This document shows, piece by piece, positions 1-64,000 of a stretch of 64,000 nucleotides of DNA. The notes under the pieces are model-generated. The model saw nothing but the letters and a program-made list of their open reading frames with translations. It ran no database searches and had not been told where the DNA came from. Within the stretch, counting starts at the first letter, position 1; every line of letters begins with the position of its first letter. The DNA is taken from assembly GCF_900113415.1 (NCBI RefSeq), contig NZ_FOPH01000002.1, positions 248,001-312,000 on the forward strand, given 5' to 3'. This DNA is from Oribacterium sp. WCC10 (GTDB lineage Bacteria; Bacillota; Clostridia; Lachnospirales; Lachnospiraceae). The position numbers and the translations under genes were made by a program.

Positions 1-663
1 TCTTCAAGATCAAAGGAGGATATGGAGGCAGAACTCAGTCAGATGATAAAGTCTGTTAAGAATCCGTATCTCAACAAACTGCTTAATGTCATCTTTGTGG
101 AGGATGAAGCATTCCATAAGGAGTTCATGCAGCATAGTGCGGCCAAGTCGGTTCATCATGGATTTGTTGGTGGACTGGCGGAGCATACATTATCAGTAGC
201 GGGTGTGTGTGACTTTTTTGCAAAGCAGTATCCGGATCTTCACAGAGATCTGCTTATTACAGCTGCACTATGTCATGATATCGGAAAAGTCATAGAGCTC
301 ACTGCTTTCCCAAAGAACGACTATAGTGATGCCGGACAGCTTATCGGACATATAGTTATCGGTTATCAGAGGGTAACAGAGGTTGCCAAAAACATCCCCG
401 GCTTTCCGCATACACTTGCCGCAGAGCTTGGACACTGCATTCTGTCACATCATGGTGAGCTTGAGTACGGTTCACCGAAGAAACCGGCGCTTATGGAAGC
501 CATGGCATTGTCCTTTGCGGATAATGTTGATGCAAAGCTTCAGACCATGAGAGAAGCACTTGATGCAGCCGATAAGAGTGGTAAAGCAGCAGAAGGTGAC
601 GGCTGGATAGGCTTTAACCGACTGATAGATTCCAATATGAGAAGAACAAGCAAGGAATCCTGA
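1..663 (+). CDS. yhaM: YhaM-like 3'-5' exoribonuclease, 5'-truncated by window edge
   Basis: The reading frame is open from base 1 through an internal ATG at 22, so the gene very probably begins outside the window. What remains is the C-terminal HD-superfamily phosphohydrolase domain: HHGFVGGLAEHT, then the metal-binding HD pair in LCHDIGKVIE, and HCILSHHGELEYGSP further on. This arrangement, with the lead-in segment SVKNPYLNKLL, is characteristic of YhaM/CBF1-type exoribonucleases of Firmicutes. These are about 310 residues long and carry an N-terminal OB-fold, which would lie upstream of base 1. The family trims RNA and single-stranded DNA 3' ends in the cytoplasm. A terminator-like hairpin follows at 693-753. 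The ORF could also be read from ATG 22, but the homology runs through that point. Confidence 0.82.
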   Translation, partial: SSRSKEDMEAELSQMIKSVKNPYLNKLLNVIFVEDEAFHKEFMQHSAAKSVHHGFVGGLAEHTLSVAGVCDFFAKQYPDLHRDLLITAALCHDIGKVIELTAFPKNDYSDAGQLIGHIVIGYQRVTEVAKNIPGFPHTLAAELGHCILSHHGELEYGSPKKPALMEAMALSFADNVDAKLQTMREALDAADKSGKAAEGDGWIGFNRLIDSNMRRTSKES

Positions 664-692
664 AATATTTTTCCGAGTTACGTAATATATAT

Positions 693-753
693 CCTCATTT
701 CTGTCGATGTACCCCTTAGATTGGGTAAGGTCACCGGAAATGGGGATTTTTTT
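693..753 (+). terminator. Intrinsic terminator after yhaM
   Basis: CCTCATTTC (693-701) pairs with GAAATGGGG (737-745), with a nested TACCC/GGGTA hairpin inside, followed by seven T residues. It separates yhaM from the signalling gene starting at 768. Confidence 0.55.
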
Positions 754-767
754 GAGCGGAGAAATAT

Positions 768-2417
768 ATGGACACAACGAATTACAGTCAGGACATAATT
801 AAGAAACTTAATGATCTTGAGGAGTATAAGACAGAAACATTTGAAATCACAATACGTATATGCAATGAGCTTCTTGCTGTTGCAAGACGAAGGAAGGATC
901 AGTCGCTTTCCAGTTTGTGTAACTACTATATAGCCAGATACTACTTTAATATGAGAAACTGCAGCGAGTGCGTCAGATATCTGAAGAAGTCTATAAAAGA
1001 GGCTAATGAATCCAGCGCACAGCTTGAGATGTGCCGTGCATTGACATTGCTGGCAAGTACATTTACAAGACAGGGCAACAAAACCAATGCCATGCAGACT
1101 CTGTCTACTGTTATCCGTGTTGCAGAGAGCAATATCGAGGATCACCATGAGTTTGCGCATATCCTGATCCGTTCCTACGAGGATCTTTCTGATCTCTGCT
1201 ATACTATAGGCAATTATCAGGAAGGTCTGAAGTATCAGCTTGCCACGGACAGATTGTTCTACCATGTCATAAGAGAGGGATTCTATCCGATCTACTACAT
1301 GAGACATCTCTGTTCGCTTGTTCGTTGTTATGTGCTTCTCGGCGATACGACCAATGCGGGAGATATCATTTCCCAGATTGATAATTTTGTTCAGGAAAAC
1401 AAGAATTCCATACTTGAACCTTATGTTTCGGTGGCACATATCATCTGGAACGAATATACCGGTGATCACAAGTGGGATGATGTTTATATCGATAAGCTGA
1501 ATACATTTTTCTCTACGAGGAATTTCAAGGGTGATTTTATACCTGAATTCTTCTTTGTGCTGAATCTTCTTACGGATAATGATAATTATGTGGATTATTT
1601 CAAGAACCTTGTGGTAAAGATGGAGAACTACCTTAACTTCACGGATCTTTACGGTTTTAAGCAGGAGCTCAGCAATATAAAGATAAACTTCTACGAAACG
1701 AGTCAGAATGATACACGAAAGGTGGAGGAACTTGAACGATTCAGGGAGTATGCCAATGCCGGTCTTCAGGCACAGAATCGTGCCATGAGTCTGCTTATCG
1801 AAGTTGAAACAATGAGCGTCCTGGATTATGATGTTAGAGCTGCACTGGAGAAGCGTACAGTGGAGGATGATCTCACCGGACTTCCCAATAGAAAATCCTT
1901 CAATGATATGGCAGACAGATTCTTCGAGAGGTGTGCTGCCAAGGAACTCAATTTCGGCATAGCAATGATGACTATCGATAATGTAAAGCGTATCAATGAT
2001 ATGTACGGCTACTCTATAGGCGATCGTTGTCTGATAGAGTTCTCGAATATACTAAAGAGATATGCTTCGGAGCATCTATTTGTTGCCCGGTATGTAGGCG
2101 CAGAATTTGTTGTTCTGTTTGAGAATTTTTCAGACGATGAAGTCATTGACCGGTTGAGAAATATCAACGACGATGTGCTTAAGTCCATACGTATACAGGA
2201 ACTTCCGGAATTCACTCTTTCACAGGGTGTATGCATTCACAAGCCGGAAGGACTTAATAAGATCTGGGATTACACTTCATGTGCTGATCTTGCTCTGATA
2301 AAGGCGATGCAGATAGGAACAGGACAGGCGATTCTGGTGCATAATATCAGTGAACTTAATAATGCGCACAGCACAACACTTAATGTCGCCGGTAAGGTAT
2401 TTAATGAGATACAATGA
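768..2417 (+). CDS. TPR-like protein with degenerate GGDEF domain
   Basis: 549 residues. The first ~320 residues are all-helical and resemble tandem TPR-like repeats (for example YYIARYYFNMRN and LLASTFTRQGNKTNAM). A coiled connector leads into a GGDEF domain at roughly 365-525, opened by DDLTGLPNRKSFND. The signature loop reads YVGAEF instead of GGDEF, so key catalytic residues are lost and cyclase activity is unlikely. The domain more likely senses nucleotide or acts as a protein partner. No signal peptide or membrane segment is seen, so it is probably cytoplasmic. The start has GGAGAAA just upstream. It is one of several cyclic-di-GMP-type proteins in this window, but nothing in the sequence identifies its own signal. 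Confidence 0.8.
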   Translation: MDTTNYSQDIIKKLNDLEEYKTETFEITIRICNELLAVARRRKDQSLSSLCNYYIARYYFNMRNCSECVRYLKKSIKEANESSAQLEMCRALTLLASTFTRQGNKTNAMQTLSTVIRVAESNIEDHHEFAHILIRSYEDLSDLCYTIGNYQEGLKYQLATDRLFYHVIREGFYPIYYMRHLCSLVRCYVLLGDTTNAGDIISQIDNFVQENKNSILEPYVSVAHIIWNEYTGDHKWDDVYIDKLNTFFSTRNFKGDFIPEFFFVLNLLTDNDNYVDYFKNLVVKMENYLNFTDLYGFKQELSNIKINFYETSQNDTRKVEELERFREYANAGLQAQNRAMSLLIEVETMSVLDYDVRAALEKRTVEDDLTGLPNRKSFNDMADRFFERCAAKELNFGIAMMTIDNVKRINDMYGYSIGDRCLIEFSNILKRYASEHLFVARYVGAEFVVLFENFSDDEVIDRLRNINDDVLKSIRIQELPEFTLSQGVCIHKPEGLNKIWDYTSCADLALIKAMQIGTGQAILVHNISELNNAHSTTLNVAGKVFNEIQ

Positions 2418-2503
2418 TGTATCATCTTGTAAAAAGGACTGCGTCATTTATACTGAGTCAGGCGCGCTATGCGGCATAAAGATCCCGATCAGGAGATTGA
2501 CAG

Positions 2504-4045
2504 ATGAATAAAAATGAGCAGTTTACAGTAAAAATAGAAGATTACTCAAATGAAGGACTCGGCATCGGTAAAACCGATGCCGGGTTTGTGTGGTTTATAA
2601 AGGATACAGTTATCGGTGATACTGTTCTTGCAGCAGCTACCAAGGTTAAAAAGAATTATGGCTTTGCAAGACTTGTGAATGTCATTGAACCTAGTGAAAA
2701 CAGAGTTGTGCCGCAGTGTGGTATCGCCCGTCGTTGCGGAGGCTGCCAGCTTCAACAGATGAGCTATGAAGCGCAGCTTAAGTTCAAACAGGATAAGGTT
2801 TATAACAATCTTTCCAGAATAGGGGAAGTGGATAAGGAAATATTGGACCACGTTTTCCAACCTATAGCAGGTATGGATAAGCCGTTCAGATATCGCAACA
2901 AGGCACAGTTCCCTATATCAAGAAATAAGGACGGACGAATCATAGCCGGTTTCTACGCAGGACGAACCCATGATGTCATCGAATGCGATGACTGTCTTCT
3001 TGGCGTGAAAGAAAACAAGATCATACTTGATAAGATCATCGCCTGGATGGAAGAAAATGACATTGAGCCGTATGACGAGAATTCCGGAAAAGGACTTGTC
3101 AGGCATGTGCTTATCAAAAAGGGATTCAAATCCGGGGAACGGATGGTGTGCTTGGTTATTAACGGAACTGCCCTGCCCTGCAGGGAAGAACTGGTAGAAA
3201 GTCTTTGTAATGGGGGACAGGAAAGTGGCAAAGAAATCACCTCGGAGGCATATGAATCTATCATAGAGAGCTATGAGAAGTATGGTGAGTTACCGGAAGA
3301 TGTACTTGGAATAAAAAAGCGGGATGTTAGTTCGGATAATTTTTCCGGGGAATCACCGGAGGAAAGTCTTTCAAAGCTGATCACTGTTGATTCACTCAGT
3401 TTCAGTGTGAATATGGAAAGAACTAATGTGATCATGGGAACTAAGATAGTCAATGTTTACGGTCCCGGATATATCGAGGATTATATCGGGAGGATTAAGT
3501 TCCGGATATCACCACTCAGTTTCTATCAGGTTAATCCGGTGCAGACTGAGAAGATGTACGGGACTGCACTGGAGTTCGCTGATCTTGACGGAACGGAAAA
3601 TGTCTGGGATCTGTACTGTGGTATCGGAACCATCTCTCTTTTTATGTCTCAAAAGGCGAAAAAGGTTTACGGCGTTGAGATCATTCCGGAGGCAATACGG
3701 GATGCAAAACAGAATGCCGTGATTAACGGGATTGATAATGCCGAGTTTTATGTGGGAGCAGCTGAGGAAGTGCTCCCCGAGTGGTATAAGCAGCACCCGG
3801 ATGAGCGCATAGATGTTGTGTGTGTAGATCCGCCGAGAAAGGGTTGCGATGAAAGAGCATTGGCAACCATAGTCGAGATGGCACCTGAGAAGATTGTGTA
3901 TGTAAGCTGCGATTCGGCAACATTGGCAAGGGATGTGAAGTATCTGAGAGCTAACGGGTATGAGCTTACACACGTAAAACCTATTGATAATTTTTCACAA
4001 ACTGTACATGTGGAGACTGTTGTGTTACTGCAAAAGGTGAATTAG
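2504..4045 (+). CDS. rlmD: 23S rRNA (uracil-5-)-methyltransferase, RlmD/TrmA family
   Basis: 513 residues, slightly longer than usual for the family. An N-terminal TRAM domain (about 1-60) is followed by a four-cysteine Fe-S motif spanning CGIARRCGGC and a later cysteine (CDDCLLG). The C-terminal SAM-binding methyltransferase domain shows WDLYCGIGTISLFM, VDPPRKGCDE and the catalytic-loop motif VSCDSATLARD. Such enzymes methylate C5 of uridine in 23S rRNA (RlmD/RlmCD) or tRNA; the exact site cannot be told from sequence. An insertion of about 60 residues in the middle (around 235-290, rich in Glu and Ser) is unusual. The start has AGGAGA eight bases upstream. It is cytoplasmic and stands as a single-gene unit. 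Confidence 0.9.
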   Translation: MNKNEQFTVKIEDYSNEGLGIGKTDAGFVWFIKDTVIGDTVLAAATKVKKNYGFARLVNVIEPSENRVVPQCGIARRCGGCQLQQMSYEAQLKFKQDKVYNNLSRIGEVDKEILDHVFQPIAGMDKPFRYRNKAQFPISRNKDGRIIAGFYAGRTHDVIECDDCLLGVKENKIILDKIIAWMEENDIEPYDENSGKGLVRHVLIKKGFKSGERMVCLVINGTALPCREELVESLCNGGQESGKEITSEAYESIIESYEKYGELPEDVLGIKKRDVSSDNFSGESPEESLSKLITVDSLSFSVNMERTNVIMGTKIVNVYGPGYIEDYIGRIKFRISPLSFYQVNPVQTEKMYGTALEFADLDGTENVWDLYCGIGTISLFMSQKAKKVYGVEIIPEAIRDAKQNAVINGIDNAEFYVGAAEEVLPEWYKQHPDERIDVVCVDPPRKGCDERALATIVEMAPEKIVYVSCDSATLARDVKYLRANGYELTHVKPIDNFSQTVHVETVVLLQKVN

Positions 4046-4159
4046 TAGAAGTCCTTGAATTTATGCACTTTTTCGAGCATTTCACGTTTGAAAAGACCGA
4101 TTGGTCAGAGCGTGGAAAGCATCTGAAAAAGTATATTCGGGTAATTGTAGCTGTTGAAC

Positions 4160-4300
4160 TCGACACAGTAGGTGCAAAAATAGAGCCTACGTCGTGACGG
4201 TAGGTGCAAAGCCTGAACCTGTTAGATAAAACAAAATAAGAATCGTCGGAAGACGCTTAGCTTACAGCATTTCCTGTGAGTAAGCGTCTTTTTTTATTTC
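4160..4300 (+). ncRNA. Structured RNA/terminator unit, copy 1
   Basis: A structured leader-like element ends in a strong terminator hairpin: GACGCTTA (4252-4259) pairs with TAAGCGTC (4281-4288), extended by TTACAG/CTGT, followed by a T-run. The upstream part (4175-4237) aligns over about 63 bases with 11477-11539, including the shared block TGTTAGATAAAACAAAATA. The terminator stem differs between copies by partly compensatory changes. This looks like a paralogous cis-acting RNA, possibly a riboswitch, but I cannot match it to a named class. It lies between rlmD and the RepA_N gene. The stretch 4046-4159 shows nothing else recognisable. Confidence 0.5.
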
Positions 4301-4327
4301 TGCAAAAAAAAGAAAGGAGGTACGCCA

Positions 4328-5188
4328 ATGGGGTTTGATTATTTCTACGGAAGAGGAACAGAACAGTTTGCATTCTATCAAGTGCCGAAGATGTTGATTA
4401 CAGATGATAGATTCGCAGGTATCACAATGGATTCTAAGTTCCTGTACTCACTCTTGCTGGATAGATCATCCTTGTCAGCTAAGAATGGATGGCTTGATGA
4501 AGAAGGCAAGGTCTATATCTACTACACCTTGGAGCAGATCATGGCTGATATGCATTGCGCAAATCAGAAGGCTACAAAGCTGCTCAAGGAGTTAGAGACA
4601 AAGGCAGGACTTATTGAACGCCAAAAGCAAGGGCAGGGGAAGCCAACAAGAATCTATGTGAAAGATTTTGCAACAGGACTGCATGGGGATGGAGACAGAA
4701 AGAGCAAAATCGTGACTCATGAAAATCATGATTCACAGACTCATGAAAATCGTGAGTCCAGAGATGTGAAAATCACAAGTCCGGACTCATGGAAATCATT
4801 CACTAATAATACTAATACTAACCAAACTGATTTTAGTCAGACTGATCTAATCAATCTATCGGCGGAATCAGCAAATCCAGGAGTAAAGGTGGTTAGGATG
4901 GATGATCCGATGCGAATCAGAAAACAGTATGAGGATTATCTTAGGGAGAAGCTAAGCATAGACATACTTATCCAAAGCAATCCTTATGAAGTCGGACGGA
5001 TCAATGAAATCTTTGATCTTATGGTTGATGTCTTATGCAGCACGGCAAAGACAATTCGGATATCCGGAGATGACAAGCCGGTAGATGTTGTAAAGGCTCA
5101 GTTTATGAAAATTGATTCAGGGCATATGGAGTACATATTGGATTGCTTTAAGAACCAAATTACAGATATACGGCATATCAATCAATGA
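4328..5188 (+). CDS. RepA_N-family replication initiator protein, C-terminally shortened
   Basis: 286 residues. The N-terminus FYQVPKMLITDDRF, followed by a winged-helix region containing LDRSSLSAKNGWLDEEGKVY and GKPTRIYVKDF, is the classic RepA_N (replication initiator protein A) domain of Gram-positive plasmids and integrative elements. A low-complexity linker (about 135-190) leads to the conserved C-terminal block (VGRINEIFDLMVDVLCST). The homology ends at NQITDIRHINQ and then a stop. Family members usually continue for roughly 30 more residues, so the C-terminus appears lost. The start is well supported by GAAAGGAGG upstream. Its presence marks the following region as derived from a plasmid, ICE or phage-like element. 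Confidence 0.85.
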   Translation: MGFDYFYGRGTEQFAFYQVPKMLITDDRFAGITMDSKFLYSLLLDRSSLSAKNGWLDEEGKVYIYYTLEQIMADMHCANQKATKLLKELETKAGLIERQKQGQGKPTRIYVKDFATGLHGDGDRKSKIVTHENHDSQTHENRESRDVKITSPDSWKSFTNNTNTNQTDFSQTDLINLSAESANPGVKVVRMDDPMRIRKQYEDYLREKLSIDILIQSNPYEVGRINEIFDLMVDVLCSTAKTIRISGDDKPVDVVKAQFMKIDSGHMEYILDCFKNQITDIRHINQ

Positions 5189-5288
5189 ATTAAAGAACAA
5201 ATCCATCATCCTGTAACATTCCGATAACGAGTTATGCCATGGTCCCATAAATATCATGAACTCTATTACAAATTCCTTACAAAAACAG

Positions 5289-5316
5289 TTCAATTTTTAA
5301 TACACTATGTTATAAT
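5289..5316 (+). promoter_or_regulatory. Putative sigma-A promoter for the secreted coiled-coil gene
   Basis: A consensus TATAAT lies at 5311-5316 with a weak TTCAAT -35 at 5289-5294 (16-base spacer), about 50 bases upstream of the ATG at 5369. Confidence 0.45.
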
Positions 5317-5368
5317 GCGAAAAGAGCATAGGAAGGCTCACACAAGATAGTTGAGGTAAAAGAGCATT

Positions 5369-6157
5369 ATGAGAAAACTAACAACTTTAATCGCATGTGC
5401 ATGTGCAATAACATTTTCATTTTCAACATCAGCTTATGCCGAGCATTACAACGCCGCAGAGGCCGAGGCAGCTCAGCTTGTAGCAGGCTACAATGATTTG
5501 ATAAATGACATCGAGAACTGGTATCCAGAGCAGATTGCAGAGCATGAGGAAAAAATCGCTGCGGCAGAGGCAGAACTCAAGGAGATTGAAGACTACATCA
5601 AAGAGCAGGAAGACAATGGGTGGAGTTATGATGAGGACTTTTATCAGACCCTCCTCAAGCAGGCAAAGGGAAAAATCAGAAGTCTGAATGTTGACCTTGA
5701 CAGATTGAAGAAAGACCTTGAGTCAAAGAAGGCATCTCTTAGCGAATACGAAATCGGTCTCAAGCAGAAGCAGGACGAGTCCTTTTCCACAGCAGTTCTC
5801 ACTGGAAACAGTGTAAACTCTGATTACGAGGGTCTTGATGAATATGATGAAACTGTAATTGAATACACAGACCGCTTCTGGATTGAGAACAATGACGTAG
5901 TAGCTTGTTACAGATATTGGGACAGCAACCTCCTCTCTAACGAATGGGTTTATGTGCCTTTCGTCACACCAGATGCAACCCTGCAGCTTTACACCCTTGA
6001 TGGTGATTACATTGCAATGCCAATGAGAGATGTCAACGGAGACACTGACTACGACACATATAGCACTTGCAAGTGGGTAACAGGAAAGACTCTTGATGAG
6101 AGCCAGTACATTCTAAGAGTAAATGGAGTAGATTATTATATAGACAACCACAGCTAA
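5369..6157 (+). CDS. Secreted coiled-coil protein of unknown function
   Basis: 262 residues. A clear Sec signal peptide (positive MRKL, hydrophobic core, cut after SAYA) is followed by a long acidic, alanine/glutamate-rich helical stretch (about 28-130) with heptad character, predicted coiled coil. A C-terminal globular region of about 100 residues is rich in Asp, Tyr and Trp (for example RFWIENNDVVACYRYW). I do not recognise the C-terminal domain. It has its own promoter-like sequence and is closed by a terminator at 6195-6227, so it is an independent transcription unit inside the accessory island. Its position next to a replication initiator suggests cargo of a mobile element, but function is unknown. 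Confidence 0.7.
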   Translation: MRKLTTLIACACAITFSFSTSAYAEHYNAAEAEAAQLVAGYNDLINDIENWYPEQIAEHEEKIAAAEAELKEIEDYIKEQEDNGWSYDEDFYQTLLKQAKGKIRSLNVDLDRLKKDLESKKASLSEYEIGLKQKQDESFSTAVLTGNSVNSDYEGLDEYDETVIEYTDRFWIENNDVVACYRYWDSNLLSNEWVYVPFVTPDATLQLYTLDGDYIAMPMRDVNGDTDYDTYSTCKWVTGKTLDESQYILRVNGVDYYIDNHS

Positions 6158-6194
6158 TTTATGCATCAAAAGACCGCATTATATGAAAGATTCC

Positions 6195-6228
6195 GGAGGA
6201 TAGGATATAAAACCTGTCCTCCTTTTTA
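6195..6228 (+). terminator. Intrinsic terminator after the coiled-coil gene
   Basis: GGAGGA (6195-6200) plus TAGG pair with CCTGTCCTCC (6213-6222), followed by TTTTT. The rest of 6229-6420 is AT-rich with no gene that I can support. Confidence 0.75.
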
Positions 6229-6446
6229 TTTACCCGGGACTAATATTTACACTCTTAACAATAACGAGATAACAACCAGCACTTAGCCTTTGTAGCTCTG
6301 ATTTTATACTGTCAAAGGGTAATTATGGCCAAGGGCCAATCTCCCCATCGTCTTCCAATTTTTTTATTTAACTTTTATCATTTTAAAACTTCAAATTTTC
6401 ACGAGATTTTCTTTAGAAATACCTCACAATTCAAAGAAAAGAGCTG

Positions 6447-6875
6447 ATGGCACTTTGTATCCACCATACTATGCTTATGCTTGCAGAAATGGATACGCCA
6501 AAAGAGCTTTAGGAGGATATAAAGGACCTTTTGAATCTTCTGATAGAGAAGATAGAACTATACAAGGAGAAGACGAGGGGGAGAAGGATAAAGTCAGTAA
6601 AATTCAGATTTCCAGTCTATTATGATGGTGATATGGTAGAAGAGATAGACTTAGGGGCATACGAGGTAAAGCCCACGAACTATATCAATACCTCTATCGA
6701 AGACCAAAAGTCTAAGAAATCCAAGTCAGATAAAGAGAAGAATAATTTACCACTCAAAGATAAACATGTGGAGACCTGTTGTCTGCTCGAGCGACTGCGA
6801 AATGCAAAGGATTATATTCCGCTTAAGTTGGATATGGAAGAATACTATAAGATTAAGGACGCAGAGAAGAAGTGA
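6447..6875 (+). pseudogene. Large serine recombinase, C-terminal remnant
   Basis: The open frame from the TTG at 6531 encodes 114 residues. LLNLLIEKIELYKE, RIKSVKFRFPVYYDGDMVEE and VETCCLLERL match the extreme C-terminus of large serine recombinases (TnpX/Tn4451-like resolvases). The catalytic domain, zinc-ribbon and coiled coil are absent. In the same frame a further stretch, 6447-6509, reads plausibly as recombinase sequence (TMLMLAEMDTPKEL) and is interrupted by a TAG at 6510. This is a decayed integrase-type gene rather than a functional small protein. A recombinase remnant beside a RepA_N gene supports a degraded integrative element here. Confidence 0.65.
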
Positions 6876-6886
6876 GATGGCGTAAA

Positions 6887-7243
6887 TTAAACCTTTTTTG
6901 TCAGTTGGTGGTAATAGGTAATTAACCGCTGTAAAGTTGCATTATCTGCGTTTTGCGTACTTTTTATAAGTTCAAATAAGAGAGGATCACTATCCTTATA
7001 AATGCTAACTATATCAGATGAAATATCATTAGTTTTTCCTGATAAAAAGGCAACGGACGTCTCCAATTTTTCTGCAATGGACATTAAGACCTGCGGAGAA
7101 GGACTACGATCACCCGCTTCATATCTGACGTAGGATGCGGCAGTTAATCCAATTCGTCTTGCGGCTTCTGCTTTGGAAAGGTTAAGATGTTCCCTTGCGG
7201 ATTTAAGGCGCTCAGGAATAAGAGTGTAGGTTAATTCATTCAT
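6887..7243 (-). CDS. XRE-family transcriptional regulator
   Basis: 118 residues. An N-terminal Cro/C1-type helix-turn-helix spans about 10-65 (LKSAREHLNLSKAEAARRI, then TAASYVRYEAGDRSPSPQVL). A C-terminal helical tail of about 50 residues is presumably for dimerisation. It is transcribed leftward from a near-consensus promoter (TTGACA-N17-TATAAT, read on the minus strand at 7328 to 7300). That promoter directly faces the rightward promoter of the adjacent gene, and palindromes lie in both. A phage-repressor-like, autoregulated switch controlling the rightward genes is the natural reading. The GGAG ribosome site is well placed before the ATG. Confidence 0.88.
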   Translation of the reverse strand: MNELTYTLIPERLKSAREHLNLSKAEAARRIGLTAASYVRYEAGDRSPSPQVLMSIAEKLETSVAFLSGKTNDISSDIVSIYKDSDPLLFELIKSTQNADNATLQRLITYYHQLTKKV

Positions 7244-7255
7244 AGGTAGCTCTCC

Positions 7256-7328
7256 TTGACAATTACCAATGGTAACGTTATAATATTACCATTGGTAATA
7301 TTATATAAATCAAGACTTTGAATGTCAA
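7256..7328. promoter_or_regulatory. Face-to-face promoters with palindromic operators
   Basis: Rightward promoter: TTGACA 7256-7261, 17-base spacer, TATAAT 7279-7284. Leftward promoter: -35 TGTCAA (plus-strand) 7323-7328, 17-base spacer, -10 ATTATA 7300-7305. Both boxes are perfect consensus. Operator TTACCAATGGTAA fills the rightward spacer at 7263-7275. A second palindrome, ATTACCATTGGTAAT at 7285-7299, sits exactly between the two -10 boxes and extends to AATATTACC/GGTAATATT. Predicted start sites are within a few bases of each other (about 7291 and 7293). Confidence 0.8.
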
Positions 7329-7343
7329 GGAAGGTGTTGGATT

Positions 7344-7760
7344 ATGAAATTGGAAGTGGAGATGACAGAAGAACAGCTTAATTTGTTTATTCTATCCACA
7401 GAAGTATATGGTCGAATTCTAATGAATCAACCGGACCTGGTCGCTGATATCATAGCGGAAGATCGCTTCTTCTATGACAAGGAAGATCCTGATAATGACA
7501 GGAAATTTCACGAATGGATTAAGGCAAGGGATGAGCTTACAGAAAAACTTCGCGCGGCCTTGAATACAATGTTTTGTGATTCTTATAAAAGTGATACATG
7601 TCAGAATCTTATTGATATCTGGCACGTTCTCAGGCATCTTCAATATAATATTTCAGACAATATTGACAAGAATCTTTATGATGTGAGAGCGTCAGAACCA
7701 TATCAGGGTGGAACGGAACCACTTATGCAGGTCCGTGTAATAGAAAAGCCTGAACTATAG
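7344..7760 (+). CDS. Hypothetical acidic protein under XRE control
   Basis: 138 residues, mostly helical by composition and acidic, with no signal peptide or membrane segment. I do not recognise a family. Visible segments include [19 protein letters not shown] and [20 protein letters not shown]. It follows the consensus rightward promoter at 7256-7284, with a GAAGG-type ribosome site. It is ten bases upstream of the dinD-like gene, so the two probably form one transcript repressed by the divergent XRE protein. Small proteins in this position often modulate the repressor or encode accessory functions of mobile elements, but nothing in this sequence proves that. Confidence 0.6.
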
Positions 7761-8412
7761 GGGGATTCGTATGGAAAAGAAAGCCATAGCAGATTATAAG
7801 AAAAGATTTGATGATATCAGGCATGAACAAAATGATGTAGAGTTTTGGTATGCTCGTGAGTTAATGGAGCTTCTTGATTATGTTCAGTGGAGGAACTTTG
7901 AGAAAACTATAGAAAAAGCAAAAATCTCATGTGAAAACAATGGGATAGCCGTATCAGATCATTTTGCTGACGTCAGCAAAATGATAAAGATCGGTAAGGG
8001 TGGTAATCGAGAAGTTGATGACTATATGCTTACCCGATATGCCTGTTATCTTATTGCAGAAAACGGAGATCCGCGAAAAGAGCAAATAGCGTTTGCTCAG
8101 AGCTATTTTGCTGTGCAGACAAGAAAACAGGAACTTATTGAAGAAAGAATTGCCTACATAGAAAGAACGGAGGCTCGTGGTAAGCTTCGTGAATCGGAAA
8201 AGCGGCTGTCTCAGAATATCTATGAGCGAGGAGTGGACGATGCCGGTTTCGCAAGAATACGTTCTAAAGGTGATCAAGCTTTATTCGGAGGGTTTACTAC
8301 CAAAGAAATGAAAGAACGGCTGGGCGTTAAGGATTCACGACCGCTTGCCGATTTCTTGCCAACGCTTACTATAGAATCAAAGATGAGTAACAGAAATAAT
8401 ATTGAAACGAGA

Positions 8413-8456
8413 GTCTGCAGGTGTTGGGAGAAATCCCGATGCCGGCAGGCTTTTTT
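8413..8456 (+). terminator. Intrinsic terminator inside the dinD-like reading frame
   Basis: GTCTGC (8413-8418) pairs with GCAGGC (8445-8450), with further GGG/CCC pairing in the stem, followed by six T residues. It lies in the non-homologous tail of the dinD-like frame, showing that the tail is not natural coding sequence. Confidence 0.7.
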
Positions 8457-8472
8457 GTTTACGAAAAAAATT

Positions 8473-8509
8473 TTGACTATTATAATAAACATGACATATA
8501 GTTGTCGTG
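8473..8509 (+). promoter_or_regulatory. Promoter/operator region of the WYL regulator gene
   Basis: TATAAT lies at 8481-8486 and an imperfect inverted repeat at about 8490-8509 (CATGAC ... GTCGTG). Further TTGAC-like boxes surround it. This is a plausible autoregulatory operator for the WYL gene starting at 8546. Which -35/-10 pair is used is uncertain. Confidence 0.4.
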
Positions 8510-8545
8510 TTGACTTTGATAAGATACATATGGAGCGTGAGAGAA

Positions 8546-9463
8546 ATGAAGATAGACAGGCTGATCGGGATACTGTCCGTGTTGCTGCAGGAAGAGAAAA
8601 CTACGGCACCTGAGCTGGCAGAGAGATTTGAGGTTTCGAAAAGAACAATAAATCGTGACATCGAGGATCTGTGCAAGGCAGGTATTCCTATCCGTACATC
8701 ACAAGGTACAGGTGGTGGTATCAGTATTATGGACGGATATCGGATGGACAGGACTATCCTGACATCAAAGGATATGCAGATGATCCTTGCTGGACTGCGG
8801 AGTCTGGACAGCGTGAGCGGAAGCAGTTACTACGGACAGCTGATGGAGAAGATTCAGGCGGGATCCTCTGAGTTCATCACCGGCAGGGATTCCATTCTGA
8901 TCGATCTGTCATCATGGTACAGGGATTCGCTTGCCCCGAAGATAGAAACCATACAGGATGCGATCGGATTAAAGAAGACCATTAGGTTTAAGTATTATTC
9001 TCCCGGCGGGGACACGGAAAGGGAGATTGAGCCATATTATCTGATCTTCAAATGGACAAGCTGGTATGTCTACGGTTACTGTCTCTTGAGAAACGATTTC
9101 AGACTATTTAAGCTGAATCGCATGGATAGTATCACGCATGTTGCATCCTATGAAGGGAATCGTGAGGTTCCGATGCCGGATCTGTCAAGCGAGAAAGTAT
9201 TTCCTGCGAAGAACCGGGTGAAAGCATTGTTTGATCCATCGATGAAATGGCAGCTTGTGGAAGAATATGGCGTGGATTCCTTTACGGAACAAGATGACGG
9301 AAGCCTATTGTTTGAACATGAATATGCAGATGATGAGGGATTACTTTCATGGATTCTTTCATGCAGGGATAAGGTGACTGTCCTGGAACCGGAGCGGATC
9401 AGGGAAAAGCTCTATCAGATCACCTCTGAAATAGCCAAAAGATATGAAGGAGAACGGGAATGA
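8546..9463 (+). CDS. WYL-domain transcriptional regulator (YafY/PafC-like)
   Basis: 305 residues from the ATG at 8546. An upstream in-frame start at 8507 exists but lies in the operator region. The N-terminal HTH_11 winged helix (1-55) includes [19 protein letters not shown] and [22 protein letters not shown] domain at about 130-215 includes [11 protein letters not shown] and [22 protein letters not shown], followed by a WCX-like C-terminal extension. Such regulators bind ligand or nucleic acid through the WYL domain and commonly control adjacent stress or detoxification genes. The stop codon overlaps the ATG of the next small ORF (ATGA), indicating translational coupling. Confidence 0.88.
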
Positions 9464-9714
9464 AAAATAAAGCGTTTGCCGGATTTATTGAGGAAAACGG
9501 GATAGAAGAGTTTTATATTACCGGAGCCGATGCAACAGGCTGTGTTAAATCAACAAGCTATAATCTGGCAAAAGCCGGATATAAGGTATGTTTGATATCC
9601 GATTGTGTAACGAGTTATGATCTGAAAAAGCTGGATGAAATGTTTGCGTATTATGCGGATAAAGGCTGCGAGGTATTGATACTTGAAGAGTGCATGATGG
9701 AAAAGGAGGCTTGA
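9460..9714 (+). pseudogene. Isochorismatase-like cysteine hydrolase, C-terminal fragment
   Basis: 84 residues. GADATGCVKSTSYNLAKAGY and the following SDCVTSYD match the C-terminal half of isochorismatase-family cysteine hydrolases, including the region of the catalytic cysteine (ATGCV). The N-terminal half, with the catalytic Asp and Lys, is missing, since the family is normally 170-200 residues. It has a good ribosome site and overlaps the WYL stop codon, so it may still be translated. A complete hydrolase fold cannot be formed, so it is called a remnant. A paired WYL regulator and hydrolase is a plausible original arrangement. Confidence 0.6.
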
Positions 9715-9718
9715 TGTT

Positions 9719-9989
9719 ATGAGGTTGGACGGTTTTGAAAAGATGACAAGCCGCCGATGAGTATGTAAAGGGGTTGAATGGTCATTCCGAGATCGCTCTT
9801 TATGTTGATACCTTTGATGAGGTTGATGCTGCATTCAAGAATGCGATAGAGAATGGTGCCACACCAGTCTTTGAGCCGGAACTTGAACCGTGGGGACAGA
9901 GAACCTGCTATATTGCTGATCCGGAAGGGAATCTGATTGAGATCGGTTCATGGAATAAGCCTTTTGAAGAGAAGGATGAGGGGAGGTAG
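9719..9989 (+). pseudogene. VOC/glyoxalase-family protein remnant
   Basis: An ATG at 9719 opens MRLDGFEKMTSRR and then hits a stop. A different frame from about 9774 encodes the C-terminal half of a vicinal-oxygen-chelate protein (SEIALYVDTFDEVDAAF, then CYIADPEGNLIEIGSW). The two parts are separated by an internal deletion and frameshift. The family acts as glyoxalases, bleomycin-resistance proteins or dioxygenases; this copy is almost certainly inactive. It belongs with the neighbouring broken isochorismatase gene as a decaying detoxification cassette. Confidence 0.65.
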
Positions 9990-9992
9990 AAC

Positions 9993-10739
9993 ATGGAGTA
10001 CATCAGGGTAACAAAGGATAATCTGGAAAAAGAACACATCTGTTGTGCGATTTCCAACAACAATGATGTGCAGGTATCTTCTAAGAAAGCTTGGCTTGCG
10101 GATAGGTTTGATGAAGGACTTGTTTTCTTGAAGAGTGTGGAGCGCGGCAAGTGCTTCATCGAATATATCCCTGCAGAAAATGCGTGGGTTCCGATTGAGG
10201 CAGACGGGTATATGTATATCGACTGTCTGTGGGTGTCCGGATCCTTCAAAGGGCATGGATACTCGTCAGATCTGTTAAAGACCTGCATAGAGGATAGTAA
10301 GGAAAAGGGGAAGAAAGGGTTGTGTATTTTATGTGCCGCAAAGAAAAAGCCGTTTCTGGCTGATCCAAAATTTCTGAAGTACAAAGGCTTTACCGTTGCG
10401 GATGAAGCGGATAACGGTATTCAACTCTGGTATTTGCCGTTTGACAAGAAGGCGGACATACCACGATTCAAAGAATGTGCCGGTCATCCGCATATAGAAG
10501 AGAAGGGTTATGTTTTGTATTACACGAGCCAATGTCCTTTTAATGCGAAGTATGTACCTGTCTTGGAGCAGACGGCTAAAGAGAATAGTATCCCGTTCCG
10601 GGCAATCCATATAGAAAGCAAGGACGAAGCACAAAATGCCCCGACTCCGGTCACGAATTATGCTTTGTTTCACGATGGTGAATATATTACAAATGAGCAG
10701 ATGAACGATAAGAAGTTCCTAAAGCTGGTCAAAGGATAG
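9993..10739 (+). CDS. YoaP-type GNAT N-acetyltransferase
   Basis: 248 residues. The N-terminal GNAT fold includes the acetyl-CoA loop region VSGSFKGHGYSSDLLKTCI and CAAKKKPFLADPKFLKYKGF. A C-terminal YoaP domain (about 165-245) includes YVLYYTSQCPFNAKYVPVL, and ends with the typical ALFHDGEYITNEQMNDKKF. This two-domain layout is that of the YoaP family of Bacillota. The substrate is unknown; the acetyl group would come from acetyl-CoA in the cytoplasm. The start is strongly supported by GGGGAGG upstream. It lies directly after the broken glyoxalase gene and before a second GNAT gene, consistent with one small operon. Confidence 0.85.
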   Translation: MEYIRVTKDNLEKEHICCAISNNNDVQVSSKKAWLADRFDEGLVFLKSVERGKCFIEYIPAENAWVPIEADGYMYIDCLWVSGSFKGHGYSSDLLKTCIEDSKEKGKKGLCILCAAKKKPFLADPKFLKYKGFTVADEADNGIQLWYLPFDKKADIPRFKECAGHPHIEEKGYVLYYTSQCPFNAKYVPVLEQTAKENSIPFRAIHIESKDEAQNAPTPVTNYALFHDGEYITNEQMNDKKFLKLVKG

Positions 10740-10772
10740 GTAGAGTTATAAAGAACTTGAGGAACCATAAAT

Positions 10773-11279
10773 ATGAAAGTGATTGTTGAGACTGATAGAT
10801 TGTTTTTGCGTCAGATGAATGAGGATGATTTTGACGCCTTGTATCTGGTCCTTGCAGATACGGAGATTATGCAGCATTATCCATACATCTTTGATGAAAA
10901 GAAAGTCAGGGAATGGATAGAACGAAACATGAATCGGTATAAAGAGACCGGTTTCGGACTGTGGGCTGTCTGCCTTAAGAAGACCGGGGAAATGATAGGC
11001 GACTGCGGACTTACATTACAGAATATAGACGGTGAAATACTTCCGGAGATAGGATATCATATTCGTCGCGATTGTCAGCATAAAGGCTATGCAAAGGAAG
11101 CAGCGAAAGGCGTGATGGACTGGGCGTTTATAAATACGGATTATCCGGCATTGTATTCTTGCTGTAAGTATACAAATGAAGCGTCCATAAGAACTGCCGA
11201 ATCGGTAGGGATGAGATTTGAACGTGAATATCCCGATGAAGCGAATGGAACAACACATGTGTCGGTAATTTACAGGTAG
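10773..11279 (+). CDS. RimJ/RimL-type GNAT N-acetyltransferase
   Basis: 168 residues, the usual size. ETDRLFLRQMNEDDFDALY opens the Acetyltransf_3 fold. The acetyl-CoA-binding segment IGYHIRRDCQHKGYAKEA and the terminal motif KYTNEASIRTAESVGMRFE are standard for the family, which acetylates ribosomal protein N-termini, antibiotics or other amines. The specific substrate cannot be inferred. It lies 33 bases after the YoaP-type gene on the same strand, with a weak GAGGAA ribosome site, and probably shares its transcript. It is the last intact gene of the accessory island. Confidence 0.85.
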   Translation: MKVIVETDRLFLRQMNEDDFDALYLVLADTEIMQHYPYIFDEKKVREWIERNMNRYKETGFGLWAVCLKKTGEMIGDCGLTLQNIDGEILPEIGYHIRRDCQHKGYAKEAAKGVMDWAFINTDYPALYSCCKYTNEASIRTAESVGMRFEREYPDEANGTTHVSVIYR

Positions 11280-11439
11280 AAAAACTCATTGCATAAGAAG
11301 AGCAATTTGAAGGTTAACAGTACAATGATTCAAAAAACTAAAAAATGTTGCGATAACTTGCATAATTCATTCACATCCCGTATTCTTAACCAAAAATGTT
11401 TGACTGATTCAATAACGGAATTTTTACCCACAGGAAACA

Positions 11440-11600
11440 ACAGGTGAGACTGTCGTGAAATTTGTCAGGGCAGATACAAAAACAGAGCTCACCTCGTAAC
11501 GGTAGGATCAACCCCTGAATCTGTTAGATAAAACAAAATATTATCGCGGTCGGACGCTTAACTTACAGAATTCACTGTAGGTTAAGTGCCTTTTTAATTA
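11440..11600 (+). ncRNA. Structured RNA/terminator unit, copy 2
   Basis: This region is paralogous to 4160-4300. The block 11477-11539 aligns almost base for base and contains the same TGTTAGATAAAACAAAATA. A terminator-like hairpin follows: CGCTTAAC with GTTAAGTG, extended by TTACAG/CTGT, then a T-run at 11591. GGTGAG (11443-11448) can pair with CTCACC (11488-11493), while CAGGG (11466-11470) can pair with CCCTG (11513-11517), a possible pseudoknot. It lies just upstream of the HD-GYP gene, so a ligand-responsive leader is conceivable. The flanking 11280-11439 shows no gene. Confidence 0.5.
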
Positions 11601-11665
11601 CAGTGAAGTGGTCATAATATAATCACCGAATATGCCGAACTAATATACATATGGTGGTAATAAAT

Positions 11666-13045
11666 ATGAAAAAAATAATGGACAGAAAGAGATCTGCTCG
11701 TGTATTTGCCGGTGCACTGGTGGCGGCTCTTTTATGCCTGCTTTTAAGTATTGTTAAGACACAGTCGTACAACAGTATCATACATAACGATATTTATATG
11801 TGCTCAGAGCTCGGTATGACAGATGGCAGTAAAAATAGAGACAGGGACGTTTCGGTTACTGCTGTTCCTCGAAACAGTACGTGGACGAAGGCATTTGACC
11901 TATACAATGAGGGAATCACAGAACATAATTATCAGGCTTATACTTATGATGTCACTGTAATGAACAATACCGGAGATGAAATATCTGACTTCGCTATGAA
12001 GCTGGTTTTTTCCAAAGAAGCTTTTCTTGCTTCGGCATGGAATGGTGCGCTGGAAGTTCACCAGCACGTTGACGGAAAAGAAATCGTTGATACTGTGGCT
12101 GATATGCGTGAGTTTGTCAAAGAGGATCATATATTTGATACTGTTACTTTTGATGGCGAGACATTTCTTTACATGAAGCCCGGAGACTATATAGTTTATA
12201 TTCCAAGCAGCAGCATGAATGCCATGGAAATGCCGATAAAGCCTTTTGAAGGAACCACACCCGGTTTTATCATGTACATTGCTATAGGTGAATCTCTTAA
12301 TGATTCAACATTGGAAATACGATATAGATTTCATAGGATGCTGACAAGTGAACCGCTGTTTTGGATAGCTATAGCCGGAATGGTAATATGGTTAATATCT
12401 TTGGGGAACTATGCATTTATTACGGCAGAGATCAAAAAATATAATGAGCGACATGAACGTGACAATAAGATAATCAATGAATCAATAGAGACATTTACCG
12501 GATTTATCGACGCCAAGGATCCCTACACAAACGGTCATTCCAAGAGAGTTGCGGGATATACAAAACTCATAGCAGAGGAGATGGGATTTGAGGGAGAGGA
12601 ACTGGACAGGATTTATTATGTTGCCCTTCTTCATGATTGCGGTAAGATCGGAGTGCCGGACAGTATTCTCAGAAAACCGGGCAGACTTACGGATGAAGAA
12701 TTTGAAATAATAAAAGCTCATACTGTAAACGGAGGTTCCATACTCAGCAGTTTCAAGAGCCTGGAAAATGCAGGAGAGGGTGCGATGTATCATCATGAGC
12801 GTTATGATGGAAAGGGATACCCTGAGGGAAGAACCGGTGAGAAGATCCCTCTTATCGCACGTATAATATGTGTTGCGGATTCTTTTGATGCGATGAATAC
12901 TAATCGTGTATACAGACATAGACTCACAAAGGAACGAATCATCAGCGAGATAGAAAACAACAAGGGACGGCAGTTTGATCCTGATATAGCGGATATCATG
13001 CTGAGACTTCTCAGTGAGAATAAGATAGTTATAGATGAAAATTAA
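11666..13045 (+). CDS. Membrane-anchored HD-GYP phosphodiesterase
   Basis: 459 residues from ATG 11666, chosen over 11651 because GGTGGT is correctly spaced for it. An N-terminal membrane helix (about 12-30) precedes an extracytoplasmic beta-rich domain (about 35-230, including DVTVMNNTGDEISDFAMKLV, reminiscent of carbohydrate-binding folds). A second membrane helix (about 233-255) is followed by a cytoplasmic HD-GYP domain. Catalytic features are present: LLHDCGKIGVPD, then HHERYDGKGYPEG and ADSFDAMNTNRVYR. HD-GYP enzymes hydrolyse cyclic dinucleotides, usually c-di-GMP. The layout suggests an envelope-signal-controlled phosphodiesterase. A structured RNA unit lies immediately upstream. Confidence 0.88.
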   Translation: MKKIMDRKRSARVFAGALVAALLCLLLSIVKTQSYNSIIHNDIYMCSELGMTDGSKNRDRDVSVTAVPRNSTWTKAFDLYNEGITEHNYQAYTYDVTVMNNTGDEISDFAMKLVFSKEAFLASAWNGALEVHQHVDGKEIVDTVADMREFVKEDHIFDTVTFDGETFLYMKPGDYIVYIPSSSMNAMEMPIKPFEGTTPGFIMYIAIGESLNDSTLEIRYRFHRMLTSEPLFWIAIAGMVIWLISLGNYAFITAEIKKYNERHERDNKIINESIETFTGFIDAKDPYTNGHSKRVAGYTKLIAEEMGFEGEELDRIYYVALLHDCGKIGVPDSILRKPGRLTDEEFEIIKAHTVNGGSILSSFKSLENAGEGAMYHHERYDGKGYPEGRTGEKIPLIARIICVADSFDAMNTNRVYRHRLTKERIISEIENNKGRQFDPDIADIMLRLLSENKIVIDEN

Positions 13046-13146
13046 CCCCGGACTCGCGGAGTATGAAGAGTTCGATTTATATTGTCAGCAAAAGCGTAGG
13101 TTTTCGTAAAAACAGAACAATGCAGTAATCGAAAAAGGCAGGAAAT

Positions 13147-13833
13147 ATGATCACTGATGAGATAATTGAAGAGTTATATAAAAAGCAGGATATAAAGTAC
13201 AGAGATTTTCAGGCAAAACTCATACCCACGATAGAAGCTGATACTGTGATAGGCGTGAGGACCCCGGAGCTCAGAAAATATGCAAAGGAGTTGTTGAAAA
13301 GAGAAGATGTTTCGGCTTTTCTGGGAGAGCTCCCACATAAGCATTTTGATGAGAATCAGCTGCATGCTTTTATTCTGTCCGGGATGAAGAACTATGATAA
13401 GTGTCTTAGAGAAGTGGAACGATTTCTGCCATATGTAGACAATTGGGCAACCTGTGATCAGATGTCACCAAAAGTCTTTAAGAAGCATAGACCGGAACTG
13501 TTGGATGATATCAAAAGATGGATTCATTCAGGAGAAACCTATACAGTAAGATTTGGAGTCGGTATGATGATGGAACATTTTCTGGATGAGGATTTTTCTC
13601 CGGAGTATCCGGACTGGATAGCTGAGCTCAGGTCAGAAGAATACTATGTAAATATGATGATTGCCTGGTACTTTGCTACAGCATTGGCCAAGCAGTATGA
13701 AACTATCGTTCCGTACATTGAAGAAAAACGTCTGGATGTCTGGACTCACAACAAGACAATTCAGAAAGCCGTGGAGAGTTACAGGATATCAGATGAACAG
13801 AAGGAGTATCTGAAGAGCCTAAAGATAAAATAA
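13147..13833 (+). CDS. DNA alkylation repair protein, AlkD-like
   Basis: 228 residues, all-helical HEAT-like repeat protein. VIGVRTPELRKYAKELLK, FLPYVDNWATCDQMSPKVF and YTVRFGVGMMMEHFLDEDF are family hallmarks of PF08713. The Asp and Trp of the DNW segment correspond to the conserved active-site region. AlkD-type glycosylases remove 3- and 7-alkylpurines without base flipping; many Firmicutes homologues are of unproven activity. The gene stands alone between two signalling genes, with GGCAGGAAA before the ATG. Cytoplasmic. Confidence 0.85.
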   Translation: MITDEIIEELYKKQDIKYRDFQAKLIPTIEADTVIGVRTPELRKYAKELLKREDVSAFLGELPHKHFDENQLHAFILSGMKNYDKCLREVERFLPYVDNWATCDQMSPKVFKKHRPELLDDIKRWIHSGETYTVRFGVGMMMEHFLDEDFSPEYPDWIAELRSEEYYVNMMIAWYFATALAKQYETIVPYIEEKRLDVWTHNKTIQKAVESYRISDEQKEYLKSLKIK

Positions 13834-13966
13834 TGGTGAGCTGTATATTATATATGTATACGTGGGCGGCAGAAATTAGCGGCAGGCACTTTTGATACTG
13901 AATTTCAGGATAAACATATAGGTGTTTAACGCATGATATTGTGTCAGGAAGGGATGGTGCGCAGTC

Positions 13967-16177
13967 TTGAAAAGAGCTGATACTCAAAAGCAAGTATATA
14001 CGTTTTTTATCTCTGTCTTAATATCACTGTGTCTCGTTACAGGGGTATTTGCCGGAACGGAAGATGTTTCAAGGGATACCCTTAATGTTGGGGTGCCTGT
14101 GGACCGGTGTCCTATGTTTTATCTTGATGATGAGGGCAGGATAACCGGCATAGGGGCGGATATGATGCGGGCGGTTTCGGAAGAAGCAGGTTATGATGTT
14201 AATTTTAAACGCATAAATGAAGTGACACTTAAGGAGGCGTTGGATAACGAAGAGTATGATGTTGTTATGCCGTTCGGAAGTGCCATTTCAAGTGCAGCGG
14301 GTTATGAAACCATTGTTTCGGAAAATCTGTTACAGACTCCTTTTACACTTGTAAAGGGAGGAGACAGAAATCTTTCTTCGATAAACGAACTTAAAGTCGG
14401 AATGTTAAAATCCCTTGGCGGTGCTGCAGAGACTGTAAAGCAGATTTTCCCGGGGATGGAAATAGTATTTTACGCCAACATGGATGATTCCGTTAAAGCA
14501 CTTCGTGTCGGAGAGGTGGATGCTCTTCTGAACAATTCCTATGTATGGAGCTATGTGCTTCAAAAACCGGCCTATGGAGACCTTTCGGTTCAGCCTTCCA
14601 ATATGTTTTCGATGGATTTTCGTGTGGGTTCTTTGGATACACCAAAAGGTCATGAAATAATAGAACGTCTGAATACCGGAATAGCGGCAGTACCCGATAC
14701 GCATCTTCAGGCCATAGTTCTCGATCATACTTCGAGGAAACTTTATAAATATGATTTCTATGACTATCTGTATCAGTACAGATTGTTTCTGATTTTTGGT
14801 GTAATGCTTTTCACGGCACTCATCATCATAACAACCATGCGAATGAGAGTCATGAGACTTGAACAGGAAGAAAAAGTGCGTCAGCTCATAGACAGGGATC
14901 CGCTTACGGGAGTTCTGAGTCTCAATGGCTTCAGAAAGCGTGTTGAGGAGTTGCTTCGTGAACATCCGGATGTGCCATATCTTATTTCATATAACAATAT
15001 AAAGAATTTCAAATATATAAATGACAGTCTCGGTATGACGGCCGGTGACGATCTGCTCAGATTCTGGGCGCAGAAGTCCATGGAGGTTATGACGGATGAA
15101 GATGCCATTGGAAGAATAGAGGGAGACCACTTTGTGGTTCTGAGAAAAGCCGGTAGCGATGAAAAAATGCTTCGTGATGAAATCGACGTGTTTGAGCCGG
15201 TCAGGAACTATTTTATTGAAAAAGGAAAGGGAAACAAAGTACAGATTTGCAGTGGCGTCTATGTTCTGACTCCAAGAGATCATCAGAATATCGATGTAGA
15301 TCATATGATTGACTTTGCAAGGGTTGCAGAGAAAAGAGTCAGAGACAATAAGAAAGAGGGATATGAGTTCTACAATCCTGAGCAGTGGGAGAGAGGAAAG
15401 AAAAGCGCTCATATCATTGCACATCTTCCTGTTGCCATTAAAGATGAAGAAATACAGGTATGGTATCAGCCGCAAGTGAACTATGAGACGGGAAAGATAA
15501 CAGGAGCAGAGGCTTTGTGCAGATGGAATCATTCCAGGCTCGGATGGTTACGTCCGGTGGAATTCATTCCTGCTTTGGAAGATGCAGGTCTGATATATGA
15601 TCTTGACTGCTATGTATGGGAAAGAGTGTGTAAGGATCTCAAGAAGTGGAAGGATCAGGGTAAATACCGTTCTGTATCCGTAAATCTTGCAAGATGTGAT
15701 ATCAGCGAAGAGAGAAATATTTCGGGACACTTTTATGATCTCATAAAGAAATATGATCTTGAACCGGACCAGCTTCATATTGAGATTACCGAAACTGCCT
15801 ATACAGAGGAACCCGAGCTTCTCAAAAAAACGACCGAAAAACTCAGAGAATTTGGTTTTCATGTGGAAATGGATGATTTCGGAAGCGGATATTCTTCACT
15901 TTCTATGCTGAAAGAAGTTCCGATGGATCGTATAAAGTTGGATTTCCGTTTTCTTACGGGGGCAGGTGACCCTGAAAAAGGTCGTATCATAGTGAGCAAT
16001 ATTATAAAGATGGTTCATTCTCTTGGGATGGATATAATTGCAGAGGGTGTAGAGAAAATAACACAGGCCGATTATTTGAAGGCACAAGGATGCATTGAGA
16101 TGCAGGGCTACTATTTCTATAAACCTATGCCGGTTTCGGAATTTGAAGAATTGAATAACAGGATAGAGGCGGAGTAG
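13967..16177 (+). CDS. Periplasmic-binding sensor with degenerate GGDEF and EAL domain
   Basis: 736 residues from a TTG start, with GGAAGGG upstream. The domains in order are: signal anchor (about 10-30), SBP_bac_3-like extracytoplasmic ligand-binding domain (about 38-260), membrane helix (about 272-292, FLIFGVMLFTALIIITT), GGDEF at about 305-465 and EAL at about 480-735. The GGDEF signature is altered to IEGDHF, so it is probably not a cyclase. The EAL domain keeps the metal and catalytic residues: GAEALCRW, SVNLAR, EITE, MDDFGSGYSSL, IKLDF, AEGVE and MQGYYF. It should therefore be an active c-di-GMP phosphodiesterase controlled by a small extracellular ligand, perhaps an amino acid. Confidence 0.88.
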   Translation: MKRADTQKQVYTFFISVLISLCLVTGVFAGTEDVSRDTLNVGVPVDRCPMFYLDDEGRITGIGADMMRAVSEEAGYDVNFKRINEVTLKEALDNEEYDVVMPFGSAISSAAGYETIVSENLLQTPFTLVKGGDRNLSSINELKVGMLKSLGGAAETVKQIFPGMEIVFYANMDDSVKALRVGEVDALLNNSYVWSYVLQKPAYGDLSVQPSNMFSMDFRVGSLDTPKGHEIIERLNTGIAAVPDTHLQAIVLDHTSRKLYKYDFYDYLYQYRLFLIFGVMLFTALIIITTMRMRVMRLEQEEKVRQLIDRDPLTGVLSLNGFRKRVEELLREHPDVPYLISYNNIKNFKYINDSLGMTAGDDLLRFWAQKSMEVMTDEDAIGRIEGDHFVVLRKAGSDEKMLRDEIDVFEPVRNYFIEKGKGNKVQICSGVYVLTPRDHQNIDVDHMIDFARVAEKRVRDNKKEGYEFYNPEQWERGKKSAHIIAHLPVAIKDEEIQVWYQPQVNYETGKITGAEALCRWNHSRLGWLRPVEFIPALEDAGLIYDLDCYVWERVCKDLKKWKDQGKYRSVSVNLARCDISEERNISGHFYDLIKKYDLEPDQLHIEITETAYTEEPELLKKTTEKLREFGFHVEMDDFGSGYSSLSMLKEVPMDRIKLDFRFLTGAGDPEKGRIIVSNIIKMVHSLGMDIIAEGVEKITQADYLKAQGCIEMQGYYFYKPMPVSEFEELNNRIEAE

Positions 16178-16251
16178 TCGGAAGGAGCGTCACAGGATGG
16201 TTCAATGCTGTTTTATATAAGATAAGGTGAGAACCGCAATTGTTTTGAACA

Positions 16252-16279
16252 TTGAAATAGTCAAAAAATATGTTAAAAT
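16252..16279 (+). promoter_or_regulatory. Putative promoter with long leader for the antiporter operon
   Basis: TTGAAA (16252-16257), 16-base spacer, TAAAAT (16274-16279). It predicts a leader of about 230 bases before the antiporter. The leader contains a strong hairpin at 16311-16340 (GTCGGGCAATATT with its complement) and a repeated ACCAAGGTG at about 16378 and 16424. No gene is supported in 16178-16516. Confidence 0.4.
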
Positions 16280-16516
16280 AACTATATATTCAATCCGAAG
16301 AGAGCAGAGAGTCGGGCAATATTCACAAATATTGCTCGACTTATTCATTTTACTGCAGGTATTAGGTCTCCGGAGTACCAAGGTGAACGTATATTTCTTT
16401 TTTGTGCAGTATATTTCACACCAAGGTGTGCGTAAATGATTATCAGTAGGTGGAAATTGCTTTTGAAACGTATGTGATAATCTGTCACAGAGAATCGGGA
16501 AAGCGGGTGTTTCAGT

Positions 16517-17959
16517 ATGTCAGCAGTTTGGTATGAAAAGTTGGGAATAGAACCGGTGGCGGTGGTGATCATCGCTCTTTCGTTGATGCTTGCCACGGGT
16601 TTTCTCATGACACGTATCACCAAAAGGCTTAAACTGCCAAATGTAACGGCATTTATCGTTGGTGGTATTTTGATAGGACCATATGTATTGAACCTTGTTC
16701 CTGACCGCATTCTAAAGGGAACGGCTTTTCTTCCGGATATTGCGCTTGCGTTTATAGCATTCAGTACCGGAGAATTTTTTGAAATCGAAAAGCTTAGAAA
16801 AAACGGCAACAAGGTGGTGGTCATTACCATCATGGAATCAGTCCTGGCTGCCGTTTTTATATTTATTCTGACCTTTTTTATACTGAGACTTCAACTCGCA
16901 TTTTCGGTTGTTCTTGCAGCTCTCGCTACAGCTACGGCTCCGGCTTCCACTATCATGACCATCAGACAGACAGGAGCAAAGGGAGACTTTGTTGAAACAC
17001 TTCTTCAGGTTGTGGCTCTTGATGATGTGGTGGGTCTGGTGCTCTACAGCGTAGCCATATCTGTTGCGGTGGCAGCGTTGTCCGGCGGAAGTTTTCAGGT
17101 TTCAAGTGTGCTTTTTCCTGTGATGCAGAATCTTGCCATGCTGGTTCTGGGAGCAGTATTTGGACTCCTGATGAAGCTTAACATTGCGAACAGGCAGAAA
17201 TCGGATAACCGACTGATCATAGCGCTTGCGTTGCTCTTCAGTTACTGCGGCATTTGTGCGGCAGCGGGGATTTCACCACTTCTGGGATGCATGATGATGG
17301 GTACGGTATATATCAATACCTCAGGAGACAGTTTGCTGTTCAGGCAGCTAAACTACTTTAGCCCGCCTATACTTTTACTTTTCTTTGTGCGTTCGGGAGT
17401 ATCATTTGATCTCGGAGCATTGACGGGTTCCTTCGGAGCCATAGGAAGTGCGCCGCTTATACTGATAGGCGTTCTTTATTTCTTTGTGAGAATCATAGGA
17501 AAGTATGCCGGGGCATTTGCAGGGTGTCAGATAGTTGGAAAGGACAGAAAGGTCAGAGACTTTCTGGGACTGGCCCTTATCCCACAGGCCGGAGTTGCCA
17601 TAGGACTTGCCGCCCTCGGTGCCAGAACCCTTGGAGGAGAGATGGGTAATGCTCTCGAAACCATCATTCTATCGTCAAGCGTTCTGTATGAGCTTATAGG
17701 TCCCGGATGTGCCAAACTGTCACTTTATCTTTCCGGATCTTATTCCAATGAACTGGAGAAGATGGTGGAAGTATCCGAGACTACAGAGGACGGAGCACCA
17801 AAGACTGAGGTGGAACTTCTCATAGAACGAATCCGGAAGATTCAGGAGGAACTGCCTGATCATGACGAGAATGAAAAGGCCTATAATGACGCTGCGGAGG
17901 AGTTTGAGAGTCTGTACCGGAATATCTACAATCAGAGAGGAAAGAGGAAATTGCTATGA
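16517..17959 (+). CDS. Cation:proton antiporter, CPA2/NhaP-like family
   Basis: 480 residues with about twelve hydrophobic segments (1-405) forming a Na+/H+ exchanger domain, then a charged cytoplasmic tail of about 65 residues (VELLIERIRKIQEELPDHDE). Characteristic segments are TGFLMTRITKRLKLPNVTAF, DIALAFIAFSTGEFFEIEKL and the acidic pair in VALDDVVGLVLYS that normally binds the transported cation. It would exchange Na+ or K+ for protons across the membrane. The stop overlaps the ATG of the MgtC-like gene by four bases, so both are co-translated. A long structured leader lies upstream. Confidence 0.87.
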   Translation: MSAVWYEKLGIEPVAVVIIALSLMLATGFLMTRITKRLKLPNVTAFIVGGILIGPYVLNLVPDRILKGTAFLPDIALAFIAFSTGEFFEIEKLRKNGNKVVVITIMESVLAAVFIFILTFFILRLQLAFSVVLAALATATAPASTIMTIRQTGAKGDFVETLLQVVALDDVVGLVLYSVAISVAVAALSGGSFQVSSVLFPVMQNLAMLVLGAVFGLLMKLNIANRQKSDNRLIIALALLFSYCGICAAAGISPLLGCMMMGTVYINTSGDSLLFRQLNYFSPPILLLFFVRSGVSFDLGALTGSFGAIGSAPLILIGVLYFFVRIIGKYAGAFAGCQIVGKDRKVRDFLGLALIPQAGVAIGLAALGARTLGGEMGNALETIILSSSVLYELIGPGCAKLSLYLSGSYSNELEKMVEVSETTEDGAPKTEVELLIERIRKIQEELPDHDENEKAYNDAAEEFESLYRNIYNQRGKRKLL

Positions 17960-18711
17960 GTCCAAATGATTTTATTAATACCTGGGGAACCGTTCGCGAT
18001 CCTATAGCAGAGATACTTGGACCATGGTCTGAGGGACTTACTACCGGTTCCATTCTTTTCAGGATAATGTTGTCGATCCTGTTCTCATCCGTCATAGGAT
18101 GGGAGCGTTCCAGTAAAAGACATTCTGCGGGACTCAGAACATTTATACTTGTCTCACTGGCATCCACTCTGGTTATCATGGTGGATCAGTATATATCGTA
18201 TTTCAGAAACGGCGGTGGATTCGTACTTTCTGCGGCAGCCATCATAGCAGTTGCAATCATAAGTATTAATTCAATGTTTTACAGTTCCAGAAACCAGATA
18301 AAGGGACTGACAACTTCTGTAGGACTTTGGGCGTCCTGTATAGTCGGATTGTCTTTGGGAATAGGGTTTTACACCACCACATTTATAAGTTTTCTTGCAC
18401 TATTGGGAACACTTTCCTGGTTTCCTGTACTTGAAACATACCTTAAGGATCGTTCCAATCATTTTGAAGTGCATCTCGAACTGAAGAACAGTGTATATCT
18501 TCAGGATTTTGTATCAACCATAAGAAGACTGGGATTAAGCATTGATGAAATAGAACTTAATCCGGCATATGCGGGTTCGGGACTCAGTGTATATTCCATA
18601 GCCATATCCATATCAAGTGATGAGCTTAAAAAGTATAAGACTCATGCCGAGATCATAGAGGCACTCCGTTCCCTGGATTATATCTATCACATTGAAGAGA
18701 TGCAGAGATGA
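17956..18711 (+). CDS. MgtC/SapB family membrane protein
   Basis: 251 residues. The hydrophobic MgtC domain (about 30-150, five membrane helices) shows SSVIGWERSSKRHSAGLRTF, the family signature. A C-terminal ACT-like soluble domain of about 85 residues follows (FEVHLELKNSVYLQDFVSTI). MgtC proteins modulate magnesium homeostasis or proton-ATPase function. The first 25 residues are a short amphipathic lead-in. It overlaps the preceding antiporter gene (ATGA), suggesting joint control of cation balance, and is closed by the terminator at 18761-18797. Confidence 0.88.
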   Translation: MSPNDFINTWGTVRDPIAEILGPWSEGLTTGSILFRIMLSILFSSVIGWERSSKRHSAGLRTFILVSLASTLVIMVDQYISYFRNGGGFVLSAAAIIAVAIISINSMFYSSRNQIKGLTTSVGLWASCIVGLSLGIGFYTTTFISFLALLGTLSWFPVLETYLKDRSNHFEVHLELKNSVYLQDFVSTIRRLGLSIDEIELNPAYAGSGLSVYSIAISISSDELKKYKTHAEIIEALRSLDYIYHIEEMQR

Positions 18712-18760
18712 GGCGGGGATGAATTTTGATTCAATCAGATTTATCCGGAAAGAAAACACC

Positions 18761-18797
18761 AAAAGAGCTGTATGGTTATTTCCGTACAGTTCTTTTA
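18761..18797 (+). terminator. Intrinsic terminator after mgtC-like gene
   Basis: AAAAGAGCTGTA pairs with TACAGTTCTTTT around a GG/CC-closed loop, followed by a T-rich tract. Confidence 0.8.
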
Positions 18798-18930
18798 TAT
18801 GCTAAAGACTATGGATATTTTGCTTATGGATAGAATGATTCTATCAATCTAATCCGGTTTTTTGTATTGTACAATTCGAAAAGTTTGCGTGTACAATTTC
18901 GACAATGTACTTGAGATATTAGAAAAACTA

Positions 18931-18960
18931 ATTGTGAACAATATAACATTTGTTCACAAT
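18931..18960. promoter_or_regulatory. Perfect palindrome upstream of hydrogenase operon, Rex-like half-sites
   Basis: ATTGTGAACAA (18931-18941) and TTGTTCACAAT (18950-18960) are exact reverse complements. The half-sites TTGTGAAC (18932-18939) and GTTCACAA (18952-18959) match the known Rex redox-repressor half-site, but 12 bases separate them instead of the usual few. It lies about 170 bases before the hydrogenase genes. The surrounding 18798-19126 is AT-rich, with a repeated TGTACAATT motif near 18867 and 18892, and no gene. Confidence 0.55.
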
Positions 18961-19126
18961 CACATCAAAATGTGCTTAAATCTTATATAAGAACACTAAA
19001 AAAAAGTCAAAAATGCATCCATCTTTCGTGATTATAAACACAAAACAAGGATGCACAAAAGGAGTCCCAATTCTTTGTATAGCATAATTCAGAGAGAGGA
19101 TACTCCTAAAGTAAGGAGGTAACACC

Positions 19127-20959
19127 ATGAGTAGATTGAGCATTGTAACACAAAACAATGCGCAGAAAACGGTGGAGGAGCTCTATAAGGATCTGGAGCG
19201 AAGGATCACAGCGAGTCAGCCCGGACTTTGTCCGGTGGATCTGGCTGCTTCTTTTTTGCACCTCTGCCATGCACAGTCTTGTGGCAAATGCGTTCCGTGT
19301 CGTGTGGGACTTGGTCAGCTTGAACTTCTTATCGAGTCGGTCCTTGACGGCACAGCCACTATGGAAACATTGAATGTTATAGAGCAGACAGCAGAAAGCA
19401 TTTACTATTCTGCTGACTGTGCCATAGGTTCGGAAGCTGCCCGTATGGTCTTAAAGGGAATCAGAGGCTTCCGTGATGATTATGAAGAGCATGTACTTCA
19501 CGGTCGCTGCTCCGGACATCAGGATCAGCCTGTACCTTGTGTTGCTCAGTGTCCTGCGCATGTTGATATTCCGGGATATATCTCCCTTATCCATGAAGGT
19601 CGATACAACGATGCTGTTGCACTTATCAGAAAGGATAATCCGCTTCCGGCAGTATGCGGTATGATTTGTGAGCATCCATGTGAGGTTCGATGCAGAAGAA
19701 CCATGGTGGATGATCCTATCAATATCCGTGGACTCAAGAAGTATGCGGTTGAGCATGAGGACGAGTTCAGAATCGGTGAGAAGCAGCCGGCTACGGGAAA
19801 GAAAGTTGCCGTTATAGGCGGCGGCCCTGCAGGGTTAAGTGCGGCATATTATCTGTCGCTGATGGGTCATGAGGTAACTGTATATGAGCAGAGAAAGAAA
19901 GCCGGAGGAATGCTTCGCTATGGTATCCCTGCCTACAGACTTCCGAGAGAAGCTCTTGATGCAGAGATTGAGTGCCTGAAGAAGAGCGGATTCGAGCTGC
20001 GTACCGATGTAAGCATTGGTAAAGACATTTCCATAGCTGATCTGAGAGAACAGTATGATGCGATGTTTGTTGCAATTGGTGCCCATACAGACAAAAAGAT
20101 CGGTATCGAGGGAGAGGATGCAAAGGGTGTCATCTCTGCCGTTGAGATGCTGAGAGCTATCGGTGATGATGAGTATCCGGATTTCACAGGACTGGATATC
20201 ACAGTTGTCGGCGGTGGTAATGTTGCCATGGACGTTGCACGATCTGCCATCAGATGTAACGCAAAATCTGTCAAGATCCTTTACAGAAGAAGGGTTAAGG
20301 ATATGACCGCGCTTCCTGAGGAAGTAGAAGGCGCTATCGCAGACGGATGTGAACTTGTTGAGCTCAATGCTCCCCTTCGTGTTGAGAAGAAGGAAGATGG
20401 CAGTGTTGCTGCTATCTGGGTACAGCCTCAGATTGTTGGTCCTATAAGTGGCGGAAGACCTAAGCCTGTAGCAGCGGATACATCGGAGGTTCGTATTGCC
20501 TGTGACAGAGTACTGGTTGCTATAGGACAGGGTATAGATTCCCGTAAGTTCGGTGAGTATGGTATGCCTGTAGAGCGTGGACAGATTCAGGCTTTCGATA
20601 CCAGTGGAATACGTGATGCAGAGGGAATCTTCGCAGGTGGAGACTGTGTCACAGGTCCTGCAACGGTTATCCGTGCCATTGCAGCAGGAAAGGTTGCGGC
20701 GGCCAATATCGATGAGTATCTCGGATACTTCCATGAGATCAAGATGGATATAGATCTTCCTCCTGTAAGATTTGATGATCATAAGCCGTGTGGAAGAGTA
20801 AACATGAAGGAGCGCTCACCTGAAGAGAGAAAGCATGATTTCAAACTGATGGAGTGCGGTATGTCAGACGAAGAGGCATGTCAGGAGTCCGGCAGATGTT
20901 TACATTGTGACCACTTTGGATACGGAGTTTTCAAGGGAGGCAGAGAAGCAAAATGGTAA
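19127..20959 (+). CDS. NuoF-like Fe-S domain fused to GltD-like flavin oxidoreductase
   Basis: 610 residues. Residues ~45-125 are a NADH_4Fe-4S (NuoF C-terminal) domain with CGKCVPC and a fourth cysteine in SADCAIG. From ~130 onward it is a glutamate-synthase-small-subunit-like module: the Fer4_20 cysteine clusters (CVAQCPAHVDIPGYISL, CGMICEHPCEVRC), the FAD-binding GGGPAGLSAAYYLSLMG and the NAD(P)-binding VVGGGNVAMDVARSAIR. It ends with CLHCDHFGYG. It overlaps the hydrogenase gene by seven bases and has an AGGAGG ribosome site. It most likely passes electrons between NAD(P)H and the hydrogenase. NuoE and the FMN/SLBB part of NuoF are absent, so classical HydABC bifurcation is not directly shown. 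Confidence 0.87.
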   Translation: MSRLSIVTQNNAQKTVEELYKDLERRITASQPGLCPVDLAASFLHLCHAQSCGKCVPCRVGLGQLELLIESVLDGTATMETLNVIEQTAESIYYSADCAIGSEAARMVLKGIRGFRDDYEEHVLHGRCSGHQDQPVPCVAQCPAHVDIPGYISLIHEGRYNDAVALIRKDNPLPAVCGMICEHPCEVRCRRTMVDDPINIRGLKKYAVEHEDEFRIGEKQPATGKKVAVIGGGPAGLSAAYYLSLMGHEVTVYEQRKKAGGMLRYGIPAYRLPREALDAEIECLKKSGFELRTDVSIGKDISIADLREQYDAMFVAIGAHTDKKIGIEGEDAKGVISAVEMLRAIGDDEYPDFTGLDITVVGGGNVAMDVARSAIRCNAKSVKILYRRRVKDMTALPEEVEGAIADGCELVELNAPLRVEKKEDGSVAAIWVQPQIVGPISGGRPKPVAADTSEVRIACDRVLVAIGQGIDSRKFGEYGMPVERGQIQAFDTSGIRDAEGIFAGGDCVTGPATVIRAIAAGKVAAANIDEYLGYFHEIKMDIDLPPVRFDDHKPCGRVNMKERSPEERKHDFKLMECGMSDEEACQESGRCLHCDHFGYGVFKGGREAKW

Positions 20960-22686
20960 ATGTTACTATAGATGGAATAAAAGTTCAGGTTCCTGAAAAA
21001 ACAACTATACTGGATGCTGCCTCCAAAGCCGGAGTTCACATCCCTACCCTGTGTTTCATGAAGGAACTTAATGAGATCGGCGCCTGCCGCATCTGTGTAG
21101 TTGAGGTAGAGGGCTATGAGAGACTGTTTACAGCCTGCAACAATTCGGTTGCCGAGGGAATGGTCATCCATACAAATTCAAAGAAGGCGAGAGATGCGAG
21201 AAAGGTTAATGTCAAGCTTATCCTTTCGCAGCACAACACCAACTGCGCAGTCTGTGTAAGAAGCGGTAACTGTACACTTCAGAAGGTGGCCAATGACCTT
21301 AATATCCACAGTCTTCCGTATAAGAAGCAGTTACCGGAGAATAAGGGAAGTGTAAAGTTTCCTCTGATCCGGGATTATGATAAGTGTATCAAGTGCATGC
21401 GTTGTATACAGGTGTGTGACAAGGTACAGAATACAAATATCTGGGATGTGGTTAATACAGGTTCAAGAGTTACGGTTGATGTAACCGGAGTTTATAACCT
21501 TGAGGATTCCCAGTGTGCACTTTGCGGTCAGTGCATTACACACTGTCCTGTGGGGGCTCTTCGCGAGCGTGACGACGTCGACCGTGTAATTGAGGCAATA
21601 GAAGATCCTGATAAGATAACGGTAGTTCAGATCGCACCGTCTATCAGAGCCGCATGGGGAGAACCTTTCGGGCTTGATGCTGAGTTTGCCACAGTAAAGA
21701 GACTTGCTGCAGCTTTGAGAAGAGTCGGCTTTGATTATGTATTTGATACTAACTTTACAGCTGACCTGACTATCATGGAGGAAGGATCTGAGTTCCTTGA
21801 GAAGCTTCAGCATCCTGAAAAGAACAGGTTCCCGATGTTCACATCATGCTGTCCGGGTTGGGTAAGATATGTCAAGGCTCACTACCCCGAGTTTGTAGAC
21901 AATCTTTCCAGCGCCAAGTCACCGCAGCAGATGTTCGGTGCAGTGACCAAGAGCTATTACGCGGAAATACTGAATGTTGATCCGTCTAAGATATTCTGCG
22001 TATCCATCATGCCTTGCCTTGCAAAGAAGGCAGAGTGTGCTTATCCGTCAATGGTGGATGCTCAGGGCAATCCTGAAGTTGACTGTTCGCTTACAACACG
22101 TGAGATGAATCGTCTCATCCGTTCCGACCAGATCATGGTGAAGGAACTTCCTGAGGAAGAACTGGATATGCCGCTAGGCATAGGCTCAGGTGCCGGCAAT
22201 ATTTTCGGTGCCACAGGCGGTGTTATGGAAGCAGCGCTTAGAAGCGCATACTTCCTTGTTAACGGAAAGAATCCTGATGCAGATGCATTCAAGGCAGTAA
22301 GAGGAATGGACGGCTGGAAGGAAGCTGAGTTCGAACTGGCGGGAAAGACCCTGAAAGTTGCTGTCACCAATGGTCTCGGTAATGCAAACAAGCTTCTCAC
22401 ATATCTGAAGCAGGGGCGAGTTCACTATGATTTCGTTGAAGTTATGGCATGCCCCGGCGGATGTGTCGGCGGCGGCGGACAGCCCATACATGACGGAGTT
22501 GAGATGGCTCCGGAGAGAGCGCCGATCCTATATTCGCAGGATGCGAATATGGACCTCAGATTCTCTCATGAGAATCCTTCCATAAAGAAGATTTACGAGG
22601 ATTATTTAGGAAAGCCGCTTTCAGAAAAGGCACATCAACTTCTGCATACCGATCATCACGCATGGAAGATGCCGGGTGAAGATTAA
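20953..22686 (+). CDS. hydA: [FeFe]-hydrogenase catalytic subunit
   Basis: 577 residues. The domains in order are: N-terminal [2Fe-2S] ferredoxin (about 1-78), His-Cys NADH-dehydrogenase-G type cluster motif (HNTNCAVCVRSGNC), two [4Fe-4S] clusters (CIKCMRCIQVC and CALCGQCITHCP), then the H-cluster domain. All three H-cluster signatures are intact: TSCCPGW, MPCLAKKAE and EVMACPGGCVGGGGQP. A C-terminal small-subunit-like tail follows (IKKIYEDYLGKPLSEKAHQL). This is the M3-type modular hydrogenase, expected to evolve or take up H2 in the cytoplasm with NAD(P)H coupling through the co-translated 610-residue partner. Fermentative redox disposal is the likely role. The terminator at 22693-22748 closes the operon. 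Confidence 0.93.
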   Translation: MVNVTIDGIKVQVPEKTTILDAASKAGVHIPTLCFMKELNEIGACRICVVEVEGYERLFTACNNSVAEGMVIHTNSKKARDARKVNVKLILSQHNTNCAVCVRSGNCTLQKVANDLNIHSLPYKKQLPENKGSVKFPLIRDYDKCIKCMRCIQVCDKVQNTNIWDVVNTGSRVTVDVTGVYNLEDSQCALCGQCITHCPVGALRERDDVDRVIEAIEDPDKITVVQIAPSIRAAWGEPFGLDAEFATVKRLAAALRRVGFDYVFDTNFTADLTIMEEGSEFLEKLQHPEKNRFPMFTSCCPGWVRYVKAHYPEFVDNLSSAKSPQQMFGAVTKSYYAEILNVDPSKIFCVSIMPCLAKKAECAYPSMVDAQGNPEVDCSLTTREMNRLIRSDQIMVKELPEEELDMPLGIGSGAGNIFGATGGVMEAALRSAYFLVNGKNPDADAFKAVRGMDGWKEAEFELAGKTLKVAVTNGLGNANKLLTYLKQGRVHYDFVEVMACPGGCVGGGGQPIHDGVEMAPERAPILYSQDANMDLRFSHENPSIKKIYEDYLGKPLSEKAHQLLHTDHHAWKMPGED

Positions 22687-22692
22687 AACATT

Positions 22693-22748
22693 AAATCTCT
22701 TTTGATACTGTGATTCATTCTTTAAAACAGTTATCAAAAGAGATTTTT
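22693..22748 (+). terminator. Intrinsic terminator after hydrogenase operon
   Basis: AAATCTCTTTTGATA pairs with TATCAAAAGAGATTT, extended by CTGT/ACAG, with a T-rich 3' side. It is a very stable stem. Confidence 0.85.
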
Positions 22749-22858
22749 GTTTGTGCATCATTCTATATTGGGAAAAAATGTTTATATAAAGAAGAAAAGC
22801 AACCGAAATTACAAGGTAGAGGACTGAATGGATTAGTGGCTGTGTCTTTCGTTTTTTA

Positions 22859-22888
22859 TGGAAACGCTGACTAAAGTGTTTCTTCAGA
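22859..22888. repeat. Solo hairpin related to the GGAAACGCTG repeat family
   Basis: GGAAACGCTGACTAAAGTGT and the following TTCTTC resemble the left hairpin of the intergenic repeat at 33163. It lies in the leader before the large GGDEF/EAL gene. The rest of 22749-22964 shows no gene. Confidence 0.5.
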
Positions 22889-22964
22889 TATATTTTGTAT
22901 ATTGGAACCTTATCGTAAGGCAGGACCTGCGGTTATATTATTTCGCCATGATGTAAATAAACCT

Positions 22965-25900
22965 ATGAATCAAAAGTACCGTTTTAGCGACGAAAAGTTA
23001 AGAGAGATAGAAAGTTCGGATGTTGCATATGCCGTTTATCAGGTTGTTGATAAACGGGTAGTGACACTTGCGCTTTCGGGAGGATTCATCGAGATGTTCG
23101 AGGTTCCGAAGGAGAAGCTGTATGCCATCATGGATAAGGATATGTTCATCAATGTTCATCCTGATGATCTTGCAAGATGCCAGAATGATGCATATTACTT
23201 TGCAATTCATCCTGAAGAGACTTACAGCACAAGCTACCGGATTAAACTTTCGAAAGATGACTATTACGTTATTTTACGCTCTCAGGGCAAGCATAAGACC
23301 ATGGAGGACGGTACAGATGTCTGTATAGTATGGTACACCAAGTCAGCAGTTTCGGCAGATGAGATAAACTTAAGAGCAAACGTTCAGGAGAAAAGAGAGA
23401 TAGATCTTCTCCGCAAAGAGAACAGTCTTATCAAGAAGACCTACTATGATGTACTGACAGGTCTTCCGAATATGATACATTTCCTTCAGCTGGCAGATAC
23501 TGCGCTTATGGATGCGGAAAAAGAAGGCAGAAGCTTTACGATGATGGCATTTGACCTTATCGGGATGAAATATTTCAACAGTAAGTATGGGCTCGATGAA
23601 GGAGACCGGCTTCTTTATGCATTTGCAGACATACTGCGCCATCATTTTGGTAATGAAAGCTCATCGAGATTCGGTGAGGATCATTTTTATGCATTTACCA
23701 CAGAGGAAAACGTTGAGGATGATCTGAATAATGTTTTCACTGAATTAAAATCCGCAAATGACGGGAAAAATCTGCCTGTAAAGGTTGGTATATATAAGTA
23801 CAGCAAACATGATCTTCCCATAAGTACTATCTGCGATCGGGCCAAGATGGCATCGGATCATGATAACCAGGCTTATGTTTCAAAGTTCGTTTATTTTAAC
23901 GAAGAAATGCGTATTGCCGTTAACAAGAGAGATTATGTATTGCAGCATCTTGATCAGGCGTTGGAAGAGAAGTGGATACAGGTTTACTATCAGCCTATAA
24001 TGCGTGCGGTTACAGGTCTTATATGTAATGAAGAAGCATTGGCAAGATGGATCGACCCGAAGCTTGGTATGATTTCTCCGGGAGACTTTATCCCAATCAT
24101 TGAAGAGGCAAAACTCCTTTATAAACTGGATCTTTATGTGATTGATCAGGTTCTTGAATATATAAAGAAATACCGGGATGGCAGTGTCATACATGTTGTT
24201 CCTGTTTCTGTAAATATCTCAAGATATGATTTTGTATACTGTGATATGGTTTCGGAGATTCTCAAGAGAGTTGAGAAGTCGGGGGTTTCTCCTCGTTATC
24301 TTGTGATAGAGATAACTGAGAGTGTCATGGAGATGGATCTCAGGTTTATTCTGGAACAGATAAACAGGCTCCAGAAAAACGGATTCAAGGTCTGGATGGA
24401 TGACTTCGGAAGCGGCTACAGCAGTCTTAATGTTCTTAAGAATTTCGACTTTGATCTTATTAAACTCGATATGAAATTCATGAGGGATTTCGGCAAGAAT
24501 GTCAAGAATGAAGGCATTGTTAGAAAGATTATCGAAATGGCGGAGCAGCTTGGTGTGGATACACTTGCTGAAGGTGTTGAGACCGAGGAACAGCTTGAGT
24601 TCTTGAAAGATATAGGCTGTGATAAGGTGCAGGGATTTTTGTACAGTGCGCCGAATCCGTTGGATGAGATCATAAAGAGAAACAAACTCGGCATAGGACT
24701 TCATCGTGAGAATATCGATGAGGCGGAATTCTATGATCTGATAGGTCAGGCGAGTCTCATGGATGCTGAGATAAACGGTGATGCCGGTATGCTGGTATCA
24801 GAGACATTTGCAGGTATAGGTATAGGAATCCTTGAGTATGATGGTGCGGAAACCTATCGCCTGATGCGGGCGAATACAGCATATAAGGAATATGTCAGCG
24901 CTCTTTATGAGAGAGAAATCAAGGTTACGGACTCGATGAGCTATTCAAAACTGGACAGGGATCGTATTTACGAAAAATCGGTAAAAAGATGTCTTAAGTC
25001 AGGTAACTGGGAAACAGCATATGATATAGCATTTACGAATGAATATAAGCTGCATACAAATACAAGGATATTTGCACAGGATAAAGTTACGGGGGCCTAT
25101 GCGCTGCTTGTGGTCATTACATCCGAGAAGCGTATTGAAGCCGTTGAGAACTATGAATATGCTGTGCCGCCGGTTCAGGATTTAGATCTTCAGACAGAAA
25201 GGGCTATGCTTGAACGGAGCAATGTGATGGATAATGCTATCATCCGGATAGCAAAGCATCTCAATACATTTGAAGATTATAATGTATCCATGAACCATGT
25301 GCTTATGGAACTTAGCAATGTCATCAGCCCTGACAGAATATGTATCTTTGAAAAGGTTGAAAACAGGGTGACCAATTCCTTTGAGTGGTGCAGAAAGGGC
25401 ATCATGTCGCAAAAGGAGTTTATAGGGGAGCTTGAATATGAAAAGTACTTCAAAGTATGGGTAGATATGAGTGAGGAAGGCAGAGCTGTGATTATCGATA
25501 ATATAGCACAGCTTAAACTGGCTGCCAGGGATGTATACTATCAGCTCAGGTGGATGGGGGTAAAGCGCATCATCATGGCGCCTGTTTATTCAAAGGATGA
25601 GATCATTGGTTTCATAGGGGCGGAAAACTACAGACTGGATGAAGCGGAGGATACGGAATTCATTCTTTCCTCGGTGTCTGTTTTCCTGTCCTTCAGAATC
25701 GCCAACAGTACTCTGGTGCATCGTCTTGTTTATATGGCGGATCATGATTCTCTGACTTCGGCTCACAATCGTAATGCCATGATAAAGAAGGAAGCTGAGT
25801 TTTCGGCAGGAGAGGGTTCTGTCGGAATTGTATTTATAGATATTAACGGGCTTAAGGAAACCAATGACAATTTCGGACATGATGAAGGTGATATGCTGAT

Positions 25901-26195
25901 CATCAGAGCAGCAAAGCTGATATCTAAACATTTTGGTATCGAGCATCTGTATCGTGCGGGAGGAGATGAGTTCGTTGTCATGATGCCTGATGTGGATAGA
26001 TATCAGTTTGAAAGAAAGCAGTATCAGTTCCTACAGGATCTGAATAGTAATGACAAAATCAATATGGCCTCCGGCTTTGTCTGGATACCGGACAGAAAGA
26101 ACATATCAGAAGGAATAAAGGAAGCCGACAGACTGATGTACGAAGATAAGGCCAAGTATTATATGACACACGACAGAAGACATAAAACTTCATAA
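22965..26195 (+). CDS. PAS-GGDEF(degenerate)-EAL-GAF-GGDEF signalling protein
   Basis: 1076 residues from ATG 22965. An upstream TTG at 22902 is also in frame, and neither start has a good ribosome site. Approximate domains: PAS-like (1-145), degenerate GGDEF (155-300; RFGEDHF), EAL (325-575; NEEALARW, SVNISR, EITES, MDDFGSGYSSL, IKLDM, AEGVET, VQGFLYS all present), a second PAS-like region (590-740), GAF (770-900) and a C-terminal GGDEF (915-1070) with intact AGGDEF and DINGLKETND. No membrane segment is seen. It probably both makes and degrades c-di-GMP, or switches between the two through its sensory domains. Two GGDEF domains flanking an EAL in one chain is unusual. Confidence 0.85.
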   Translation: MNQKYRFSDEKLREIESSDVAYAVYQVVDKRVVTLALSGGFIEMFEVPKEKLYAIMDKDMFINVHPDDLARCQNDAYYFAIHPEETYSTSYRIKLSKDDYYVILRSQGKHKTMEDGTDVCIVWYTKSAVSADEINLRANVQEKREIDLLRKENSLIKKTYYDVLTGLPNMIHFLQLADTALMDAEKEGRSFTMMAFDLIGMKYFNSKYGLDEGDRLLYAFADILRHHFGNESSSRFGEDHFYAFTTEENVEDDLNNVFTELKSANDGKNLPVKVGIYKYSKHDLPISTICDRAKMASDHDNQAYVSKFVYFNEEMRIAVNKRDYVLQHLDQALEEKWIQVYYQPIMRAVTGLICNEEALARWIDPKLGMISPGDFIPIIEEAKLLYKLDLYVIDQVLEYIKKYRDGSVIHVVPVSVNISRYDFVYCDMVSEILKRVEKSGVSPRYLVIEITESVMEMDLRFILEQINRLQKNGFKVWMDDFGSGYSSLNVLKNFDFDLIKLDMKFMRDFGKNVKNEGIVRKIIEMAEQLGVDTLAEGVETEEQLEFLKDIGCDKVQGFLYSAPNPLDEIIKRNKLGIGLHRENIDEAEFYDLIGQASLMDAEINGDAGMLVSETFAGIGIGILEYDGAETYRLMRANTAYKEYVSALYEREIKVTDSMSYSKLDRDRIYEKSVKRCLKSGNWETAYDIAFTNEYKLHTNTRIFAQDKVTGAYALLVVITSEKRIEAVENYEYAVPPVQDLDLQTERAMLERSNVMDNAIIRIAKHLNTFEDYNVSMNHVLMELSNVISPDRICIFEKVENRVTNSFEWCRKGIMSQKEFIGELEYEKYFKVWVDMSEEGRAVIIDNIAQLKLAARDVYYQLRWMGVKRIIMAPVYSKDEIIGFIGAENYRLDEAEDTEFILSSVSVFLSFRIANSTLVHRLVYMADHDSLTSAHNRNAMIKKEAEFSAGEGSVGIVFIDINGLKETNDNFGHDEGDMLIIRAAKLISKHFGIEHLYRAGGDEFVVMMPDVDRYQFERKQYQFLQDLNSNDKINMASGFVWIPDRKNISEGIKEADRLMYEDKAKYYMTHDRRHKTS

Positions 26196-26209
26196 ATGAT
26201 TCGACATAG

Positions 26210-26249
26210 AAAGACAGGGTAGTTCTATTGGAACCACCCTGTCTTTTTA
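26210..26249 (+). terminator. Intrinsic terminator
   Basis: AAGACAGGGT (26211-26220) pairs with ACCCTGTCTT, with GT/AC extending the stem, followed by TTTTT. Confidence 0.85.
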
Positions 26250-26404
26250 ATTTGCTGCATTATAAAAAAATTTTCAAGTCTATAGAGAATATTTTTATCG
26301 AAAAATAAATGAAATTTTCATGAAAAAAGTCGGTGTAAGCGCTATCATAGTGTTCAGAAGGAAATTATTTTCAGTATTATTGTTGTTTTTTTTAAAGGAG
26401 TAGT

Positions 26405-27640
26405 ATGAAGAATGCAATAGTTGGACAGTCCGGAGGTCCTACCTCAGTTATCAATTCATCACTGGCAGGTGTGTTTGAAGCCGCAAAGAATCGTGGCGCC
26501 GGGCATGTATTTGGCATGTGTAACGGTATTGAAGGATTTCTTGATGGCAGATACATTGATATGACTGCTATTTTCAAAAAGAAAATGGATATCGAGCTTT
26601 TAAAGCGCACTCCTTCAAGTTATCTGGGAAGTTGTCGTTATAAACTTCCCGAGCTTGATGCAGATGGAGCGAAAGAGATATATGAAGATATATTCAAAAA
26701 GCTGTGTGACATGAATATCGGCTATTTCTTCTACATTGGCGGAAATGACTCCATGGATACTATCAACAAGTTGGCGGCCTATGGAGAAAGAGTGGGGAGT
26801 GATATAAGATTTGTGGGAGTTCCCAAGACCATTGACAATGATCTCACTGTGACGGACCACACTCCGGGATACGGTTCCGCAGCCAAGTACATCGGCGTTG
26901 TAATGAAGGAAATCATCAGGGATGCCACTGTTTACGGCACCAGATATGTGACAATCGTTGAAATCATGGGTAGAAATGCAGGCTGGCTTACTGCTGCAGC
27001 AGCCCTTGCAAAGGACAATGACTGCGAAGGCGTGGATATGATTTGTCTTCCTGAGGTTCCTTTTAACGTTGACCGCTTTGTTGAGAAAGTCCGTAGGATG
27101 CAGGAGAAGAAGAGCAGTATCGTTATCGCTGTATCCGAGGGTGTTAAGCTCGAAGATGGACGTTATGTTTGTGAACTGTCAGATGATGTGCATGCGGTGG
27201 ATGCATTTGGACACAAGGCGCTGACCGGAACAGCCAGATTCCTTGCAAATACTGTTGCAAGAGCTATGGATACCAAGACACGCTGTATTGAACTTTCAAC
27301 ATTACAACGCTGCGCTGGTCATCTAACGAGCCGCACTGATATTACTGAGGCATATCAGGTAGGAGGCGCTGCAGTTAAGGCTGCCTTTGAAGGTCATACG
27401 GGTGAAATGGTTGCTCTTAAGAGAATATCAAACGCACCGTATCAGTGTACCACAGAGCTGCATCCTATCTCGGAGATAGCTAATCTTGAGAAAAAGGTTC
27501 CTCTTGAGTGGGTAAGTGATGATCATACACAGATGAAGCAGGAATTTGTCGATTATGCGTTGCCGCTTATACAGGCTGAACTTACACCGATTTATGTGGG
27601 AGGACTTCCACAGCATATCTATATGGGTGAGGAAGCCTAA
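26405..27640 (+). CDS. pfp: 6-phosphofructokinase, probably pyrophosphate-dependent
   Basis: 411 residues. The N-terminal VGQSGGPTSVINSSLAGVFE, then YIGGNDSMDTINKL, PKTIDNDLTVTDHTPGYGSA and EIMGRNAGWLTAAAAL define a group-III/long PFK. The GGNDSMDT form is shared with characterised PPi-dependent enzymes such as the one from Thermotoga, so PPi is the more probable phosphoryl donor, though ATP use cannot be excluded. It converts fructose 6-phosphate to the 1,6-bisphosphate in glycolysis, reversibly if PPi-linked. The start has AAAGGAG upstream. It is a single-gene unit flanked by terminators at 26210 and 27695. Confidence 0.88.
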   Translation: MKNAIVGQSGGPTSVINSSLAGVFEAAKNRGAGHVFGMCNGIEGFLDGRYIDMTAIFKKKMDIELLKRTPSSYLGSCRYKLPELDADGAKEIYEDIFKKLCDMNIGYFFYIGGNDSMDTINKLAAYGERVGSDIRFVGVPKTIDNDLTVTDHTPGYGSAAKYIGVVMKEIIRDATVYGTRYVTIVEIMGRNAGWLTAAAALAKDNDCEGVDMICLPEVPFNVDRFVEKVRRMQEKKSSIVIAVSEGVKLEDGRYVCELSDDVHAVDAFGHKALTGTARFLANTVARAMDTKTRCIELSTLQRCAGHLTSRTDITEAYQVGGAAVKAAFEGHTGEMVALKRISNAPYQCTTELHPISEIANLEKKVPLEWVSDDHTQMKQEFVDYALPLIQAELTPIYVGGLPQHIYMGEEA

Positions 27641-27694
27641 ACAGGCAAAAAGAATGGTTTTATATGATCAGTAAGCTGAATCAAGATTAGAAAA

Positions 27695-27728
27695 GCCCCT
27701 GCATATCTCGCCGGTATGCAGGGGTTTA
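27695..27728 (+). terminator. Intrinsic terminator after pfp
   Basis: GCCCCTGCATA pairs with TATGCAGGGG(T), followed by a short T-run. 27729-27818 shows no gene. Confidence 0.7.
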
Positions 27729-27818
27729 TGATATATAAAGGGTAAAGGGTGAAATTGTTTTAAGGGTATTTATAGAAATGGCGAGAAAAGGGGTAACGAT
27801 TTATTATGTAAGCGGGAA

Positions 27819-28406
27819 TCAGACAATGAGGTCATGCTGATCCTCGACGGATCCGTAAGTTTTAATCATATAATCTATCATATCGAGATACTTTTTCTGT
27901 ATGCCCTGTTTTTCTGTTTCAGCCTCGAAGGCAGCAACCTTTTCATTAACAGAATCAAGGACAGCCTTATCAAGCTGCTTTTCGGCGAAAGGATAAACTA
28001 CAGCATTTTCTTTTTTTATGTGTCTGGTGAGAAGTGTTGCGTAGCCCATGGCAGCTTCAAGGATATCAAGTTTATAAATGGTCTTTTTCTCTTTCTCCCA
28101 AAGACTGAGTGCATTTTCGAGGTCAAGGATGTGAGCACGACAGAGCTCGTGCTCTACCAGCATGCCGTGTCGAATGAGATTCTGTCCGATGGCACCCATA
28201 CGTGACTCCATTTCGTTGAAAAGAAACTTCTCTTCCTTTCCGTGATGGTGATGGTCAGAGTAGTTTCTTGCAAAATCAATGATCTTGCAGAAGTCCTCAG
28301 TGACAAGCTCTGAACCGTCAAGTACCTTGCAGCACATACTGCGGACAGCTGTTAAAAACCGGAGGATGTTTTCATGCTCCTCCACCATGATATCTGTACA
28401 ATACAT
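27819..28406 (-). CDS. Hemerythrin domain-containing protein
   Basis: 195 residues. A four-helix hemerythrin/HHE cation-binding domain with the iron-ligand pattern MVEEHENILRFL, RNYSDHHHHGKEEKFLFNEM, MLVEHELCRAHI and LTRHIKKENAVVYPFAE. These His and Glu residues form a di-iron site that can bind O2 or nitric oxide. A helical C-terminal tail follows. It is the third gene of a leftward group (unknown 201-residue protein, DUF1858 protein, hemerythrin) that diverges from a Crp/Fnr regulator. This context fits protection from oxygen or nitrosative stress, as for RIC/YtfE-type proteins. AGGAGA precedes the start. Confidence 0.87.
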   Translation of the reverse strand: MYCTDIMVEEHENILRFLTAVRSMCCKVLDGSELVTEDFCKIIDFARNYSDHHHHGKEEKFLFNEMESRMGAIGQNLIRHGMLVEHELCRAHILDLENALSLWEKEKKTIYKLDILEAAMGYATLLTRHIKKENAVVYPFAEKQLDKAVLDSVNEKVAAFEAETEKQGIQKKYLDMIDYMIKTYGSVEDQHDLIV

Positions 28407-28480
28407 AGTGTTCTCCTGTGATTGTTGTGTTACTGCCGGTTATGTGAAAAAATCTGCAGGCTCTTTCCGGCTTTTCTATA

Positions 28481-28588
28481 AGTGTTTCCCTGACCGGATT
28501 TTCAATGCGAAGCATCAACTCCCTTTGGAAATCCGTGCCACGACGCTGGAGGCTCTGAGGAAACACTGATATAATCAATGTTTCCTCA
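28481..28588. repeat. Intergenic repeat (family A), copy 1
   Basis: About 108 bases, roughly 85-90% alike to 33181-33286. It ends in the hairpin GAGGAAACACTGAT / ATCAATGTTTCCTC. It lies between the hemerythrin and DUF1858 genes, inside what would be one leftward transcript. Short open frames in it (translation containing RRGTDFQRELMLRIENP) recur in copy 2 and are a by-product of the repeat, not genes. Confidence 0.8.
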
Positions 28589-28783
28589 TTTTAATCCAAG
28601 CTGCTGATTAAGGTATGCAGTTACTTCATCAGCATCCTTGCCATGCACAAGTGCAGCGCTTTCAAGAGATTCACTGAGTGAAGCAGGGCAGGATATACAT
28701 CCCATGCCGATGCTCATAAGTGCAGCTGCCGCACCCTCATAATTGCTTACAATTTCTCCCATTATCATATCTTTTGTAATCAT
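28586..28783 (-). CDS. DUF1858 domain protein
   Basis: 65 residues, the full length of this small family. The N-terminal MITKDMIMGEIVSNYEGAAA and the CxxC motif in GMGCISCPASLSESLE are diagnostic. The cysteine pair and the frequent neighbours of the family (hybrid-cluster and hemerythrin proteins) suggest a redox or metal role in the cytoplasm, but no activity is established. GGAGC precedes the ATG. It lies in the leftward group controlled from the divergent Crp/Fnr region and is separated from the hemerythrin gene by an intergenic repeat. Confidence 0.87.
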   Translation of the reverse strand: MITKDMIMGEIVSNYEGAAAALMSIGMGCISCPASLSESLESAALVHGKDADEVTAYLNQQLGLK

Positions 28784-28826
28784 ATTTTGCTCCTTTTATC
28801 ATAAAAATGTTACAGTAGTTATATAT

Positions 28827-29429
28827 TTAATGAAGTTCATACATTCTGTCACCTACAACCTGAAGCCGGTGACCTGAATTTTCAAGCATACCTTCGATGA
28901 AAGCCAGTCTCAGCGTATAAAAATCATCTCCGTCTCCGCCATACTTTTTCCAGTATTCGGTGTGAGTATCAGAGACATAAGAAAATGCGATACATTTTTC
29001 GGAAGATCCGGTTATGTTCATGGCTCTGTCGCAGGGCATGCCGTCAAGCAGGATGTCATTTATAGCCTGAAAAGCCTCCTGAAGGGTTGATCCTTCACAG
29101 ATCCTGTTATCAAGTCCGAAGGAATGAACCATATCTTTGATCAAGTCGAATCTTGATCCGTCGCGATGCAATAGTCCGACTATAAGCTCTGCATAACGGT
29201 TTTCAACACCCTGTATAAGACTTGAAAGTGAATAATGAATATTTGAAAGATCTATCACCTCTTCGATAGGGGGGAATGTTTCCCTGGTGAAACTTTTCAG
29301 TGGTTTTCCATTTATTGCTGTTTCCCAGTTATTGTCTTCTGCTGTATTAATGATCTGTCCTATAAGTTCTTCTCTTGTAAGAACCTTTTTGTACATCCAT
29401 TGGTGGATAGGACCCAAAACTGCGCTCAT
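28827..29429 (-). CDS. Hypothetical protein of predicted FNR-linked stress operon
   Basis: 201 residues from the ATG at 29429, which has AAGGAG spaced correctly; a longer form from 29477 lacks this. No family is recognised. Visible segments are LGPIHQWMYKKVLTREELIG near the start and FDLIKDMVHSFGLDNRICEG in the middle. It appears cytoplasmic with mixed helix content. It is first in a leftward group with a DUF1858 protein and a hemerythrin protein, and diverges from a Crp/Fnr regulator, so a part in sensing or repairing nitrosative or oxygen damage is an inference from context only. Confidence 0.7.
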   Translation of the reverse strand: MSAVLGPIHQWMYKKVLTREELIGQIINTAEDNNWETAINGKPLKSFTRETFPPIEEVIDLSNIHYSLSSLIQGVENRYAELIVGLLHRDGSRFDLIKDMVHSFGLDNRICEGSTLQEAFQAINDILLDGMPCDRAMNITGSSEKCIAFSYVSDTHTEYWKKYGGDGDDFYTLRLAFIEGMLENSGHRLQVVGDRMYELH

Positions 29430-29570
29430 TTTTTCTCCTTTTTCATTTGCCATGTCAGAGAATGATGTCTCCGGCATGGCATGTTGTGCTTCGGGTCATT
29501 GGTGACTCCGGAACAGTTTTTCTGTGTCTTTTGAACACGCAAGATATTAATGGAATTAATCAAAAAACGA

Positions 29571-29600
29571 TGTTGCGCATGCAACAAAAATGCCATAGAA
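29571..29600. promoter_or_regulatory. Palindromic operator overlapping the Crp/Fnr gene promoter
   Basis: TGTTGC (29571-29576), GCAT, GCAACA (29581-29586) form an inverted repeat overlapping a weak -35. TAGAAT at 29595-29600 is a plausible -10 with 17-base spacing. The site lies between the divergent stress group and the Crp/Fnr gene, as expected for autoregulation plus control of the leftward genes. Confidence 0.5.
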
Positions 29601-29610
29601 TGGAAACATT

Positions 29611-30270
29611 ATGAAAAAAGAAATAACATATAAGGAAATACCATTATTTTCAAACATCAACGAGATGGATCTCAATCAGCTTTTCATGTGTCTGAGAAGC
29701 TACAGGCAAAAGTATAAAAAAGGTGAGAATATCATCATGGAGCAGGATAGCGTTCAGTACATAGGTGTAGTGCTCTCCGGCATGGTGCATATGCTTAAGG
29801 ATGATATCTGGGGCAATCAGATCATGCTGGGATACATGGAGCCAGGTGACCTCATAGGAGAAAGCTTTGCAGTTCAGAAGGTTTCGGAATCATATGTCAG
29901 ATTTCAGGCGGTGAAGGACTCGGAGATCATTTTTCTTGCAGCCTCCAGTATCATACATAACTGTCCGAGGCAGTGTGGATTTCACTCTCAGATCACTCAG
30001 AACATGTTCCAGCTTATGGGAGAGAAAAATGTTCAGCTTATGGAAAAGATAGAGGTTTCATCAAAAGCATCTCTCAGGGATAAGATACTTGCATATCTTT
30101 CCATGCTGTCTCAGAAGCAGCATTCGCGTTATGTGGAATCACCACTCAGCCGAACGGAGCTTGCAGAGTATCTGTGTGCCAATCGTAGTGCCATGACAAG
30201 GGAGCTTGGCAGTATGAAGGAGGAAGGGATCCTCGACTATGATAAAAATACCTATAGCCTAAAAAAATAA
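29611..30270 (+). CDS. Crp/Fnr-family transcriptional regulator
   Basis: 219 residues. An N-terminal cyclic-nucleotide-binding-like jelly roll (about 10-125) includes YKKGENIIMEQDSVQYIGVV. A dimerisation helix is followed by a C-terminal Crp helix-turn-helix (about 150-215; LSRTELAEYLCANRSAMTRE). No N-terminal FNR cysteine cluster is visible, but cysteines in NCPRQCGFH might bind a cofactor. It diverges from the hemerythrin/DUF1858 group, with a palindrome between, so it probably regulates that group and itself in response to redox or NO. Confidence 0.87.
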   Translation: MKKEITYKEIPLFSNINEMDLNQLFMCLRSYRQKYKKGENIIMEQDSVQYIGVVLSGMVHMLKDDIWGNQIMLGYMEPGDLIGESFAVQKVSESYVRFQAVKDSEIIFLAASSIIHNCPRQCGFHSQITQNMFQLMGEKNVQLMEKIEVSSKASLRDKILAYLSMLSQKQHSRYVESPLSRTELAEYLCANRSAMTRELGSMKEEGILDYDKNTYSLKK

Positions 30271-30352
30271 GACAAAAACAGGATAAGCCATTTAAAAGTG
30301 ATGCTTTTGAGGCATTACAAAGGGCTTGTACATCCGAAAGTGAAGGATAGTA

Positions 30353-31351
30353 ATGAACAAGAAAACTTTAAAGATAACATACGGTGCCATGATAGTGGCG
30401 CTGTTTGCTGTGCTGTTACTCATAAATCGACAGACTGGCGGTATGCTTCAGGGCATACTTATGTATATACTTCCGATACCGATGGTGGCTTACGCTGCCA
30501 GATACGGTTGGAAAGCCAGCATTGCAGCCTGGGCGGCATCTGCGTTTATAAGCATTTTCGTCAGCACGCCAACTACCATCATTTATGCAGGCTGTGAAGC
30601 ATTTGTTGGCATGGTTCTGGGAACCTGCATTTACCATAAGAAAGATATGACCAGATCCCTGCTTCTGATAATGCTTCTGTGCGTGATCAGTGAGCTTGTC
30701 AATCTGGTCATAGTTGCGGCAATATCAGGTCAAAGTATGTCGCTCTATGTTGCAGAGATGCAGGCGGGAATGAATGAGTCGATGGAACTTATGAGCAAGT
30801 ATATGGGAAATAACCCGAATTCAGCAGCCCAGATCGAACTTATGAAGTCTATGATGTCAGATTCCTTTATTCTTAGGATACTACTTGTTTCCATGGCATT
30901 TGCAGGAGCTATGCAGGGATTTCTGATTTATGAGGTGAGCCTTCTGATACTCAGACGTCTTCATATAGCTGTGCCGAAACCGAAGCCCATAGCACTTTAC
31001 ACGCCTCCTTCATGGACGGCCTATCTTGGTGTATTGGCCTTCATACTCTATAACTATACATTTGCAAAACCTTTTGAGAATGAAGTGGCTCAGAGTATAG
31101 CGCAGGTTATAGGAATAGTTGGTTTCCTCTATCTCCTTTGTTTTGGCGTTATAGCCATGAGTCTTCTGGTGCAGATTTATGTCACAAGGGCGAAGATTCT
31201 GGTAGGTCTTATCTCAGTACTGAGTCTCTTTATGATACCGCAGGTGGTTCTTTTCCTTGGTGCGTTTTATGTAGCGGGACAGTTCCACAGATTCCTTCTC
31301 AGAAAGCTTGGTTATGAAGTACAGGAATTGCCGGATAAGGGGACGAACTGA
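30353..31351 (+). CDS. DUF2232 family membrane protein
   Basis: 332 residues with about eight membrane helices. YGAMIVALFAVLLLINRQTG, then LPIPMVAYAARYGWKASIAA, match the DUF2232 (YybS-like) family, thought to resemble energy-coupling S-type membrane components or flagellin-like assembly factors; function is unproven. The mid-region 110-175 is methionine-rich (VAEMQAGMNESMELMSKYMG), which is unusual. It follows the Crp/Fnr gene by 82 bases on the same strand and ends before a terminator at 31380-31422. Confidence 0.8.
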   Translation: MNKKTLKITYGAMIVALFAVLLLINRQTGGMLQGILMYILPIPMVAYAARYGWKASIAAWAASAFISIFVSTPTTIIYAGCEAFVGMVLGTCIYHKKDMTRSLLLIMLLCVISELVNLVIVAAISGQSMSLYVAEMQAGMNESMELMSKYMGNNPNSAAQIELMKSMMSDSFILRILLVSMAFAGAMQGFLIYEVSLLILRRLHIAVPKPKPIALYTPPSWTAYLGVLAFILYNYTFAKPFENEVAQSIAQVIGIVGFLYLLCFGVIAMSLLVQIYVTRAKILVGLISVLSLFMIPQVVLFLGAFYVAGQFHRFLLRKLGYEVQELPDKGTN

Positions 31352-31379
31352 CACTCACGTCATTATATATGATTTAATC

Positions 31380-31422
31380 ATGCAGATGCCCGATCTTTAT
31401 GGACGGACATCTGCATTTTTTA
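31380..31422 (+). terminator. Intrinsic terminator after DUF2232 gene
   Basis: ATGCAGATG pairs with CATCTGCAT around a loop, followed by T6. Confidence 0.8.
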
Positions 31423-31518
31423 TATTTAATGTGCCTACTTTGTTTCTATTTCTGTTATAGTATATGTATATAATTCCTGGACGTGAGGGACTATTTCGTT
31501 CAAAAGGAGAAACAGAGT

Positions 31519-32100
31519 ATGGATTATAAGGTAATCACAATCAGCCGTAATTATGGAAGTCATGGACATGAACTTGCGCAAAAACTGAGTGAGAGGCTTG
31601 GGCTTCCGTATTACGATAGAGATTTTGTCAAGAAGACAGCAGCTGAAAGCGGCATTTCTCAGGAGCTTATAGATGCGGATGGTGAAAAACTCAATATGGG
31701 AACCAGATTTCTTGAGATGCTGTCTCCGGCTTCCCTGAATTCCAACCATGATGAGATATTCAAGGCACAGGCAAGGGTGGTGCTGGAACTTTCTCAGGCA
31801 CCATGTATTATAGTAGGAAGATGTTCCAACTATATTCTCAGAGAGGCAGGTATTCCATCCTTTGATATCTATCTTACCGCAGATAAAGAGTGGCGTATTG
31901 AAAATGCCCTGAATCACAAGACTAAGAAGGAGCAGGTTACAGATCAGTACATTATTAAGAAGGATAAGGAGAGAAGCGACTACTATAAAACTTATACCGG
32001 ACGTGTCATGGGGATGGCGGATGACTATTCCATTTGCCTTGATGTAGGAAAGATCGGAATGGACAAGTGTGTAGATATTATCTGTAATATTTTGAAGTAA
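31519..32100 (+). CDS. Cytidylate kinase-like protein
   Basis: 193 residues from ATG 31519 (AAAGGAG upstream); a longer in-frame start at 31483 lacks a ribosome site. VITISRNYGSHGHELAQKLS is a modified P-loop, and IIVGRCSNYILRE and the later KDKERSDYYKTYTGR (lid) match the cytidylate-kinase-like family PF13189. The family probably phosphorylates nucleotides or another small metabolite; the substrate is unknown. It is a single-gene unit with a terminator-like hairpin at 32126-32165. Confidence 0.85.
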   Translation: MDYKVITISRNYGSHGHELAQKLSERLGLPYYDRDFVKKTAAESGISQELIDADGEKLNMGTRFLEMLSPASLNSNHDEIFKAQARVVLELSQAPCIIVGRCSNYILREAGIPSFDIYLTADKEWRIENALNHKTKKEQVTDQYIIKKDKERSDYYKTYTGRVMGMADDYSICLDVGKIGMDKCVDIICNILK

Positions 32101-32115
32101 ATATTAATAAAAGTG

Positions 32116-32165
32116 TGTTATAATGCCCGTATTCATGCATAAAAATGCAGAATCCGGGTATTTTT
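32116..32165 (+). promoter_or_regulatory. Extended -10 promoter overlapping a terminator hairpin before argC
   Basis: TGTTATAAT (32116-32124) is an extended -10 element. It abuts a stem of CCCGTATTC (32126-) and GAATCCGGG (to 32158) followed by five T residues at 32161-32165. The hairpin can terminate the upstream kinase-like gene or attenuate transcription into argC. Confidence 0.5.
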
Positions 32166-32194
32166 GATAATTATGCGTTCAAGAGGAGAAGGCC

Positions 32195-33127
32195 ATGAAA
32201 ACAAAGATTTACATTGACGGACAAAGTGGAACAACAGGACTTCAGATATATGATCGAATCGGTTCAAGAGAAGATCTTGAACTCCTGCGTATACCGGAGG
32301 ATAAGCGCCATGATACAGAAGAACGTAAAAAATATCTCAATTCTGCAGATATTGTTTTTCTTTGTCTTCCGGATGATGGAGCCAGAGAGGCTGTTTCGCT
32401 CATTGACAATGATAATGTAAGAGTTATTGATGCTTCTACAGCCCACAGAACAAACGATGACTGGGTATATGGTTTTCCTGAGTTTTCCGGAGAACAGCGT
32501 GAGGCGATCCGTACCGGTAAAAGGATTGCCAATCCCGGATGTCATGCTACTGGATTTATATCTGTGACGGCACCTCTTGTACGTATGGGCATACTTCCCA
32601 AGGATTATCCTGTGACCTGCTATTCCCTTACAGGATATTCGGGAGGCGGCAAGAAAATGATTGCAGATTATGAGGCAGAAGGACGTGACGAACTTCTCAG
32701 TGCGCCGGGAATTTACGGACTTTCTCTTAAACATAAGCACATTCCTGAGATGCAGAAGATGACAGGACTGATGTATCCTCCTGTATTCATGCCTGTAGTA
32801 GATGACTACTATAAGGGAATGGCAACAACAATCATGCTTCAGAACAGACTTTTAAATGGAATTCCGACTGCAGAAGAAATATGCGGAAAGCTGATGGAAT
32901 ATTATAAAGATGAGTGTTTCGTGAAGGTTGTTCCTTTCGGAGAGAACGACAGTAAGCTCTATGCAAACAGGCTTGCGGGAACCAATGAACTTCAGATAGT
33001 TGTGTGCGGCTATGAGGATCAGACAACTGTTACAGCTCTTTTCGATAATCTCGGAAAAGGTGCCAGCGGTGCAGCAGTCCAAAACATGAATATCATGCTG
33101 GGACTTCCTGAAGACACCGGACTTTAA
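32195..33127 (+). CDS. argC: N-acetyl-gamma-glutamyl-phosphate reductase
   Basis: 310 residues, the short type-2 form. The N-terminal IYIDGQSGTTGLQIYDRI binds NADP. The catalytic cysteine is in ANPGCHATGFISV, and the later segments CYSLTGYSGGGKKM and KHKHIPEM are conserved. It reduces N-acetylglutamyl phosphate to the semialdehyde in arginine biosynthesis. AGAGGAG precedes the ATG. No other arginine gene adjoins it, which is unusual because argC often heads an operon. An intergenic repeat follows immediately. Confidence 0.93.
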   Translation: MKTKIYIDGQSGTTGLQIYDRIGSREDLELLRIPEDKRHDTEERKKYLNSADIVFLCLPDDGAREAVSLIDNDNVRVIDASTAHRTNDDWVYGFPEFSGEQREAIRTGKRIANPGCHATGFISVTAPLVRMGILPKDYPVTCYSLTGYSGGGKKMIADYEAEGRDELLSAPGIYGLSLKHKHIPEMQKMTGLMYPPVFMPVVDDYYKGMATTIMLQNRLLNGIPTAEEICGKLMEYYKDECFVKVVPFGENDSKLYANRLAGTNELQIVVCGYEDQTTVTALFDNLGKGASGAAVQNMNIMLGLPEDTGL

Positions 33128-33162
33128 GCGGTCCAAAGGTATATGAAAGATTCCTTTTTTTA

Positions 33163-33286
33163 GGGAAACGCTGATTAAAGCGTTTCCCTGGCCGGATTTT
33201 CGATGCGAAGCATCAAATTCCTTTGAAAATCCGTGCCCCGACGCCGGAGGCTCTGAGGAAACACTGATATAATCAGTGTTTCCTCA
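33163..33286. repeat. Intergenic repeat (family A), copy 2
   Basis: About 124 bases bounded by two perfect hairpins. The left is GGGAAACGCT / AGCGTTTCCC with six loop bases; the right is GAGGAAACACTGAT / ATCAGTGTTTCCTC with a three-base loop. The interior matches copy 1 at 28481-28588. The remaining 33287-33593 before ilvD contains an imperfect hairpin at about 33328-33374 and a GTCAGCC/GGCTGAC stem at about 33535-33568, and no gene. Confidence 0.85.
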
Positions 33287-33593
33287 GAACACTCGAAAGA
33301 GTTGGGGAAAAGTGCAGATGTTTTTTTATAACCGGAGTGATTGAACAAAAATTGTGATATCACTTCCGGTTATATTTGCGTGTTCAAATCAATATAAGAC
33401 ATTGAAATAAAATAGTGCGACAATAAAAAGATAACAGGATATAATTAATCTATGATTCTGTATCAGCAGGAAAGTCCGGTGCATTTTTATATCCGGGATA
33501 TGTGATGCAGATTTATGGAGACTATATTGGTTTTGTCAGCCCTTCGCCATGCGAATAATTATGGCTGACGCGCCTTATTCAGGAGGAAGTAAT

Positions 33594-35240
33594 ATGCGCA
33601 GTGATTTAGTTAAGCAGGGTATTGAACACACCCCACATCGTTCACTCTTAAAAGCAGACGGACTCACAGACGAGCAGATGAGACGTCCTCTTATCGGTGT
33701 TGTCAACTCATTTACAGAAGTGGTTCCGGGACATGAGCATCTTCAGCAGATTTCAAGAGCCGTAAAGGACGGTGTGCTCATGGCAGGAGGTACGCCGCTT
33801 GAGTTCAATACCATCGCTGTATGTGACGGCATCGCCATGGGACATGATGGTATGCATTTCTCATTGTCGTCACGTGAGCTTATCACTGATACTATCGAGT
33901 GTATGGCTACAGGACACGCTCTTGATGCGCTTGTATTCATTCCTAACTGTGACAAGATTGTTCCGGGCATGCTCCTTGCCGCACTTCGTCTTAACCTTCC
34001 TTGTGTATTTGTTTCCGGTGGCCCGATGCTCTCACTTCATCAGCGTGATCTGAATACAGCATTTGAAGCAGTTGGTGCCTACAAGGCAGGTCTCATGGAT
34101 GAGGCCGGAGTCATGGATGTTGAAAACAGCTGTTGCCCTACATGCGGATCATGTTCCGGTATGTTCACAGCCAATTCCATGAATTCACTTTGTGAGGTTT
34201 TGGGAATCGCCCTTCCGGGTAACGGCACAATTCCGGCTGTTTATTCGGAAAGAATCCGTCTTGCCAAGACAGCGGGGATGCAGGTCATGAAAGTTCTTGA
34301 GGAGAATATTCGACCGAGAGATCTTATCAAGGCAGAAACCATTGAGAATGCCATCACTGTAGATATGGCTCTCGGCTGCTCAACCAATACAGCACTTCAT
34401 CTTATGGCGGTTGCTCACGAGGCTGGATTCCCGTTTGACCTTCACAAGATAAACGAGATTTCCGACAGAACACCTAATCTTTGCCACCTTGCCCCTGCTG
34501 GACATCATCACATGCAGGATCTCATGGAAGCAGGTGGAATCTATGCGGTTATTCATGAGCTTGACGAGCACGGACTTATTCACAGAGACTGTATGACTGT
34601 CCTTGGAAAGACTATCGGTGAAGCTACAAAGGATGCTGTAAACAGAAATCCTGAGGTTATCAGGCCATTCGACAATCCATATCTTAAGGAAGGCGGTCTT
34701 GCTGTTCTTTATGGAAATCTGGCTCCTCACGGTTCTATCGTTAAGCGTTCTGCAGTTGCACCTGAGATGATGGTCAATGAGTGTACTGCAAGAGTATTTA
34801 ATTCAGAGGAAGAAGCTATCGGCGCTATCTACGGCGGGAAAATCAAGTCCGGAGATTGCGTTGTAATCCGTTATGAGGGACCTGCAGGAGGTCCGGGAAT
34901 GCGAGAGATGCTGAGTCCGACTTCAGCCATAGCAGGTATGAAGCTTGATACCACAGTTGCACTTGTCACTGATGGTCGTTTCTCCGGTGCATCCCGTGGT
35001 GCTGCTATCGGCCATGTTTCTCCCGAGGCTCAGGCCGGCGGACCTATCGCTTACGTTAAGGATGGAGATAAGATCAAGATTGATATTCCTAACTATTCCA
35101 TTGAACTTCTGGTTTCTGATGAGGAGATGGAAGATAGAAAGAAGACAATGCAGATTCGTGAGCAGCGTAATCTTACAGGTTATCTCAGAAAATACGCGAA
35201 GCTTGTTCACTCAGCTGATACCGGCGCAATCGTAGAGTGA
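33594..35240 (+). CDS. ilvD: Dihydroxy-acid dehydratase
   Basis: 548 residues from ATG 33594 (CAGGAGGAAG upstream), preferred over an in-frame ATG at 33549. [19 protein letters not shown], the Fe-S cysteine segments [12 protein letters not shown] and [18 protein letters not shown], and [20 protein letters not shown] are diagnostic. It dehydrates dihydroxyisovalerate and dihydroxymethylvalerate in valine, leucine and isoleucine biosynthesis, and needs an oxygen-sensitive Fe-S cluster. It stands alone; the preceding ~300-base leader contains hairpins but no clear T-box signature. Confidence 0.95.
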
Positions 35241-35302
35241 TTTAATAGCTTTCGGGATAATCAGGGAGTGCCGGTTCGGTAGAGTATAAATATAAATCGG
35301 AG

Positions 35303-35520
35303 CCAGAGGGCATCCGTTTTAATGCGTTGAGCGAGGACGTGAAAAAACAAAACAGTCCCTTTAGAATCACTTGGAAAATTTTCCTTAGCTCCCTCGACAA
35401 GTCAGAGGTTTCATCAGGAAAACTCTGACATTGTCGAGGACCTAGTGGTTCTTAGGGGACTGTTTCTGATTTTTTCCGCCTTAGCGACCCGTATTAAAAC
35501 GGGTGTGCACTGGTTATTTT
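35303..35520 (+). ncRNA. Rod-like structured RNA, 6S-RNA-like candidate
   Basis: An almost continuous imperfect inverted repeat of about 211 bases. Outer stem: GCATCCGTTTTAAT (35310-) with ATTAAAACGGGTGTGC (to 35508). Middle: AACAGTCCC (35351-35359) with GGGACTGTT. Inner stem: CCTCGACAAGTCAGAG (35393-35408) with CTCTGACATTGTCGAGG (35423-35439). About 16-20 unpaired bases lie on the 5' side between the middle and inner stems. TATAAA at 35291-35296 would start transcription near 35303, and a T-rich tract follows the base of the stem. Long rod, asymmetric central bulge and end loop recall 6S RNA; a palindromic mobile repeat is the alternative. Confidence 0.5.
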
Positions 35521-35643
35521 TTGAATATATACTACGGAAGATTTTTGTGAAAGCAACATATATATGTGACATTTAGTAAGGAATGTGTGGTAAAATCAAT
35601 GAAGATTGTGCAAAATTGATTCTGTGATGGGAGGATGTTTGGA

Positions 35644-36600
35644 GTGAAGATTCTTGGCGGTATGCCTTTTAGTGAAGAGGACAGAAAGTATCTTGAAAGT
35701 AAGGCACGGGGCTGTGAGATTATATATAAAGACAAGGAATTGGTTGTGGAGGAAGATGTTCAGGATATAGACATTATCCTTGGTAATGTTTCTCCAGAAG
35801 TTATTGCCAAGGCTCCGAAGCTTAAGTGGCTTCAGACCAATTCTGCAGGAGTAGATGTCTACTGTAAGGACGGGATTCTTCGTGAAGATACATTACTAAC
35901 CAGTGCATCCGGTGCCTATGATACAACTGTTTCCGAGTGGATGGTATCTGTTTGTTTCATGCTGGCTCGTAAGGAAGATTTGTATATGCGTAATCAGGTG
36001 GAGAGATGCTGGAAACATGAGGGTAAAGTGGTATCTATAGAAGATTCGGTAACGCTGGTGCTGGGACTTGGTTCCATAGGGAAGCATTATGCGGGAAAGA
36101 TGCATGCGCTGGGAAGCTATGTTATCGGAGTTACGAAGCATCAGCATAGTGATAAGCCGGACTTTGTTGATGAACTTACCACCATTGAACACCTTGATGA
36201 GCTTCTTCCGAGAGCGGACTATGTTGCCATGGTTCTTCCGGGAACGGAGGAAAATGTTCATATCATAGATACCAAACGTCTTAAGCTTATGAAAGATACG
36301 GCATTTCTTATCAATGCGGGCCGCGGTAATGCAGTAGACGGTAAGGCATTGGATGAAGCACTCAGGAACGGAACTATAGGAGGTGCGGCTCTTGATGTTA
36401 CAGAGCCTGAGCCTCTTCCTGAGAAGGATCCTCTTTGGGATGCGCCGAGATGTATCATTACACCTCATATCGCAGGGCAGTTCTATCTTAAGAAAACCTT
36501 TGTGAATATTGTGAAGATAACAGGAGAGAATCTTGAAAAGTATCTGGCCGGAGATATAGCCGGAATGAGAAACAAGGTTGATCATAAAAAGGGATATTGA
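35644..36600 (+). CDS. D-2-hydroxyacid dehydrogenase family protein
   Basis: About 318 residues. GTG 35644 is chosen because GGGAGG is nine bases upstream; the ATG at 35635 directly abuts that motif. A catalytic/Rossmann two-domain dehydrogenase: LVLGLGSIGKHYAGKM binds NAD, INAGRGNAVDGKAL carries the conserved Arg, DVTEPEPLPEKDPLW the Glu, and TPHIAGQF the His. It would reduce a 2-keto acid to a D-2-hydroxyacid or the reverse; the exact substrate is unclear. It precedes the amino-sugar cluster but is separated by a terminator at 36707-36747, so membership is uncertain. Confidence 0.85.
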   Translation: MKILGGMPFSEEDRKYLESKARGCEIIYKDKELVVEEDVQDIDIILGNVSPEVIAKAPKLKWLQTNSAGVDVYCKDGILREDTLLTSASGAYDTTVSEWMVSVCFMLARKEDLYMRNQVERCWKHEGKVVSIEDSVTLVLGLGSIGKHYAGKMHALGSYVIGVTKHQHSDKPDFVDELTTIEHLDELLPRADYVAMVLPGTEENVHIIDTKRLKLMKDTAFLINAGRGNAVDGKALDEALRNGTIGGAALDVTEPEPLPEKDPLWDAPRCIITPHIAGQFYLKKTFVNIVKITGENLEKYLAGDIAGMRNKVDHKKGY

Positions 36601-36634
36601 TAGAAGATCGGAACGCAACATACGGTATAACGTC

Positions 36635-36695
36635 ATTGAAAGTATTTTCAATTTGTTTCAATATTATTGAAATTAAAACCGCAAAGTGATATAAG
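36635..36695 (+). promoter_or_regulatory. Promoter with two palindromic operators
   Basis: TTGAAA (36667-36672), 17-base spacer, TATAAG (36690-36695). Overlapping its -35 is the perfect palindrome TTTCAATATTATTGAAA (36656-36672). Just upstream is ATTGAAA-GTAT-TTTCAAT (36635-36652). Both resemble RpiR-family GAAA-N4-TTTC-type operators, and an RpiR regulator is encoded at 48415. Confidence 0.5.
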
Positions 36696-36706
36696 TAAGT
36701 CCATGG

Positions 36707-36747
36707 GACGCAAAGGAGCGGAAAAAGCTCTTTTGCGTCTCTTTTTT
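36707..36747 (+). terminator. Intrinsic terminator upstream of nan cluster
   Basis: GACGCAAAGGAGC (36707-) pairs with GCTCTTTTGCGTC, followed by T7. It begins only about five bases after the predicted start site of the promoter at 36667-36695, so it may be an attenuator as well as the end of the dehydrogenase transcript. 36748-36961 shows no gene. Confidence 0.75.
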
Positions 36748-36961
36748 TGCGATAAGGCGGTCGCCAACGTGTTAATAGACCATCGGTGATGGGAGATTGT
36801 AATACCGTTTAATACGGATTTGTATATCGCAAGTATGCTTGTGGATATTTGGGGAAGGTTTTTGCCGGAGAAAATCACCCCTTGGTTTCAGTAAAATGTG
36901 AATATTGCACAAATAAAAGTATGGGACCCCCAACATTGAATGTGCAAAATTCGCAATATAT

Positions 36962-37019
36962 GAAAGAACTTTCTCAATGTATGAGATTGATTGCAAGTAA
37001 TTTCTTTCAAAACTATACT
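36962..37019 (+). promoter_or_regulatory. Promoter and operator of nanE cluster
   Basis: TTGCAA (36991-36996), 17-base spacer, TATACT (37014-37019), giving a leader of about 90 bases. GAAAGAACTTTC (36962-36973) is another GAAA-N4-TTTC motif just upstream of the -35. Confidence 0.5.
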
Positions 37020-37114
37020 GATATCATAATTATGATGTAAGGGTTATAGAGCATCATTCCGTTGTATTTACAAAGGAATAATGAATCTGATGTAACTAAA
37101 GGAAGGGGGAAATC

Positions 37115-37822
37115 ATGGACGACAAAATCGAACAAGTCCGCGACAATCTGATCGTATCATGTCAGGCCTTGGAGGATGAGCCGTTACATTCTTCATTTAT
37201 CATGGGGAGAATGGCAAAGGCTGCACAGCAGGGAGGTGCGAAGGGAATCCGTGCCAATACTGTAGAAGATATCACAGAGATCAGGAAAAATGTGGATCTT
37301 CCGATCATAGGCATTATCAAAAGAGATTATCCGGATAGTGAGATCTACATCACTCCTACTATGAAAGAAGTTGATGAACTTATGGCAGTGAAACCGGATA
37401 TCATGGCTCTGGATGCTACCAACCGGAAAAGACCCGGGGATGTGAGCCTTGATGAGTTTTACAGGGAGGTTCGCAGTAAATATCCCGATCAGCTTCTCAT
37501 GGCGGACTGTTCTTCGATTGATGAAGCACTTCACGCAGACGAACTCGGATTTGATTTTATTGGAACAACCATGGTCGGGTATACCTCATATACCAAAGAT
37601 GACAGGATCGAGAGCCATACATTTGAGATCATTCGTGAGATCTTAAAGAAAGTAAAGCATCCGGTTATTGCGGAAGGGAACATTGATACACCGGAAAAGG
37701 CGAGAGAAGTGTTGGATCTCGGCTGCTTTGCAGTGGTTGTGGGCGGTGCCATCACGAGACCGCAGAATATCACAAAAAAGTTCGTTGCGGCAGTGAACAA
37801 CAGACCGAAATATTCTGTATAA
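37115..37822 (+). CDS. nanE: N-acylmannosamine-6-phosphate 2-epimerase
   Basis: 235 residues. An NanE TIM barrel: [20 protein letters not shown], then [47 protein letters not shown] and [20 protein letters not shown], ending [10 protein letters not shown]. It converts ManNAc-6-phosphate to GlcNAc-6-phosphate, feeding NagA and NagB. It heads a same-strand cluster reaching 49254. AAGGAAGGGGG lies before the start. No NanA lyase or sialidase is nearby, so its ManNAc source is unclear. Confidence 0.93.
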
Positions 37823-37862
37823 AGACATTTCGATAAGGCAAAAATTTCAAGGAGATAATAAT

Positions 37863-39131
37863 ATGCAAACGTTACAGGTTATTCTGATTTTAGCAGTATT
37901 TGTGGCAGGCGTAGCTCTTATGATGACCAAAAAACTTCCTGCCATTCTTGCACTTCCGGTTATGGGAATTCTGATCGCAGCAGTTGCGGGAGTTCCGTTT
38001 GTTTCTGCTGACAAAGAAACACAGACCATCACAAACTTTGTTATAACGCAGGGAGCTGCAAAGCTTTCCGGTACTATAGTTGTTACAATTTTCGGTGCAA
38101 TCTTCGCCCGTGTTATACAGAAAGAAGGCATATCCGATGCAATCATCAGAAAAGCAGCGGAGCTTGCAGGTGATAAGGCTATTGCAATCGCGCTTGCCCT
38201 TACTGCAGCCATAGCCATCATCTTTACATCCATGAGCGGAGCAGGCCCTGTGATCATGGTATCACAGATAGCAATACCGCTTATGCTTTCGGCAGGCATC
38301 GCGCCGGTTGTTGCAGCAAGCCTTGTGCTTTTCGGACTTAATATCGGTCTTCTGTTCAATGTTTCACAGTATCAGCTCTATGTGGATACCATCGGAATGG
38401 ACATGGATGTGATAAAGAGCGCATCTCTTGTGATGGGTATAGTTTGTATCATTGTTACAGTGGCCTATATATTTGTGAATGTTAAAAAAGGAGAAACCTC
38501 ACACTGGGCTATGAAAGCCTCTGACAGCAAAGTTACACCTGTGGCTATGATAATGCCTATATTCCCGGTACTTCTCGTTTTTATTTTCAAGATGGATGCC
38601 AATGTTGCTCTCCTGATAGCCATTGTTCTTACTTCACTTATCACAAAGCCTTTGGAAGCGGTTCAGGTTATATCAAGTTCAGTGGTTGAAGGAATCAAGG
38701 ATATAGCCGGTGTTATCGCACTTATGATGGGTATAGGAATTCTTTTAAACGGTGTTGCGGCACAGGCCACTTCAGCACTTATGCAGCCGGTGATTGCGGC
38801 CATACTTCCATCCAACAAGTTTGTCTACATCATTCTCTTTACAATTCTTTCACCGTTGGCACTTTACAGAGGCCCTCTCAATATGTACGGACTTGGAAGC
38901 GGACTTGCAAACATCTTTCTTCAGGCAGGAGCATTATCCGCATCAGCAGTTGGTATGGCACTCAGAAGCACCAGCGTTGTACAGTGTGTATCCGATCCTA
39001 CAAATACCCAGAATGTAATCGTTGCTGATTATGCAAAGGTTGATGTCAATGACATTCTGAAGTCAACATTGCCATATACCATGGTGATGGCACTGGTGAT
39101 TCTTGTTTATACAGCATTTGTATTATTCTGA
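37863..39131 (+). CDS. GntP/CitM-like permease
   Basis: 422 residues with about eleven membrane helices and no signal peptide. The hairpin-type motif FTSMSGAGPVIMVSQIAIP and the LYRGPLNMYGLGSGLANIFL segment suggest the ion-transporter superfamily (gluconate GntP, citrate CitMHS and C4-dicarboxylate permeases), which use proton or sodium symport of organic acids. In the middle of an amino-sugar cluster and beside a hydantoinase, it probably imports an acidic or lactam-type derivative different from the PTS substrate. AAGGAG precedes the ATG; the gap to nanE is 40 bases, so they are co-transcribed. Confidence 0.75.
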   Translation: MQTLQVILILAVFVAGVALMMTKKLPAILALPVMGILIAAVAGVPFVSADKETQTITNFVITQGAAKLSGTIVVTIFGAIFARVIQKEGISDAIIRKAAELAGDKAIAIALALTAAIAIIFTSMSGAGPVIMVSQIAIPLMLSAGIAPVVAASLVLFGLNIGLLFNVSQYQLYVDTIGMDMDVIKSASLVMGIVCIIVTVAYIFVNVKKGETSHWAMKASDSKVTPVAMIMPIFPVLLVFIFKMDANVALLIAIVLTSLITKPLEAVQVISSSVVEGIKDIAGVIALMMGIGILLNGVAAQATSALMQPVIAAILPSNKFVYIILFTILSPLALYRGPLNMYGLGSGLANIFLQAGALSASAVGMALRSTSVVQCVSDPTNTQNVIVADYAKVDVNDILKSTLPYTMVMALVILVYTAFVLF

Positions 39132-39146
39132 CATACAGATGAAGAA

Positions 39147-39225
39147 GTGAGTGAAACGCTGGAAAATGGTGAGCTGCCATCACATGATGTCCTCCGCGGG
39201 CTGACGGATGGCCAGTGTTTCTCAG
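39147..39225. repeat. GAAACGCTGG/CCAGTGTTTC inverted repeat
   Basis: GTGAAACGCTGG pairs with GCCAGTGTTTC at a distance of about 60 bases, with a CAT/ATG inner part. Its ends resemble intergenic repeat family A. Confidence 0.4.
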
Positions 39226-39232
39226 AGTATTT

Positions 39233-39267
39233 CCGGTAGGCACGTCAGACTGTCTGCCGGGATTTTT
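39233..39267 (+). terminator. Internal terminator-like hairpin before hydantoinase gene
   Basis: CCGGTAGGCA pairs with TGTCTGCCGG (one wobble, one mismatch), followed by T5. It may reduce read-through from nanE and the permease into the rest of the cluster. Confidence 0.5.
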
Positions 39268-39336
39268 AAACGGGATTATGCCGGTTTTTTGAACGATACA
39301 TTAACATGCAGAGTCACTTTGGGGAGGTAATTTCAG

Positions 39337-41511
39337 ATGGATAATTCAATGGAAAAACAGGTCAAAACCCGTAAAGTCCGAATTGGAATCGACGTAGGCG
39401 GAACTTTTACGGATGCAGTAGTTATAGATAACGAAACATACGAAATCATTGCAAAAGAAAAGGTTCCAACGACACATCATGCGGAACACGGGGTGGCTGA
39501 TGGTATAGTCCAGGTTATAGATAAAGTGCTTACAGGTAATAATATCTCTCCCGATGATGTGATTTTCATAGCACATGGTACAACTCAGGCAACCAATGCT
39601 CTTTTGGAGGGAGATGTTGCCAGAGTTGGAATTATAGGAATGGGTACAGGCCTTGAGGCAGAAAGAGCCAAAGGTGAGACCAGAGTCGGTGACATTGAAC
39701 TTGCAGCCGGGAAATTCCTTCATACCGAACATTGTTTTATAGATTCAAAGGAGCTTTCCGAAGAAAAAGTCAGAGAGGCTGTCCTTGAGCTGAAGAGTAA
39801 AGGTTGTGAAGTCATCGTTGCTTCCGAGAGTTATTCCGTGGATGATCCGACAAATGAAAAGCGTGTAATAGAAATAGCCCGTGAGTGCGGAATGCTTGCC
39901 ACAGGAGGATATGAAATCTCACAGCTTTATGGTTTGAAGGCCAGGACGCGTACCGCGGTTGTCAATGCAGCCCTTATTCCAAAGATGATGGATACGGCTG
40001 ATATGACGGAGGAGGCGGTTAAAAACTCCGGGATTAAAAAGCCGCTTATGATCATGAGATGTGACGGTGGTGTTATGAGTATAGATGAAGTTCGTAAACG
40101 TCCTATACTTACCATGCTGTCGGGACTTGCAGCTGGTGTTGCCGGAGCTCTCATGTATGAAAAAATAACTGACGGTGTATTTCTGGAGTCCGGAGGAACA
40201 TCCACTGATATTTCAGCCATCAAAGACGGTAAAGTAATGATCAAAAATTCCACCGTCGGCGGACACAAACTGTATCTTACATCTTTGGACGTTCGTACAG
40301 TAGGTATCGCCGGGGGAAGCATGATAGTGGTTGAGGACAGAAAGATTACCGATGTGGGCCCTCGTTCTGCTCATATCGCTGATCTTTGCTATGAGGTATT
40401 TGCAGAACCGGAGTGCTTTGAGGGGGCAAAAGCAGTTATGATTGCACCCCGTCCGGATGATGAAGCAAAGTATGCGGCCATAGAATGTACTGACGGTAGA
40501 AGGTTTTCCCTGACACTTGCAGGAGCTGCAAATATCCTCGGGCTGGTACCGGATTCAGATTATGCGCACGGAAATCGTGATGCAGCTGTAAAGGCATGGG
40601 AGGCACTTGCGGAATATACCGGTAAAAGTGTGGAAGAACTATGTGAAAAAGCCATGGATATAGCCATAGGAAAGGTTAATGAGATAGTTAAGTCTCTTGT
40701 TAAAGACTATGATTTAAATCCAAATCTTATTTATCTTGTAGGCGGAGGCGGATCGGCATCTGTTGTGACACCATATCTCAGTAAGAAATCAGGTATACGT
40801 TTCCGTATAGCGGAAAATGCACCATATATATCGACCATTGGTGTTTCACTTGCCATGGTTCGTGAACAAATAGAGAGAAATGTTGCAAACCCCACAGAGG
40901 ATGATATCCGAAAGATACGTCATGATGTTATGGAAGTCATCACAAGAGCAGGTGCAGATCCAGCAACGGTAGAGATATCCATAGACGTGGACGGTCAGAA
41001 AAACATATTGAGAGCTACCGCAACAGGAGCCACTGAGTTAAGAACCAGGGACAGAAACTCTAAAACTATCAGTGAGGAGCAGCGAGTACAGATTCTCTCG
41101 GAAGGATTGAAGACCTCAGACAGTGCCGTGGAGAAATTTGGTGAGGATGGGCGCTGGCACGGTTACTACGTTAATATTGAAAAGAAGAGTTTCTTCGGAC
41201 TTATGAAGAGCAGAAAAAAAGTGGTCCGCGTGATGGATGATGAAGGTGTTATCAGACTGCAAAAGAATAACGCGAGGGCAATGCTGTTTGAACGAAAGAC
41301 ACTTGGCAGTACATTTCCGGAATTTCTGGACAGCATGACACAGTATAGTGATGCCGGTGCGGTTTTGCCGCGTACATATTTGTTTTTCGGTCAGAAAATG
41401 AGTGATCTGAGTGGAGTTCAGACCAGAGAGCAGCTTCTGAATCTTGCAGAGATGGATTTGGAATTTGTGCCGGAGAATGAAAACATTATTGCGGTATGTG
41501 CAAAGGATTGA
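39337..41511 (+). CDS. Hydantoinase/oxoprolinase family protein (HyuA-like)
   Basis: 724 residues. IGIDVGGTFTDAVVIDNETY, IFIAHGTTQATNALLEGDVA, MRCDGGVMSIDEVRKRPILT and the later VFLESGGTSTDISAIKDG define the HyuA ATP-dependent amidohydrolase fold (ASKHA ATPase). Family members open cyclic amides (hydantoins, 5-oxoproline), usually with a HyuB partner. No HyuB is encoded here, and the C-terminal ~170 residues (VMEVITRAGADPATVEISID onward) form an extra domain. Located among ManNAc/GlcNAc genes, it may act on a sugar lactam or a cyclic amide. GGGGAGG precedes the ATG. Confidence 0.85.
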   Translation: MDNSMEKQVKTRKVRIGIDVGGTFTDAVVIDNETYEIIAKEKVPTTHHAEHGVADGIVQVIDKVLTGNNISPDDVIFIAHGTTQATNALLEGDVARVGIIGMGTGLEAERAKGETRVGDIELAAGKFLHTEHCFIDSKELSEEKVREAVLELKSKGCEVIVASESYSVDDPTNEKRVIEIARECGMLATGGYEISQLYGLKARTRTAVVNAALIPKMMDTADMTEEAVKNSGIKKPLMIMRCDGGVMSIDEVRKRPILTMLSGLAAGVAGALMYEKITDGVFLESGGTSTDISAIKDGKVMIKNSTVGGHKLYLTSLDVRTVGIAGGSMIVVEDRKITDVGPRSAHIADLCYEVFAEPECFEGAKAVMIAPRPDDEAKYAAIECTDGRRFSLTLAGAANILGLVPDSDYAHGNRDAAVKAWEALAEYTGKSVEELCEKAMDIAIGKVNEIVKSLVKDYDLNPNLIYLVGGGGSASVVTPYLSKKSGIRFRIAENAPYISTIGVSLAMVREQIERNVANPTEDDIRKIRHDVMEVITRAGADPATVEISIDVDGQKNILRATATGATELRTRDRNSKTISEEQRVQILSEGLKTSDSAVEKFGEDGRWHGYYVNIEKKSFFGLMKSRKKVVRVMDDEGVIRLQKNNARAMLFERKTLGSTFPEFLDSMTQYSDAGAVLPRTYLFFGQKMSDLSGVQTREQLLNLAEMDLEFVPENENIIAVCAKD

Positions 41512-41513
41512 AT

Positions 41514-42221
41514 ATGACACGGGGAAAGGCACTGTGCATTGTGGAATCATTATCCCATAAGAACTATATGGAATTGTTGCTTAGTCAGGATAAATACTGC
41601 AAATACATCTCAAAAGAACAGTTTCTGAAATATATCGAAGGGGCAATGGAAATCGGAAACTGTAAGGCAGAGGATATTAAATCGGAACAGAAGAATGTCA
41701 CATTTCGGGATATGCCCGGTATCATGAAATCGGAGCCGGGTATCGAAACGGTAACAGGGCCTGGAGGATATCAGATAGCAGCATACACGGTTTTTCAGGG
41801 GAATCACTGTAAAGTGGTACTAAATGAAGATGTGATAGAACTAAAGTTAAAGTGTCTTAAGGATTGGGCAGCGGATGATATATCGAGACAAGGGCTGATA
41901 ACAGAAATAAACAGCTTTGAAAAGCTGAAAGGTCTCCACCTGGCTCATGAGTACTTCCATTGTATCGAGTATTTAAGGTGTGAAAGGGTTTATGAAAAGC
42001 TGGAACCTGCTGAAGTAAAAGTACTTTTCGGCAAAAGCCAAAAGAAAATAAGAACCGTTTCAGAAATCAGTGCCCACAGTTTTGTGAAGTCACTTTTCAG
42101 CCTTTCTGTATCTCCTGTTATGTTGGATTACATAACCATGCTTACGACAGGCATGCTGGATCCTGATGAGTTTCAAAAACAACTGGAGAAGATTCGAATA
42201 GCAAAGGAATCTGTGTGCTAG
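41514..42221 (+). CDS. Hypothetical protein with HExxH motif
   Basis: 235 residues from ATG 41514, three bases after the hydantoinase stop, with AAAGGA upstream. No family is recognised. The segment LKGLHLAHEYFHCIEYLRCE contains HEYFH, the zincin-type HExxH pattern, with Glu residues downstream; a metallohydrolase is possible but a chance match cannot be excluded. No signal peptide or membrane segment is seen. Its tight position between the hydantoinase and the flavin oxidoreductase suggests a shared pathway or accessory role. Confidence 0.65.
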   Translation: MTRGKALCIVESLSHKNYMELLLSQDKYCKYISKEQFLKYIEGAMEIGNCKAEDIKSEQKNVTFRDMPGIMKSEPGIETVTGPGGYQIAAYTVFQGNHCKVVLNEDVIELKLKCLKDWAADDISRQGLITEINSFEKLKGLHLAHEYFHCIEYLRCERVYEKLEPAEVKVLFGKSQKKIRTVSEISAHSFVKSLFSLSVSPVMLDYITMLTTGMLDPDEFQKQLEKIRIAKESVC

Positions 42222-42229
42222 AGACAATC

Positions 42230-42258
42230 AGTGAGTGGCAGACTCTTTTGCCACTCAC
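42230..42258. repeat. GTGAGTGGCA hairpin (family B), copy 1
   Basis: AGTGAGTGGCA pairs with TGCCACTCACA. It belongs to a family also found at 56239-56266 and 58696-58740. It lies inside the cluster between the HExxH gene and the flavin oxidoreductase gene. Confidence 0.6.
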
Positions 42259-42283
42259 ATCATCTGAGCAAAACGGAGAAAAT

Positions 42284-43636
42284 ATGAATACATATAAGTA
42301 TAATGGCAGAGAAATCCCGGTGATAGGTGGATATGACACGGTGATAGTCGGTGGTGGAACTGCCGGGGCATCCTGCGGAATAAGTGCAGGGAGAGAAGGA
42401 AACCGTGTGCTGATAATAGAAAAAGGCATATCCCTTGGCGGAGCGGCAGTGAATGCATTGGTCACACCGGTTATGGAGTCTTTTGTACCCCACGAGCAGA
42501 ATTTCAGGGATATAGAAGAGGAATTAAAGAAACGTGGAGTCACTACACGGGATGGAATAATGGAATATGTATATTCAACGCCTGAAACGAGGCAAGAGGT
42601 TCTGGAGGAATTATTCCTGGGAACCGGTGGGGATATACTGTATGATACCGTCTTTTCCGATGTGGTGGTAGAAGAAAAAAGGATAAAGTATCTTATAGTA
42701 TCCAATGTTTCCGGGCTCACGGCCGTTAAGGCATCCCAGTTTGTGGATGCTACAGGTGACGCAGTTCTGTCCCGGGCAGCAGGAGTTCCGTATACATCAG
42801 GGGATGATGAAGGGAATAATCAGATATCAAGTCTTCGATTTGAAATGGGAGGTATAGATATAAACAGATACAGGGATTACTGTCTGTCTCTGGAAGATAC
42901 ATTCTCGCCTTTGGTAAATGGATATTTCTTTGAATCAGCAATGGTCAAAAATAAGGGATTCAAGCTGGAACCTCTATTCCGAAAAGGAATTGAAGCAGGA
43001 ATTCTGAAGGAAGAGGACCTGTTTTATTATCAGTGCTTTTCACTTCCGGGAGAACCCGGTTGTATGTCTTTCAACTGCCCTCACCTTTCAAAGATGAAGA
43101 ACAACACGGATGCCTTCGAGCGTTCCCGTTCACTTTCGGAGGGCAGAAAGATGATCAGAAGGCTTGTGACATTTTTACAGAAAATGATGCCGGGATTTGA
43201 AAACAGCTATCTGATCCGTATCGCCAATGAAATCGGTATCCGTGAGTCATACAGGATAGTAGGAAAATATGTCCTCAGGGAAGAAGACTATATAAAAAGG
43301 GCAAGGTTTGACGATGCAGTTGCGAAGGGTGACTGGTATATAGATGTTCACTCGGCAACAAAAGGTCTTGTTCATATGGAAAAGTATAAAAAGGGTGAGT
43401 ATTATGAGATACCTTATCGTTGTCTGATAAATGATAAAGTGGATAATCTGCTTACTATTGGCCGCTGCATCTCAACCACGTTTCTGGTTCAGGCAAGTAT
43501 TCGGGTTCAGGCCTGTGTGACCGATCAGGGAGACTGTGCGGGAAAAGCGTGTGCAAGGGCATTGAAGGCCGGTGTGGAACTTGCTGATTTTGACGGAAAA
43601 GGGTTATGTACAGGGAAGGCAGATAATGGAAAATAG
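42284..43636 (+). CDS. FAD-dependent oxidoreductase
   Basis: 450 residues from ATG 42284 (CGGAGAAAA upstream). The dinucleotide-binding VIVGGGTAGASCGISAGREG, then LGGAAVNALVTPVME, QFVDATGDAVLSRAAGVPY and the C-terminal LLTIGRCISTTFLVQASIRV match the FAD_oxidored family (PF12831). The reaction is unknown; relatives oxidise or dehydrogenate sugars, xanthan-type or amino-sugar derivatives. Its stop overlaps the next ATG, so it is translationally coupled to the ROK kinase gene. In this cluster it may reduce or oxidise an amino-sugar intermediate before phosphorylation. Confidence 0.82.
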   Translation: MNTYKYNGREIPVIGGYDTVIVGGGTAGASCGISAGREGNRVLIIEKGISLGGAAVNALVTPVMESFVPHEQNFRDIEEELKKRGVTTRDGIMEYVYSTPETRQEVLEELFLGTGGDILYDTVFSDVVVEEKRIKYLIVSNVSGLTAVKASQFVDATGDAVLSRAAGVPYTSGDDEGNNQISSLRFEMGGIDINRYRDYCLSLEDTFSPLVNGYFFESAMVKNKGFKLEPLFRKGIEAGILKEEDLFYYQCFSLPGEPGCMSFNCPHLSKMKNNTDAFERSRSLSEGRKMIRRLVTFLQKMMPGFENSYLIRIANEIGIRESYRIVGKYVLREEDYIKRARFDDAVAKGDWYIDVHSATKGLVHMEKYKKGEYYEIPYRCLINDKVDNLLTIGRCISTTFLVQASIRVQACVTDQGDCAGKACARALKAGVELADFDGKGLCTGKADNGK

Positions 43637-44606
43637 ATATCTTGGCATAGATATAGGCGGAACGACAGTTAAATTCGGACTGGTAACAGAAGAGGGAATA
43701 ATATTGGAAAAAGCCGGCTTTTCTGTGGATTTCGACAGTTATGAGACACCGGTTCTTGAGACTGTTCTGAAACATGCAAAAGAGTTTTGCAAGGAGCCGG
43801 TTACAGCTATAGGAGTGTCAGCTACAGGACAGATTGACAGTATAGAAGGAAGAGTCATTGGAGCTGCCGGACACATTCCGAACTACATAGGAAGTGAGAT
43901 AAAGAAAGAACTGGAGAAATATTTTCATGTTCCGGTGTATGTGGCCAATGATGCAAACTGCGCACTTCTGGGGGAGCAGTGGCTTGGCGCCGCAAAGGGA
44001 TGTAAAGATGTAGTTATGGTGACACTGGGAACCGGAGTAGGGGGTGGAATACTGACAGGTGGACATCTTCTTACAGGAAATAGAGGTCTTGGTGGTGAGA
44101 TAGGACATATCATAATCAATGTAGACGGAAACCTCTGTACCTGTGGAAACAGAGGGTGTCTTGAAGAGTATGCGTCCACTAAGGCTCTGGTTTCTTCCAT
44201 AAGAGATATGGTAACAAAGGGAGTCATCTCCAAAGAATTCTTTGGGGTGACTAGTGATAGAGATGTCACAGGGATTAACGGTAAATTGATCTTTGAAAAG
44301 TTAAGACGCCATATGGATACTTCCGACCATAAGGAATTAGAGAAGGCGGTGGATTTCTGGGAGGAAAATATTGCTGCCGGAATAGTGAGTCTCATTCACA
44401 TTTTTGAACCGGAGAAGGTATTGATAGGTGGTGGTGTCAGTGCGGCAGGAGAGTGTTTCATGGCACCTTTAAGTGAGAAGATTTATTCACACATCATGCC
44501 GCGTTTCAGAGATCTTCTTGTGATAGAGCCGGCAAAACTGAAAAATGACGCCGGATTGATAGGGGCAGTATATTACACTATTAAGTCCGAAGGATTTTGT
44601 GAATAA
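43626..44606 (+). CDS. ROK-family sugar kinase (ManNAc kinase-like)
   Basis: 326 residues from ATG 43626, overlapping the preceding gene. LGIDIGGTTVKFGLV is the phosphate-1 loop, VANDANCALLGEQWLGAAKG the catalytic-Asp region, GTGVGGGILTGGHLL the phosphate-2 loop, and GHIIINVDGNLCTCGNRGCL the zinc-binding ROK signature. Next to nanE, nagB and nagA it is best read as an N-acetylmannosamine kinase (NanK), although glucokinase-like activity cannot be excluded. It would supply ManNAc-6-phosphate to NanE. Confidence 0.87.
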   Translation: MENRYLGIDIGGTTVKFGLVTEEGIILEKAGFSVDFDSYETPVLETVLKHAKEFCKEPVTAIGVSATGQIDSIEGRVIGAAGHIPNYIGSEIKKELEKYFHVPVYVANDANCALLGEQWLGAAKGCKDVVMVTLGTGVGGGILTGGHLLTGNRGLGGEIGHIIINVDGNLCTCGNRGCLEEYASTKALVSSIRDMVTKGVISKEFFGVTSDRDVTGINGKLIFEKLRRHMDTSDHKELEKAVDFWEENIAAGIVSLIHIFEPEKVLIGGGVSAAGECFMAPLSEKIYSHIMPRFRDLLVIEPAKLKNDAGLIGAVYYTIKSEGFCE

Positions 44607-44631
44607 TGGATTTTTGTGAGGGACTATTGTT

Positions 44632-45390
44632 ATGATAAGAATCTATCGTGCAAAGAACTATCAGGAATTATCAAGAAAGGCAGCCAATATCATTTCCGCG
44701 CAGATCATCATAAAGCCGAACTGCGTTCTTGGACTGGCAACAGGTTCATCACCTATAGGAACCTACAGGCAGCTTACGGAATGGTATGAAAAGGGGGATC
44801 TGGATTTCAGAGAGGTAAAAACCGTAAATCTCGATGAGTATGTGGGGCTTTCGGGAACGGATCATCAGTCTTACCGGTATTTTATGAATGACAATCTTTT
44901 TAATCATGTAAATATCGACAGGCAGAACACCAATGTACCAAACGGAAAAGCGGCGGATCTTCAGGCGGAATGCAAACGGTACAATGAGCTCATACGTTCT
45001 CTTGGGGGTATTGATATGCAGCTCCTCGGAATAGGCAGAAACGGTCATATAGGGTTTAATGAGCCGGAAGAGGCATTTGAGAAGGAAACACATATTGTTA
45101 ATCTGACAGACAGTACTATTGAAGCCAATGCAAGACTGTTTGACAATATAGCAGATGTTCCCGGGCAGGCCATAACCATGGGCATAAAGTCCATCATGCA
45201 GGCTAAAAGAATTCTTCTTATAGCAAGCGGAAAGGATAAGGCAGATGCCATTCAAAAGACCCTGTTCGGTCCCGTTTCGCCGAAGGTGCCTGCTTCAATC
45301 CTTCAGATTCATCAGAATCTCACGGTGGTTGCGGATGATGATGCATTGTCTGAATGTGGACTTGGTTCGGAGGGAATGATTGTATGCTGA
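44632..45390 (+). CDS. nagB: Glucosamine-6-phosphate deaminase
   Basis: 252 residues. LGLATGSSPIGTYRQLTEWY, VNLDEYVGLSGTDHQSYRYF and LGIGRNGHIGFNEPEEAFE are family signatures, including the catalytic Asp and His. It isomerises and deaminates glucosamine-6-phosphate to fructose-6-phosphate and ammonia, linking the cluster to glycolysis. GAGGGA lies before the start. The gene end overlaps the nagA start by seven bases, so the two are translationally coupled. Confidence 0.95.
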   Translation: MIRIYRAKNYQELSRKAANIISAQIIIKPNCVLGLATGSSPIGTYRQLTEWYEKGDLDFREVKTVNLDEYVGLSGTDHQSYRYFMNDNLFNHVNIDRQNTNVPNGKAADLQAECKRYNELIRSLGGIDMQLLGIGRNGHIGFNEPEEAFEKETHIVNLTDSTIEANARLFDNIADVPGQAITMGIKSIMQAKRILLIASGKDKADAIQKTLFGPVSPKVPASILQIHQNLTVVADDDALSECGLGSEGMIVC

Positions 45391-46553
45391 TCAGGAATGG
45401 ACTGGTTTATACCGAAAATTTCAGATTTGAAAAAATGGATATAGAGGTTAAAGATGGTGTCATCGTGGATATGTATGAGACATCATTATGCTGTGATAAT
45501 GAGCGGGAACAAGCCTCAGACTGTGTTTCTTCTGAAGAAGTGGTAGATGCCGGAGGGAAATGGGTTCTTCCGGGACTTACGGATATTCATTTTCACGGTT
45601 GTGTTTCCTTTGATACCAATGATGCTACTGATGAAGCTTTGCATGCCATGGCGGTATATCAGAAGAATTCCGGGGTGACTACCATATGTCCGACAACCAT
45701 GACTCTTCCCAAGGATCAGGTGGAACAAATCGTTAAAAAAGCAAAAGAATATTCCTTACATCAAAAAGCAGATGAGGCTGCGATTGTAGGAGTCAATCTG
45801 GAGGGACCCTTCATCTCAAAAGATAAGGTGGGTGCGCAGAACCCCCTGTATGTAACGGAACCGGATATACTGTTTATGAAGAGGCTGGTTAAGGAGACAG
45901 AACATTTCCCAAAACTCATAACTGTTGCACCTGAGGTGACAGGGGCAATGGAGTTTATCCGAGAGATGCATGAGGATATACGGATTTCCATAGGCCATAC
46001 AATGACAGATTATGAGACGGCAAAAGAAGCGTATAAAAAGGGTGCCGGGCATCTTACGCATATGTTCAATGCCATGCCGGGAATACATCATCGCAAGCCG
46101 GGGCCGATTGCAGCTGCCCGGGAGACTGAAGGTGTTACCTGTGAAATTATCTGCGACGGTATTCATGTAGATCCGGCAGCCATAAGACTTGCCTTTTCCA
46201 TGATGGGAGAGGATAAAATGATTCTGATTTCCGACAGCTGCAGAGCCTGCGGAATGCCGGATGGCCGGTATGAACTTGGCGGTCAGGATATTTATAAACA
46301 TGACCATGCAGCCTTTCTTAAGGACGGCACATTGGCTGCCAGCACCAGCAATGTGTATGAGTGTATGATACATGCCATCGAATTTGGAGTCCCCAAGGAA
46401 TGGGCGATTCGCGCGGCAAGCTATAATCCTGCAAAGGCAGTGGGCATATTGGACAGGTACGGAAGCCTGAGACCCGGAAAGACTGCAAATATACTGATAG
46501 TGGATCCTGAAAGGAACTATCACCTTGATAGAGTGATATGCGACGGAAAATAA
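45384..46553 (+). CDS. nagA: N-acetylglucosamine-6-phosphate deacetylase
   Basis: 389 residues from ATG 45384, overlapping nagB. The metal-binding GLTDIHFHGCVSFDTNDA, VNLEGPFISKDKVGAQNP, ISIGHTMTDYETAKEAYKKG, HLTHMFNAMPGIHHRKPGPI and LISDSCRACGMPDGRYELGG are typical NagA motifs. It removes acetate from GlcNAc-6-phosphate, the product of NanE and of the PTS transporter encoded next. The GDG-type substrate loop and metal ligands look complete. GGAGGG is positioned before the start. Confidence 0.95.
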   Translation: MLIRNGLVYTENFRFEKMDIEVKDGVIVDMYETSLCCDNEREQASDCVSSEEVVDAGGKWVLPGLTDIHFHGCVSFDTNDATDEALHAMAVYQKNSGVTTICPTTMTLPKDQVEQIVKKAKEYSLHQKADEAAIVGVNLEGPFISKDKVGAQNPLYVTEPDILFMKRLVKETEHFPKLITVAPEVTGAMEFIREMHEDIRISIGHTMTDYETAKEAYKKGAGHLTHMFNAMPGIHHRKPGPIAAARETEGVTCEIICDGIHVDPAAIRLAFSMMGEDKMILISDSCRACGMPDGRYELGGQDIYKHDHAAFLKDGTLAASTSNVYECMIHAIEFGVPKEWAIRAASYNPAKAVGILDRYGSLRPGKTANILIVDPERNYHLDRVICDGK

Positions 46554-46670
46554 AAGAACTAAAACAGATGAAATGGTGAAAGTACTTTCGGAGATTGGTG
46601 AATATATACAAATTATAATAATGCGGCAGTATACATGTAGTGACATATCCACAAAGACGACGAAATTTTT

Positions 46671-46713
46671 AAAAGAGCTTTCAGCATGGGGGTTACATGT
46701 TGAAAGCTCTTTT
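46671..46713 (+). terminator. Intrinsic terminator after nagA
   Basis: AAAAGAGCTTTCA pairs with TGAAAGCTCTTTT, with inner CATG/CATG pairing, making a perfect stem that can act in both directions. It divides the nan/nag part from nagE. Confidence 0.8.
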
Positions 46714-46739
46714 ACGCATTGATATATTGTGATTAAAGA

Positions 46740-46753
46740 ACTTTGTACAAAGT
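46740..46753. promoter_or_regulatory. Palindrome upstream of nagE
   Basis: ACTTTGTACAAAGT is a perfect 14-base palindrome 79 bases before the nagE start, a plausible regulator site. No match to a named operator is claimed. Confidence 0.4.
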
Positions 46754-46831
46754 AAACAGACAGAGATGTGATTGATGTTTTTGGTGGAAACTGCAAAGCA
46801 TCGAAAGATAACGTTTAAAGGGGAGAAGAAT

Positions 46832-48337
46832 ATGTTTAAACAACTGCAAAAATTAGGAAAAGCATTTATGCTTCCTATAGCAATCCTGCCGGCTGCAGGT
46901 CTGCTGCTCGGAATCGGAAGCTCGCTTTCCAATCCTACAACCATTGCGGCATATCCGGCATTGAATCAGCCATGGCTTCAGGCGATATTCGGTATCATGA
47001 GTGCAGCCGGAAACACTGTGTTCGGCAATCTTATGCTTCTTTTGTGTGTTGGTCTCTGCGTTGGTCTTGCAAAGAGAGATAAAGGTACAGCAGCATTGGC
47101 AGGCGTAGTAGCATATCTTGTCATGAATGCTTCTATAGCAGCCATGCTCAGCATTTTCAAACCGGATGGCAATGCTATAGACACCGGTGCCATAGGCGCC
47201 ATAGTTGTAGGATGCGTAACAGTATATCTGCACAATCGCTATCACAATATCCAGCTTCCGCAGGTATTGGGATTCTTTGGCGGATCAAGATTTGTACCTA
47301 TAGTTTCTTCGTTTACAGCTATTTTCATAGGTATGATCTTCTTTATCATCTGGCCTCCGTTCCAGAATGCATTGATTGCATCAGGAGATTTCATTGCAAA
47401 AGCCGGAGTTATAGGAACATTTTTCTATGGATTCCTGATGAGACTTTGCGGCGCTGTGGGACTTCATCATATGATCTACCCTATGTTCTGGTATACTGAA
47501 CTTGGTGGTGTCCAGATTGTCGGCGGACAGCAGATAGCCGGAGCACAGAACATTTTCTTCGCTCAGCTTGCAGATCCGAATCATGTTGGTCTTTTTACAG
47601 ACGGAACCCGTTTCTTTGCGGGAAGATTCGCAACGATGATGTTTGGATTACCGGGATCGGCTCTTGCTATGTATCATTGCGTTGCAAAGGATAAGAGAAA
47701 AACCTACGGTGGATTATTTCTGGGTGTGGCACTGACTTCATTCCTTACAGGTATCACAGAACCGCTTGAGTTCATGTTCCTGTTTGTTGCTCCATGGTTA
47801 TATGTATGGCATTCATTCCTTGACGGTGTTTCATTCCTTATCGCAGATGCGCTGAATATCTCCATCGGAAATACATTCTCAGGCGGATTTATAGATTTCC
47901 TTCTTTTCGGTGTGCTTCAGGGCAATGCAAAAACCAACTGGATGCTTGTTCCTGTAGTGGGGGCATGCTGGTTTGCGCTTTACTACTTCTCTTTCAGATT
48001 CCTGATCACAAAATTCAATGTTCAGACACCGGGAAGAGGTGATGATGAAACTGTTGAAGACACAAAGAGCAACCTTGTTACAAAGGCAAGCTTAAAGGAA
48101 GATGCTGTAAAGATAATAGAGGCATTGGGAACAGCTGAGAACATCGAGGATGTTGATGCATGCGTTACCAGACTCAGAGTTTCGGTCAAGGATTCATCAA
48201 AGGTGGATCGGGATAAGTTAAAGGCCATCGGTGCAGTTGAAGTTTTTGATGTAAAGGGCGGAATTCAGGCTGTTTACGGAGCCAAGGCTATCCTGTACAA
48301 GAATCACATTGCGGAAATCCTGAATCTGGATGACTGA
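46832..48337 (+). CDS. nagE: PTS GlcNAc/glucose-type transporter, IICB
   Basis: 501 residues from ATG 46832 (AAAGGGGAG upstream). The N-terminal MFKQLQKLGKAFMLPIAILP opens an EIIC domain of about ten membrane helices, with the GITEPLEFMFLFVAPWLY sugar-binding segment. A C-terminal EIIB domain (about 415-500) has the phosphorylated cysteine in DACVTRLRVSV. No EIIA domain is present, so an unlinked IIA must donate phosphate. Context with nagA and nagB supports GlcNAc uptake and phosphorylation. Placed between nagA and an RpiR regulator. Confidence 0.88.
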   Translation: MFKQLQKLGKAFMLPIAILPAAGLLLGIGSSLSNPTTIAAYPALNQPWLQAIFGIMSAAGNTVFGNLMLLLCVGLCVGLAKRDKGTAALAGVVAYLVMNASIAAMLSIFKPDGNAIDTGAIGAIVVGCVTVYLHNRYHNIQLPQVLGFFGGSRFVPIVSSFTAIFIGMIFFIIWPPFQNALIASGDFIAKAGVIGTFFYGFLMRLCGAVGLHHMIYPMFWYTELGGVQIVGGQQIAGAQNIFFAQLADPNHVGLFTDGTRFFAGRFATMMFGLPGSALAMYHCVAKDKRKTYGGLFLGVALTSFLTGITEPLEFMFLFVAPWLYVWHSFLDGVSFLIADALNISIGNTFSGGFIDFLLFGVLQGNAKTNWMLVPVVGACWFALYYFSFRFLITKFNVQTPGRGDDETVEDTKSNLVTKASLKEDAVKIIEALGTAENIEDVDACVTRLRVSVKDSSKVDRDKLKAIGAVEVFDVKGGIQAVYGAKAILYKNHIAEILNLDD

Positions 48338-48357
48338 TGTAATATTTGTGTTTTTTT

Positions 48358-48395
48358 AAAACGTTCATGGGTATAATAGATCCGTGAACGTTTTT
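48358..48395. terminator. Intrinsic terminator after nagE
   Basis: AAAACGTTCA pairs with TGAACGTTTT around a GG/CC-closed loop, with T-runs on the 3' side. It is only 20 bases before the RpiR gene start. Confidence 0.8.
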
Positions 48396-48414
48396 GTTAT
48401 GGCAGGAGAAAACT

Positions 48415-49254
48415 ATGCAGTATGAGAAAGACATTTTACCTATCATAAAATTGCACTATGAGGACTTTTCGGTTGCTGAAAGGACCGCGGCGGATTATTT
48501 TCTGGACAATAAAGTGAAAGATGACTTTTCGATAAAGGAAGTGGCATCCAGGCTTTTTATATCTGAAGCCACACTTTCGAGATTTGCAAAGAAGTGCGGA
48601 TATACAGGTTACAGACAGTTTGTTTTTCACTATCAGGAGAGATTTTCGGCGGAAAGCAAGAGACCTTTAAGAGAGGAAACAAGACATATTCTCAATACCT
48701 ATCAGGAACTTTTAAATCATTCGTATACTCTTGTGGATGAAAAACAGATTAAAAAAGTTGCGGGGTTAATAACCGGAAAAAAGAGAGTCTTCATATACGG
48801 TAAAGGATCGTCTGGAATAGCAGGCAGTGAATTTGCCTTGCGCCTTATGAGACTGGGTATAGACATCGACTGTATAACAGATTCACATGTGATGAATATG
48901 AATTCTGCAGTTATAAATGAAGACTGTGCAGTCATAGGCATAACCGTCAGCGGAAACACAGCAGTAGTACTCAGGGCATTGCAGACCGCAAAGAAAAAAG
49001 GCGCAGACACTTTTTTGATAAGTTCAGTTCACAGAGTGGAATGGGATAGCTTTTGCGATGAACTGCTCCCGATACCTACAAAGGAAATGCTGGATCTCGG
49101 TAAACTTATATCCCCTCAATTTCCGATTCTGATATTGCTGGATATTCTCTATGCAGATATACTTCAGATAGACAAATCAGGTAAAGAAGCATTGCATGAG
49201 ATGACACTGGCGGAGTTGAATTCGGAAGGAAATATGAGACTTTGTTCATATTAG
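48415..49254 (+). CDS. RpiR/MurR-family transcriptional regulator
   Basis: 279 residues from ATG 48415 (GGCAGGAG upstream). An N-terminal HTH_6 domain (about 1-77) includes SIKEVASRLFISEATLSRFA and the following KKCGYTGYRQF. The SIS sugar-phosphate isomerase-like domain (about 110-240) includes VFIYGKGSSGIAGSEFALRL and VIGITVSGNTAVVLRALQTA. RpiR regulators sense phosphosugars; here GlcNAc-6-phosphate, ManNAc-6-phosphate or GlcN-6-phosphate are likely signals. Candidate GAAA-N4-TTTC operators lie at 36635-36672 and 36962-36973. It ends the amino-sugar cluster. Confidence 0.9.
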   Translation: MQYEKDILPIIKLHYEDFSVAERTAADYFLDNKVKDDFSIKEVASRLFISEATLSRFAKKCGYTGYRQFVFHYQERFSAESKRPLREETRHILNTYQELLNHSYTLVDEKQIKKVAGLITGKKRVFIYGKGSSGIAGSEFALRLMRLGIDIDCITDSHVMNMNSAVINEDCAVIGITVSGNTAVVLRALQTAKKKGADTFLISSVHRVEWDSFCDELLPIPTKEMLDLGKLISPQFPILILLDILYADILQIDKSGKEALHEMTLAELNSEGNMRLCSY

Positions 49255-49423
49255 AGTCTTATTGATTAGGCGCGATAGGCCGGTGTGGAAATGCCCGGGA
49301 TGGGTGACAGGCCTTGCCTTATCTTAGTTTCGTAAGAATGCTGATGCTCTCAGGCGGTGAAGCTGTTTCGGCCTGAGACGAATTTCCTACGGAGTGTTAC
49401 CGGTTATCGGTATGTTAAGAAAA

Positions 49424-49466
49424 TGCAAGGGATGGGTGACGACCCATACCCTTGCATTTTCTGTAT
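49424..49466. terminator. Bidirectional intrinsic terminator
   Basis: AAAATGCAAGGG pairs with CCCTTGCATTTT, with inner TGGGT/ACCCA pairing. It can serve the RpiR gene and the leftward flavoprotein gene. A smaller CTCAGGC/GCCTGAG hairpin lies at about 49349-49378. No gene is supported in 49255-49490. Confidence 0.75.
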
Positions 49467-49490
49467 CATTTCAAATAATCATCGTAAGCA

Positions 49491-51683
49491 TTAGACTTCA
49501 GCAGCCGCATTCTCTCCGGCTACCTTGCCGTAGTACATAGCCATGGAGTGGCTCACACCCTTAAGACCGATAGGATACTCCATTCCAAAACGTCCGCCCT
49601 GCATATTGCCGGCAACATAGAGACCCTTGATGATCTCGCCGCATACCTGGCGGCCCTGTTCGTCTGTCACTTCAGTGAAGGTATGGCAGTCCTCATCGGA
49701 TTCAAGGCCACCTATACATACAAGCATGATGGCTGTTGTGAACTGGTCTGCATAGAAAGGCGCTGTATCCACGGGCATGAGACGGCTTGGAACCTTGTGG
49801 AAGTCTTCATCATAGCCGGATTCTGCAAGCTCATTATATCTCTTGATAGAATCAAGTGCCTGCTTCTGAGCGACTGTATCATCAGGATATACCATAGCAA
49901 CAAGCTCTTCCAGTGTATCTGCCTTCAGACATCTTCCGTCCTGAACTGCAGCTTCAAGCTGATAAGGGCTCTTCCAGTTACGATAGGTTTGATTATTCTT
50001 AGGTGCTTCATCAATGGATGCATAATCTTCAAAATAGCATGCTCCGCCATGGGCTGCAGGCATATGAGTTACCTGCTCCGGCCAGTTTGCATCGAAGAAC
50101 TGCCAGCTCTGCATAAGTCTTGTCTGCTCAATCTGGTTCTCGAGTTGCTGACCCGGGAGATCCTCACACATAAAACGCTTTCCATCCATATCGAGGTTCA
50201 GGAAGCCTGCATTACCCATAACACCTACGCCGGAAAGATCGGCGCCTCCACCCATATGGTGGATCATAGGAGCGTTGTAACCCATGATCTTTGCGCCTGC
50301 CCATGCACCCATTCTGAGACCGTCACCCTGGTTTGTAGGTACACCGTTCACGTCAAAGGAGGTGAAGAGTCTGTTGTTTGCGTGAGTCTTCATTACATCA
50401 GGAGCAAAGTGTTTCATGGCTGCATCATTGGAACCGTAATCCCCGGTAGAAAGGATAACACCCTTCTTTGCAGTTATCTTCAGGTACTTGCCCTTATTCG
50501 GAGACTGAGGGTCATCGTTTAATGCATATACTCCGACGCATTTTCCGTCTTTCATGATGAGTTTCTTTCCGAAGTGTCCGAAATATGCTTCAACATTTCC
50601 GGTTGTGAGAGCCTTGTCCCAGTTTGCTGTGAATGTTGCAGACTGGTTGGGAAGGAACTCGACTGAAGTAGGATAGCATGGGAAGCGTTCTTCCTTCCAG
50701 TTGTAAACATGCTCATTTCCATTTGCATCCTTGTATGAAGGAAGAGGACGGAAGATAGGAACCATGAAATCGTCGGCATTTTCATCTTCGATCGGCTGTC
50801 TTGTCTCATCGGCTATGAACAGGTGCTCGTCAGCCTCTGTCCACCAGTCGAAGGCTTCACCGATATTGTCAGCCCACTTCTTTGCGATGCTTCTCTTTAC
50901 ACGGTAGGAGGATTCATTTACATGAGAATCGATGATCTCGTCAACTTCTTCTCTTGATAATGCTCTCTCGGGCCAGCGGGCATTGAGCTTAGGGCTGTTG
51001 ATGACCGCATACTCTCCTGAACGGCAGCATGGTGCAGCTGCACCGTCTATACCGATGACTGTTGCACCAGCTTCTGCGGCACTTCTTGCAGCTGCGACAC
51101 CTGCAACTCCCAGACCGACAACTATAACGTCTGCTTCTGCTTCACTATATACATCACTTTCACTGATCTCAGGTTCTGCTCCGAGCCAGTCATCCTGAGA
51201 AGCACCTGCGGGAGATCCTGCTCCTGCAGCTTCAGATACTTCCTCGCCCTTTGCCTGCGCGATACAATTTGAGGCAGCTTTCTTCACGGCATTGGATGTT
51301 ACTGTTGCACCGGAAACGCCATCCACTTCTGCGCTCTGTGCTTCAAGGATTGCTTTTGAAAGAGGATCCGGGGTTGCGGTTCCGATACCCTCGGTTTCTC
51401 CTGAAGCATCAATCTGAACATCGGTTATGCTGTTTTCATCAAAGGTCATTGTAACAGTGATATCACTCTCAAGCCCTTTTTCAGTTGCAGTATATGTGCC
51501 CGGTGTGTAGAGAGTCTTTTTTACAGCCTCTGTTGCGGCTTCAGTGGTTGCAGCCGCGGATGTTGCTTCCGGTGCAGAAGAGTTACATCCTGTAAGCCCT
51601 CCTATAACCGCTCCGGCTGTCAATGTCATAGCGCCTGCTGCCGTGCCTCTGAGAAATTCTCTTCTGGAAATAAGTTTAGCCAT
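49491..51683 (-). CDS. Exported FMN/FAD-binding reductase (flavocytochrome c/urocanate reductase-like)
   Basis: 730 residues. The N-terminus ISRREFLRGTAAGAMTLTAG followed by LTGC shows a twin-arginine-type signal with a lipoprotein-like cysteine. An FMN-binding domain (about 58-145) has the covalent-FMN motif DGVSGATVTS. A FAD-binding fumarate-reductase-like domain follows (ADVIVVGLGVAGVAAARSAA and GDGLRMGAWAGAKIMGYNAP). It probably reduces a small unsaturated or other organic acceptor outside the membrane, with electrons from a membrane donor not visible here. It diverges from a LysR gene, its likely regulator. AAGGAAGA precedes the ATG. Confidence 0.88.
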   Translation of the reverse strand: MAKLISRREFLRGTAAGAMTLTAGAVIGGLTGCNSSAPEATSAAATTEAATEAVKKTLYTPGTYTATEKGLESDITVTMTFDENSITDVQIDASGETEGIGTATPDPLSKAILEAQSAEVDGVSGATVTSNAVKKAASNCIAQAKGEEVSEAAGAGSPAGASQDDWLGAEPEISESDVYSEAEADVIVVGLGVAGVAAARSAAEAGATVIGIDGAAAPCCRSGEYAVINSPKLNARWPERALSREEVDEIIDSHVNESSYRVKRSIAKKWADNIGEAFDWWTEADEHLFIADETRQPIEDENADDFMVPIFRPLPSYKDANGNEHVYNWKEERFPCYPTSVEFLPNQSATFTANWDKALTTGNVEAYFGHFGKKLIMKDGKCVGVYALNDDPQSPNKGKYLKITAKKGVILSTGDYGSNDAAMKHFAPDVMKTHANNRLFTSFDVNGVPTNQGDGLRMGAWAGAKIMGYNAPMIHHMGGGADLSGVGVMGNAGFLNLDMDGKRFMCEDLPGQQLENQIEQTRLMQSWQFFDANWPEQVTHMPAAHGGACYFEDYASIDEAPKNNQTYRNWKSPYQLEAAVQDGRCLKADTLEELVAMVYPDDTVAQKQALDSIKRYNELAESGYDEDFHKVPSRLMPVDTAPFYADQFTTAIMLVCIGGLESDEDCHTFTEVTDEQGRQVCGEIIKGLYVAGNMQGGRFGMEYPIGLKGVSHSMAMYYGKVAGENAAAEV

Positions 51684-51934
51684 TTTTCTTCCTTGCGGAT
51701 CCTGAATTATGATCCGAAATTCTAATAAGAATAAGTCAATAGATCAAACCAAAAATTGGCATATATTTAACAATATTTTCCCATGGCTGTTGTTGTTTGT
51801 ATATTTCAATTGTGTTAATGTGTATTTAGTTTTACTTAATACCGATGACCGGAGATTGCAGGATTCTCATGAGGAGAGTCCTTTGCTTTGAAGTGGGACT
51901 TAACCATATAAAATTATTTGATATAGAGGAAACT

Positions 51935-52825
51935 ATGTACAGCACACAGATACACACTTTTCTGATGGTATGTGATAAGGGAAGTTTTAATAAAGCGGCA
52001 ACAGAACTATACATTACTCCAAGCGCTGTTCTTCAGCAGATAAATTCATTGGAGAAAAGACTTGATGTGAAACTGTTGACACGAAATCGTGGTGGTATTG
52101 AGCTGACTCCGGCAGGGGAATATCTGAAAAAAGAAGCCATGTCCTGGGTTCATGCGGGTGATGCTATCATGGAGGAGGTTCGAGCGATAGCTGAAAGAGA
52201 AAATCATATTTCCATAGGTACATCACTTCTTGAGAAATGTCGTTTGCTTTATGAACTGTGGATGCTTTACTCGGCAAAGAATGACAATGTTAAGATAAAC
52301 ATGGTTTCCATCGATACCGAACATCGTATTCCGGCCCGGACAGATCTGGTGGAAAGCATTAACAGCGGGGTATCCTGGATGAAGAAATGGGAATTCTTCA
52401 GGATATGTGATGTGCCTTTTGGCTTTGCGGCACCGGAACGACATCCTGTTTCCAAAAAGGACAGGATTTCTATTTCTGATCTTTCGGGTGAAACCGTTGT
52501 ATGTTTCAGGGATGAAGGAACTACTGTAATCGCGGATATGTTTGAGTGTATGGTATCTCAAGGTATAAATCTAGATATCCGGGATTATCCCAGTGACGCC
52601 ATCCTTTGGGGCAGCGGATTCAAAGAGCAGCTCTTACTTGTCCCTATGTGCTGGAATGACATACTTCCCGGAATGAAACTTATTCCATGCGAATGGGATT
52701 ACTGCCTGCCCTACGGTATCTTTTACAGGAAAAATGCTTCCGAAACTGTTCGGAGATTTCTTGGTTTCATAAGGAAAACATACACTGAAGGCAATGAACA
52801 GGGGATAGTGCCGGTACTCATGTAG
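51935..52825 (+). CDS. LysR-family transcriptional regulator
   Basis: 296 residues from ATG 51935 (AGAGGAAA upstream); a longer in-frame start at 51845 adds 30 residues outside the domain. The N-terminal HTH_1 (1-60) includes MVCDKGSFNKAATELYITPS and QQINSLEKRLDVKLL. The effector-binding domain follows (about 90-290). It diverges from the exported reductase gene, the classic arrangement for a LysR regulator and its target. The 251-base interval (51684-51934) is AT-rich and has no gene, although no clear T-N11-A box is claimed. Confidence 0.88.
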   Translation: MYSTQIHTFLMVCDKGSFNKAATELYITPSAVLQQINSLEKRLDVKLLTRNRGGIELTPAGEYLKKEAMSWVHAGDAIMEEVRAIAERENHISIGTSLLEKCRLLYELWMLYSAKNDNVKINMVSIDTEHRIPARTDLVESINSGVSWMKKWEFFRICDVPFGFAAPERHPVSKKDRISISDLSGETVVCFRDEGTTVIADMFECMVSQGINLDIRDYPSDAILWGSGFKEQLLLVPMCWNDILPGMKLIPCEWDYCLPYGIFYRKNASETVRRFLGFIRKTYTEGNEQGIVPVLM

Positions 52826-52852
52826 CGAAAAGGCATGGGAGATTACAAAAAT

Positions 52853-52885
52853 TAAGAAAACACTGATTTATTCAGCGTTTCTCTA
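52853..52885. repeat. Solo hairpin related to repeat family A
   Basis: AGAAAACACTGA and TCAGCGTTTCTCT form a hairpin. The ends resemble the right arm of the intergenic repeat at 33163-33286. Confidence 0.5.
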
Positions 52886-52897
52886 ATGTACAGTGTG

Positions 52898-52943
52898 AAA
52901 AAAGCACCCATGAAAGATACAGAAACCTTTCATGGGTGCTTTT
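52898..52943. terminator. Bidirectional intrinsic terminator
   Basis: AAAAGCACCCATGAAAG pairs perfectly with CTTTCATGGGTGCTTTT. It separates the LysR gene from the leftward lipoprotein gene. Confidence 0.85.
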
Positions 52944-52962
52944 CATAAACTGATATATCAGG

Positions 52963-53021
52963 CTGCTAACGGGAATCGAACCCCTTAGTTTTGCATTTAA
53001 ACTGATATTAAAAATCTATCA
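52963..53021 (-). pseudogene. Degenerate tRNA-like remnant
   Basis: Read on the minus strand, GGGGTTCGATTCCCGTTAGC (ending at 52963-52985) reproduces the T-arm and 3' acceptor strand of the tRNA-Gly at 56416-56486, with 24 of 26 bases alike. Upstream, GCTGATA could pair with TAGCAGC except for one position. AGTTT/AAACT could form an anticodon stem, but the loop lacks U33 and no D-arm is present. It overlaps the stop codon of the DUF4358-like gene. A tRNA fragment left by integration or duplication is the best reading; it is not a functional tRNA. Confidence 0.55.
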
Positions 53022-53750
53022 GCCGATGCTTGAAGCAATAGTCTGTTCGATGGCAGCTGAATTTGAAGACATTACAAGGTAAACGTACTTGCCGAGTGTC
53101 TTAACTGCACTTGCTGCTACGATCTGATACTGTTCAGGCATATAGTCCTGGAGCTCCTGAGCCTTCTGCTGCTGTACTGCGCTGAGCTGTCCTACGAGAG
53201 TAGAAACTGAAGCTGCATCCTTAGCTTCAAGGATGGCAACTGTATCAGCCTTTGTTACGTCCTCTGCCATAGCAAATACATACCCCTCAAGCTGAGATGC
53301 ATCGATGCCATAGTAGTTTGAAATATAGTTTGCATCAACTGTTACCATGCCCGGAAGAAGACCGGTAACCTTGTTGTAGATATCGCTTGGAGCTACAGAA
53401 GCAACCTGTGCTGCAGTAGTCTCAGCTGCAGTTGTAGTCTCCTCTTTGGTGGTCTCCTCGGCGGTAGTCTCTTCCTTAGTAGTCTCTTCGGCAGCAGTTG
53501 TAGTCTCTTCTTCAGAGCTTTCCTCAGCTGCGGCAGTAGTCTCTTCAGCGGCAGCAGTTGTTTCCTCTTCGGTCTCAGCAGCAGTTGTGGTCTCCTCTGT
53601 TGCCTTCTCGGTTGTTTCCTCGGCAGCAGCAGTTGTCTCTACAGCGGCTGTTGTAACAGCATTGGTTTTTGATGAACTTCCGCATCCGTTAAGTGTAATA
53701 GCAGATACTGCAAGGATGGCAGCAGTTGTTAAAATAATGTGTCTCTTCAT
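53019..53750 (-). CDS. DUF4358-like lipoprotein with Thr/Glu/Ala-rich linker
   Basis: 243 residues. A lipoprotein signal (hydrophobic stretch, then LNGCGSSS) is followed by a low-complexity region (about 30-125) of alternating TTAAEE and EETT repeats. A C-terminal globular domain (about 130-243; LEGYVFAMAEDVTKADTVAI) matches the DUF4358 type. The lysine-poor, highly acidic linker likely spans the cell wall. The DNA shows corresponding short repeats, so its length may vary between strains. GGGGAGA lies before the start. Function is unknown. Confidence 0.8.
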   Translation of the reverse strand: MKRHIILTTAAILAVSAITLNGCGSSSKTNAVTTAAVETTAAAEETTEKATEETTTAAETEEETTAAAEETTAAAEESSEEETTTAAEETTKEETTAEETTKEETTTAAETTAAQVASVAPSDIYNKVTGLLPGMVTVDANYISNYYGIDASQLEGYVFAMAEDVTKADTVAILEAKDAASVSTLVGQLSAVQQQKAQELQDYMPEQYQIVAASAVKTLGKYVYLVMSSNSAAIEQTIASSIG

Positions 53751-53887
53751 AATTCTTTCTCCCCATACTATGTTGAAATCATTACATTCTTATCTTGTTC
53801 CTATATGGAACTACTTGCATCATTATAATATATATTTACATTTTAACAATGAAAAACTTGTAAAAACATAGGCTAATACAAATAGCA

Positions 53888-54850
53888 TTACTGCGTAGCC
53901 GTTGTTCCTGCGGCAGTTGTTTCGGATTCTGTTTCTGCTGTGGAGATACTGCTGTTTGTAAGATGAGCCTCCGCATAGTTTTCAAGCACCTGTTTCCATA
54001 CGGCATAAGCAGAGTTTGTCTGGTGCACATAATGGTCGCTGCAGAATCCGGAAGCAAGGCAGCCATTAGCATCTGAAAGGGGCGTTGCGATATCAACGTA
54101 GCCCCATCCGTTTGTTTCAGCCAATGCCGCCATAGTGGCATTAAGTGCTCTGATGTTTGCATTGTTCAGATTCTTTTTCTCAGAACCGTTGTACATAGGA
54201 GTAGTACTGATGATAGTGAAATCCACACCGGGATTTGTGGCGGTGATCTGGTCCAAAAGATGAAGATACTTCTGAACGGTATCATCCACTCCGGCATACA
54301 GATCGTTTAAACCGAAAAAGCAGTATACATGCTTTGCACCCATGAGACTGATTGACTCCCATACATGACGCTGCTGACCGAGATATACCGGATGGGTTGA
54401 TTTGCTCGTAATCTTTGAAAAAGCATTGTGAACAGAATAACTTCCTCTTGTAAGAAACTTGAGGTTCTGGAATATCGGATCGTTCGAGTGCTTTGCGGCA
54501 TAAAGAGAAAAACCCATGGCCACGGAATCCCCGATAAGAACTGCATCCTTGTAGTAGTTGCCTATATCTGCCGCATGCTGCGCAATGGCTGCAAGTCGTG
54601 CCTGTTCTGCCAATTGCTGTTCAAGCCAAAGCTCGTCGGCGGATTTTGTTTCGGATAATGTTTCTGCCAAAGTTTCCTCTGCAGGATTCACAGGCATGGA
54701 GCTTTCTGATTCTCCGATTGCAGGCCCAATCTGAGACAATGTGCCTGAAGCACCGTTGTCACCTGCTATGGAATCCGCATATGAAAGTGATAAAGATGAA
54801 ACAGATATAGAAAAAGTCAACAATGCTGATAGCAGTCTTCGAGCCTTCAT
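53888..54850 (-). CDS. Exported SGNH/GDSL hydrolase (1)
   Basis: 320 residues. A signal peptide (cut near SYADS) precedes an acidic linker, then the SGNH domain (about 100-300). Block I is VLIGDSVAMGFSLY, block III FFGLNDLYAG and block V SDHYVHQTNSAYAVW, giving Ser, Gly/Asn and Asp-His catalytic residues. It probably removes or transfers acetyl groups on a wall polysaccharide or peptidoglycan. Paralogues are encoded at 56653 and 57725, next to an MBOAT and a DHHW protein. GGGGAGGAAA precedes the ATG. A low-complexity Ser/Thr/Glu tail ends it. Confidence 0.85.
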   Translation of the reverse strand: MKARRLLSALLTFSISVSSLSLSYADSIAGDNGASGTLSQIGPAIGESESSMPVNPAEETLAETLSETKSADELWLEQQLAEQARLAAIAQHAADIGNYYKDAVLIGDSVAMGFSLYAAKHSNDPIFQNLKFLTRGSYSVHNAFSKITSKSTHPVYLGQQRHVWESISLMGAKHVYCFFGLNDLYAGVDDTVQKYLHLLDQITATNPGVDFTIISTTPMYNGSEKKNLNNANIRALNATMAALAETNGWGYVDIATPLSDANGCLASGFCSDHYVHQTNSAYAVWKQVLENYAEAHLTNSSISTAETESETTAAGTTATQ

Positions 54851-55115
54851 ATATTTCCTCCCCTCAGAACATGAATCTGCCCTCTTGTGTGTACATGACA
54901 GATTACGTTGAATTGCAAAGTATATCTGTAAGTCCGTGAATCACCCCTTTCCGGACCACTGATATATGTACACACGTACTTTATGGAATGATGATAAAAC
55001 TTTATGTGAAAACTATCTATAAACGTAAAAACAAAGTAAAAATTAAACCTATTTAATTTATCGTACATGTTCTTGAAAAGATAATGTTTATTTCCTGTGT
55101 TTGGCTGAATTTTTC

Positions 55116-55144
55116 TTGACTCATCAGGTTCGTAATATTAGATT
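55116..55144 (+). promoter_or_regulatory. Putative promoter giving a leaderless transcript
   Basis: TTGACT (55116-55121), 17-base spacer, TAGATT (55139-55144). The expected start is at or next to the ATG at 55151, and no ribosome site precedes that ATG. The remaining 54851-55115 is AT-rich with no gene seen. Confidence 0.5.
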
Positions 55145-55150
55145 AAGCGT

Positions 55151-55942
55151 ATGAGTAAGATAACATTTAAAAAACCGGGTAATTTCATATATCCAGTTCC
55201 GGCTGTCATGGTCAGCCTCAGGGATAAATCAGGCAAAAGCAATATCATCACCGTAGCGTGGACAGGCACCATCTGCTCTGATCCGCCTATGGCATATATT
55301 TCCGTGCGTAAAAACAGAGGCAGCTATCCCATGCTAGTAGAGTCAGGCGAGTTTGTTATCAATCTTCCGGATGAAAAGCTGGTTAAGGCTCTTGATTACT
55401 GCGGAGTCAGAAGCATTGGTAAAGTGGATAAATGGAAGGATATGGGACTTCACGAGGGAGAAGCAAGTGCTGTTTCAGCGCCTACCATTGAAGAGGCGCC
55501 GGTATCTATTGAGTGTAAGGTGACCCAGGTTCTGCCATTGGGAACACATGACATGTTTCTTGCAGAAGTTGTGGCGGTTCAGGTTGATGAGCAGTATATA
55601 GATGAAAAGGGAGCTTTTCACATGGATGAAGTCGGGCTCGTGGCTTATTCTCATGGAGACTATATGTCTTTGGGAGAAAAGCTCGGAAGCTTCGGATATT
55701 CAGTTCGAAAGAAGCCTGCGCCAAAGCAAGGCAACCGTTCTAAGCCTGACAGGAAGTCTGACAGAAGATCTGTGGAGAAGCATTCCAAAGAGAAGTCTCA
55801 AAAGACGAATAGCAGTAACAGTTCAAAGGAGAAGAAGCTTTTCAAGGACAGAAAGGCTAATCCTTCAAAGAAAACATCTTTTGTCGGAGATAATAGAGCG
55901 TTTGCAAAGAAAACAGGAAAATCATTCAGTAGAAGAGGGTGA
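55151..55942 (+). CDS. Flavin reductase-like protein with basic C-terminal tail
   Basis: 263 residues. The split-barrel FMN-binding domain (about 1-180) shows PVPAVMVSLRDKSGKSNIIT, WTGTICSDPPMAYISVRKNR and EFVINLPDEKLVKALDYCG. Such proteins reduce flavins or carry FMN in anaerobes. The last ~80 residues are a Lys/Arg/Ser-rich tail (from SVRKKPAPKQGNRSKP) without predicted fold, unusual for the family and perhaps for nucleic-acid or RNA contact. The promoter placement suggests a leaderless mRNA. It is followed three bases later by a small membrane protein gene. Confidence 0.83.
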   Translation: MSKITFKKPGNFIYPVPAVMVSLRDKSGKSNIITVAWTGTICSDPPMAYISVRKNRGSYPMLVESGEFVINLPDEKLVKALDYCGVRSIGKVDKWKDMGLHEGEASAVSAPTIEEAPVSIECKVTQVLPLGTHDMFLAEVVAVQVDEQYIDEKGAFHMDEVGLVAYSHGDYMSLGEKLGSFGYSVRKKPAPKQGNRSKPDRKSDRRSVEKHSKEKSQKTNSSNSSKEKKLFKDRKANPSKKTSFVGDNRAFAKKTGKSFSRRG

Positions 55943-55944
55943 CG

Positions 55945-56133
55945 ATGAATATTGAAAAAATACGGGCATTTCTTAACAGAAACAGAAATATTTTCATCAT
56001 AGTGACTTTTATTCTTATAGCGACACTGATATACAGATACACTGATAATTTTTATATCAACCTTGTTATATGTGTCATCGCAGTATATTCCTATCTCCAC
56101 TTTTTTAATACAAAGTGGAAGAATAAAAAGTGA
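55945..56133 (+). CDS. Small membrane protein
   Basis: 62 residues from ATG 55945. Two hydrophobic segments (about 13-31, FIIVTFILIATLIYRYT, and about 34-52, FYINLVICVIAVYSYLHFF) flanked by basic ends. No family is recognised. It starts two bases after the flavin reductase stop, so the two are probably co-translated; its own ribosome site is weak. It could be a membrane partner or a chance short ORF, with the former favoured by the codon pattern and compact placement. Confidence 0.5.
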   Translation: MNIEKIRAFLNRNRNIFIIVTFILIATLIYRYTDNFYINLVICVIAVYSYLHFFNTKWKNKK

Positions 56134-56238
56134 AAGGACATCATTTAGCAGTTCTGCGGCATATTGAATCGGTATAAGTTTCATGAACGGAATACTTAAC
56201 CTAATGCCGGCGGGTGAACTGTTAAGACATAAAATGAC

Positions 56239-56266
56239 GTGAGTGTCAAAAGTATTTGCCACTCAC
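56239..56266. repeat. GTGAGTGTCAAA hairpin (family B), copy 2
   Basis: GTGAGTGTCAAA pairs with TTTGCCACTCAC. The surrounding 56134-56415 shows no gene other than the tRNA at its end. Confidence 0.6.
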
Positions 56267-56415
56267 AAATGATGCGCATAAAGTCTCAAATCAATGTGCA
56301 AGCACGTGATTTGGTACTCTGGACCCTTACATCATAAAATTTTCTGATCAGAAAGATTTTTAATCTTGGTTGACTTGATGAAAAATAGGAGTAAAATCTT
56401 AGAGGTACAAGAGTT

Positions 56416-56486
56416 GCAGCTATAGTACATCGGTAGTACATCGGCTTCCCAAGCCGAGGAGGCGGGTTCGATTCCCGTTAGCTGCT
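56416..56486 (+). tRNA. tRNA-Gly (anticodon CCC)
   Basis: Acceptor GCAGCTA/TAGCTGC, D-arm GTAC/GTAC, anticodon stem TCGGC/GCCGA around TTCCCAA, and T-arm GCGGG-TTCGATT-CCCGT fold into a complete cloverleaf of 71 bases. The CCC anticodon reads GGG glycine codons. A T-rich tract with an inverted stem follows at about 56495-56548 as a possible terminator. Confidence 0.9.
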
Positions 56487-56652
56487 TGAATGAAAAGCCG
56501 TAAGATCATGGGGATTTTGATTTTCCATTGATTCTACGGCTTTTTTTGATAACCGTTAGTAATTTGTAATTGATGCGAAAGTTGATTTTATGACCAGATA
56601 AGTTTCTTTGTGCTAGAATGGTGCATGTAGACTAAAAACGAAGGGATTTATT

Positions 56653-57594
56653 ATGAGAGGTATGAGAAAACTTGCGATGCTGGCACTCAGCACTGCAATC
56701 ATCACAAATGCCGGCATTTCTTCACTTGCTGCAACAACAGGAGCATCCGGCATTGATTTAGACACGTATCAGTCAGGTCAGTTTGGACCCGGTGTGGGTG
56801 GCGATTCCGTACAGTCAGAGGCTTCCGCAACTTCAGAAGCTTCCGCGGCGGCAGATGCAGCTTATGCGGCACAGGTGGCACAGGCGAGTCTTGGTACATA
56901 TGTGAGTTCTTCAGGTGCTGTCATCATTGGCCCTGTTTCGGCCATAGACACATCGAATCTTACTGAAGAGCAGAATCAGGCACTTGATCATCTGTTCCAG
57001 AACTCAGTTATTATAGGCAATTCAATCGGAAACGGATTTGCGCTTTATACAAAGAAGCATGCTGAGGATCCGGTTCTCAAGAACTTTCAGGCACTTACAG
57101 CCAATGGTTACTATATAGAAGGCGCATTTGACAGTATAAGCACTACAAGCCGCCATCCGTTCTACAGAGGGCAGCAGCGTTTCGTATGGGATTCTGTGCA
57201 GCTTATGGGCGCAAAGCATGTGTTCCTGTCTTTCGGAACTACCGAAGTTCAGTACCCTGATGTGATAGAGGATTATCAGAAGCTTATCGATCAGATAGTT
57301 GCTGTCAATCCTGATGTAGATATCACCATATTCAGTGCTACTTATATCTATCCCGGCAAGTACTACGGCACTATGACCAGCCCGAATGTTAAGAAATTCA
57401 ACACAACGATGGAGCAGGTATGTGCTGCAAGAGGCTGGAACTTTATCAATGTGGCCGATCGTCTTAAGGATGAAAACGGTGATCTGAATCCGGTTTACAG
57501 CTCGGATGAGTATATACATCAGAATGATCAGGCATATGATATCTGGACAGCCGCCCTTAAGGAATACGGACTTAAGAAGCTGGGACTTGTATGA
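56653..57594 (+). CDS. Exported SGNH-like protein (2), catalytic blocks altered
   Basis: 313 residues. Signal peptide (about 1-27), an Ala/Ser/Gln-rich linker, then an SGNH-like domain (about 110-305). Block I reads VIIGNSIGNGFALY with a serine, but block III reads FLSFGTTEVQYPD, lacking the GxND Asn. Block V DEYIHQNDQAYDIW keeps Asp-His. The loss of the oxyanion Asn suggests weak or no esterase activity, perhaps a binding or chaperone role. It is a paralogue of the proteins at 53888 and 57725 and lies beside them and an MBOAT gene. GAAGGGA precedes the ATG. Confidence 0.8.
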   Translation: MRGMRKLAMLALSTAIITNAGISSLAATTGASGIDLDTYQSGQFGPGVGGDSVQSEASATSEASAAADAAYAAQVAQASLGTYVSSSGAVIIGPVSAIDTSNLTEEQNQALDHLFQNSVIIGNSIGNGFALYTKKHAEDPVLKNFQALTANGYYIEGAFDSISTTSRHPFYRGQQRFVWDSVQLMGAKHVFLSFGTTEVQYPDVIEDYQKLIDQIVAVNPDVDITIFSATYIYPGKYYGTMTSPNVKKFNTTMEQVCAARGWNFINVADRLKDENGDLNPVYSSDEYIHQNDQAYDIWTAALKEYGLKKLGLV

Positions 57595-57724
57595 TACAGG
57601 TTCAGGGATATATCAGGTAGGGGTATAGATTCTTTGTTAATATCATGCCGTAATCCGGTATGGTGAATATTATATATTGACCGCTAGTGTGGTTTCACAC
57701 AAACGACGGCGGAATGGAGAGAGT

Positions 57725-58672
57725 ATGAAAAAGACTTTTAGAAAGGCTATGCTTATAGCTTTGGCATCATCAATGATTATTTCATCAGGTATCATTTCAA
57801 TGGCTGATGAAACTTCAGGTTCAGCTCAGACTGCGGTTACAGAGACTTCTGCAGCAACAGAAAACTCAACAGGAGCTCAGACCACAGAAGCTCAGGAACT
57901 TGCTTCTGATCCTGTCCTTAATGCTCAGGAAGATCAGAGGGTGGTTGATTTCTACAAGGATTCCGTTATCATCGGAGATTCTGTAGCTGATGGTTTCAAC
58001 AAGTATGCGCTTAAAAGAAGTGCCAATCCTTTACTTGCAAACCTTAAGTTCTTCACTCAGGCACGTTACAGTATCCATGACGAGATTCAGCCTATCGGAA
58101 CCGAAGGTGTAAACCATCTCTGGTACGGTGGAGCACAACATTATGCTCCTGAACTTGTTGCTCTTTCAGGCGCCAGACATGTATATCTGTCTCTTGGGCT
58201 CAATGATGTAAAGATGCGTCCAAGTGAGGTGCTTGCAAACTACAAGTCATTGATAGAATCAATTGCTGCGGCAAATCCTGCAGTTGACATCACGATCATC
58301 AGCACCACATATATCTATCCTGATGCACAGACAAAGCTTTCGGGTATCAAGAGCTGGGCTTTCGACAATGATACTGTTCGTAAGCTTAATACCTCTATGC
58401 AGGAGCTTGCTGCTGAAAAGGGATACGGTTATATCGACATTGCAAACCGTCTTGCAGATGCTAACGGCAACCTTGATCCTAAGTACTGCACAGACAAGTA
58501 TATTCACCAGAATGCCGATGCATATGTTGTCTGGGTACAGTGTCTGAGAGAGTATGCCGCAAGTAAGAACTATGCTCATGCAAATGATGAGACAGTTATC
58601 GAAGAGAATGCAGCCTCAACATCAGAAACCACTTCCGGAACTGTTGCGGAGACAGCAGCTGCAACAGCCTGA
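57725..58672 (+). CDS. Exported SGNH/GDSL hydrolase (3)
   Basis: 315 residues from ATG 57725 (ATGGAGAGAG upstream); a longer start at 57677 is less likely. Signal peptide (about 1-27), Thr/Ala linker, then SGNH domain with VIIGDSVADGFNKY, YLSLGLNDVKMRP and DKYIHQNADAYVVW, all catalytic residues present. A Thr/Ser-rich tail follows. It is probably a secreted acetylesterase or acetyltransferase partner. It is followed by a family B hairpin and the MBOAT gene, consistent with an O-acetylation locus. Confidence 0.86.
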   Translation: MKKTFRKAMLIALASSMIISSGIISMADETSGSAQTAVTETSAATENSTGAQTTEAQELASDPVLNAQEDQRVVDFYKDSVIIGDSVADGFNKYALKRSANPLLANLKFFTQARYSIHDEIQPIGTEGVNHLWYGGAQHYAPELVALSGARHVYLSLGLNDVKMRPSEVLANYKSLIESIAAANPAVDITIISTTYIYPDAQTKLSGIKSWAFDNDTVRKLNTSMQELAAEKGYGYIDIANRLADANGNLDPKYCTDKYIHQNADAYVVWVQCLREYAASKNYAHANDETVIEENAASTSETTSGTVAETAAATA

Positions 58673-58695
58673 CAGGCAGCAAATTGTAAAATATT

Positions 58696-58740
58696 AATGA
58701 TGATGTGGGTGACAAAAGAATTTGCCGCTCACATCATTTT
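58696..58740. terminator. GTGGGTGACAAA hairpin (family B), copy 3, terminator-like
   Basis: AATGATGATGTGGGTGACAAA pairs with TTTGCCGCTCACATCATTTT, ending in T4. It shares the stem core with 42230-42258 and 56239-56266. Confidence 0.65.
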
Positions 58741-58760
58741 GTGTGTAAACGGAGATTATT

Positions 58761-60218
58761 ATGGTTTTCAGTAGTATTCCATTCCTGTTTTTCTTTCTCC
58801 CACTGTGCCTGATACTTTATTATCTGGTGCCATTCAAGATGAAAAACTATGTCCTTCTTGTATTTTCGCTGGTGTTCTATGCCTGGGGAGAGCCTATATA
58901 CATCCTGCTGATGCTATTTGAGACTTTATCTGATTACAGTCTCGGAAGAATTATGGACAGGGCAGGGGACAATCAAAATGTGAGAAGGATTTGCCTTGCT
59001 CTATCTGTTATCATCGATCTATCGGTTCTTGGTTTCTTCAAGTATGCGGATTTCCTGATAGAGTCTGTTAATGCAGTTTCAGGAACTGCCATCATGCCAC
59101 TGGGGTTGGGACTTCCTATCGGTATAAGCTTTTTTACATTTCAGACCATGAGCTATACCATAGACCTTTATAAGAAACAGGTGAAGGTTGAGAAGAATTA
59201 TTTCTATTACCTTACATACGTTTCCATGTTTCCACAGCTTATCGCGGGACCTATCGTCAGATTTTCAACGGTTAATGAAGAACTGCACGAACGTAAGATT
59301 GATTTTGAAGGTTTTATCCAGGGCGGTCTCAGATTTCTCCAGGGACTGTTCAAAAAGGTACTGCTTGCCAATACCATCGGTTCTCTTTGGGAAGTGATAA
59401 AGGCAGGAGCATTTGCATCCATAGGAGAACTTAGTGTTGTCAGTGCGTGGCTGGGAGCTGTGTGTTTTACACTTCAGCTTTATTTTGACTTCAGTGCCTA
59501 CAGTGATATGGCCATCGGAATGGGCAGAATGCTTGGATTCCACTATCTTGAGAACTTTAATTATCCTTTGAGTGCGGTATCTGTGACGGATTTTTGGAGA
59601 CGCTGGCACATTTCATTAAGTACCTGGTTCCGTGACTATGTATACATTCCTTTGGGAGGAAACCGTCACGGTGAGCTGAAGCAGCTCAGAAACATGTTCA
59701 TTGTGTGGTTTCTGACGGGGCTCTGGCATGGAGCAGCCTGGAACTTTATACTCTGGGGACTTTTCTACGGAGTGCTCCTTGCGCTTGAGAAAAATGTATG
59801 GGGCAAGGCACTCGGTAAGCTGCCATCATTCCTTCAGCACCTTTATGCCATGTTTATATATGTGACAGGATTTATCATCTTTGTATTTGATGATATGGGG
59901 CAGCTTGGACATTACCTCAAAATCATGTTCGGAATATCCGGAGCGCCTTTCTATAATGCTGATGTGCTGTGGTATCTCAGAAACAATTTTATACTGCTTA
60001 TACTGGGGTGCACCATTTCGTTCCCGGTATATCCATGGCTTAGAGGCAGACTTAGAAGTGTTGCAAAGGGAAATGGAAAGGCCGGCCTTTCTGAGATGAT
60101 TACGAGGGAAACATTTTTTACTATCCTACGTTCATCTTTTTACATTGTCCTGTTCTTCCTTACAACAGCATATCTTGTGAATGATACCTACAATCCATTC
60201 CTTTATTTCAGATTCTGA
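58761..60218 (+). CDS. MBOAT-family O-acyltransferase
   Basis: 485 residues with about eleven membrane helices. SSIPFLFFFLPLCLILYYLV opens the AlgI/PatA/DltB-like fold; the family residues include ISFFTFQTMSYTIDLYKKQV, FQLIAG-type PQLIAGPIVRFSTVNEEL, WRRWHISLSTWFRDYVYIPL and FLTGLWHGAAWNFILWG with the essential His. It transfers acyl (usually acetyl) groups across the membrane to polysaccharide or teichoic acid acceptors. Three SGNH proteins upstream and a DHHW protein downstream match a PatA/PatB- or AlgIJ-like system. CGGAGA precedes the ATG. Confidence 0.92.
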   Translation: MVFSSIPFLFFFLPLCLILYYLVPFKMKNYVLLVFSLVFYAWGEPIYILLMLFETLSDYSLGRIMDRAGDNQNVRRICLALSVIIDLSVLGFFKYADFLIESVNAVSGTAIMPLGLGLPIGISFFTFQTMSYTIDLYKKQVKVEKNYFYYLTYVSMFPQLIAGPIVRFSTVNEELHERKIDFEGFIQGGLRFLQGLFKKVLLANTIGSLWEVIKAGAFASIGELSVVSAWLGAVCFTLQLYFDFSAYSDMAIGMGRMLGFHYLENFNYPLSAVSVTDFWRRWHISLSTWFRDYVYIPLGGNRHGELKQLRNMFIVWFLTGLWHGAAWNFILWGLFYGVLLALEKNVWGKALGKLPSFLQHLYAMFIYVTGFIIFVFDDMGQLGHYLKIMFGISGAPFYNADVLWYLRNNFILLILGCTISFPVYPWLRGRLRSVAKGNGKAGLSEMITRETFFTILRSSFYIVLFFLTTAYLVNDTYNPFLYFRF

Positions 60219-60367
60219 TGGGAAGCAAAGAAATACAAATAAACCGCTGAATGATGCAACGGTTCATTAAAGTCTCCGGCGGATGCGTGGATATTTGCAG
60301 AGAAATGCATTAATTAGTATTTTCTGACATTGTTCAGGGCATTGACGCCTGATAATAGGAGTTTATG

Positions 60368-61576
60368 ATGCAAAATGAATCAAATAAAAAAGAAGACTAT
60401 CTTCTGGCAGGTGTCCGGAATGTGGGTAATGTCATCACTGTGATGACGGTTACAATTGCCATACTTGTTTTCGGAGTATGGTTTATGCTTTCGCCTAAGA
60501 GGGAATTCAGTGAAAGTGAGAACAGACAGCTGGCACTGTGGCCGACCTACACGTTTCAGTCATTAAAGGACGGATCGTATATGAGCGGAATACAGAAGTA
60601 TCTGTCAGATCATTTTCCTGCCCGTGACCAGTTTATGACGTTTAAAACCAAGGCTGAGATGATGATGGGAAAGCAGGAAATCAATGACATATACATTGCG
60701 AAGGACGGATTTCTCATTGAGGCTTACGATGAGCCAAAGCAGAGTGAAAAGATTATCAACCAGTACAGAAAGCTGTATCAGGATGTAACCACTGATGCCA
60801 AAGACAATATTAAGCTGATGCTGGTGCCTACGGCAGTGACTGTCTATAATGATAAGCTTCCTGCATATGCCCCTGACAAGGGAGAACTTAAGCAGCTTGA
60901 AACCATGGAGAAGCTTTATGAGGCGCTTCCTGAGATGAAACGTATAGATTGTTATCAGGGACTTATTGAGGCCGCTGAGACAGAGAAAAGTGTGGCCGGG
61001 TTTACTCCGCTATACTATCATACCGATCATCACTGGACTACATACGGTGCTTATGTTGCTTACAGAGAATACTGTAAGGCGGAGGGTATTGAACCCATTC
61101 CGGAGGAGGCATTTACAAAAACTGTAGTGACGGATAGCTTCAAGGGCACGGTTTACTCGAAGCTTAATGACACTACGGTGGCCGGAGAGGAGATAACCAT
61201 CTATGAGAATCCGGATAATGTCTTGACTGTGAACTATACCGATTCACAGGAGGTTACAGATACTCTTTACAATAAGGAGTACCTGGAGAAAAAGGATAAG
61301 TATTCCATGTTTCTCAACAACCTTCATCCTCTCATCGAGATAACCAATGAGACTGCGGATTCCGACAAGGTTATGGTTCTTATCAAGGACAGTTATGCAA
61401 ATTCGATCGTACCTTTCCTTGTAAATCACTATAAGAAGATTTATGTTTTTGATACCCGTTACTACCGTTTCGGCCCGGCATCATTTATCAATGAGCATCC
61501 CGAGGTTACGGATGTGCTTATTCTGTATAACATGAACACCATTGATACTGATCTGGGAATCGGTGGAATATTCTGA
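60368..61576 (+). CDS. DHHW/AlgJ-like acetylation protein
   Basis: 402 residues from ATG 60368 (AGGAG six bases upstream; ATG 60365 is an alternative). A single membrane anchor (about 23-43), then an extracytoplasmic domain with FSESENRQLALWPTYTFQSL, YLSDHFPARDQFMTFKTKAE, TDHHWTTYGAYVAYREYC (DHHW motif) and VLIKDSYANSIVPFLVNHYK. These are features of DHHW/AlgJ-AlgX-like partners of MBOAT acyltransferases that pass acetyl groups to exported polysaccharide. It forms a unit with the preceding MBOAT gene. Confidence 0.9.
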   Translation: MQNESNKKEDYLLAGVRNVGNVITVMTVTIAILVFGVWFMLSPKREFSESENRQLALWPTYTFQSLKDGSYMSGIQKYLSDHFPARDQFMTFKTKAEMMMGKQEINDIYIAKDGFLIEAYDEPKQSEKIINQYRKLYQDVTTDAKDNIKLMLVPTAVTVYNDKLPAYAPDKGELKQLETMEKLYEALPEMKRIDCYQGLIEAAETEKSVAGFTPLYYHTDHHWTTYGAYVAYREYCKAEGIEPIPEEAFTKTVVTDSFKGTVYSKLNDTTVAGEEITIYENPDNVLTVNYTDSQEVTDTLYNKEYLEKKDKYSMFLNNLHPLIEITNETADSDKVMVLIKDSYANSIVPFLVNHYKKIYVFDTRYYRFGPASFINEHPEVTDVLILYNMNTIDTDLGIGGIF

Positions 61577-61591
61577 TTTGATCGTTAAATT

Positions 61592-61677
61592 AAAAAAGTC
61601 TCGTTCAAAAGTGATATGTACCCTGTTTAATGGACAACCAGTAAGGCGGGTACATATCAAAGAACGAGGCTTTTTTG
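61592..61677. terminator. Long bidirectional hairpin terminator
   Basis: AAAAAAGTCTCGTTC pairs with GAACGAGGCTTTTTT, and the inner GATATGTACCC with GGGTACATATC, around a ~30-base loop. It can terminate both the DHHW gene and the leftward M3 peptidase gene. The loop-side sequence TGTACCCTGTTTAATGGACA resembles ends of IS3-like elements, an unproven similarity. Confidence 0.7.
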
Positions 61678-61764
61678 TATTAGAAAGGTGTTATTATAAC
61701 GAGTATTTAGCTATATTCGATTTGAGTCTTACATATTAAAAGCATGTCAATAGTCTGAATCGGA

Positions 61765-63435
61765 TCAAAACTTCTCATCAAGCTTCCTTACGATATATCT
61801 GAGACATCCATCCTCAAATACATTATCGAGACCGGCTTTTTTCATGAGACCGTTATAGAAGTCTGAAGCAGAGAGCTTGCAGAGCTTTAGGTAGCTGTTC
61901 CAGGCCTCACGATAGTCCTTGTCCATGCGGACCTTGTACTGGAGAGCATTGGCACCTGCGATACAGTAATCGATATAGTAAAGCGGACTATCGTAGATGT
62001 GGTGCTGACGCTGCCAGTAGCCGCCATTCTCAAAGTAGTCATTACCTGTGTAATCAAGATGAGGTTTGTACTGACGCTCAAGGTCTCTCCAGACTTCATT
62101 TCTTGCCTTTGGTGAAAGACCGGGGTCGCTGTACATGATATCCTGGAACTCGTCCACCATGGTTCCGTAAGGGATAAACATGACAGAATCCATGAAATGC
62201 ATCTTTATATAGTCATCGGAACGCTTACCGAAGATGAGTGGCATCCATGGCTCAGTGAAGAATTCCATGGACATGGAGTGGGTTTCGGCAATCTCCATGG
62301 TGATGTCATTGTGCTCGATGATTGGATCGTCGGCTGTGATGTATCCCTGGAATGCGTGCCCGCACTCATGAGTGATGACATCTGCATCTCCTGAGGTTCC
62401 GTTGAAGTTTGCAAACACAAATGGCGCCGAATAGTCGGGAATCATGGTCATATAGCCACCGGTTTTCTTATTCTTTCGTCCTAAAACATCAAAAAGCTCA
62501 GAATCACACATGAAGTTGATGAATCGTCCGGTTTCCGGTGAAAGTTCGTTATACATTTTTCTTCCTGCGGCCAGAATCTGCTCCGGTGTACCGACGGGAG
62601 AAGGATTACCGTTTGTGAAGTAGACACCCTCGTCTATGTAACTGAGTTTTTCAAGACCGAGCTCACGTCTTCTGATATCATGAAGCTTTTCTGCGAAAGG
62701 AACGAAATCATTCTTGACCTGCTTTCTGAATTCCTGAATATCAGAACGTGAGAAACTGTTTCTGTTCATGCGGGCATAGCCAAGAGGAAGGTAGTTTTTT
62801 TGCCCCATAAGTTCGCTCTGCTTTGTCCGGTTTTTAACAAGTTTGTCATAGAAGTCGTCAAGTTCTTCCTGATGAGCCACGAAGAATTCACTGAACTTGT
62901 CCCAGGCTTCTTTTCTGATACTTCTGTCCTGATGATGAAGATATGGATTCATGAGGCTTAAGTTAAGTTCTTCGCCTTTCCAGTTTATCCGTGCGTTTGC
63001 CAGGAGCTTGTTGTAGCCGGTTTGGAGTTTGTTTTCCTCCTGCATGAGAGGTATGAGCTTATCATCAACAGATTTCATGGCAAGTTCAATATTCTTGAAG
63101 GCAACCTTTCCGATTTTCTCTTCGAGATAAGGTCTGAATGGGGAGTTATAGAACTTCTTGCGATATGAGACCACCAGATTCTGGAATACGGGCATGTTTT
63201 CGTCGAAGTACTCCTGCTCTGCGAGAAGCTTATCGTCAGACATATCTATATCTGAACGTATCATGGCGATCTGTGATTCAGTCATCACGTGATTATACAT
63301 GAGATAGAATTCCTGATGGATTCTGAACTGTTCTTCTCCACTTTCGGCTTTCTCGAAACGATCTTCCAGATCTTTGAAATCCTGAGAGAGTTTCTTGAAA
63401 TCTATGCGCTCGTAAGGCATCTCTGAAAATTTCAT
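61765..63435 (-). CDS. pepF: M3-family oligoendopeptidase
   Basis: 556 residues. The zinc-binding THECGHAFQGYIT (HExxH) and downstream EIAETHSMSMEFF glutamate are present, with GYMTMIPDYSAPFVFANFNG in the substrate channel. The fold is that of M3 peptidases related to PepF, which cut peptides of about 5-20 residues in the cytoplasm. No signal peptide. The start has AAAGGAGGAT upstream. An inverted repeat AACGTCAC/GTGACGTT (63453-63495) lies in its leader. It stands alone. Confidence 0.9.
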   Translation of the reverse strand: MKFSEMPYERIDFKKLSQDFKDLEDRFEKAESGEEQFRIHQEFYLMYNHVMTESQIAMIRSDIDMSDDKLLAEQEYFDENMPVFQNLVVSYRKKFYNSPFRPYLEEKIGKVAFKNIELAMKSVDDKLIPLMQEENKLQTGYNKLLANARINWKGEELNLSLMNPYLHHQDRSIRKEAWDKFSEFFVAHQEELDDFYDKLVKNRTKQSELMGQKNYLPLGYARMNRNSFSRSDIQEFRKQVKNDFVPFAEKLHDIRRRELGLEKLSYIDEGVYFTNGNPSPVGTPEQILAAGRKMYNELSPETGRFINFMCDSELFDVLGRKNKKTGGYMTMIPDYSAPFVFANFNGTSGDADVITHECGHAFQGYITADDPIIEHNDITMEIAETHSMSMEFFTEPWMPLIFGKRSDDYIKMHFMDSVMFIPYGTMVDEFQDIMYSDPGLSPKARNEVWRDLERQYKPHLDYTGNDYFENGGYWQRQHHIYDSPLYYIDYCIAGANALQYKVRMDKDYREAWNSYLKLCKLSASDFYNGLMKKAGLDNVFEDGCLRYIVRKLDEKF

Positions 63436-63452
63436 TTTATATCCTCCTTTGA

Positions 63453-63495
63453 AACGTCACACCATTGTGATTTCGCTCTGCGAAGGAGTGACGTT
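63453..63495 (-). promoter_or_regulatory. Leader hairpin of the M3 peptidase gene
   Basis: AACGTCAC (63453-63460) and GTGACGTT (63488-63495), with an inner TTTCGC/GCGAA stem. It may influence translation or mRNA stability of pepF. The rest of 63496-63759 shows only weak inverted repeats and no supported gene. Confidence 0.4.
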
Positions 63496-63759
63496 ACATG
63501 CCGGTTCTTTAGAGAACATCTGGCATGTTCTGCTGTAAAAGACAGATTATGTGAATATGCATAAAATGCCTCGTCCTTTGTGAAGTACCGGATCCGATGA
63601 AGAATCCGACACATGAACCGGTTCCTCGCGGAGCGAGATATGTATGAACCGACGTTCCCAAAGGGCGGGGCAAAATGTAGTACTATTATATATTTTTTTA
63701 TTACAAGATAAAGATATTTTTTCGTCTTATGATCAAAGAACAAAAATCAACTGTCTTTA

Positions 63760-64000
63760 TCAGGGCGAATCAGCCTGAATAGCATCAGCCTGAGGATTGG
63801 CAGAGGCTTGTGCATCGCCGGAACCCTGAACATTCATCCATGCTGCAGTTTCCGAAACCTTCTGAGCTTCCTGGGCTACTGTCGGCGTATAGTTATCGTC
63901 TGCCGATAACTGGTCAGGAGCATCAATAACATCATCATTTGCGGCTTCCTGAGAAGATGCTGCCGTCTCTACAGTTTCTGAAGACCTGGTTTCGGAAGCA
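63760..64000 (-). CDS. Secreted/low-complexity protein, C-terminal end (cut by window edge)
   Basis: An open minus-strand frame from the window end to a TGA at 63760-63762 encodes about 79 residues, rich in Ser, Ala, Glu, Gln and Asp (for example ETVETAASSQEAANDDVIDA). Such composition resembles the linkers and tails of the other exported proteins here (53019, 53888, 57725). The N-terminus and any domain lie beyond base 64000, so no function is assigned. Confidence 0.55.
   Translation of the reverse strand, partial: ASETRSSETVETAASSQEAANDDVIDAPDQLSADDNYTPTVAQEAQKVSETAAWMNVQGSGDAQASANPQADAIQADSP

Follow-up and report, generated by a model that had tools for sequence, protein, structure and literature searches.

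The operon described here lies in a 64,000-nucleotide stretch of the Oribacterium sp. WCC10 genome (contig NZ_FOPH01000002.1, positions 248,001 to 312,000; the window) and joins what its sequence identifies as the lower amino-sugar route (NanE, a ROK kinase, NagA and NagB) to a conserved gene module and a flavoprotein. Comparison with relatives indicates that the predicted module, composed of a permease, an orphan HyuA-type ATPase and an HExxH protein, often accompanied by the flavoprotein, is real, conserved and undescribed. The sequence-only reading had suspected an undescribed system here, and no paper describing the module was among the matches listed in the open-access literature, subscription papers lying mostly outside the search. 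The module is centred on a gene that would by its name be filed under hydantoin metabolism, while the surrounding genes suggest acidic and amino sugars. Identification of the substrate would give a function to unnamed zincin, orphan HyuA and carrier families together.

Organization of the operon

An ORF check of the window located all ten same-strand genes, from nanE to rpiR, that had been read there. They are listed below with a hairpin lying among them.

37115..37822, + strand: nanE, ManNAc-6-phosphate 2-epimerase (PF04131, 246.6 bits; NF002231, 323 bits, cut-off 189)
37863..39131, + strand: permease, probably an anion carrier of DcuC/CitMHS type; first module gene (sub-cut-off DcuC and CitMHS matches)
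39231..39262, + strand: terminator-like hairpin between permease and HyuA, a possible attenuator (12 pairs; terminator scan)
39337..41511, + strand: orphan HyuA-type ATPase with a family-specific C-terminal half (PF01968, PF05378; fold match)
41514..42221, + strand: HExxH zincin-like protein, H145 E146 xx H149 with downstream E184 (motif invariance; model)
42287..43636, + strand: FAD-dependent oxidoreductase (PF12831, 324 bits)
43629..44606, + strand: ROK-family sugar kinase, plausibly a ManNAc kinase (PF00480; under NCBIfam kinase cut-offs)
44632..45390, + strand: nagB, glucosamine-6-phosphate deaminase (TIGR00502, 305 bits, cut-off 236.9)
45384..46553, + strand: nagA, GlcNAc-6-phosphate deacetylase (TIGR00221, 318.8 bits, cut-off 225.65)
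46832..48337, + strand: PTS IIBC of glucose/GlcNAc type, earlier labelled nagE (domain and NCBIfam matches)
48415..49254, + strand: RpiR-family regulator with SIS domain (PF01418, PF01380)

The reported overlaps reflect a genuinely tight spacing: the FAD and ROK genes overlap by 8 bases and nagB and nagA by 7, and the HyuA/HExxH junction is a 2-base gap that becomes a 16-base overlap if an upstream ATG is used. The labels NanE, NagB and NagA stand, each protein passing its curated NCBIfam cut-off, and nanE is the single NanE match in the window's draft genome. Three other labels hold only in part. The permease, read as GntP/CitM-like, yields only sub-cut-off matches (DcuC, 28.4 bits; CitMHS, 15.2 bits), and its label needs caution. 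The kinase belongs to the ROK family but stays below the NCBIfam kinase cut-offs (ManNAc kinase subfamily, 127 against 283; ROK glucokinase, 201 against 260). The product of ‘nagE’ is a Glc/GlcNAc-type PTS IIBC protein but misses the specific cut-offs (glcB, 514 against 592; nag, 422 against 553). This PTS gene possibly forms its own transcript: it is preceded by a 278-base gap, with a promoter-like site at 46700 (such sites occur at chance level), and the stretches fetched from three syntenic relatives (L006, L007 and L011) showed no copy of it.

Conservation of the module

Homologous loci numbered 83 after four duplicates were dropped (L077, L078, L079 and L143), with partners scored within 7.5 kb; counts from this set are slightly low, because ORF picking missed the HExxH gene of L016 and the HyuA genes of L012 and L014, all of which are present. 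Many loci had been chosen by the HExxH profile, which biases the HExxH frequency among them, and the fairer figures for this gene come from searches of a 398-genome phylum sample and from 19 loci chosen by HyuA. A full HyuA ORF is present in 76 loci; in 71 of these the permease gene immediately precedes it, and in 65 the order permease–HyuA–HExxH is kept. Among the HyuA-chosen loci all 19 carry the permease and 18 the HExxH gene, which in one of them (L023) is not adjacent to HyuA; the sole miss (L019) ends just after HyuA. The phylum sample holds 22 HyuA-family genomes, 19 of which match the HExxH profile and one of which (G729) matches by a deeper profile; in the remaining ones HyuA sits at a contig end (G464) or the permease–HyuA pair has no adjacent zincin (G749). 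Chance adjacency of the HExxH and HyuA genes is rejected by these two profile searches of one phylum sample. In samples of the window's family and phylum the HExxH profile matches 35 of 397 and 20 of 398 genomes, respectively, and the plasmid collection contains no relatives of the protein at E 1e-5.

Divergence is most closely coupled between permease and HyuA (Spearman 0.86, 75 loci), followed by HyuA and HExxH (0.57, 72 loci) and by HyuA and the FAD oxidoreductase (0.30, 39 loci). The oxidoreductase is a frequent but not constant partner: 42 of 83 loci encode it no more than 7.5 kb from the module, and L021 and L022 gave no flavoprotein match. Three loci (L008, L010 and L013) are four-gene operons of the module and the flavoprotein alone. 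A search of solved structures with the flavoprotein returned only matches of NAD/FAD-binding type.

Properties of the HyuA and HExxH proteins

The HyuA gene product contains PF05378 (95 bits) and PF01968 (220 bits). Its AlphaFold model (pLDDT 87) finds N-methylhydantoinase 9h03 as the best Foldseek match (E 4e-34, TM-score by query 0.60), and over this entry, 5svc, 5m45, 5l9w, 5svb and 6yra (E 4e-34 to 8e-25, TM-score by query 0.51–0.60, rmsd 6–15) the fold resembles chains of N-methylhydantoinase, acetone/acetophenone carboxylase and caprolactamase. The family is sharply bounded in the 398 genomes: 24 matches are full-length and score 908 bits or more, one is a fragment, and the next reaches no more than 209 bits; further paralogues may be missed because scoring was limited to the two best first-look candidates of each genome. 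The protein shares the ATPase fold and Pfam domains with the HyuAB/CapAB enzymes (ATP-dependent hydantoinase, 5-oxoprolinase, caprolactamase), and a metal-dependent partner is plausible, but its C-terminal half is hardly alignable with theirs by sequence, and its family carries GPRSxHI at a segment of the known proteins that we take to be SAGAxPGPxCYG. The Asp of the phosphate-2 motif (DxGGT), present in the aligned NMHase, CapA and Apc alpha, is absent from the family and replaced by an invariant Glu (E284, 60 of 60), so that the ATP chemistry may differ. In the hydantoinase, carboxylase and caprolactamase systems, HyuA-type subunits are thought to phosphorylate, with the partner supplying the metal site (excerpts of PMC8453981).

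The window system lacks this partner, HyuB, as the earlier reading of the window had it, and the absence extends to the whole draft genome (97% complete), which has no PF02538 match. HyuB is missing from 49 of 53 HExxH-positive genomes and present in the other 4, and these genome searches reject a HyuB encoded elsewhere. The partner would instead be the non-homologous HExxH zincin. This protein matches no Pfam or NCBIfam family, yet its motif is kept in all 78 homologous ORFs, and H145, E146, H149 and E184 are invariant in 73 aligned homologues, the only other invariant position being F190. It is the fastest-evolving part of the module (mean identity 23%, against 49% for HyuA), with non-synonymous changes accumulating 2 to 6 times as fast as in HyuA in all 8 close pairs having both genes; omega, obtained for 8 close pairs, is nevertheless 0.07–0.25 and indicates purifying selection. 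A chance ORF is rejected by the 78 homologues together with this selection. The HExxH motif, the downstream Glu and a compact model of high confidence (pLDDT 95) liken the protein to gluzincin-type metallopeptidases. It differs from these in belonging to no Pfam family, and its Foldseek matches all lie above E 0.001; the best match is MATCAP (E 0.038), and the DNA-protein-crosslink protease entry 6mdw appears with probability 0.92 and E 0.45.

Association with sugar pathways

The recurrence of the extra genes beside nanE, ROK and nag genes could be confirmed: nanE adjoins the module in 7 of 83 loci, nagA and nagB in 5, and the nanE association falls at four separate points of the HyuA tree (four changes). 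In Clostridium aminophilum L006/L011 (L011 being strain DSM 10710), and likewise in L007, the genes nanE, rpiR, the module, ROK, nagB and nagA are collinear. Of the 13 genomes that make up the window's HyuA subclade, 11 have NanE; in the phylum sample, counting matches of at least 95 bits, it occurs in 44 of 398, among them 10 of the 22 genomes with this HyuA and 34 of the other 376. This general NanE richness of HyuA-family genomes could reflect lifestyle alone. In 76 of 83 loci the module stands without nanE within 7.5 kb, beside uronate, mannoside or arabinoside/rhamnoside genes or none of these. Genes joined to it in relatives include UxuA, KDPG aldolase, Ldh2, DUF386, GH38, GH130, GH127 and sulfatase, as well as members of the sialate-acetylesterase and mannitol-dehydrogenase families, the latter UxuB-like by our reading; by their annotation, the neighbours are enzymes acting on acidic or amino sugars. 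The proposal that the four extra genes (permease, HyuA, HExxH and oxidoreductase) feed ManNAc thus keeps its recurrent association with nanE, ROK and nag but loses its specificity, and a ManNAc-specific four-gene pathway is set aside because most fetched modules sit beside other genes.

A standard sialate pathway had been judged insufficient to explain the gene set, and we arrive at the same view, as neither the window's genome nor four of five nanE-linked relatives (G828, G829, G831 and G845) has a gene of sialate-lyase grade; on this ground the pathway is set aside, under a strict cut-off. The fifth relative, G837, has three lyase-like genes of 190–220 bits. Like the nan operon (NanA, NanK, NanE, NagA, NagB), the window encodes NanE, NagA, NagB and a ROK kinase, but it carries the module in place of a sialate lyase, and annotation of the operon and its adjoining genes shows no sialidase or sialate transporter. 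A diverged lyase of the DHDPS family, encoded elsewhere in the genome, could still complete a standard pathway. The genome has three DHDPS-family genes, one of which (G000:C22:50009) adjoins ORFs read from their sequence as PdxA-like and YhcH/DUF386-like. The nanA cut-off of 382 bits, which none of the three reaches, is strict: not one of 29 genomes and a single one of 14 controls attain it. The best nanA score in the genome, however, is 132.6 bits, close to a dapA-grade paralogue (126), whereas DHDPS genes adjoining a nanE elsewhere (G837, G292 and G230) score 190–205, and a single match, to the nanA model only and at 133 bits, was obtained in C. aminophilum (G828). We regard such a lyase as very improbable.

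One paper among the matches listed names what look like module genes. Its excerpts describe Ruminococcus gnavus FXV78_RS16940-16965 as the operon most induced by agaro-oligosaccharides, which have 3,6-anhydro-galactose ends, and give its products as DUF386, hydantoinase, a hypothetical protein predicted as ‘Peptidase’, UxuA, YiaK and one further hypothetical protein; its authors thought its share in AOS breakdown minor and considered that it might serve for resistance (PMC11581127). By product names alone, as excerpted, the gene set matches that of L096, L097 and L105, and because of YiaK the operon would fall in the branch with Ldh2 and no FAD oxidoreductase, the window belonging to the FAD branch. 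If it is a member, knowledge of the substrate would explain the R. gnavus operon that agaro-oligosaccharides induce most strongly.

Possible working of the module

What could be the role of a module that relatives attach to so many different sugar pathways? This variety suggests that it probably lets cells import and open unusual acidic sugar derivatives. In the explanation that we consider best overall, and hold with somewhat less than even confidence, the permease would bring in a carboxylated sugar derivative, the flavoprotein would perform one redox step on it, HyuA would spend ATP activating a carbonyl or amide, and the metal centre of the zincin, replacing the metal subunit HyuB, would hydrolyse the activated intermediate. 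The sugar released in the window operon would be ManNAc or a close relative, which the ROK kinase would phosphorylate, NanE epimerise, NagA deacetylate and NagB deaminate to fructose-6-phosphate, while the front end found in relatives would supply different pathways with different sugars or sugar acids. A bolder version, which we think quite unlikely, sees HyuA and the zincin together as an ATP-dependent hydrolase of a new class: HyuA would activate an amide or cyclic derivative of an acidic sugar, and the HExxH metalloprotein, unrelated to HyuB, would open it. Here this would lead from a carboxylated N-acyl amino sugar to ManNAc without a lyase, and elsewhere it would serve uronates, mannosides and other sugars.

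The best explanation draws on the kept gene order and the co-divergence of permease and HyuA, the coupling of HyuA and HExxH genes in the phylum sample, the lack of HyuB, the hydantoinase-like fold of HyuA, the invariant zincin motif, the acidic- and amino-sugar neighbours, the recurrent nanE association in a genome with no NanA-grade gene, and the R. gnavus operon. Several observations count against it. The rapid evolution of the zincin is odd for a subunit accepting a defined intermediate, and carriers of DcuC/CitMHS type usually transport small anions. To these we add E284, G749 with its HyuA lacking an adjacent zincin, the missing flavoprotein of L021 and L022, the lyase-like genes of G837, the possibility that NanE richness reflects lifestyle, and the resistance view in the R. 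gnavus excerpts.

The same features lend themselves to other readings. The zincin might act as a protease, maturing or removing a protein such as HyuA, the permease or a regulator, with HyuA doing the chemistry alone or serving the permease. Invariance limited to the active site and F190, a high non-synonymous rate under purifying selection, the weak fold resemblance to MATCAP and 6mdw, the G749 HyuA and the tighter co-divergence of permease and HyuA would all suit this reading, but the loci share no common regulator type (RpiR, LacI, GntR, DeoR, IclR or ROK-like), and neither protease resemblance comes with a Foldseek E of 0.001 or below; we hold it to be unlikely. HyuA could also be a kinase, or a ring-opening kinase, acting on an acidic or anhydro-sugar and not an amide hydrolase; the actin-fold kinase AnmK is a ring-opening kinase on 1,6-anhydro-MurNAc. 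The sugar and sugar-acid enzymes among the partner genes and the inducers named in the R. gnavus excerpts are in keeping with this, as are weak matches of actin/Hsp70-fold sugar kinases to the HyuA model; these matches are far poorer (E 7e-8 and weaker) than those of the hydantoinase and carboxylase subunits, and kinases are already supplied by the ROK gene in the window and by PfkB or FGGY genes at other loci, which leaves the proposal improbable.

An ordinary ManNAc/GlcNAc salvage operon might, finally, have come to surround a module with an unrelated substrate. The many loci without nanE, the four-gene operons among them, agree with this, as does the hairpin separating permease from HyuA, but nanE adjacency requires four changes on the tree, L006/L011 and L007 are collinear, and nanE and the permease gene are 40 bases apart in the window. 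Such an arrangement is, in our estimate, rather improbable.

Transcription signals

No RNA element reached Rfam gathering scores in 33000-52000, and the whole scan gave about as many promoter-like sites as chance would (28 observed, 28.3 expected). Terminator-like sites numbered 16 against 9.4 (sd 3.5) expected. One of them, a 15-pair hairpin at 36705-36741, lies upstream of nanE, and together with the hairpin at 39231-39262 it suggests that the genes may be transcribed in more than one unit. A hairpin comparable to the latter occurs in 9 of 42 permease–HyuA gaps of at least 60 bases.

Gene set of the window

The ten genes of the amino-sugar operon lie on one strand, just as the sequence-only reading had placed them, and curated models confirm NanE, NagB and NagA. 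The ROK kinase, PTS IIBC and permease are assigned at superfamily level only, and the HExxH protein matched no family in Pfam or NCBIfam. The features concerned are as follows.

G000:C22:248001-312000: the window, on contig C22 of its genome (G000)
37115-49254: operon nanE, permease, HyuA, HExxH protein, flavoprotein, ROK kinase, nagB, nagA, nagE, rpiR
39231-39262: terminator-like hairpin inside the 205-base gap between permease and HyuA
49491-51683, minus strand: flavoprotein carrying FMN_bind and FAD_binding_2 domains; it also weakly matches a TAT signal
51845-52825, plus strand: LysR regulator, back to back with the preceding flavoprotein

We take the flavoprotein at 49491-51683 to be of the fumarate/urocanate-reductase type. 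A hairpin similar to that of the window occurs in 9 of 42 permease–HyuA gaps of at least 60 bases (e.g. loci L007 and L104).

A conserved permease–HyuA–zincin module

The permease, the orphan HyuA and the zincin-like HExxH protein form a conserved module. With the window's HyuA as query against genome contigs, 19 loci were obtained; all contain the permease, 18 the HExxH protein (non-adjacent to HyuA in L023) and 17 a PF12831-type flavoprotein (exceptions L021 and L022). A HExxH profile search was positive in 35 of 397 family genomes and 20 of 398 phylum genomes. After removal of four duplicates the locus set numbered 83, with a full HyuA ORF called in 76; the permease lies directly upstream of it in 71, the HExxH gene directly downstream in 68, and both flank it in 65.

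The coupling of HyuA and HExxH also holds in a sample chosen by neither gene. A HyuA profile built from 60 sequences was run on the same 398 phylum genomes, two candidates being scored per genome, and 22 genomes yielded 24 full-length matches, all scoring 908 bits or more. Below them came a 582-bit fragment at a contig end and then scores of at most 209 bits, the weaker matches listed aligning mostly within the first ~340 of 718 positions. The HExxH profile was already positive in 19 of these 22 genomes. G729 has a diverged HExxH copy, in G464 HyuA sits at a contig end, and in G749 (L178, 5497-10359) no HExxH match lies next to the permease–HyuA pair, which is followed by an ORF read as PLP-dependent amino-acid decarboxylase-like. 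Among HExxH-positive phylum genomes, 19 of 20 carry HyuA of the window's family, the remaining one (G792) being a weak partial match.

Only H145, E146, H149, E184 and F190 are invariant across 73 aligned HExxH homologues, at a mean column identity of 19%, and the motif is kept in 78 of 78 ORFs. The gene is under purifying selection (omega 0.07–0.25 in the eight close pairs with a value), and all eight pairs with both genes show a non-synonymous rate 2- to 6-fold that of HyuA. Its structure model is confident (pLDDT 95); Foldseek found no solved structure at E ≤ 0.001, the best weak matches being proteases.

HyuA family and proposed working of the module

Foldseek matches the HyuA model (pLDDT 87) to N-methylhydantoinase, acetone carboxylase, acetophenone carboxylase and caprolactamase chains over 620–763 alignment columns (TM-score by query 0.51–0.60, rmsd 6–15); by sequence, alignment with these partners mainly reaches only about position 340. 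Two sequence marks set the family apart. The phosphate-2 motif has Glu in 60 of 60 family sequences instead of the Asp of the partner alignments, and GPRSxHI, likewise in 60 of 60, stands where canonical HyuA proteins have the segment SAGAxPGPxCYG (PGPxCYG in 0 of 60). The phosphate-1 motif divides the family alignment: 34 of 60 sequences read DVGGTFTDA, while 18 of 60 have variants like DVGGTHTKA.

That HyuB is missing, first remarked for the window, extends to the whole of its genome, and none was found in 49 of 53 HExxH-positive genomes. The presumed division of labour in caprolactamase gives ATP-driven activation of the lactam to the HyuA-type chain and the metal site to its HyuB-type partner (PMC8453981). 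The window's module has instead a zinc-type HExxH protein where HyuB would be, which is suggestive because of that presumed role of the HyuB-type chain.

How might such a module work? The permease would carry a carboxylated sugar derivative, HyuA would activate it with ATP, the zincin would hydrolyse the activated form and the flavoprotein would do a redox step. The target of the zincin may be either a metabolite or a protein.

Pathways joined to the module

The sequence-only reading had the four extra genes preparing an unusual substrate that ends as ManNAc. Attachment to nanE is repeated (7 of 83 loci within 7.5 kb of the module, with nagA and nagB in 5), but the module also joins many other sugar and sugar-acid pathways. 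A flavoprotein is present in 42 of the 83 loci and an Ldh2-type dehydrogenase in 11, none of them with the flavoprotein; further neighbours are DUF386/YhcH (13), Zn-ADH (11), PfkB (8), UxuA, KDPG aldolase and HxlA-like genes (4 each), and GH38 and GH130 (2 each). Neighbours met only once or twice include GH127 together with a C4-acid kinase and BKACE (L022), a gene of the sialate-acetylesterase family (L081) and one of the mannitol-dehydrogenase family, read as UxuB-like (L140). Enolase (L094), YicC (L084) and a subtilase (L083) are apparently unrelated. In L008, L010 and L013 the operon is the module and flavoprotein with nothing else.

On the HyuA tree, one branch, mostly with flavoprotein, includes the window, and another without it includes the Ldh2 loci. 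The flavoprotein requires 7 changes (shuffled mean 26), Ldh2 3 (9.6) and nanE adjacency 4 (6.8, minimum 4); because the rows are related by descent, these counts do not represent independent events.

The window's HyuA subclade comprises 13 genomes (G000, G828–G838, G582), of which 11 have NanE, adjacent to the module or not; the two that lack it, G833 and G835, have DUF4127 next to the module, together with GH38 in G833. Across the phylum sample NanE reaches at least 95 bits in 44 of 398 genomes, including 10 of the 22 HyuA-family genomes. Lyase-grade NanA was not found in the four genomes that hold module, nanE and nag genes together (G000, G828, G829, G831; best 127–133 bits) or in G845 (best 142 bits). 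These results support the earlier view that the gene set is not accounted for by a standard sialate pathway, with the caution that the curated cut-off of 382 bits is strict, being reached by 0 of 29 genomes and 1 of 14 controls. Three lyase-like genes of 191–220 bits are present in G837 (to which L016 belongs), and DHDPS genes adjoining a nanE in G837, G292 and G230 score 190–205 bits.

A similarly named gene set comes from R. gnavus, where FXV78_RS16940-16965, six genes forming a single operon according to the authors, showed the strongest induction of any operon by agaro-oligosaccharides (log2 fold changes of 4.14–4.35; PMC11581127). They encode DUF386, a hydantoinase, a hypothetical protein predicted as 'Peptidase', mannonate dehydratase, YiaK and a hypothetical protein; the authors consider that the dehydratase and dehydrogenase add little to breakdown of the compound, and they suggest a resistance role (PMC11581127). 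By gene names alone, this operon matches L096, L097 and L105 (Ldh2, permease, HyuA, HExxH, DUF386, UxuA).

Other neighbours

DUF4127 proteins, of which the open-access literature searched gave no mention, accompany the module in L012, L014 and L017, with GH38 in L012 and L017. A protein of ~230 aa, representatives of which matched neither Pfam nor NCBIfam, is a repeated neighbour of the module (L024, L086, L131, L133, L135 and L139); in the first four of these loci its gene has a ROK-type gene on one side and the permease on the other. At L092 (4816-7309), the module and flavoprotein are followed by genes for a sulfatase and a BadF-type ATPase, a hint of sulfated amino sugars. The window's genome also has a DHDPS-family gene at G000:C22:50009-50878 (L145), in what looks like a second sugar-acid cluster; the adjoining genes, named from reading their ORFs, are PdxA-like, YhcH/DUF386-like and aldehyde-dehydrogenase-like.
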